DNA from: Pseudomonadota bacterium
GTDB taxonomy: Bacteria > Pseudomonadota > Alphaproteobacteria > Acetobacterales > Acetobacteraceae
Assembly (NCBI GenBank): GCA_021808545.1
Contig: JAKBBM010000001.1
Coordinates: 85,330 to 117,393 of the forward strand
DNA length: 32,064 nt
Direction: 5' to 3'
Shown: positions 1 to 32,064 of the stretch, piece after piece
Layout: each line of letters begins with the position of its first letter
How positions within the stretch are numbered: the stretch's first letter is position 1
Made by a program: the position numbers and the translations under genes
The notes under the pieces: model-generated
Seen by the model: the letters and a program-made list of their open reading frames with translations, nothing else
The model's database searches: none
Told to the model about the DNA's origin: nothing

Positions 1-1
1 C

Positions 2-313
2 GTGCCGGCTGGGGCGGTGATCGTGTATGTGCCGCTTTGCCTTTATATGTTGGGTGCTGGGCATCCGCTGCACGGCATTCTGCTCGCCATTTATTGCTTC
101 GTTGTCGTCGGCGGGGCGGATTCGCTCCTGCGCCCCTGGCTGATCGCGCGCGGGGCATCGCTGCCCTATGCCGTTACGCTGATCGGGGTTCTGGGCGGCG
201 TTATCACCTTCGGGGCGCTTGGAATATTTCTGGGGCCGGTGCTGCTCGCCCTGGGGCTCGCCGTGGCCGAGGAATTCGCCGGACAACCAAGAGGCTCTTG
301 GCGGCAGCCGTAA
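2..313 (+). CDS. AI-2E family transporter, C-terminal fragment (5' end outside window)
   Basis: This is the last 103 or so codons of a polytopic inner-membrane protein. The hydrophobic segments and the run 'GADSLLRPWLIARG' followed by a glycine-rich 'LIGVLGGVITFGALGIFLGP' helix match the C-terminal part of the AI-2E/PerM-like exporter family. Members usually have about 350 residues, so roughly two thirds lies upstream of the window. The GTG at base 2 is only the first possible start in the visible piece and should not be taken as the real start. The substrate cannot be told from this fragment; the family name comes from one E. coli member and does not imply autoinducer transport here. It is followed by an AT-rich gap of 44 bases before yraN. 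Confidence 0.85.
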   Translation: MPAGAVIVYVPLCLYMLGAGHPLHGILLAIYCFVVVGGADSLLRPWLIARGASLPYAVTLIGVLGGVITFGALGIFLGPVLLALGLAVAEEFAGQPRGSWRQP

Positions 314-357
314 GGGATGTTGGTAAAATATTAACTAATTTTGGCTAAGTACGAATT

Positions 358-747
358 ATGCTTGGTCATCAGGATGATAAAACATCATCAATCGTTAACC
401 GTCGTGCCGCGGAGGCAAAAGGCCGCGCGGCGGAGGATGAGGTCGCGGCCCGCTTGCGGAATCGCGGCCTCACCATCCTCGCCCGGCGCTTGCGCACCGG
501 CGCCGGGGAGATCGATCTCGTCGCGGCGGACGATCAATCCCTGATCTTCATCGAGGTGAAGGCCAGACGGACATTGACCGAGGCGGCCTATGCCGTTTCC
601 CCGCGCCAGCAGGCCCGGCTGCTTGAAGCCGCCAGTGTGGCCCTGGCGCACAGGTCGGATTGGGCCCGGCCCTGCACGCGGTTCGACGTGGCGCTGGTTT
701 CAGGCGGCGCTGTCAGCATCATCGAGGATGCGATCCGCTATCATTGA
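358..747 (+). CDS. yraN: YraN/UPF0102 family endonuclease-like protein
   Basis: The 129-residue protein has the UPF0102 core: 'GRAAEDEVAARL' near residues 22-33, then 'GAGEIDLVAADD' and 'LIFIEVKAR' near residues 48-69. The E...D...EVK arrangement is the PD-(D/E)XK-type nuclease fold signature seen across this family. The family is widespread and often linked with rsmI, but its cellular role is not well settled. Length is typical (about 120-130). The ATG at 358 is preferred because it leaves a short N-terminal lead before the conserved domain. The upstream gap (314-357) is AT-rich and may contain a promoter, though no clear -35/-10 pair stands out. The gene overlaps the 3' end of the convergent M20 peptidase by 7 bases. 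Confidence 0.93.
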   Translation: MLGHQDDKTSSIVNRRAAEAKGRAAEDEVAARLRNRGLTILARRLRTGAGEIDLVAADDQSLIFIEVKARRTLTEAAYAVSPRQQARLLEAASVALAHRSDWARPCTRFDVALVSGGAVSIIEDAIRYH

Positions 748-2129
748 ACCTCTTGCCCGGCGAAGGCGCTGAGCAGCCTGGCCTGGGCACGCATGCCGCG
801 ATGAAAGCAGGCTAGCTCGAATTTCTCATTTGGCGAATGGATGCAGTCATCATCCAGCCCGAATCCCACCAAGAGCGTATCCAGCCCCAGATGCGTCTTG
901 AACGCCTCCACCACCGGAATCGACGCGCCGCAGCCGATCAGCGCCGCTGGCGTGCCGAACTCGGCCTCCAGCGCCGTTTGCGCCGCGCGCAGGAACGGGG
1001 CGTCGGGGCTGACGGCAAAACCGGGCGCCGCCCCGCCACGGCGGAATGTGGCTGCCGCGTCGGCGGGCAGGCGGTCGCGCACAAATTGCTCGAAGCCATC
1101 CAGGATTTTGTGCGGGTCCTGCCCCGCGACGAGGCGGAAGGTGAGCTTGGCCGTGGCCTCGGCGGGAATGATCGTCTTTGATCCCTCGCCCTGATAGCCG
1201 CTGAAAATACCGTTGATTTCCGCGGTCGGCCGGGCCCAGAGCTGGGCCAGCGAACCTTGGGTTGCTTCGCCCGCCGGATGATGCAGCCCGACATCGCCAA
1301 GGAAACCCGCGGCATCAAAACCAAGTCGTTCCCAGGAGCGCGCCAGGGCTGGCGGCACTGGCGCCACGCCATCGTAAAAGCCGGGAATGGTGATGCGCCC
1401 AGCCGCATCCTTCATCTGCCCCAGAATGGTTGTAAGCGCCTGGGCCGGGTTGAGGGCGATGCCGCCAAACAGGCCCGAATGCAGGTCGCGTCTTGGCCCG
1501 TGCAGCGTAACCTCAATGGCGGCAAGGCCGCGCAGCGAGGTGGTGATGGCCGGGGTGGTGAAATTCCACATATTGGTGTCCGCCACCAGCACGAAATCGG
1601 CCGCCAGGGCCGCGCGTTCATTTTGCAGCAATTCGACCAAGGACGGGCTGCCATTTTCTTCCTCACCCTCCAGCAGCACGGTCAGCCGTACGGGCAAGCC
1701 GCCCGTGGCGGCCAGATGCGCCCGGCAGGCTTCCAGAAAGCTGATGACTTGCCCCTTATCGTCCACCGCGCCCCGGGCCACGATGCGTTTGCCGCGCGGG
1801 CCTTCCACCAGCTGCGGGGTAAACGGGTCGGCATGCCATAATTCCAGCGGGTCGGCGGGCTGCACGTCGTAATGACCATAAAACAGCACATGCGGCGCCT
1901 CTGGCCCTGCCGCATGGTGGGTGGCGATGACACCGGGCAGGCCCGATGTTTCCGACAGCCGGGCCGTAAACCCCATCTCCGCCAGCAGGTCGCGCACCCA
2001 GGTGGCGGCAAGGCGGCAATCGTGCGCATGGGCCGGCTGCGCGCTGATGCTGGGGATGCGCAAAAAGGCGAAAAGCCGTTCAAGTGAGGCATTCAGCCCG
2101 GAATCAATATGGTCGAGAATATTTTGCAT
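741..2129 (-). CDS. M20 family metallopeptidase (dipeptidase-like)
   Basis: This is a cytosolic di-zinc peptidase of the M20 family, likely cleaving dipeptides or acyl-amino acids. The metal and catalytic motifs appear in order: 'YGHYDVQP' (first metal histidine and nearby catalytic aspartate), 'GAVDDKGQ' (bridging aspartate), 'EGEEENGS' (catalytic glutamate pair), with the dimerisation insert in the middle and a late 'HSPNE' (metal-binding histidine). The track ORF begins at 2207, but the conserved family start 'MQNILDHIDSGLNASLERLFAFLRIPS' begins at the ATG at 2129. That start leaves a 76-bp divergent promoter gap before cysS, whereas 2207 would overlap cysS. The resulting 462 residues fit the family length of about 450-470. 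The exact substrate cannot be assigned. Confidence 0.92.
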   Translation of the reverse strand: MQNILDHIDSGLNASLERLFAFLRIPSISAQPAHAHDCRLAATWVRDLLAEMGFTARLSETSGLPGVIATHHAAGPEAPHVLFYGHYDVQPADPLELWHADPFTPQLVEGPRGKRIVARGAVDDKGQVISFLEACRAHLAATGGLPVRLTVLLEGEEENGSPSLVELLQNERAALAADFVLVADTNMWNFTTPAITTSLRGLAAIEVTLHGPRRDLHSGLFGGIALNPAQALTTILGQMKDAAGRITIPGFYDGVAPVPPALARSWERLGFDAAGFLGDVGLHHPAGEATQGSLAQLWARPTAEINGIFSGYQGEGSKTIIPAEATAKLTFRLVAGQDPHKILDGFEQFVRDRLPADAAATFRRGGAAPGFAVSPDAPFLRAAQTALEAEFGTPAALIGCGASIPVVEAFKTHLGLDTLLVGFGLDDDCIHSPNEKFELACFHRGMRAQARLLSAFAGQEVQ

Positions 2130-2205
2130 GCGCCTATGTGGGGACAGGCGGTGCAAAAGATCAATGCGGCTTGATTTGGCGTGAAAAGACGCCGAAACAG
2201 CCCCC

Positions 2206-3552
2206 ATGACCCAATTGACGCTTTATAACACGCGCACCCGGCGCAAAGAGGTTTTCACGCCGCTCGACCCCGCCAATATACGGGCCTATTTGTGTGGGCC
2301 GACCGTGTATGACAGGGCGCATCTGGGCAATGCGCGCAATGTGGTCATTTTCGACATTCTGATCCGCCTGCTGCGCCGGCTTTATCCGCGTGTCACCTAT
2401 GTCCGCAACATCACCGACATTGATGACAAGATCAACACCCGCGCGAAAGAGCGCGGGGTGAGCATCGAGCAGGTGACCGAAGGGCCGATCCGCTGGTATC
2501 ATGAGGATATGGCGGCACTTCATGCCCTACCGCCCGATCTCGAGCCGCGCGCGACCGATCATCTGCCCGAAATTATCGCCATTATCGAAAAATTGATCGC
2601 CAACGGCCATGCCTATGTGGCCGAGGGACATGTGCTGTTCGCCGTGGCGTCCAATCCTGATTACGGCAAATTCTCGGGCCGCAGCCCCGACGAGCTGATT
2701 GCCGGCGCGCGCGTGGATGTGGCCCCCTATAAGCGCGACGCGGGGGATTTCGTGTTGTGGAAACCCTCTTCGCCTGACCTGCCGGGGTGGGAGAGCCCCT
2801 GGGGGCGCGGCCGCCCCGGCTGGCATATTGAATGTTCGGCCATGTCAAGGAAGCATTTGGGCCAGGATTTTGATATTCATGGCGGCGGGGATGATTTGAT
2901 TTTCCCGCATCATGAAAACGAAATCGCGCAATCTTGCTGCGCGTTTCCGGGGTCGCATTTCGCCAATATATGGGTGCATAACCGCATGCTGCTGGTGAAT
3001 GGCGAGAAGATGAGTAAATCGCTCGGCAATTTCCTGGTGCTGCACGATGTGTTGGAAAAAGCGCCCGGCGAGGCGGTGCGATTTTTGCTCATGCGCTCGC
3101 ATTACCGTTCCACGCTGGATTTTTCTGATGCCGGATTGAAAGAGGCCAAGGCGGAATTGGACCGTTTTTACCGCGCCTTGGAAAAACACAAAGATGGTGC
3201 GACATCGCCTGAAATTCCGCAAAGCGTGATGACCCCGCTCTTGGACGATCTGAACACACCCGGGGCCATTGCGGCATTGCATGCGCTGGCCGATGCGGCG
3301 CTGGCGGGCGAGGCGAGGGCCGCAGCCGATCTGCGCGCGGCGGGGCAGGTGTTGGGATTGTTCAATGCCACGCCGGATGAATGGTTCCGGGGCGGGATTG
3401 ATCAGTATAAGCTGGACATGTTGCTCTCCGACCGTGCCGCTGCAAAGCAACGCAAGGATTATACCGAGGCTGACCGTATACGTGCAGAAATTGAAGCTAT
3501 GGGTCTTATCGTCGAGGATTTCCCTGGCGGTTCTAGTGTGAGACTGAAATGA
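2206..3552 (+). CDS. cysS: Cysteinyl-tRNA synthetase
   Basis: A class I aminoacyl-tRNA synthetase that charges tRNA-Cys, 448 residues, full length for the family. The HIGH-type motif is 'HLGN' at residues 39-42 and the KMSKS loop is 'KMSKSLGNF' from about residue 268. The catalytic zinc ligands are visible as C30 ('YLCGPTVYD'), the cysteine in 'WHIECSAMS' and the histidine in 'GGGDDLIFPHHENE'. The DALR-like anticodon-binding helices and a C-terminal 'DRAAAKQRKDYTEADRIR' segment are present. No clear Shine-Dalgarno precedes the ATG. The stop overlaps the start of the next gene (ATGA), so the RNA methyltransferase is probably translationally coupled to it. Confidence 0.98.
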   Translation: MTQLTLYNTRTRRKEVFTPLDPANIRAYLCGPTVYDRAHLGNARNVVIFDILIRLLRRLYPRVTYVRNITDIDDKINTRAKERGVSIEQVTEGPIRWYHEDMAALHALPPDLEPRATDHLPEIIAIIEKLIANGHAYVAEGHVLFAVASNPDYGKFSGRSPDELIAGARVDVAPYKRDAGDFVLWKPSSPDLPGWESPWGRGRPGWHIECSAMSRKHLGQDFDIHGGGDDLIFPHHENEIAQSCCAFPGSHFANIWVHNRMLLVNGEKMSKSLGNFLVLHDVLEKAPGEAVRFLLMRSHYRSTLDFSDAGLKEAKAELDRFYRALEKHKDGATSPEIPQSVMTPLLDDLNTPGAIAALHALADAALAGEARAAADLRAAGQVLGLFNATPDEWFRGGIDQYKLDMLLSDRAAAKQRKDYTEADRIRAEIEAMGLIVEDFPGGSSVRLK

Positions 3553-4325
3553 CCGGGCGTGATGGTGGTGCGGATCTGGCGCCAATCGATCCTTCGCCGG
3601 TCGTGATTCTCGTGCGGCCGCAAATGGCGGAGAATATCGGCGCGGTCGCGCGTGCCATGGGCAATGGGGGACTGTTTCACTTGCGGCTCGTCGCCCCGCG
3701 CGATGGCTGGCCGCTGCCGCGCGCCTGGATCACCGGCTCCGGCGCGCATCGTATTCTCGAAGCTGCCCAAATTTTTGCGAGCGTTGCCGATGCCGTTGCC
3801 GATCTGCACCGTGTATTCGCAACCTGCCCGCGCCCACGCCATATCATCAAGCCCGTACTTACCGCGCGTGGTGGTGCGGCCGAAATCGTGAGTGCTGGGC
3901 AGCGGGGGTTGAAAACCGGCATTTTGTTTGGGCCGGAACGAACCGGGTTGGATAATGAGGATATCGCTTACGCGGACAGCCTGATCCGTTACGATCTCAA
4001 TCCTGATTTCATGTCCCTCAACCTCGCCCAGGCGGTGATGGTTATGGGCTATGAATGGTGGTTGGCACGCGCGCCCGAGCAGCCCATGCGCGAATTGCAG
4101 GTGAATGAGACGGCGCCCGCGACCAAGGGCGAGCTTGATCATTTCATGGCGCATTTGATCCGCGCCTGCGATGAGTCGGGTTTTTTGCGCAACCCGCAAA
4201 AGCGCCCTGGCATGGTGCGCAATTTGCGGCATTTTTTCCAGCGTGGCGAGATTACGCGTCAGGAGCTAAACACGCTGCATGGCGTGATTTCGGAACTGGC
4301 GCGCCACCGGCACAAAGCGGACTGA
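3549..4325 (+). CDS. trmJ: TrmJ-type tRNA 2'-O-methyltransferase (SpoU/TrmH superfamily)
   Basis: The 258-residue protein shows the three SPOUT motifs in order: 'MAENIGAVARAMGNGG' (motif 1), 'GILFGPERTGLDNEDI' (motif 2) and 'NPDFMSLNLAQAVMVMGYE' (motif 3, end of the trefoil knot). The C-terminal tail with 'KRPGMVRNLRHFFQRGEIT' matches the TrmJ extension rather than TrmL or TrmH. The family methylates the ribose at position 32 of several tRNAs in E. coli; whether C, U or both are modified here cannot be seen. The first 14 residues are a variable lead, and the 4-base ATGA overlap with cysS fixes the start well. It faces ilvA with only 9 bases between stops and no terminator visible. Confidence 0.88.
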   Translation: MTGRDGGADLAPIDPSPVVILVRPQMAENIGAVARAMGNGGLFHLRLVAPRDGWPLPRAWITGSGAHRILEAAQIFASVADAVADLHRVFATCPRPRHIIKPVLTARGGAAEIVSAGQRGLKTGILFGPERTGLDNEDIAYADSLIRYDLNPDFMSLNLAQAVMVMGYEWWLARAPEQPMRELQVNETAPATKGELDHFMAHLIRACDESGFLRNPQKRPGMVRNLRHFFQRGEITRQELNTLHGVISELARHRHKAD

Positions 4326-4334
4326 AACGGCGCC

Positions 4335-5531
4335 TTACACCCGCCGGAGCACGAACACTTCCGCAAGAGAGGCTTCGATTGCCGCACCATGGGCGGCGTC
4401 CCGCGCCTCGATCATGATCTCAAGCTGTGCATCCTGCACCGAGGGGCTGGAGAACAGGCGGTGATGCGAGACCTCGATAATATTGCCGCCAAGCTGCCCG
4501 ATACGTGTGGACACCTCGGCCAGCATGCCCGGCCGGTCTGGCATTTCCAGCACCACGCGCAGCAGCCGTCCGTCGCGCAGCAGGTTGCGCATGAGCGTGT
4601 TGGCCAGAATCCGCGGGTCTATATTGGCGCCGCAGATGGAAATGCCAATCTTCTTGCCCTTGAAATGCTCAGGAAAGCTTAGCACCGCGGCCAGGCCGGC
4701 GGCGCCGGCCCCTTCGGCCACTTGCTTGGCGTTTTCCACCAGCACGGCAATGGCCCGCTCCACCGCATGCTCGCTCACCACCAGCACCGGCACCTTGAAA
4801 TGCTTCAATATCTCCAGCGGAAGCTGGCCGATATCGCGCACGGCAATACCCTCGGCCACGGTCGGCCCGCCCACCCGGATTGGCTCACCAGCAAGGGCCT
4901 GGGCGAAGGCGGCGTAATTCTCAACCTCGGCGCCAAAAACTTGGCAGCCTGGCCGTATGGCCTGTGCCACCACGGCGCTGCCCGCCACCAGCCCGCCACC
5001 CCCCGTGGCCACCACCAGTGCGTCCAGGTCGGGCACATCCTCGAACATTTCCAGCGCCATGGTGCCTTGGCCGGCAATCACCGCCGGATCGTCATACGGG
5101 TGCAGAAAGAGCAGCCCGTCCTCGGCTGCCAGCCGGTGCGCCTCGGCCGCGGCTTCGGCCAGCGTCTCGCCATGCAGCACCACCTGCGCGCCCCAGGCGG
5201 CGGTGCGGGTGACCTTGGTTGCCGGGGTGTGGCGCGGCATGACAATGGTGGCGCGAATGCCAGCCAGCTGCGCATGGCGGGCCACGGCCTGGGCGTGATT
5301 CCCGGCCGACATCGCCACCACCCCCGCCTTGCGCTCTTGCGGGCTAAGCAGGGCAATACGGTTGGCCGCCCCGCGTTCCTTAAAGGCGCCGGTGGCCTGC
5401 ATATGGTCGTATTTAATATAGACTTCCGCGCCGGTGAGGCGGGAAATGGCATCGGCGCGCAGGAACGGCGAGCGCAGCACCGCGCCCCGGATCCGCGTAG
5501 CCGCGTCCTGCACATCCTGGAAAGTGATCAT
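4335..5531 (-). CDS. ilvA: Threonine ammonia-lyase with C-terminal ACT domain
   Basis: A PLP enzyme that deaminates threonine to 2-oxobutanoate, the first step of isoleucine synthesis (or threonine catabolism). The cofactor lysine lies in 'ATGAFKERGAANR', and the phosphate-binding glycine run is 'VATGGGGLVAGSA'. At 398 residues, with one C-terminal ACT-like region ('VVLEMPDRPGMLAEVSTRIGQLGGNIIEVSHHR'), it is the shorter bacterial form rather than the E. coli ilvA form, which has two regulatory repeats of about 90 residues. The ACT segment suggests amino-acid feedback. Serine dehydratase activity is a common side reaction. The start at 5531 gives the usual family N-terminus 'MITFQDVQDAATRIRG'. 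It lies 7 bases downstream of greA on the same strand and may be cotranscribed. Confidence 0.93.
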   Translation of the reverse strand: MITFQDVQDAATRIRGAVLRSPFLRADAISRLTGAEVYIKYDHMQATGAFKERGAANRIALLSPQERKAGVVAMSAGNHAQAVARHAQLAGIRATIVMPRHTPATKVTRTAAWGAQVVLHGETLAEAAAEAHRLAAEDGLLFLHPYDDPAVIAGQGTMALEMFEDVPDLDALVVATGGGGLVAGSAVVAQAIRPGCQVFGAEVENYAAFAQALAGEPIRVGGPTVAEGIAVRDIGQLPLEILKHFKVPVLVVSEHAVERAIAVLVENAKQVAEGAGAAGLAAVLSFPEHFKGKKIGISICGANIDPRILANTLMRNLLRDGRLLRVVLEMPDRPGMLAEVSTRIGQLGGNIIEVSHHRLFSSPSVQDAQLEIMIEARDAAHGAAIEASLAEVFVLRRV

Positions 5532-5538
5532 GCCGGAC

Positions 5539-6012
5539 TCAGACGTAGCTGATTTTCAGGATTTCGTACGATTTGTCGCCGCCCGGGGCGGGCACGGCCA
5601 CCGTGTCGCCGACGCGCTTGGCGATCAGCGCCTTGGCCAGCGGCGAGGTAACAGACAGGCGCGACTGCTTGATATCGGCCTCATGCATGCCGACGATCTG
5701 GTAACTGACCTCAATCTCGGTATCCTCATCGACCAGCAGCACCGAGGCGCCGAACTTCACCGTATCGCCCGAGAGGCTTGAGGGGTCGATCACCTCGGCG
5801 GCGGAGGTGATCTCCTCCAGCTCCGCGATCCGGCCCTCGATAAAGGATTGGCGCTCACGCGCGGCGTGGTATTCGGCATTTTCCGACAGATCGCCATGCG
5901 CGCGTGCTTCCGCGATCGCCCGGATAATCGCGGGGCGTTCTTGCGCCTTCAGGTGCCGCAATTCGTCTTCAAGCGCCGCGAGGCCTGCCGCGGTCATGGG
6001 GAATTTCTGCAC
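5539..6012 (-). CDS. greA: Transcription elongation factor GreA (GTG start)
   Basis: This factor rescues backtracked RNA polymerase by stimulating transcript cleavage. The N-terminal coiled coil with '[27 protein letters not shown]' carries the acidic tip residues, and the C-terminal FKBP-like domain ends at '[10 protein letters not shown]'. The track extends the ORF to 6138, but the family N-terminus ([16 protein letters not shown]) begins at a GTG at 6012. That GTG is preceded 6 bases upstream by a good Shine-Dalgarno ('AGGAG'). This start gives 157 residues, the standard GreA length. An upstream start would run into the carB 3' end and across the palindrome at 6066-6089. Gene order carA-carB-greA on one strand suggests partial cotranscription. 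Confidence 0.97.
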
Positions 6013-6065
6013 TGCGTCTCCTACTAAAAGGATGCACCCAAATTCGGGTCTGGTTGTAGCGGGGT

Positions 6066-6089
6066 GGGCCGCCAAGATCTTGGCGGCCC
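6066..6089. repeat. Perfect 24-bp palindrome between carB and greA
   Basis: The sequence GGGCCGCCAAGA is followed directly by its reverse complement, so the whole 24 bases are self-complementary. It begins 5 bases after the carB stop on the minus strand. As RNA it would form a strong stem with a tight loop. No U-run follows on either strand, so it is not a textbook intrinsic terminator. It could slow or partially terminate polymerase between carB and greA, protect the carB 3' end, or be a protein-binding site. Confidence 0.6.
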
Positions 6090-6094
6090 GCTGA

Positions 6095-9337
<3,243 letters not shown>

Positions 9338-9395
9338 GGGAAAATCCTGGAGGGTAAGCTGCGGGCGCCGTGAGCGGCCAAGCGGGTCGTTGAGT

Positions 9396-10718
9396 TTACG
9401 CCATCATCTCCGCGAAACGGCGGAACAAATAGGCGCTATCACTTGGCCCGGGGCTGGCCTCGGGGTGATACTGCACGGAAAATACACGTTTTTCCTTGCA
9501 GGAAATGCCTTCGTTCGAGCCATCGAACAGTGAGACATGCGTGACCTCAACCCCCTGGGGCAGGCTCTTTTCATCCACCGCGAAACCATGATTTTGCGAG
9601 GTGATCTCCACCTTGCCCGTGGTCAGATCCTTCACCGGCTGGTTGGCCCCCCTATGCCCGCGCGCGAGCTTGTAGGTTTTGCCGCCCAGGGCCGTGGCCA
9701 GGAGCTGGTGGCCCAGGCAGATGCCAAAAATGGGCACCCCAGCCGCGATCACCCCCTGGATCATGGGCACGGCATAGGGTGCCGTTGCCGCCGGATCGCC
9801 CGGCCCGTTGGAGAGAAACACGCCATCGGGCTTGTGACGGAGAATATCCGCGGCACTGGACTGGGCGGGCACCACCGTCACCTTGCAGCCAACACTGGCA
9901 AGGCTGCGCAGAATATTGCGCTTGGCGCCAAAATCCACCGCCACGACGTTGAATGTCGCATCCGGCGCGGCAAACCCATGGTCCCAGCTCCAGGTGCCGC
10001 CGGTCCATTCATAAGATTGCGTGCAGGACACTTCCTTGGCCAGATCCAGCCCCTCAAGCCCGCTCCAGGCTTGCGCCTGGGCGGTGAGGGCGGGAATATC
10101 GAACCGCCCATCCTCGGGGTAGGCCAGCACGGCATTTGGCGCGCCCTGGTCGCGGATGCGCAAGGTAAGCGCGCGCGTATCCACCCCCGCGATGCCGGGA
10201 ATGCCCATTTTGACAAGCCAGGCGCCCAGATCGGCCGAAGAGCGGTAATTGGAGGGCGCGGTGAAATCCTCCTTCACCACCAGCCCGCGCGCGAAAATGT
10301 GCGCCGCCTCCATATCCTCCTCATTCGTGCCCACATTGCCAATATGGGGGAAGGTGAAGGTGATGATCTGCCCGGCATAGGAGGGATCGGTCAATGTTTC
10401 CTGATAGCCGGTGAGACCAGTATTAAAGCAGAGTTCGGACGGCGCGCTCACCCTATGCGCGCCAAAGCCCCGGCCCCAGAATACGCTGCCGTCAGCCAGC
10501 ACTAGGGCGCTGGTGGCGCCGGCGGGCACCTCGGCGGCGGGAGGTGAGAAATCGTCCATGCTCAGCCCGGTGGCGGCCATAATGGCTGGCCAATGGCGCG
10601 GCGGGATGGCATTGCTGCTGCGCCATTTGCGAACGGCCTCGGGCGAGACGCCGGTTAGGGCGGCGGCGGCTTCGGCGCCGCCCAGGCGGCGCAATATGTC
10701 TTCGATGGGGGTTTGCAT
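9396..10718 (-). CDS. carA: Carbamoyl-phosphate synthase small subunit with N-terminal HTH-like domain
   Basis: The glutaminase subunit hydrolyses glutamine and channels ammonia to CarB. The class I amidotransferase cysteine is in '[15 protein letters not shown]' and the His/Glu pair in '[10 protein letters not shown]'. The usual CarA start ('[15 protein letters not shown]') begins only at about residue 66. Before it lies an in-frame extension, '[23 protein letters not shown]' through '[20 protein letters not shown]', which looks like a compact Cro/YdaS-type helix-turn-helix. I recall a small domain called 'carph-isopro' in NCBI annotation that was named partly for its occurrence on CarA proteins, so the fusion may be known in some lineages. 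The start at 10718 has no Shine-Dalgarno, and an ATG at 10757 is an alternative. The gene is divergent from the yqeY-dnaG-rpoD run. Confidence 0.96.
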
Positions 10719-10722
10719 GGGG

Positions 10723-10754
10723 GTTGAATAGCGGAATTTTGCTCCGCGCTCAAC
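10723..10754. promoter_or_regulatory. Imperfect dyad just upstream of carA
   Basis: Between carA and the divergent yqeY-like gene lies a two-part inverted repeat. Outer arms GTTGA/TCAAC and inner arms GCGGA/TCCGC are separated by small mismatched joints and a 7-base centre. It ends 4 bases before the carA ATG. It could be an operator, or a stem-loop in the carA leader that affects initiation. Because CarA itself carries an HTH-like domain, self-recognition of this site is a testable idea only. If carA starts at 10757 instead, the repeat is coding. Confidence 0.35.
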
Positions 10755-10797
10755 CATAACGTAAGAGTAGTGGAAATTTTTTCCGGAGACCGAGATT

Positions 10798-11256
10798 ATG
10801 AGCCTGAGAGATGACCTGACCGCCGCCGTGAAAGCCGCCATGCTGGCGCGGGATACGGCGCGCACCTCCGCCTTGCGCATGATTCAGGCCAAGCTGAAGG
10901 ATACCGACATCGCCGCCCGCCCCAAGGGGGTGAACGCCATTCCAGATGACGAAATCCTGGCCATGCTGCGCTCGATGATCAAATCCCGGCGGGATTCGGT
11001 GGCGCTCTACCGCCAGGGCGGGCGCGAGGAGCTGGCCGCCAAGGAAGAGGCCGAAATCGCTGTGATCTCGGAATTCCTGCCGCAAACGCTGGAAGGTTCA
11101 GCGCTGGAAGCGGCGATTGCCGAGGCCATTGCCGCCACCGGGGCGGCAAGCCCCAAAGATATGGGTAAGGTGATTGGCGCGCTGAAGGCCAAACATGGCG
11201 CGGCGCTGGATATGGCCGTGGCCTCGGCCGCGGTGAAGGCCGCGCTGGCCGGCTGA
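10798..11256 (+). CDS. yqeY: GatB/YqeY domain-containing protein
   Basis: The 152-residue protein is the stand-alone YqeY family, related to the helical tail of the GatB amidotransferase subunit. The signature run 'LRDDLTAAVKAAMLARDTARTSALRMI' at the N-terminus and 'KSRRDSVALYRQGGREELAAKEEAEIAVISEFLP' in the middle are typical. The C-terminal half resembles the tRNA-interacting part of GatB, but the function of the free protein is not settled. The start has a Shine-Dalgarno-like 'CCGGAGA' 9 bases upstream. The stop is followed after 4 bases by dnaG, and this yqeY-dnaG-rpoD order is a common alphaproteobacterial arrangement, which supports cotranscription. Confidence 0.93.
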   Translation: MSLRDDLTAAVKAAMLARDTARTSALRMIQAKLKDTDIAARPKGVNAIPDDEILAMLRSMIKSRRDSVALYRQGGREELAAKEEAEIAVISEFLPQTLEGSALEAAIAEAIAATGAASPKDMGKVIGALKAKHGAALDMAVASAAVKAALAG

Positions 11257-11260
11257 GCGG

Positions 11261-13054
11261 ATGGCGCTGCCGCCCAATTTTCTGGACGAGCTGCGGGCCA
11301 GAACCCCGATCGCGGCGGTGATCGGGCGTTCGGTCAAGCTTGTCCGCTCGGGGCGCGAGCGCAAGGGCTGCTGCCCGTTCCATGGCGAGAAAACGCCGTC
11401 TTTTTATGTGTATGACGATCATTACCATTGCTTTGGCTGCGGTGAGCATGGGGATGTCATCACTTTTGTGATGAAGACGACCGGCGCCTCCTTCATGGAG
11501 GCGGTTGAGGATCTGGCGGCGCAGGCCGGGCTGGAGGTGCCCAAACCCACCCCTCAGGCGGCCGAGGCCGAGCAGAAGCGCGCCAGCCTGACAGAGGTGC
11601 TGGAGGCCGCCGAACGGCAATATCAGGTTTGGCTGTTCATGCCCGAGGGCCAGGCCGCACTTGATTATTTGCGCGGGCGGGGCCTAAGCGAGGCGACCAT
11701 CCGCCGCTTTGGGCTGGGCTGGTCGGGCGAGGGCAGGGGCCAGCTTGCCGCCGCCTTGCGCGCAAGAGAGATCAAGCCCGCGCAGCTTATCGAGGCCGGG
11801 CTGATGAAGCAGGGCGAGCGCGGCCCGGTGGATATGTTCTTTTCGCGCGTGATGTTTCCCATCCGCGACCGGCGCGGCGGGCTGATCTCGTTTGGCGGGC
11901 GGGTGCTGGGCGATGGCCAGCCCAAATATGTCAACGGCCCCGAAACCCCCGTATTTTCCAAGCGCCGCGCGCTCTACGGGCTGGATCTGGCCCGCGATTC
12001 TGTGCGCAAGGGCGCAAAACTCGTTGTTGTTGAAGGCTATATGGATGTTATCGCCTTGGCCCAGGCGGGCTTTGGCGGGGCCGTGGCGCCGCTGGGAACG
12101 GCGCTGACCCAAGAGCATCTGGAAGAATTATGGCGCTTATCGCCAGCGCCGGTGATTTGTTTTGACGGCGATGCCGCCGGCCAGCGCGCGGCCCTGCGCA
12201 CGGTGGAGATGGCGCTGGCGCATCTGGGCGCGGATCGCACGCTGCACATTCTCTCTTTGCCCCCGCGCGATGATCCGGACAGTCTGATCCGGCGCGAGGG
12301 TGCGGCCGCTTTCGCCGAGCGGCTGGCGGCGGCGGTGCCTGTATCGGTGGCCTTGTACGGGTTGCTGGCGCAAGGGCGCACCTTCAAAACGCCCGAGGAA
12401 AAAGCCGCCTTTCGCCACAGCCTGGTCGAGGCGGCCAATAAAATCCCCGACAAGATCCTGGCTGGCGAATACCGCGCCGCACTCTTGGAACAGTTCTTCG
12501 CGGCACACCGCGCGCGGCCCGGTATGTGGGGTAAGCCCGGGCAGAAACCGCCGGTTTCATCGCCGCCGCCCAGGCCCGACGCCACTGGGGCCGATTTGCG
12601 CCGCGCGCGGGTCATGCTCGCCATCCTGCTGGCGCATCCGGCATTGATCCATGATGTGGATGAGGCGTTCGCCCATGTTCTCTTGCCGCCGGCGGAGGAA
12701 GAACTGCGCCAAGCCTTGCATGATTTCGCCATATCGGCAAAACGTCTTGACACCGCCTCGCTGTTCACCCATCTGCAGGGCCTTGGTCTGGCCGAGGCGG
12801 CGGAAATTGTGCAAGCCCAGGCGGGGGCGGAGCTGCGTCTGCCCCCGGATGCGCACACCTCCGAAGCCGCGCAAAGCTGGTGGAGTTTATATAGTCTCAT
12901 GGAGTTCAGCATCGACATGTTGCGGGCGCAGCGTGACGAAGCCCAGGCGCGCTGGCTGGCCCAGCCCGACGATGCCGCCGCCTTGCGGCGGCTGATCAAA
13001 TATAACGAGCTGCTGCGCGCGGCCCAGACCGGCGAGGCCGGATTGGAATCCTGA
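11261..13054 (+). CDS. dnaG: DNA primase
   Basis: DnaG synthesises RNA primers at the replication fork and is recruited by the DnaB helicase. The CHC2 zinc finger is complete (C38, H41, C57, C60 in 'CCPFHGEKTPSF' and 'HCFGCGEHGD'). The catalytic core follows with 'SRVMFPIRDRRGGLISFGGR', and the Toprim metal site shows 'VVVEGYMDVIAL' near residues 254-265 and 'CFDGDAAGQRAA' near 304-315. The C-terminal third is variable, as expected for the helicase-binding domain. At 597 residues it is of normal length. The chosen ATG lies 4 bases after the yqeY stop and gives the usual short lead before the zinc finger. Confidence 0.98.
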   Translation: MALPPNFLDELRARTPIAAVIGRSVKLVRSGRERKGCCPFHGEKTPSFYVYDDHYHCFGCGEHGDVITFVMKTTGASFMEAVEDLAAQAGLEVPKPTPQAAEAEQKRASLTEVLEAAERQYQVWLFMPEGQAALDYLRGRGLSEATIRRFGLGWSGEGRGQLAAALRAREIKPAQLIEAGLMKQGERGPVDMFFSRVMFPIRDRRGGLISFGGRVLGDGQPKYVNGPETPVFSKRRALYGLDLARDSVRKGAKLVVVEGYMDVIALAQAGFGGAVAPLGTALTQEHLEELWRLSPAPVICFDGDAAGQRAALRTVEMALAHLGADRTLHILSLPPRDDPDSLIRREGAAAFAERLAAAVPVSVALYGLLAQGRTFKTPEEKAAFRHSLVEAANKIPDKILAGEYRAALLEQFFAAHRARPGMWGKPGQKPPVSSPPPRPDATGADLRRARVMLAILLAHPALIHDVDEAFAHVLLPPAEEELRQALHDFAISAKRLDTASLFTHLQGLGLAEAAEIVQAQAGAELRLPPDAHTSEAAQSWWSLYSLMEFSIDMLRAQRDEAQARWLAQPDDAAALRRLIKYNELLRAAQTGEAGLES

Positions 13055-13070
13055 CTCGCAGCGGGTCAGG
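13050..13070 (+). terminator. Weak hairpin at dnaG 3' end
   Basis: CCTGAC and GTCAGG can pair around a 9-base loop across the dnaG stop codon, followed by TTATT. The stem is only 6 bp and the T-run is interrupted. At most it would attenuate transcription between dnaG and rpoD; it could equally be incidental. Confidence 0.3.
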
Positions 13071-13073
13071 TTA

Positions 13074-13103
13074 TTGCCTATCTGACGAATTGTAAAATAT
13101 ATA
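13074..13103 (+). promoter_or_regulatory. Candidate rpoD promoter
   Basis: TTGCCT and TATATA are separated by 18 bp in the AT-rich stretch between dnaG and rpoD, about 30 bases before the rpoD ATG. This fits a housekeeping sigma-70 promoter and would let rpoD be expressed independently of dnaG. The call rests only on pattern match. Confidence 0.4.
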
Positions 13104-13133
13104 CCCCGCTTATTTCCGGAGTACCGCCAAATC

Positions 13134-15041
13134 ATGGCAACCAAGCCCACCGTCGCCACGGAAACCGCCGCCCCCGAGGCTGAAGCCGACGCCAACGTTC
13201 TCGACACCCAGTCCGCCGCGGTCAAACGCCTGATCGCCAAGGGCAAGGAGCGCGGCTACATCACCTTCGATGAGCTGAACGCTGTTCTGCCGGCCGAGCA
13301 GAATTCCTCCGAGCAGATCGAGGATATCATGGCCATGCTCTCCGAGATGGGCATGCAGGTGGTGGAGAGCGAGGAAAGCGAGGAAGGCGAGACCGCGGCC
13401 GCGGCCAAGGATGAAGGCGCCGAGGATGAGGAGCAGGCCGGGAATATCTCGGAAAGCTCCGTCTCGCGCACGGATGATCCGGTGCGCATGTATCTGCGTG
13501 AGATGGGCACGGTGGAGCTGCTCTCGCGCGAGGGTGAGATCGCCATCGCCAAGCGCATCGAGGCCGGGCGGGACATGATGATCCGCGGGCTGTGCGAAAG
13601 CCCGCTCACCTTCCGCGCCATCATCGCCTGGCACGAGGCGCTGAATAATGGCCGCGTGCTGCTGCGCGACATTATCGACCTCGAGGCCATGCAAGCGGGT
13701 AATGAGCCCGGCGGCGACGAGGATTACGAAACCACCGAGGAGATGGACGAGGAGGATGAGGGCGAAGGGGCGGGCATGTCGCTCGCCGCACTGGAAGAAA
13801 AACTAAAGCCCGAGATTTTCCAGCATTTCGAGGAGATCGAGAAACTCTACGACAAGCTGGCCAAACTCCAGACCAAGCGGATCGACAATCTTACCGCCGG
13901 CGGTGACATTAACTCCCGTTCCGAGAAAAATTACGAGAAGCTGCGCGACGAGCTGGTGGCCAAGGTCGAGCAGGTGCGGCTCAATAATAACCGGATCGAG
14001 GAGCTGGTCTCGCAGCTGAAGGTGCTGAACCAGCGGCTGAACGGGCTGGAGGGGCAGCTTTTGCGCCTGGCCGAGAGCACCAAGGTCGCACGCGATGAGT
14101 TCTTGCAGCATTATCGCGGCCGCGAGATGGACCCGGGCTGGGTGCAATATGTGGCCGCCTTGCCGGGCAAGGGCTGGAAGGAATTTGCCCGCAAACATGA
14201 GGCGCAGGCGAATGATCTGCGCGGGCAGATCAGCAAGGTCGCGGCCGAGGCCGGCTTGCCGATTGAGGAATTCCGCCGCGTTTACATGACCGTCTCGCGC
14301 GGTGAGCGTGATTCCACCCGGGCGAAGAAGGAGATGATCGAGGCCAATCTGCGGCTCGTGATCTCGATTGCCAAAAAATACACCAATCGCGGCCTGCAAT
14401 TCCTGGATCTCATCCAGGAGGGCAATATCGGACTGATGAAGGCGGTGGATAAGTTTGAGTACCGGCGCGGCTATAAATTCTCAACCTACGCCACCTGGTG
14501 GATCCGCCAAGCCATTACCCGCTCCATCGCCGATCAGGCGCGAACCATCCGTATTCCTGTGCATATGATCGAGACGATCAACAAGCTGGTGCGCACCAGC
14601 CGCCAGATGCTGCACGAGATTGGCCGCGAGCCCACGCCTGAAGAGTTGGCTGAAAAGCTCGGCATGCCGCTCGAGAAAGTGCGCAAGGTGCTGAAGATCG
14701 CCAAGGAGCCGATCAGTCTTGAAACCCCGATTGGCGATGAGGAAGACAGCCATCTTGGCGATTTCATCGAGGATAAGGGGGCCATCATCCCGCTGGATGC
14801 CGCCGTGCAGGCCAATCTGCGCGAAGCTGCCACACGTGTGCTCTCCTCGCTGACCCCGCGTGAGGAACGCGTGCTGCGCATGCGCTTTGGCATCGGCATG
14901 AATACCGACCACACGCTCGAAGAGGTTGGCCAGCAATTCAACGTCACGCGTGAGCGTATCCGGCAGATCGAGGCCAAAGCCCTGCGCAAGCTCAAGCACC
15001 CCTCGCGCAGCCGCAAGCTACGTAGCTTTTTGGACGATTGA
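13134..15041 (+). CDS. rpoD: RNA polymerase sigma factor RpoD (sigma-70)
   Basis: This is the housekeeping sigma factor directing RNA polymerase to -10/-35 promoters. Region 1.1 is near residues 25-90 and region 1.2 near 107-145 ('[22 protein letters not shown]'). A long acidic non-conserved region follows, including '[13 protein letters not shown]'. Region 2 starts near residue 404 with '[19 protein letters not shown]' and contains '[14 protein letters not shown]'. Region 4.2, '[24 protein letters not shown]', lies near 594-617. At 635 residues it is a normal alphaproteobacterial primary sigma factor, not a short stress sigma. The start ATG follows a 'CCGGAG' element 13-18 bases upstream. 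A GNAT gene begins 2 bases after the stop. Confidence 0.99.
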
Positions 15042-15043
15042 GC

Positions 15044-15631
15044 ATGCTGGACTATGCGCGTCCGGCCCCTGGCGAGGCAACGGAACGGGCCTGTGTCACG
15101 GTCGTGTTCCTGCGCATGTCAAGCCCGCCGACGCGCCCGCCAGCGATCATGCCTCCGGGCGCTGTCATCACGCGCGAACGGCTGGATGTGCCCGCCTACC
15201 GCGCGCTTTATAACGAGGTGGGCGGCCCCTGGCTGTGGTGGCTGCGCCGGGTGATGCCAGATATGTTGCTCGCCCGGTATTTGGCCCGGCCTTCGGTTGC
15301 CGTGCATGTGCTGCGCGTGAATGGAGATGTGGCGGGGTTCTTCGAGACCGATGCCGGGCCATGGCCGTATGTTAACCTTAATTATTTCGGTCTGCGTGAG
15401 CCCTATATTGGCCGTGGTCTGGGGCGCAAATTCCTCGATTCAGCGGTTGATTCGGTGTTTTATGGCGCCACCGGCCTGCGCGGTATGACCGTGAATACCT
15501 GTAATGCCGACCATCCGCGCGCCCTGGGCAATTATCTGGCCGCGGGGTTTCGTGAATATCGGCGCGGACGCGAGGATTGGGACATTCCCGTGCGGCTTGG
15601 TTTTAAAATCCCCGATCATTTGCGCGGATGA
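15044..15631 (+). CDS. GNAT family acetyltransferase
   Basis: The 195-residue protein has a GNAT-type acetyl-CoA fold. 'INVDGDVAGFF'-like strand content ('[15 protein letters not shown]') is followed by the cofactor loop '[15 protein letters not shown]', and a late '[21 protein letters not shown]' matches the motif B region of small-molecule or protein N-acetyltransferases. The substrate cannot be deduced. The track starts at a TTG (15038) overlapping the rpoD stop; the ATG at 15044 is preferred. The first 40 or so residues precede the recognisable fold. Its stop overlaps the next gene by ATGA, so it is probably expressed from the rpoD transcript and coupled to the pseudouridine synthase. Confidence 0.82.
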
Positions 15632-16263
15632 ACATCCTGTTCCAGGACCGCCGCGCCCTGGTCATCGACAAGCCCGCCGGCCTGCCGGTGCACCCCGTGC
15701 GCGCGGGCGGGCCGAGTGTGGAGGATTTTTTTTCGCAATGGCGCCAGGGAAAGCAAGGGCCGTGGCTGGCCCACCGGCTGGACCGGGACACGGCGGGCTG
15801 TCTCGTCATCGCGCTCAAAAAATCTTTCTTGCGTGAGGCGCAGGAAATGTTCGCGCAAGGTCTGGCGCAAAAAACCTATCTCGCGGTGCTGCGCGGCCGT
15901 ACCACGGCGCCCCAGGGCGTGATCAACCAGCCTTTGGCTAAACGCACGCAAGGCCGTGCCTGGAAAATGGCGCCGGATGAAGCCGCCCCGCCCGCTATCA
16001 CCGCCTGGCGCGTGCTGGGCGATAATGGCACGGATAGTTTGGTGGAATTTACCCCGCGCACCGGGCGCACGCACCAGATCCGCGCCCACGCCGCACATCT
16101 GGGCCACCCGATCCTAGGCGATGAGATTTATGGCGGCGGGGCAGGGGGCTTGCGGCTTCTGGCCTGGCGCATCGCCCTGCCGCTGGACCCGCCGGTGCTG
16201 GCAACGGCGAGTATCCCGCCCCATATGCGGGGTTTCGTGGAGGCATGTCATGCAACGCTCTGA
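15628..16263 (+). CDS. RluA-family pseudouridine synthase
   Basis: This protein isomerises uridine to pseudouridine in rRNA or tRNA. The catalytic motif 'HRLDRDTAG' carries the nucleophilic aspartate at residue 52. 'RTGRTHQIRAHAAHLGHPILGDEIYG' is the conserved C-terminal substrate-binding run. At 211 residues it is a short form lacking an N-terminal S4 RNA-binding domain, closer to RluA or TruC than to RluC/D. The target site cannot be assigned. It starts by ATGA overlap with the GNAT gene, and its 3' end overlaps a DUF3553 gene by 14 bases. Confidence 0.92.
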   Translation: MNILFQDRRALVIDKPAGLPVHPVRAGGPSVEDFFSQWRQGKQGPWLAHRLDRDTAGCLVIALKKSFLREAQEMFAQGLAQKTYLAVLRGRTTAPQGVINQPLAKRTQGRAWKMAPDEAAPPAITAWRVLGDNGTDSLVEFTPRTGRTHQIRAHAAHLGHPILGDEIYGGGAGGLRLLAWRIALPLDPPVLATASIPPHMRGFVEACHATL

Positions 16264-16429
16264 ATTTGGTCCCGGCGATTATGTGCGCCATCCCAAGCGC
16301 CCGGAATGGGGGCTGGGGCAGGTGCAGTCGGCCGTGGGCAACCGGGTGACCGTGATGTTCGAGCATGCCGGCAAGGTGCTGGTGGATACGGATGTGGTGG
16401 CGCTGGAACATGACGCGCCAGGGTTGTAA
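16250..16429 (+). CDS. DUF3553 mini-protein
   Basis: A 59-residue protein beginning 'MQRSEFGPGDYVRHPKRPEW' and continuing 'GLGQVQSAVGNRVTVMFEHAGKVLVD'. This matches the DUF3553 family, a small all-beta domain resembling the CarD/Tudor-like or SH3-like fold of RNAP-interacting modules; the fold comparison is inference. The track shows it only as the tail of a longer shadow ORF from 16121. The correct start is the ATG at 16250, with a 'GGAGG' 6 bases upstream, inside the 3' end of the pseudouridine synthase. Function unknown. Confidence 0.88.
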   Translation: MQRSEFGPGDYVRHPKRPEWGLGQVQSAVGNRVTVMFEHAGKVLVDTDVVALEHDAPGL

Positions 16430-16458
16430 CGGGACTGATTTAGTCCAAAATTGAGCTC

Positions 16459-17430
16459 ATGCTCGACCCGTTCCTCCGCGCTATTACCTATTTGCGCGTC
16501 TCCGTAACCGACCGCTGCGATTTCCGCTGCACGTACTGCATGGCGGAGGATATGAATTTTCTGCCCAAATCCGACTTGCTGAGCCTGGAGGAGTTGGAGA
16601 GGCTGTGCTGCGCCTTCATTGGGCTTGGCGTGCGCAAGATCCGCCTGACTGGCGGCGAGCCGCTGGTGCGGCGCAATGTAATCAGCCTGATTGAACGGCT
16701 GGGTGAGCGGCTGGGCCATGGGCTGGATGAGCTGACGCTGACCACCAACGGCACCCAGCTTGCCGCTCATGCGGCGGCACTGGCGGCGGCGGGCGTTAAG
16801 CGGATCAATGTCAGCCTGGATACGCTGGATGAGCGTACATTTGCCGCAATCACGCGCTGGGGCCGGTTGGGGAAGGTGCTGGACGGGATCGAGGCCGCGA
16901 AAGCGGCAGGGCTGGCCATTAAAATCAATACCGTCGCGCTCAAAGGCGTGAATGAGGATGCGTTTGACCAGCTGATTGCCTGGTGCGGCGCGCAAGGGTT
17001 CGATCTTTGCCTGATCGAGACCATGCCGATGGGTGAGGTTATGCACCGGGAAGAGACGCATTTACCCCTTTCAGCCGTGCGCACGCGGCTGGCGGCGCGC
17101 TGGACACTCACGCCCACAAATTACCAGACAGGCGGGCCCGCGCGCTATTGGCATGTGGCCGAAACAGGCCGGCGGCTTGGCTTCATCACCCCGCTCAGCC
17201 ATAATTTCTGCGAGAGCTGCAACCGTGTGCGGCTCACCTGCACGGGCCGGCTTTATATGTGCTTGGGGCAGGAGGACGCGGCGGATTTACGCGCCCCCTT
17301 GCGCGCCAGCGACGATGACGAGACCCTGCGCGCGGCAATTCGGGCGGCGATCGCGCGTAAGCCCAAAGGGCATGATTTCGACATTACCCGTGTGGCGGTG
17401 CCGCGCCATATGTCGGTCACGGGTGGATGA
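16459..17430 (+). CDS. moaA: GTP 3',8-cyclase MoaA (molybdenum cofactor synthesis)
   Basis: A radical-SAM enzyme that rearranges GTP in the first step of molybdopterin synthesis, acting with MoaC. The SAM-binding cluster is C20-x3-C24-x2-C27 in '[16 protein letters not shown]'. The second, GTP-binding cluster is C251, C254 and C268 in '[18 protein letters not shown]'. The protein ends in the conserved Gly-Gly tail ('HMSVTGG') required for activity in homologues. At 323 residues it is complete. C261 is an additional cysteine within the second motif that is not usually present. No moaC is visible in the window. The 3' end overlaps the convergent TetR gene by 14 bases. Confidence 0.98.
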
Positions 17431-18103
17431 GGTTCGTTTTCTCCGCGCAGCAGCCGGCAAGGAAAATATCCACCGATCGCCGCACCCGCTTCTCCAGCGT
17501 CTGGCGACCGGGCGGGTTGCGAAAGCCGATCAGCGTGCCGAGATGGAACTCCCCCAGCGCCATGCCAAACAGCATGGCCGCCATTTCCTTGGTTTGGGCG
17601 GCACTCAGCCCTTGCGCGCGCGTGGCCTCAAGCAGGCAGAGCTCCAGCTTTGATTTCGCTTTTTTGATCCTATGGCGCAGGAAAACGCGGCCCAGATCGG
17701 GGCTGTGCGTATATTCGGCCATGATCAGCCGCAACAGCGCGATCTGCGTGGGGGAGAGCAAAAACCGCGCGAGACAGAGCATATGCGCGCAGAGAATGTC
17801 GCGCAGGTCCCATTCCGGCTTGGGCGTTGGGAATTCCAGCAATGATTGATGATGCGACAGCAGGGCCGCGAACAGCTCAGCCTTGGACTCGACCAGCGCA
17901 TAGACGGTTTTTTTGGACATGCCTGCGGCCCGGGCGACGTCGTTCATCGTGGCATTGTAATAGCCCTTGGCCAAAAACACGCTCTCAGCCGCCTGAAGCA
18001 AGGCGAGCATGCGCGAGTCCGCGCTGGCGGATTGGGTTTTTGGCGCGCGTACGAGTCTTGGTTTTCCCCCGGGCTGACGCATCATGCGCGCACTATTATG
18101 CAT
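17417..18103 (-). CDS. TetR/AcrR family repressor of the adjacent RND operon
   Basis: The N-terminal helix-turn-helix is '[31 protein letters not shown]', the standard TetR DNA-binding run. The C-terminal ligand domain resembles the AefR-like/TetR_C_7 type. The gene is divergent from a complete RND efflux operon, and a perfect inverted repeat lies between them, so a local repressor relieved by a pump substrate is the natural reading. Three in-frame ATGs are possible (18145, 18103, 18085). 18145 would put the operator inside the gene, while 18103 leaves it 5 bases upstream and gives 228 residues. No strong Shine-Dalgarno decides between 18103 and 18085. Inducer unknown. Confidence 0.9.
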
Positions 18104-18108
18104 AAAAT

Positions 18109-18126
18109 GGAAACTTTCAAGTTTCC
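18109..18126. promoter_or_regulatory. Operator-like perfect inverted repeat between TetR gene and RND operon
   Basis: GGAAACTT and AAGTTTCC are perfect complements separated by TC, forming an 18-bp dyad of a size typical for TetR operators. It lies 5 bases from the preferred TetR start and 65 bases upstream of the first efflux gene, so binding could repress both directions. Confidence 0.62.
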
Positions 18127-18191
18127 CGTTCGGAAAGACCGGCAAAATAAACCTGCTTGACGGCTTATAAAAAGAACTTTAGCTGGATCTC

Positions 18192-19664
18192 ATGAAACCA
18201 ACGGGTTTCCATTGTCGCGCCGCCACCCTGTTGCTGGTCTTGGTTTTGCCAGGCTGCGCTGTGGGGCCCGATTATCACCGGCCTGCCGCGCCCAAGGTGG
18301 CCCTTACCGCCAAGCCTTTGCCGTCCGCAACGGTTGCGGCGGGCGGTGTCGCGCAGCATTTCAAGCCCGGCGCCGATATCCCTGGCGATTGGTGGACACT
18401 TTATCACTCAAAGGCGCTGGACGGTCTGGTTAAGGCGGCGCTGGCGCACAACCCCAGCCTGGCCGCGGCACAGGCCACGCTGACGCAGGCCGAGGAGACG
18501 GTGCGCGCCGATGAGGGGGTGTTGCTGCCCAGCCTGTCGGGCGATCTTTCCACGCAGCGCCAAAAAGCCTCTGCCGCCACGGCCGGTAAGGTGGGGGCTT
18601 ATACGCTTTATAATGCATCGTTCGCGGTTTCTTATACATTCGATCTGTTTGGCGGCGCCCGCCGCGCGGTCGAGAGCGTCGCCGCCCAGGCGCACTATCA
18701 GCGCGAGCAGCTGGAGGCTGCCTATCTTACCCTGACCACCAATATCGTCACCGCCGCGATCCACGAAGCTTCGCTCAAGGCGCAAATTACGGCCACCCGT
18801 CAGCTCATCGCCGATGAACAGCAATTGCTGGATATTTTGCAGGCGCAGGTGCAGGCGGGCGGGGCAGCGCCCGCGCAGCTTTTGCAGCAGCAGGCGCAGC
18901 TGGCGCAGCAAGAGGCCACCTTGCCGCCGCTGCAATCGCAAGAGGCGCAGGCGCGCAACCAGCTTGCCGCCTATGCCGGGGCCTTCCCCGGCGATTTCCA
19001 TATGGCGGATTTTGCCCTGGATGATCTGCATTTGCCGGAGAATGTGCCGGTCAGCCTGCCATCGGCCATTGTCGCGCAGCGCCCGGATATTCGCGCCGCG
19101 GCCGCGCAGCTGCACGAGGCCAGCGCCAATGTTGGCGTGGCCGATGCCCAGATGCTGCCGCGCATCACCCTTTCGGCCGGCATTGGGCATGAGGCGTTGA
19201 CCACGGGCAGCTTGTTCACGCCGCAGACGCTCATTTGGAATCTCGCCGCCGGGCTGACCCAGCCCTTGTTCGAGGGCGGCACGCTCAATGCCAAGCGCAA
19301 GGCGGCCCTGGCCGCGCTGCGTGGGGCGGCGGCGAACTACCAGGGCACGGTCATCAATGCGTTCCAGAATGTGGCGGATGTGCTGGCGGCCTTGCAATAT
19401 GATGCCGCGGAGCTGAAGGCGGCGGACAAGGCGCGGAGCGCCGCGGCGCAAAGCCTTAAGGTGACCGAGGCGCAGTATAAGTTGGGGGCGCAGCCTTTCT
19501 CGGCGGTGCTGACGGCCGAGACGACATATCAGAGTGCCGTGCTGACCGATGTAAAAGCCCAGGCCACCCGCTTGGCCGATACGGCGGCGCTTTATCAGGC
19601 GCTGGGTGGCGGATGGTGGCACCGGCACGATGTCGCGGTCTCGTGTTGTGGAATTGTTCCATGA
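18192..19664 (+). CDS. RND efflux outer-membrane lipoprotein (NodT/OprM family)
   Basis: The outer-membrane channel of a tripartite pump, 490 residues. The signal peptide has a hydrophobic stretch ending in a lipobox 'LPGC', so the mature protein is likely lipidated at that cysteine. 'VGPDYHRPA' right after it is the classic start of this family. Two TolC-like repeats follow, with long alpha-helical coiled segments and 'LPSAIVAQRPDIRAAAAQLHEA' characteristic of the family. The first gene of the operon; a TTGACG at 18157 and a TATAAA at 18166 exist but their spacing does not make a clean promoter. The last 12 or so residues ('RHDVAVSCCGIVP') look like an unconserved tail. Confidence 0.95.
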   Translation: MKPTGFHCRAATLLLVLVLPGCAVGPDYHRPAAPKVALTAKPLPSATVAAGGVAQHFKPGADIPGDWWTLYHSKALDGLVKAALAHNPSLAAAQATLTQAEETVRADEGVLLPSLSGDLSTQRQKASAATAGKVGAYTLYNASFAVSYTFDLFGGARRAVESVAAQAHYQREQLEAAYLTLTTNIVTAAIHEASLKAQITATRQLIADEQQLLDILQAQVQAGGAAPAQLLQQQAQLAQQEATLPPLQSQEAQARNQLAAYAGAFPGDFHMADFALDDLHLPENVPVSLPSAIVAQRPDIRAAAAQLHEASANVGVADAQMLPRITLSAGIGHEALTTGSLFTPQTLIWNLAAGLTQPLFEGGTLNAKRKAALAALRGAAANYQGTVINAFQNVADVLAALQYDAAELKAADKARSAAAQSLKVTEAQYKLGAQPFSAVLTAETTYQSAVLTDVKAQATRLADTAALYQALGGGWWHRHDVAVSCCGIVP

Positions 19665-19677
19665 GGATGGTTGCAAG

Positions 19678-20823
19678 ATGAGCATGGACAGGAAAACGAT
19701 AAAACGGCTGGTGCTGATGCTGATCGGCGTCGGAATCCTGTTTGGCGGGCTTTTTGCCTGGGGGCTGCTCAGATCTTATTTTATCTCCAAGTTCCTGGCG
19801 GGGTTTGCGCAGCAGGTGCAGACCGTTGCCACCGTTACCGCGTCCAAGGCGCCGTGGCAGCCGCAATTGCAGTCGGTTGGCAGCTTAAGGGCGATTAATG
19901 GCGCCGCGCTTTCGGCCGAGACAGCGGGAATCGTCGATACCATAAACTTCCAGTCAGGTGAGGATGTGAAGAAGGGGGCGCTGCTGCTGACCCTGCGCCC
20001 GAACAATGATCCAGCGGTGCTGGCCGAGCTGCAGGCGGCGCTAAAGCTGAGCCAAATCACTTATGAGCGCGATAAGAAGCAGTTCGCCGCCCGCGCCATT
20101 TCCGCCGAGCAGCTCGACACGGACCGCGCCAATTTGCAATCGGCACGGGCCAAGGTGGCCGCGCAGCAAGCCTTGATGGACGAAAAGCAGATTCACGCGC
20201 CCTTCTCGGGGCAGCTTGGCATCCGCAAGGTCGATGTCGGACAATATTTGCCCGTAGGCACCGCGATCGTCACGCTGGAGCAACTCAACCCGCTTTATGT
20301 CGATTTTTACGTGCCCCAGCAGGCGCTGGAGCGTGTGCGGGTTGGCCAGCTCGTGCATGTGATGCTCGATGCCTATCCCGGGGAGACATTCAACGGCAAA
20401 ATCGCCTCGATTGGCTCCTCGGTCGACACCACAACCCGCAGCCTCGAGGTTCGCGCGCGCCTGAACAATCCGGATTTAAAGCTGCGTCCGGGCATGTTTG
20501 GCAATATCAAAATCGATACAGGCAAGCCGGTATCCTACATCACCCTGCCGCAAACCGCGATTGTCTATAATTCCTACGGCGATCTTGTTTATCTGGTCGA
20601 GCATGGAACCAATGAGAAGGGCAAGCCGGATCTTGTTGTGCATTCGGTGTTCGTGAAGCTGGGCCAGACGCGCGGCGACCAGGTGGCGGTGCTCTCGGGC
20701 GTTAAGGCGGGCGATGTTGTGGTAACCGCCGGGCAGATGAAGTTGCGTGGCGGCGTGGCGGTGAAGATTAATAACAGCGTGACCTTGCCAAACAGCCCCA
20801 ACCCCAATCCTCCGAACGAGTAA
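19678..20823 (+). CDS. RND efflux periplasmic adaptor (membrane fusion protein)
   Basis: This protein bridges the pump and the outer-membrane channel. An N-terminal membrane anchor ('LVLMLIGVGILFGGLFAWGLL') is followed by the lipoyl/hairpin region ('ALSAETAGIVDTINFQSGEDVKKG', then a coiled-coil hairpin) and beta-barrel motifs ('IHAPFSGQLGIRKVDVGQYL', 'VDTTTRSLEVRARLNNPDLKLRPGM'). At 381 residues it is the usual size. The track extends to 19606, inside the preceding gene; the ATG at 19678 or the next one at 19684 gives a normal signal-anchor start. A GAGG lies 11 bases upstream. The order channel-adaptor-pump is less common than adaptor-pump-channel. Confidence 0.95.
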   Translation: MSMDRKTIKRLVLMLIGVGILFGGLFAWGLLRSYFISKFLAGFAQQVQTVATVTASKAPWQPQLQSVGSLRAINGAALSAETAGIVDTINFQSGEDVKKGALLLTLRPNNDPAVLAELQAALKLSQITYERDKKQFAARAISAEQLDTDRANLQSARAKVAAQQALMDEKQIHAPFSGQLGIRKVDVGQYLPVGTAIVTLEQLNPLYVDFYVPQQALERVRVGQLVHVMLDAYPGETFNGKIASIGSSVDTTTRSLEVRARLNNPDLKLRPGMFGNIKIDTGKPVSYITLPQTAIVYNSYGDLVYLVEHGTNEKGKPDLVVHSVFVKLGQTRGDQVAVLSGVKAGDVVVTAGQMKLRGGVAVKINNSVTLPNSPNPNPPNE

Positions 20824-20828
20824 GTGCG

Positions 20829-23800
20829 ATGAAACGCCTGACCGATCTGTTCATCGCCCGTCCGGTGCTGGCCATCACGGTCAGTATCCTGATTTTCGTG
20901 CTGGGCTTGCGCGCCGTCACCAGCCTGCCGGTGCAGCAATATCCGCAGACGGAAAGCGCCACCATCACCATCACCACCACCTATCCGGGCGCCTCGCCCA
21001 ATACGGTGGCCGGTTTCGTGACCACGCCGCTGGAAAATGCCGTCGCGCAGGTTAACGGCATCGACTACATGACCTCGCAGAGTCAGCTTGGCACCAGCAC
21101 CATCACGATCAATCTGCGGCTGAATTACGATCCCGATAAGGCGCTCACCGAGATTAGCGCGCGCGTCAATTCGGTGCTCTACCGCCTGCCCACCGGCGTG
21201 CAGCAGCCGGTGCTGACGTTGGCGATCGGGCAGACCTTCGATGCGATGTATATCGGCTTTGGGAGCAAGGAACTCTCTGGGCCTCAGATCACGGATTATG
21301 TGCAGCGGGTGGTGCAACCGCAATTGCAGGCCGTGCCGGGGGTGCAGACGGCCGAAATTCTGGGGCTGCAGAATTACGCCATGCGTATCTGGCTCAACCC
21401 CGCCAAGCTTGCCGCTTATGGCTTGACCTCGACCGATGTGTGGAATGCGCTGGCCGCAAACGATTTCATCGCGCCGATTGGAAGCACCAAGGGGCAGATG
21501 ACGCAGATGACCCTGACGGCGAATACCGATCTGCACAGCGCGTCGGAATTCAGAAACTTGATCCTGGCGCATAAGAACGGCGCCATGATCCGGTTGAAGG
21601 ACGTGGCCAAGGTCGAGCTTGGCTCGGATGATTACGACCTCAACGTCACCATGAACAACAAGGCCGGTCTGTTCATTGGCATTCAGGCAGCGCCGGGGGC
21701 TAACCTGCTCGAAGTCACTAATGGCATCCGCAAGGTGTTTCCGAGCATCAAGGCCAATTTGCCGCAGGGGCTCAACGCCGCTATTGACTTTGATTCCAGT
21801 AAGTTCGTTCATGCCTCGATCCGCGAGGTGCTGCTGGCGCTGGGCGAGGCGCTGCTGATCGTGACGCTCGTGGTTTTTGCCTTCCTGGGCTCGCCGCGCT
21901 CGGTCATGATTCCGGTCGTCGCCATTCCGCTCTCGCTCATCGGCGCCTTTGCGATGATGGCCGCGTTTGGGTTTACCATCAACCTGCTGACGCTGCTGGC
22001 GCTGGTGCTGTCCATCGGCCTCGTGGTGGATGACGCGATCATCGTGGTTGAAAATGTCAACCGGCATCTCGATCTTGGGGAAACACCAATGGCGGCGGCG
22101 CGCGCGGCGGCGGGCGAGCTGGCGGGCCCGATCATCGCCATGACGGCGGTGTTGATCGCGGTTTATGTGCCGATCGGTTTTCAGTCCGGCCTGACGGGAG
22201 AGCTGTTCACCGAATTCGCCTTCACGCTGGCGGGCGCGGTGACCATTTCGGCGCTTATTGCCCTTACGCTGACGCCGATGCTCAGCTCGCGCCTCTTGCG
22301 GCATATCGACCGCGGGGAGCGCAACTGGGAAGCACGGCTGATTAGTTTTATCGACCGGCGGATGGACGAGGTGCATCGCCTCTATACCAGGCTGCTGCGC
22401 GCGAGCTTGGATACCGTGCCGGTGACCCTGACCTTCGCCGTTCTCATTCTCGCGAGCATCTATTTTCTGGCGTCCGGCTCATCGAGCGAATTGGCGCCCC
22501 AGGAGGATCAGGGCGTTACTTTTGCCCTGGCCACCCCCCCGCCCAATGCCACGACCACGCAAAAGACGATCTGGGACCATGAGCTTGGCCGTATTCTGTT
22601 GCAACATAAACAGGTGCAGCTCACCTTCCACTTCGCTTTTCCGGGAACCGATGTGACCGGTGAAGTGCTGACCCCCTGGGATAAACGCGACAAAACCTCA
22701 ACTCAGATCCAGACCATCTTGCAAAAGGCGCTCGATAAGGGCGTTGCCGGCGAGCAGGTGGTGGTGGGGCAACCGCCTTCGCTGCCGGGTAGCCATGGTC
22801 TGCCGGTACAGTTCGTGATCAAATCCACGAACAGTTTCCAGAGCATTTATCCCGTGGCGCAAAAGGTGCTGGCCGCGGCGTTGAAGAGCGGTAAGTTCAT
22901 CTTCCTGCAAAGCGATCTCAAGATCGATCAGCCGGAGGCCCAGATCATTATCGACCGCGACAAGGCCGCCGCCCTGGGCTTGAGCATGAGCCAGGTGGGC
23001 CGCGTGCTGGCCGAGGCGCTGGGGGGTGGCTATGTCAATTATTTCAGCCTGGATGGGCGCTCCTATAAGGTTATCCCGCAGGTTCAGCGCCGCGACCGGT
23101 TGAATCCCGCTGATCTCAACAATTATTATGTGCTGTCGTCGGGTGGTATCAATGTGCCGCTCTCCGCCATCGCCACCATCAAGACCAGCGTGATTCCGGA
23201 AGCGATCAACCATTTCCAGCAGCAAAACGCAGCCACCTTGCAGGGGGTTCCAGCCCCTGGCGTGAGTCTGGGCGAGGCCATGAAAACCCTGCAAGACATC
23301 GCGGCCACGATGTTGCCCGCCGACGATCATATTGATTATGGCGGCCAGATGCGGCAATTGGCGCATACCAGCAGTGGCTTTTTGATGACGTTTGGTTTTG
23401 CCGTGATCATCATCTTCCTGACGCTCGCGGCCCTGTTCAACTCATTCCGCGATCCGTTTATCATTCTGGTTTCGGTGCCGATGTCCATCGCCGGTGCACT
23501 CATCTTCATTTATATCGGCGTCGGGGGGCTTACGCTCAACATCTATACCGAGGTCGGGCTGGTCACGCTGATGGGGCTGATTTCCAAGCATGGAATTCTG
23601 ATGACGGAAGTGGCGAATGAAGCGCGCCTGGCCGGCATGAGTAAGCGCGAGGCGATCGAGCATGCCGCCTCCATTCGTCTGCGCCCGATCCTGATGACCA
23701 CTTCCGCCATGGTGCTGGGCGTGCTGCCGTTGATCATCGCCTCTGGCGCGGGGGCGGCCTCGCGCTTTGCCATGGGCATGGTGATTGCCACCGGTCTGGC

Positions 23801-23885
23801 CATAGGCACGCTGTTTACGTTGTTTGTGGTGCCGGCGGTCTATACGGTGCTATCGGGCGAGAAGGTCGCGCCGCCCCAGGATTAG
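20829..23885 (+). CDS. RND efflux inner-membrane pump (HAE1/AcrB-like permease)
   Basis: A proton-driven drug/H+ antiporter, 1018 residues, full length. Twelve membrane segments in two halves flank two large periplasmic domains. The proton-relay pair is D401-D402 in 'GLVVDDAIIVVENVNRH', and the lysine of the second half is K920 in 'LISKHGILMTEVANEAR', matching D407/D408 and K940 of AcrB. It is closer to the MexK/MuxB-like HAE1 branch than to heavy-metal (CusA) pumps by feel, and no substrate can be assigned. It starts 5 bases after the adaptor stop and ends the operon just before a strong terminator. Confidence 0.98.
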   Translation: MKRLTDLFIARPVLAITVSILIFVLGLRAVTSLPVQQYPQTESATITITTTYPGASPNTVAGFVTTPLENAVAQVNGIDYMTSQSQLGTSTITINLRLNYDPDKALTEISARVNSVLYRLPTGVQQPVLTLAIGQTFDAMYIGFGSKELSGPQITDYVQRVVQPQLQAVPGVQTAEILGLQNYAMRIWLNPAKLAAYGLTSTDVWNALAANDFIAPIGSTKGQMTQMTLTANTDLHSASEFRNLILAHKNGAMIRLKDVAKVELGSDDYDLNVTMNNKAGLFIGIQAAPGANLLEVTNGIRKVFPSIKANLPQGLNAAIDFDSSKFVHASIREVLLALGEALLIVTLVVFAFLGSPRSVMIPVVAIPLSLIGAFAMMAAFGFTINLLTLLALVLSIGLVVDDAIIVVENVNRHLDLGETPMAAARAAAGELAGPIIAMTAVLIAVYVPIGFQSGLTGELFTEFAFTLAGAVTISALIALTLTPMLSSRLLRHIDRGERNWEARLISFIDRRMDEVHRLYTRLLRASLDTVPVTLTFAVLILASIYFLASGSSSELAPQEDQGVTFALATPPPNATTTQKTIWDHELGRILLQHKQVQLTFHFAFPGTDVTGEVLTPWDKRDKTSTQIQTILQKALDKGVAGEQVVVGQPPSLPGSHGLPVQFVIKSTNSFQSIYPVAQKVLAAALKSGKFIFLQSDLKIDQPEAQIIIDRDKAAALGLSMSQVGRVLAEALGGGYVNYFSLDGRSYKVIPQVQRRDRLNPADLNNYYVLSSGGINVPLSAIATIKTSVIPEAINHFQQQNAATLQGVPAPGVSLGEAMKTLQDIAATMLPADDHIDYGGQMRQLAHTSSGFLMTFGFAVIIIFLTLAALFNSFRDPFIILVSVPMSIAGALIFIYIGVGGLTLNIYTEVGLVTLMGLISKHGILMTEVANEARLAGMSKREAIEHAASIRLRPILMTTSAMVLGVLPLIIASGAGAASRFAMGMVIATGLAIGTLFTLFVVPAVYTVLSGEKVAPPQD

Positions 23886-23903
23886 GCCCGTTTTGGCATT
23901 CCG

Positions 23904-23933
23904 CCCCGCCATGGCAACGTGGCGGGGTTTTTT
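23904..23933 (+). terminator. Intrinsic terminator of the RND operon
   Basis: CCCCGCCA pairs with TGGCGGGG around an 8-base loop and is followed at once by six T residues. It lies 18 bases after the pump stop codon and is a textbook rho-independent terminator on the plus strand. Confidence 0.92.
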
Positions 23934-24005
23934 GTGTAAAATTTCGCTTAGGACGCGAGTCTTAATCTTTTCTTAAACTCAAACTCGTGGCACGTTTTGC
24001 GTGTC

Positions 24006-24761
24006 ATGGCCAGAAATCACGCAACGACAGGTTTTGCCGACGTCTCCATGCTGGAGACGCTTTCGCCGGAGATCCGTCCGGGTAAGCCCGCCGTGAGCGC
24101 GGATGGGCATCGGGCCCGTTTGCGCGCGCGTTTTCTGGCGGGCGGGGCGGCGGCCCTGGCCGAGCATGAGCTGATCGAGATGCTGCTGTTCCTGGCCCTG
24201 CCGCGCCGCGACACCAAACCCATTGCCCGTTCGCTGATGGCGCGGTTCGGCTCTTTCGCCAATGTCATCTCGGCCTCTCTGCCCGATCTTCTGGCCGTGG
24301 ACGGGCTGGGCGAGGCCGGGGTTTCGGCGCTGAAAGTGGTGCAGGCCGCGGCCCAGCATTTGGCCAAGGCCGAGGTGCTCTACCGCCCCGTGCTCAGCAA
24401 CTGGGACCGGTTGATGGAATATCTGCAAAGCGTGCTTGCGCGCGAGAAGATCGAGCAGTTCCGCGTCTTGTTTCTCGATAACCGCAACCGCCTGCTGGCC
24501 GATATTCCGCAGGCCCGGGGGACGGTCAATCACACGCCTGTCTATCCACGCGAAGTGGTTAAACGGGCGCTGGAGCTGCACGCCACCGCCATTATCCTGG
24601 TCCATAACCATCCCAGCGGCGATCCGTCCCCCTCCGAGGAGGATATCCACATGACCCGCGAGATCCGGCATGCCGCCAATGCGTTGTCCATCGTGCTGCA
24701 CGACCATGTGATTGTCGGCAATGGGCAGTGGCTCAGTTTCAAGAAGGCGGGGCTTCTGTGA
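24006..24761 (+). CDS. radC: RadC family JAB/MPN-domain protein
   Basis: The N-terminal helix-hairpin-helix-like part ('LAVDGLGEAGVSALKVVQAA') is followed by the JAB/MPN domain carrying the JAMM metal motif 'LVHNHPSGDPSPSEED'. Length (251 residues from the ATG) is normal. The historical link to DNA repair has been withdrawn for E. coli RadC, so the function is open; the metal motif suggests a hydrolase. The track starts at a TTG at 23997; the ATG at 24006 is preferred, with no clear Shine-Dalgarno for either. Its 3' end overlaps the convergent methyltransferase gene by 23 bases. Confidence 0.93.
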   Translation: MARNHATTGFADVSMLETLSPEIRPGKPAVSADGHRARLRARFLAGGAAALAEHELIEMLLFLALPRRDTKPIARSLMARFGSFANVISASLPDLLAVDGLGEAGVSALKVVQAAAQHLAKAEVLYRPVLSNWDRLMEYLQSVLAREKIEQFRVLFLDNRNRLLADIPQARGTVNHTPVYPREVVKRALELHATAIILVHNHPSGDPSPSEEDIHMTREIRHAANALSIVLHDHVIVGNGQWLSFKKAGLL

Positions 24762-25539
24762 GCGGCGGGGCCCAGCCGGTGAGCACCGCCAAGCGCAGCA
24801 CGGCGTGCGCGCGGCCTTCCCGTTGGGGCAGTGCTGCCAGGGAAGCGGCAAACAGCCCGCGCGGCGGAATGGCGCGGCTGCGGGCCAGTAGCGCGTTCGT
24901 CTCGCCGGCTGTGCGCAGCTCATGCAACAGCGCCAGCGGGTTTTTATATAAAAAAGAGATATCCTCCGCATCGGCGACCGGCAGCACAAATCCGGCGCGG
25001 GTCAGCAGCCCGGCGCAGTCGCGTAATTCGGGAAAAGGCGAGATTCGCGGGCTGACCTTGCCGGTGAGCCGCTCTTCCGCCTCCAGCAATGTCTCGCGCA
25101 GCGCCTGCAGCGTGCCCAGTGCGGGCATGCTGGCCAGCAGCAGCCCGTCTGGCTTTAAGCTGCGGCGCAGTTGGATCAACGCACCGGGCAGATCATCCAG
25201 AAAATGCAGGGACAGATTCGCAACCACCAGGTCGAAAGCCTGCGCCGGCAGGCCGAAATTCTGCGGCCCGGCCAGCACTAGCGGCTTTCCGCCCGCTCGC
25301 GCCGCCATGGCGGGGGAAAAATCGGCCGACACAACCTCCATGCCGCGCGCCGCCAGGGCAGGGGCAATAACCCCGCGCCCGCCAAAATCCAGCGCGGTGG
25401 AAAAATGGCGGCTGGTATCGTCCAGGCGGTCTAGCAGCCGTTCGCCCAAAGCCTCCAGCACCGGAAACACGCGCGGCACATGCGCTGCCGCCCGCTCACG
25501 GTGTTTTACCATTGCCTCAAAATCGAAAATCGGGTGCAA
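24739..25539 (-). CDS. SAM-dependent methyltransferase (BioC/NDUFAF5-like)
   Basis: A 266-residue class I methyltransferase. A degenerate SAM-binding strand 'TALDFGGRGVIAPALAARG' is followed by the acidic strand end 'EVVSADFSPAMA' and the post-IV motif 'AFDLVVANLSLHFLDDLPGALIQLRRSLKPDG'. The opening 'IFDFEAMVKHRERAA' resembles the 'IFDRALL..RR.RAA' start of the bacterial NDUFAF5-like group, often found next to comF and grxC in Alphaproteobacteria. The start is a TTG at 25539, supported by 'AGAGG' 6 bases upstream and by keeping the IFD motif; an ATG at 25512 would remove it. The TTG is immediately adjacent to the comF ATG on the other strand. Substrate unknown. Confidence 0.86.
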   Translation of the reverse strand: MHPIFDFEAMVKHRERAAAHVPRVFPVLEALGERLLDRLDDTSRHFSTALDFGGRGVIAPALAARGMEVVSADFSPAMAARAGGKPLVLAGPQNFGLPAQAFDLVVANLSLHFLDDLPGALIQLRRSLKPDGLLLASMPALGTLQALRETLLEAEERLTGKVSPRISPFPELRDCAGLLTRAGFVLPVADAEDISFLYKNPLALLHELRTAGETNALLARSRAIPPRGLFAASLAALPQREGRAHAVLRLAVLTGWAPPLTEAPPS

Positions 25540-26286
25540 ATGAAACCTCTACTGCGCTGGATGCTGGATACCGTGCTGCCGCCCTCTTGTCTTGCCTGCG
25601 ATACGCCGGTGGAGCGGGTGGGGCAATTCTGCCTGGATTGTTTCCGCCGGGCGAATTTTATCGCGGGGCCGGTATGCCGCTGCTGTGGCGTGCCGCTGCC
25701 TTATGCCGAGGCAGGCGGGCAGCCGCGTTATTGCCATGCCTGCACGGCGCAGCCGCCCGTTTTTGCCCAGGCGCGCGCCGCATTGCGGTATGATGAGGTT
25801 GCTCGCCGGCTGATTCTGCCACTGAAATATGCCGACCATACCGAGGCGACCGAGGGGCTGGCACGGTTGATGCGCCGTCCGGGCGAGGCGATGCTCCAGG
25901 CGGCGCGGCTGATCGTGCCCGTGCCGCTGCACTTGTCGCGCCTGCGCGCGCGGCGCTTTAACCAGGCTGCATTGCTCGCCATTGCGCTTGCACGGCTGAC
26001 GGGCCGCCCCGTGGCGGCTGATGCGCTGATCCGCACCCGCCCCACCGCGCCGCTGGAGGGTATGGGGGTGGCCGCGCGCCAGGCGGAGTTGGAAGGCGCC
26101 ATTGCGCTGCGGCCTGGGGCCGGGGTGGCGGGTAAGCGGGTGTTGCTGGTCGATGATGTGATGACCTCGGGTGCGACCGCCAATGCCTGTGCCGCGGTGC
26201 TGCTTGCCAATGGTGCAACACGGGTGGATGTGTTGACCACCGCGCGCGTGGCTGATCCGCGCCTGGAAAACGGGGGGCTTGCATAG
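25540..26286 (+). CDS. comF: ComF family phosphoribosyltransferase-like protein
   Basis: The N-terminal zinc-ribbon-like part has several cysteine pairs ('CLACD', 'CLDCF', 'CRCCG', 'CHAC'). The C-terminal type I phosphoribosyltransferase domain ends in the PRPP-binding loop 'VLLVDDVMTSGATANACA'. ComF is needed for uptake of transforming DNA in Gram-positive and some Gram-negative bacteria, but many proteobacterial homologues have no proven competence role. 248 residues from the ATG at 25540, which is better than the track start at 25480 because the family opens with a short lead before the first cysteine pair. Divergent from the methyltransferase with no gap. Confidence 0.92.
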   Translation: MKPLLRWMLDTVLPPSCLACDTPVERVGQFCLDCFRRANFIAGPVCRCCGVPLPYAEAGGQPRYCHACTAQPPVFAQARAALRYDEVARRLILPLKYADHTEATEGLARLMRRPGEAMLQAARLIVPVPLHLSRLRARRFNQAALLAIALARLTGRPVAADALIRTRPTAPLEGMGVAARQAELEGAIALRPGAGVAGKRVLLVDDVMTSGATANACAAVLLANGATRVDVLTTARVADPRLENGGLA

Positions 26287-26313
26287 TTCGGGCGCTGAGC
26301 TAATTGCTCAAGA

Positions 26314-26571
26314 ATGGCTGATGTCGAGATTTATACCCAACCTTTTTGTCCCTATTGCGCGCGCGCCATGGCGCTGTTGCGTGAGAAGGATGTAGCGTTT
26401 CGTGAGATCGCGGCGCCGCATGGCACGCCAGAGCGGGCAGAGGCGATCGAACGGTCGGGCGGGCGCACCACCGTGCCGCAGATTTTCATCAATGGCGCCG
26501 CGATTGGCGGATGCGACGATTTGTTCGCCCTTGCCCGCGCGGGCAAGCTTGATCCGCTATTGGCATCATGA
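26314..26571 (+). CDS. grxC: Glutaredoxin 3
   Basis: A cytosolic thiol-disulfide oxidoreductase using glutathione. The dithiol active site is C12-P-Y-C15 in 'YTQPFCPYCARAMALL', the cis-proline is in 'TTVPQIFING' and the glutathione-binding end is 'IGGCDDLFALARAGKLD'. At 85 residues it is the normal GrxC size. The stop codon overlaps the start of the DUF1178 gene (ATGA), indicating translational coupling. comF-grxC-DUF1178 is a frequent alphaproteobacterial neighbourhood. Confidence 0.96.
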   Translation: MADVEIYTQPFCPYCARAMALLREKDVAFREIAAPHGTPERAEAIERSGGRTTVPQIFINGAAIGGCDDLFALARAGKLDPLLAS

Positions 26572-27038
26572 TTCACTATAATTTGCGCTGCGCCGCCGGG
26601 CATGAGTTCGATGGCTGGTTCAAGGATAGTGCTGGCTTTGAGACGCAGGCGGAAGCCGGGCTGGTCGCCTGCCCGCAATGCGGCGAACGCCAGGTAACGC
26701 GCGCCCTGATGACCCCGAGTATTCCCAAGAAGACGCGTGCGGTCACTGTTGCCGCCGAAATGCCGCCCGCGCCCGCGCCCGCGCCCGCGCCCGAGCCCGC
26801 GGCCGGCGGTGTGATGCCAGATGCCGTGCGCGCCGTGCTGCATAAGCTGCGCGCCGAGGTGGAGAAGAATTGCGACTATGTTGGCGCGGATTTCGCGGCC
26901 GAGGCTCGGCGGATTCACGAGGGCGAGGCCCCGCCGCGCGGCATTTATGGCGAGAGCACGCAAGAGGAAGCCGAATCCCTGGCCGAGGAGGGCATCGCCT
27001 TTGCCCGCATCCCCTGGGTGCCACGCAACGAATCTTGA
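26568..27038 (+). CDS. DUF1178 family protein
   Basis: The 156-residue protein opens with 'MIHYNLRCAAGHEFDGWFKD' and has a 'CPQCG' pair near residues 36-40, the signature of DUF1178, a likely zinc-binding alphaproteobacterial family of unknown function. The C-terminal half contains the conserved 'VGADFAAEARRIHEGEAPPRGIYGE' run. Between the two lies a proline-alanine linker made by a GCCCGC hexamer repeat. It starts inside the grxC stop and ends 8 bases before the hpnK start. Confidence 0.92.
   Translation: MIHYNLRCAAGHEFDGWFKDSAGFETQAEAGLVACPQCGERQVTRALMTPSIPKKTRAVTVAAEMPPAPAPAPAPEPAAGGVMPDAVRAVLHKLRAEVEKNCDYVGADFAAEARRIHEGEAPPRGIYGESTQEEAESLAEEGIAFARIPWVPRNES
26765..26800 (+). repeat. GCCCGC hexamer tandem repeat in DUF1178 linker
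   Basis: Six consecutive hexamers (four perfect GCCCGC, then GCCCGA, then GCCCGC) encode an Ala-Pro run in the linker of the DUF1178 protein. Such tracts are prone to in-frame length changes of two residues per unit. Confidence 0.9.
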
Positions 27039-27046
27039 GCGTGGCC

Positions 27047-27844
27047 ATGCAGGAGATTGTGTTTTCAGCCGATGATTTCGGCCTCACCGAATCGGTGAAC
27101 GAGGCGGTGGAGCAGGCGCATCTGCGCGGGCGGCTGACCCAGGCCAGCCTGATGGTGGCCGCCCCGGCGGCGGCGGATGCGGTGCGCCGGGCCCGCGCGC
27201 TGGCCAATTTGCGCGTGGGGCTGCATCTGGTGCTGGTGGAGGGGGATTCGGTGCTTGGCCATGCCCGCCTGCCGCAGATTACGGGTGTGGATGGTCGCTT
27301 TACCGCCGATCAGGCGCGCCTGGGCGTGAAATATTTTTTCTCGCGCGCGGCTAGGCGCGAGTTGCGGGCTGAGATCGAGGCGCAATTCGCCGCCTTTGCC
27401 GCCACCGGCCTGCCCTTGCATCATGCCGACGCGCATAAGCATATGCATCTGCACCCCACGGTCGCGCGGATCATGATTGAGGTGGGCAAACGCTACGGGC
27501 TGCGGCGGCTGCGTGTTCCGGCCGAGCCGCCTGCCGTGCTGGCCGCCTGTGGCGAGCCTGTGGGGCTGGGCGGGCGCGCACTTTATGCCTGGAGCCGGTT
27601 GCTGCGTTGGCAGGCGCGCGGGTTGGAGGTGCCAGACCAGGTATTTGGCATCATCTGGTCCGGCCATATGACGCGTGAGCGGATCGAGCGGTTGCTCTTA
27701 CATTTGCCGCCCGGGCGGACGGAAATTTACACCCATCCCGCCACCGCGCGCGATGACATGCTGGCGCGGCTGATGCCCGATTACGAGCATGTGGCCGAAT
27801 TCGAGGCGCTGCTGGCCGCCGCCCTGCCGCCGGAGGCGACATAA
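27047..27844 (+). CDS. hpnK: HpnK-like YdjC/ChbG family deacetylase (hopanoid-associated)
   Basis: A 265-residue YdjC-fold protein. The metal-binding opening is 'IVFSADDFGLTESVNEAVEQAH', and the second motif is 'HHADAHKHMHLHP', with the His/Asp ligands expected for carbohydrate deacetylases. Among family members the N-terminal run and length best fit the HpnK group linked to hopanoid clusters in Acetobacteraceae and relatives, but no other hopanoid gene is visible here, so the name is a family-level call. The ATG at 27047 is chosen; an in-frame GTG at 27041 is possible. The track ORF from 26870 overlaps DUF1178 and is too long. It ends at a strong terminator. Confidence 0.86.
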   Translation: MQEIVFSADDFGLTESVNEAVEQAHLRGRLTQASLMVAAPAAADAVRRARALANLRVGLHLVLVEGDSVLGHARLPQITGVDGRFTADQARLGVKYFFSRAARRELRAEIEAQFAAFAATGLPLHHADAHKHMHLHPTVARIMIEVGKRYGLRRLRVPAEPPAVLAACGEPVGLGGRALYAWSRLLRWQARGLEVPDQVFGIIWSGHMTRERIERLLLHLPPGRTEIYTHPATARDDMLARLMPDYEHVAEFEALLAAALPPEAT

Positions 27845-27871
27845 AAAAACCCGGGATAGCCCGGGTTTTTT
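27844..27871. terminator. Strong bidirectional terminator between hpnK and the former rpsI
   Basis: AAAAAACCCGGG and CCCGGGTTTTTT form a perfect 12-bp stem with a 4-base loop (ATAG), starting at the last base of the hpnK stop. The A- and T-runs make it functional on both strands. On the minus strand it lies 10 bases after the S9 stop codon remnant, consistent with having served a convergent rpsI. Confidence 0.93.
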
Positions 27872-27881
27872 CTGAACCATC

Positions 27882-27902
27882 TTAGCGCTTGGAGAACTGG
27901 AA
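27882..27902 (-). other. rpsI: Displaced 3' end of rpsI (putative attachment half-site)
   Basis: On the minus strand these 21 bases read Phe-Gln-Phe-Ser-Lys-Arg-stop, the usual C-terminus of bacterial ribosomal protein S9 (commonly RRSFQFSKR in Alphaproteobacteria). A terminator follows 10 bases later. Upstream the reading becomes Leu-Gln-Thr with no S9 similarity, so homology ends exactly at the Phe codon. An intact rpsI must exist elsewhere, presumably at the other element end. The segment fits the core of an integrase target at a gene 3' end. Confidence 0.75.
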
Positions 27903-27929
27903 TGTTTGTAAGGCACTGTTTTTCATTAG

Positions 27930-27967
27930 TTATTTTTGACAAAAATAATCTGTGAATGATCTGTGAA
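27930..27967. repeat. 19-bp palindrome and phased direct repeat near the element edge
   Basis: TTATTTTTG and CAAAAATAA form a perfect inverted repeat around a single A (27930-27948). It is followed by two copies of ATCTGTGAA (27948-27956 and 27959-27967) spaced 11 bases apart, one helical turn. Their position just inside the rpsI remnant suggests recombinase arm-type or accessory-factor sites, or a regulatory region; function unproven. Confidence 0.6.
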
Positions 27968-27992
27968 AGCCGTTTGGCAGATTGCTTGTTCA

Positions 27993-28337
27993 TCAGGCCA
28001 CCTTGCGCAAGGTAAAGTCCACATGCACCGCATCATAGGGAAAGATCACGTGCCCGCTGTCGGTGCGGTCAAGCACGCCCGCGGCCACGAGGGCTTGCAC
28101 GTCGCCATGCACGGCCTTCACGTCGCGGCCAACGTGACGGGCAATCTCCCGGATGGTCATTTCACCTTGTGCCGTCATGGCCTGCAAAATGTCCCACCGC
28201 TTGGCAGTCAGCACCTTCCATAGCAGTTCGACAGTTACAAAGCTGATAAATTCGCCAAGCTTCTCACCGCGAAAGGCGGCGGCCATCTGGTGCTGTGTGT
28301 CCTCGATCGAGGACACACCGAGCGTTACAGTTCTCAT
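27993..28337 (-). CDS. TumA-like antitoxin / winged-HTH DNA-binding protein
   Basis: A 114-residue protein whose middle (residues 43-100) is a winged helix-turn-helix: 'TAKRWDILQAMTAQGEMTIREIARHVGRD' followed by a wing 'LDRTDSGHVIFPYD'. It resembles the HVO_A0114-type MarR-like regulators that accompany TumE toxins. The track start at 28370 lies inside the upstream gene. The ATG at 28337 is preferred because it overlaps the toxin stop (ATGA) and has an excellent 'GGAGGG' 7 bases upstream. Likely role: neutralise the toxin and autoregulate the operon, probably through the inverted repeat at the toxin start. Confidence 0.82.
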   Translation of the reverse strand: MRTVTLGVSSIEDTQHQMAAAFRGEKLGEFISFVTVELLWKVLTAKRWDILQAMTAQGEMTIREIARHVGRDVKAVHGDVQALVAAGVLDRTDSGHVIFPYDAVHVDFTLRKVA

Positions 28338-28621
28338 TGTTCTGCCCTCCATGTTTCCACGTCTTTCCAAAAGTCCGCTTGCAGGGTCGCAAGGTCAGTG
28401 AAGCAGTACGGCACTTCGCGTTCCCCGACATGCTTATGATCGCCCTTGCCGGCCTCGTTGTCGTAGCGCAGCAAGCACACACCTTCCGCTACCAAGGCCA
28501 ACCGATACTTGAAGCCATGCAAGCTGCCACGCACGGGATCAGGCACCCGCCAGATCACCATTTCCACGAACGCCGTCTCCGACAAGCCCTGGCGTTTACG
28601 GAACAACAACTCAGCTTCCAT
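28334..28621 (-). CDS. TumE family toxin (DUF6516-like)
   Basis: From the ATG at 28621 the protein is 95 residues. The conserved core 'FKYRLALVAEGVCLLRYDNE' and 'GKGDHKHVGEREVPYCF', then 'LQADFWKDVETW', is the signature of TumE/DUF6516 toxins. Charged and aromatic residues in RYDNE...GKGDHKH are the conserved patch, but the biochemical activity is not something I can state. The track start at 28669 adds 16 unconserved residues and would place the gene over its own promoter; 28621 fits the family start 'MEAELLFRKR'. The toxin gene precedes the antitoxin, with a 4-base overlap. Confidence 0.84.
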   Translation of the reverse strand: MEAELLFRKRQGLSETAFVEMVIWRVPDPVRGSLHGFKYRLALVAEGVCLLRYDNEAGKGDHKHVGEREVPYCFTDLATLQADFWKDVETWRAEQ

Positions 28622-28640
28622 GTTGGAGTCTATACCAACA
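28621..28640. promoter_or_regulatory. Inverted repeat overlapping tumE -10 and start codon
   Basis: TGTTGG and CCAACA are perfect complements separated by 8 bases. The repeat covers the -10 hexamer and reaches the ATG of the toxin gene, the usual place for an autoregulatory toxin-antitoxin operator. Confidence 0.55.
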
Positions 28641-28657
28641 AGTAATGCTGTTGTCAA
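28629..28657 (-). promoter_or_regulatory. Near-consensus sigma-70 promoter of the tumE-tumA operon (leaderless)
   Basis: On the minus strand TTGACA (28657-28652) and TATAGA (28634-28629) are separated by exactly 17 bp. Only 7 bases separate the -10 from the A of the toxin ATG, so transcription should begin at, or one base before, the start codon. The toxin would then be translated from a leaderless mRNA, while the antitoxin has a strong Shine-Dalgarno. Confidence 0.72.
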
Positions 28658-28812
28658 TTGGTCCAACAAGATGTCCGGCCGACTTTCCGAAATCTTTTGG
28701 CCTCAAGGAACGGAAGGGGACGGACAGTTTTAGAACGATGCCGGGGTAAGACGAGCATTAGGCTGTTTCCCCAGCGCTCGGCCCGGGGGGCTAAATGGCC
28801 GCTGTGGGTAGT

Positions 28813-29565
28813 TTAGCGCCAGTCAAAACTATCCTGGCTGGACGGTGGTTTGCGTGGCTGGCGGGACCGTATAGCATCCCAGTTGATTGGCTTCGTCATA
28901 ACATGATCGAAAGCGTCAACCACACGCTGAAGAACCTCTACGACGTCAGAAGCAGCAACAAGAGGCAGCGTATTCGATGAATAAACACGGGGTACACGCT
29001 CTTTTAACCCCGGCGGGACGCTTAAATCGAAAATTTCAAGGTCCATAGGACCATATCCAGGTCCGAATACGTCGTCGTCACGTAGAAGCGTATGCCTGAG
29101 GGCGGAACCCATAAGGCCAAGTTGGTGCGTGCTCAGGGCAAACCCCCGCCGAGGCTGGACCCAGAAGAATTTGGGAATCCTGTTCTCCAAATAGATAAAA
29201 TCAGCTCGAACACGAATGATCACATCCTTGCGGAGCCGAATGACGCCCGGTGGTAGACTCAGGCGGTGATCATCAATGTTGATGCACCGAACGTCGCGGC
29301 CCTCGCCGTGGTCCCACAAAAATTCTGTGACATCTAGATTGATCTTGCGTTCAGTTTCCAAACGCAACCGTTCACATCCACGCTTCAAGGCAGCAAACGG
29401 TACAGCATGTGAAAAAGCGGTCTGGCTATTTGCACGGGCGTGGCGATAGCTCACGGAAGGAACGGGCCGGGTAAGGTGCAACTCAACCTGCTCGACCGTT
29501 CTTTCAAACGTCGATTCCCATAGCCGGACCAAATCATGAAGATCGGGCAATTTCGGGGGACTCAC
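28813..29565 (-). CDS. Unrecognised protein, candidate toxin paired with Panacea protein
   Basis: I do not recognise this family. From a GTG at 29565 it has 250 residues, soluble, no signal peptide or membrane segment. The central part alternates hydrophobic strands and charged turns ('DVIIRVRADFIYLENRIPKF' then 'FWVQPRRGFALSTHQLGLMG'), followed by 'MDLEIFDLS' and a helical C-terminus 'VVEVLQRVVDAFDHV'. The D...(13-15)...QPRR spacing faintly recalls nuclease cores but is not a real motif match. It follows the Panacea gene by one base (TGA-G-GTG), so it is probably coupled to it; a TTG at 29601 (262 residues, the track ORF) is the alternative. Position next to a Panacea antitoxin suggests a toxin, by inference only. 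Confidence 0.62.
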   Translation of the reverse strand: MSPPKLPDLHDLVRLWESTFERTVEQVELHLTRPVPSVSYRHARANSQTAFSHAVPFAALKRGCERLRLETERKINLDVTEFLWDHGEGRDVRCINIDDHRLSLPPGVIRLRKDVIIRVRADFIYLENRIPKFFWVQPRRGFALSTHQLGLMGSALRHTLLRDDDVFGPGYGPMDLEIFDLSVPPGLKERVPRVYSSNTLPLVAASDVVEVLQRVVDAFDHVMTKPINWDAIRSRQPRKPPSSQDSFDWR

Positions 29566-29566
29566 C

Positions 29567-30127
29567 TCAGCATATTGACGGATTGTACCCGAGTCGGGCA
29601 AGAGTATTTGTGGACGAGAAGCAATCTTTTAAAAAATCATCGCTGTTCTGGTGAAGAAAATCTCGCCGGATTGCTTCGTTACTGATCCTCATGCCCAAAG
29701 AAATTTTGTTGTCGGGCTTATTCCAGACTTGGTCCCAAGGACCACCTGGCCGGTGGGTCATGCGTGACAATTCATATGCGTCGATGTGACCGTAGGCCAT
29801 AACAATGGTGCGCAGCAACTTAGCCGCCCCCTCGTTAAACTCGGCCGTCCACGGGTGAACAGATTCAGTCAGCGGATCAAACCAAGTCGCAGGCTGTGAA
29901 ACTGGATCACGACCGAATTTTTTGAATGCTGTATAGACACTTCCCAGTACAGGTCCAAAATCCCATGCCTCAAATTCTTGTTTGAGAAGGGGGTGCCCCG
30001 TCTGAGCCAAGTACCAACCGTGGGCGTAATAGAGGATTTTCTGGATAGCCATTGGCGTCAAAGCGAGCCTCTCCGAGACTGCTAGATCAAGCATAAAATT
30101 AGCTGCGGCCCTGGCATCGTATGTCAT
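29567..30127 (-). CDS. Panacea-domain (SocA/DUF4065-type) antitoxin-like protein
   Basis: The 186-residue protein carries the Panacea/SocA core: 'LTPMAIQKILYYAHGWYLAQ' near residues 23-42, followed by 'FEAWDFGPVLGSVYTAFKKFG' near 52-72. In known cases the domain neutralises many unrelated toxins encoded beside it, or acts as a proteolytic adaptor (SocA with ClpXP in Caulobacter). The C-terminal part ('LRTIVMAYGHIDAYELSRMTHRPGGPWDQVW') is also typical. The ATG at 30127 has no clear Shine-Dalgarno. It is the first gene of a two-gene unit with the unrecognised protein. A phage-type GepA-like role is an alternative. Confidence 0.85.
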   Translation of the reverse strand: MTYDARAAANFMLDLAVSERLALTPMAIQKILYYAHGWYLAQTGHPLLKQEFEAWDFGPVLGSVYTAFKKFGRDPVSQPATWFDPLTESVHPWTAEFNEGAAKLLRTIVMAYGHIDAYELSRMTHRPGGPWDQVWNKPDNKISLGMRISNEAIRRDFLHQNSDDFLKDCFSSTNTLARLGYNPSIC

Positions 30128-30290
30128 GTCAATTTGCGTGATGCTTCATCTTGCCCTCGACATGCGTAGGTTGAGCGTCCGAATCGACTCCCCTTGCTTT
30201 TATTTACCTTAGCAGCCCCGACAAAAAAATGTCATGTGGTCTGGAACGGCGCCGCCGATTTTTGCGAGGTAGTTCAGGCCTTGCCTTGAC

Positions 30291-30307
30291 GGCCCGTTCG
30301 ACGGGCC
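30291..30307. other. Short hairpin downstream of traA
   Basis: GGCCCGT and ACGGGCC pair around TCG in the 240-base gap between traA and the Panacea gene. No T-run follows on either strand, so it is not a clear terminator. The rest of this gap shows no ORF, promoter or repeat that I can support. Confidence 0.4.
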
Positions 30308-30367
30308 AAGAGACTGATCCGCTAAGCACAAAAGTGCGATTTGTAGCCAACAACACCTGAGGGAACA

Positions 30368-32064
30368 TCACCTCCCCAATCTTGGCCCCCGTGGCCTGAG
30401 CATGTTTCGCAGTTCCTGGGCTTTTCTCATTTCTTCGGCTTGCCGCGCCCGTTCCGTCTGCGCGGCGATCAGTGTCTCCCGGCCCTTCTCCAAGGAGGCA
30501 CGCAGTTTCTGGTCGGTTGCCAAGCCGGAGCGCGCGCGGTTCGACTGAGCCGCCTCGAACCGCAGTGAGGCCCCCTTATCCTCCCGCTGCCGCATGATCT
30601 GTCCGGTCAAGGCGGGCAGGTCCGGTGCCAGCTCGCGCGGCACGAAGAGCCGGTAATCCTCCTGGTGCCGTGTGCCGATGACATAGGCCGCACGGGCATC
30701 CCAGGCATAGGAATTGTCATAGACGGCCGCCGTCGTGGGCAGCGTCTTACCCTGGCCCTTATAGCCCGTGCCGCTATAGCCCAGGCCCCATTTGTCGTAT
30801 TTCGCCGGGTCGAACGCGACGGTCGCCCCGTCATCCTTCACGATTTCGATGTGCCTCGGTGCCACGGCTTTGACGGTGCCAAACTCCGATGTCGCCACGC
30901 CGAGCTGCCGGTCGGTCTCGTAAAATTGCACCCGCTCTCCGGCGGCAATCGACACGTCACCGCGCACCGTCTTGAATCCATGCGCCTGGATCGGATTGCC
31001 CTTCACAGAAAGGTCGGCCCGTCGCCGCTGCTGCTCAGCCCGGTTCAGCTCCTCCACCTCCTTGTTGGTGCTGGCATAGAGGAAGCTCGGCCGGTCGATT
31101 GATGCCTGCGCCGCCACCGCGCGTTGTCGCGCATCGGCCAAGCTGTCGCACCAGACGATCTGGCCTCGCCGGTCATATGCCTCCAGCGCGGCATGAATAT
31201 CGCCCCGCGCAAAATCCTCGCTGGCTTTGGCCTGGTAGGTCTGACGCTGCCGCAGCACGGTTTTCAGCTCGGCCGCGCCATGTTGGTTGACCAGCTCCGT
31301 GAACATCCCGCCGCGCGACACCGACGCGAATTGCCGGTCATCGCCCGCGAGGATCAACTTGGCGCCGCTCTGCTCGGCGCCCTTCAGCAGCTTCGCCATG
31401 ATGGCGTTATCCATCATGCCCGCCTCGTCCACCATCACGACGGTCTTGCGATCCCAGCGCGCCGGGTCGCGCTCCAACTGCCCCAACTCGCGATGCAAGG
31501 TTGCGGCATGGCCGTAACCGTCCTTGCGCAAATCTGCGACCACGGCATTGGTCGGGGCCAAGCCAATCACCCGGTATCCCTCCGCCTCGAACGCGTGCCG
31601 CGCCGCATTCAAGGTATGGCTCTTTCCCGTCCCGGCCCGGCCGATGACGATGCTGATGTGTTTTTCGTCTGTGACGTACTCGGCTGCAGCAAGCTGCTCC
31701 GCCGTCAAATCGGCGCGCGTCAGTTCCGCTCGGCCAGCGTGCCTGACCGCCCGGCCGGTCGTCTCGCCAAGTCGCTCAGCCGTGCCGATGATCGCCATTT
31801 CCTCGTCGCGGACCTGGCGTGTGGTCCAGCCGATCTCATCGCGGCCATCGGCAAGCAGCGGCACAACATCGGCATGACCAATGATCCGGGCTTCCAGCGC
31901 CGCGCGCTGCTCGCCCTCTAACCCAGATTTGTTCAAAGACTGGCGCAGATCGCGCGCCGTAAAAACCGCTTTCTGCGCGGTGAGGCGGAGCAAAATTTCG
32001 TCCGGGTCGCGCAGCTTCGCCTGCTCGGCCGTCGCGTTGGCCCGCGCGATGTCCGCTCGGTCGG
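30368..32064 (-). CDS. traA: Ti-type conjugative relaxase/helicase TraA, C-terminal part (5' end outside window)
   Basis: The reading frame is open to the window end, so the track start (TTG at 31993) is not real. The visible 565 residues contain the superfamily 1 helicase part: Walker A 'VIGRAGTGKSHTLNAARHA', Walker B 'VVMVDEAGMMDNA', and 'ILAGDDRQFASVSRGGMF' as the next helicase motif, then a RecD2-like C-terminal region ending in an Arg-rich tail 'RPRGPRLGR'. In Ti-type TraA proteins an N-terminal MobA/MobL (MOBQ) relaxase domain nicks oriT; it would lie beyond the window. No frameshift is visible. It marks the region as conjugative or mobilizable. Base composition is close to that of the chromosome, so transfer from a related host is likely. 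Confidence 0.93.
   Translation of the reverse strand, partial: DRADIARANATAEQAKLRDPDEILLRLTAQKAVFTARDLRQSLNKSGLEGEQRAALEARIIGHADVVPLLADGRDEIGWTTRQVRDEEMAIIGTAERLGETTGRAVRHAGRAELTRADLTAEQLAAAEYVTDEKHISIVIGRAGTGKSHTLNAARHAFEAEGYRVIGLAPTNAVVADLRKDGYGHAATLHRELGQLERDPARWDRKTVVMVDEAGMMDNAIMAKLLKGAEQSGAKLILAGDDRQFASVSRGGMFTELVNQHGAAELKTVLRQRQTYQAKASEDFARGDIHAALEAYDRRGQIVWCDSLADARQRAVAAQASIDRPSFLYASTNKEVEELNRAEQQRRRADLSVKGNPIQAHGFKTVRGDVSIAAGERVQFYETDRQLGVATSEFGTVKAVAPRHIEIVKDDGATVAFDPAKYDKWGLGYSGTGYKGQGKTLPTTAAVYDNSYAWDARAAYVIGTRHQEDYRLFVPRELAPDLPALTGQIMRQREDKGASLRFEAAQSNRARSGLATDQKLRASLEKGRETLIAAQTERARQAEEMRKAQELRNMLRPRGPRLGR

Follow-up and report, generated by a model that had tools for sequence, protein, structure and literature searches.

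Why does the tail of a ribosomal protein gene lie, cut off from the gene itself, next to hpnK? The window analysed here, a stretch of 32,064 nucleotides, is the right end of contig C128 in a draft genome of the Acidocella group. Toward its right end, hpnK (27047–27844, plus strand) is followed by 21 bases (27882–27902, minus strand) whose reverse strand, TTCCAGTTCTCCAAGCGCTAA, translates as F Q F S K R stop, the C-terminus of S9, as originally predicted. These are the displaced last six codons and stop of rpsI. Between the end of hpnK (27844) and the displaced tail sits AAAAAAACCCGGGATAGCCCGGGTTTTTT (27843–27871, not assigned to a strand), a hairpin with an A run and a T run that folds at −19 kcal/mol (z −4.2). 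It is the original bidirectional terminator, common to hpnK and rpsI as had been proposed, and similar GC-rich hairpins occur between the two genes in relatives with an empty site. The most likely answer, and one that we hold with high confidence, is that the right end of the window is the left part of a chromosomal integrative mobilizable element (IME) inserted site-specifically at the rpsI 3′ end by its own tyrosine recombinase.

The original prediction took the 21 bases for an attachment core that would be repeated at the end of an intact rpsI, next to rplM. In the 2.4-Mb assembly, the 22 bp of CTTAGCGCTTGGAGAACTGGAA (window 27881–27902) had one other exact copy, at C111:188–209, and chance alone would hardly produce an exact repeat of this length in an assembly of that size (estimate about 1e-6). 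This copy is the end of the genome's only S9 gene (PF00380, 169 bits, one match in the draft genome), which lies at the start of contig C111, is complete and has a translation ending FQFSKR*, with rplM beyond it. The second core copy is placed exactly where the insertion hypothesis predicts, and the converse possibility, an rpsI elsewhere with no repeat of the core, is contradicted. Both contigs stop inside the element, C111 holding its other side. A 22-bp core was rejected: base 22 differs between the attL and attR copies of three other elements (A. aminolytica, G018 and G008). Thus, the true core is 21 bp, and attL corresponds to 27882–27902.

What does the site look like when nothing has been inserted? 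In nine relatives rpsI faces hpnK with no element between them, as anticipated, which contradicts the possibility that uninterrupted genomes lack rpsI beside hpnK. The intergenic gap is about 70–180 bp in six of them and holds an ordinary gene in the other three, and the hpnK homologue beside rpsI is 65–83% identical. When the two sides of the insertion were aligned to the empty locus of one relative (G012), window 18448–27902 matched positions 3–9470 and C111 189–4269 matched positions 9450–13537, so that the two alignments overlap by exactly 21 bp, the core and nothing else. A second empty locus (G021) gave the same picture with an overlap of 22 bp. Such a core-only overlap is the signature of site-specific integration, and flanking att repeats together with an empty site in relatives are expected of an IME. 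Both contigs end inside the element, as is usual at assembly breaks, and an S9 tail arising by chance or a chimeric join made during assembly or binning could be imagined. We give this explanation almost no credence because A. aminolytica, G018 and Phenylobacterium kunshanense each show the same arrangement within one contig and because synteny is exact across the empty site.

Which enzyme would catalyse this insertion? Contig C111 starts with 11 codons, MVESFYQQAHR, that match the N-terminal residues of an A. aminolytica tyrosine recombinase (428 aa, PF00589); these first 33 bases are all of the recombinase gene in the source genome, where the middle of the element is unassembled. A recombinase gene start thus adjoins the intact rpsI, as predicted, and the element has its own integrase at one end, as expected of an IME (11 codons on C111; in A. 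aminolytica the corresponding position holds the full PF00589 protein). Other recombinases of the source genome were considered as the rpsI recombinase and rejected, those on C49 and C24 being XerD- and XerC-like and those on C71, C53 and C18 distant or fragmentary. C71 (locus L007) encodes a different, 410-aa tyrosine recombinase with a reverse-transcriptase-like ORF nearby and probably belongs to another mobile element.

Scanning our genome collection for the recombinase yielded 15 loci in Acidocella, Phenylobacterium and bins labelled Sphingomonadaceae, Rhodospirillaceae, Rhodospirillales and Rhizobium, with identities of 58–100% once a few short fragments are set aside. At every locus that preserves both the start of the recombinase and the flank before it, the rpsI end lies about 160–210 bp upstream, with one exception (G444, discussed below). 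Ten of the recombinases were placed in a tree and form one clade (support 100/100) apart from about 25 non-rpsI relatives; the closest non-rpsI homologues found are about 26–37% identical. The motifs NSGLR, YSLRH and EKHY are kept, save that G008 has YSLRN and is perhaps inactive. In a plasmid collection only matches of 30% identity or less were detected, and viral contigs and solved structures (searched by sequence) gave no match. Samples of 385 genomes of the class and 399 of the phylum contained nothing at strict thresholds; thus the family is sparse.

How is rpsI kept functional when its end is replaced? The stop codons of the two copies differ in A. facilis and G443, being TGA in the displaced tail (attL) and TAA in the intact gene (attR). 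The stop thus comes from the element, and strand exchange takes place upstream of that codon's second base. Soon after the rpsI stop, all aligned recombinase-side ends but one carry a hairpin that folds at −22 to −26 kcal/mol (z about −6 to −7). In its stem 91% of cells are paired and 24 cells changed on both sides compared with a shuffled mean of 8; none of 500 shuffles scored as high, and no slid register comes close. This covarying hairpin indicates that rpsI gets a new terminator from the element.

Both ends also carry short repeats. On the window side, an arm-type pair of TTCACAGA (27949–27967, minus strand; copies at 27949–27956 and 27960–27967) has its members at +47 and +58 from the core, a spacing of 11 bp, and occupies the same positions in five related left ends (two sites versus shuffles, p about 0.0015). 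On the recombinase side, the same repeat stands at +66, +77, +119 and +130. More distant members have TTCACCAAT at these arm positions and the Rhizobium bin has TTGACAAAT, so that the repeat sequence shifts in parallel with recombinase divergence. We infer from this geometry that the repeats are putative integrase arm sites. The favoured mechanism is that the tyrosine recombinase would recognise the 21 bp encoding the universally conserved S9 tail and exchange strands ahead of the stop codon's second base, leaving the host rpsI reading frame full; the element would contribute the stop codon and its own bidirectional terminator hairpin, and the tail and terminator that originally belonged to the host gene would end up next to hpnK, at the opposite end of the element. 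The arm-type repeats, which keep a fixed distance from the core on either side, probably take part in both integration and excision.

What does the element carry? All its genes in the window lie on the minus strand. Nearest the core are a winged-helix protein of the HVO_A0114 family (27993–28370; PF25212, E 6e-27), a putative antitoxin partner of TumE, and a TumE-type toxin (28334–28669; PF20126, E 1.4e-15). They are followed by a 262-aa protein (28813–29601) with no Pfam match and a weak likeness to SocB (NF047746, E 0.004, under the cut-off), a candidate toxin of a SocAB-like pair, and by a SocA/Panacea-type antitoxin (29567–30127; PF13274, E 1.4e-19; NF047745 SocA, E 5e-48, 163 bits against a cut-off of 190). 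The region 28813–30127, with its two overlapping genes, is perhaps a divergent SocAB-type toxin-antitoxin pair. The window closes on the C-terminal 564 aa of a TraA-type MOBQ relaxase/helicase (30368–32064), cut by the contig end. This part matches residues 231–794 of its full-length A. aminolytica counterpart, a protein with MobA/MobL and AAA_30 domains, at 92% identity. The element thus has its own relaxase, as expected of an IME. A search for the coupling-protein family gave no match in the draft genome, where the middle of the element is unassembled.

Two relatives have complete copies. The A. aminolytica element is 28.6 kb long with both cores on one contig, and encodes the recombinase, a MOBQ/TraA relaxase, a coupling protein and ArdC. 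Its cargo includes HipA, a type I restriction system and, beside a WYL regulator, a CBASS-like cluster (L039:7839–12535) that combines a nucleotide cyclase with a patatin effector. In P. kunshanense the element measures 51.5 kb; it too has the recombinase, a MOBQ/TraA relaxase and a coupling protein, with a different cargo that includes a Kiwa-like protein. No mating-pore genes were detected among the families found in these two elements, for which part of the ORFs was scanned. With a relaxase, a coupling protein and no mating-pore family, both look like IMEs from their gene content, in keeping with an IME-like lifestyle.

Alternatively, the element in the window could be a full integrative and conjugative element (ICE) with its own mating pore encoded in the unassembled middle. 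TraA-type relaxases are indeed also found in full conjugative systems, but the lack of a mating-pore family among those found in the complete relatives of 28.6 and 51.5 kb leaves this reading a slim chance. As an IME, the element would be transferred by its own TraA (MOBQ) relaxase and, in the complete relatives, their own coupling protein, through a mating pore borrowed from another element.

Is the element still mobile? A decayed, immobile remnant of an ancient insertion would resemble what is seen in several relatives: G018 has a 2.1-kb remnant between two cores with a truncated recombinase, the G026 recombinase has an internal deletion, and a second, inner, decayed core and arm are present in the left ends of A. 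aminolytica, A. facilis, G008, G018 and L100. In the element studied here, however, the toxin-antitoxin genes and the C-terminal part of the relaxase are open, the relaxase remains close to its A. aminolytica counterpart, and both the arm sites and the beginning of the recombinase are preserved. We therefore regard a remnant as unlikely, though worth keeping in mind.

On the G444 contig (L092), rpsI is followed by a right end whose recombinase start is truncated; another right end, with an almost complete recombinase, comes about 3.6 kb further on. An off-target insertion was rejected since rpsI and two successive right ends are on the contig; two right ends in a row after rpsI are read as accretion at the same site. 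L100, a 3253-bp contig of MAG LL7.bin70, joins right end, core and left end, and this junction could equally be an excised circle (attP) or a tandem array; its recombinase gene is disrupted by apparent IS66-type genes. In G008, two distinct copies of the recombinase, 92% alike, lie on contigs C11 and C70 (L090 and L095) at the two sides of the site, reflecting either mixed strains or tandem elements. Thus the remnant, the decayed inner cores, the doubled right ends, L100 and the G008 copies together suggest that insertions recur and stack at this site. Separately, A. facilis contig C8 (L126:1470–1979) contains a short recombinase-start-like stretch fused directly to a TraA fragment, a rearranged remnant.

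Elements that insert at the rpsI 3′ end are already established among the ICEs and IMEs of Streptococcus (PMC4701971, PMC5090054, PMC5704250), in agreement with the original prediction, and among the McRImecD resistance islands of Macrococcus (PMC5341023), with the same target family in Bacillus and S. aureus. The likeness to these Firmicutes elements, insertion at the rpsI 3′ end by a tyrosine recombinase, is one of target and recombinase type. IMESag-rpsI and the streptococcal rpsI elements (PMC5090054, PMC4701971, PMC5704250) share both and have their own relaxase, and IMESag-rpsI also has toxin-antitoxin genes. However, IMESag-rpsI is a 9-kb element of Firmicutes with a MobV relaxase and a Rep_Trans replication protein, whereas the alphaproteobacterial elements have a MOBQ/TraA relaxase, a coupling protein in complete members and sizes of 28–52 kb. 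McRImecD (PMC5341023) similarly pairs a tyrosine recombinase at the rpsI 3′ end with a displaced rpsI 3′ end in the other repeat, but its core is 61 bp long and lies within long imperfect repeats, it lacks transfer genes and it carries mecD as cargo, in contrast to the 21-bp core, replacement terminator and relaxase of the Acidocella-type element. SGI1 and GIsul2-type IMEs (PMC5704250) are proteobacterial elements that likewise insert, by a tyrosine recombinase, into the 3′ end of conserved protein genes, with other targets (trmE and guaA) and hosts. Text searches of the literature, with incomplete coverage, returned no report of alphaproteobacterial rpsI 3′-end integration.

The kind of event is unremarkable in itself; its interest lies in the host group, the breadth of the family and the replacement of stop and terminator. 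On balance, we lean towards an undescribed alphaproteobacterial IME family specialised on the codons of the S9 tail, which no bacterium can do without, one that crosses orders, brings its own stop and terminator, has an arm sequence that follows the recombinase at fixed spacing and stacks repeatedly in tandem at a single site, with L100 as an excised or stacked form.

Island finders that focus on tRNA genes would overlook an integration site such as this one, in a protein gene of Alphaproteobacteria, for which exact element boundaries are now available. The natural series of recombinases, with arm sites changing at constant geometry, is useful for studies of recombinase specificity. The relatives carry defence cargo (the CBASS-like set, the type I restriction system and the Kiwa-like protein) as well as toxin-antitoxin genes. 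The S9 C-terminal tail touches the P-site tRNA and is nearly invariant across bacteria, which would explain a broad host range.
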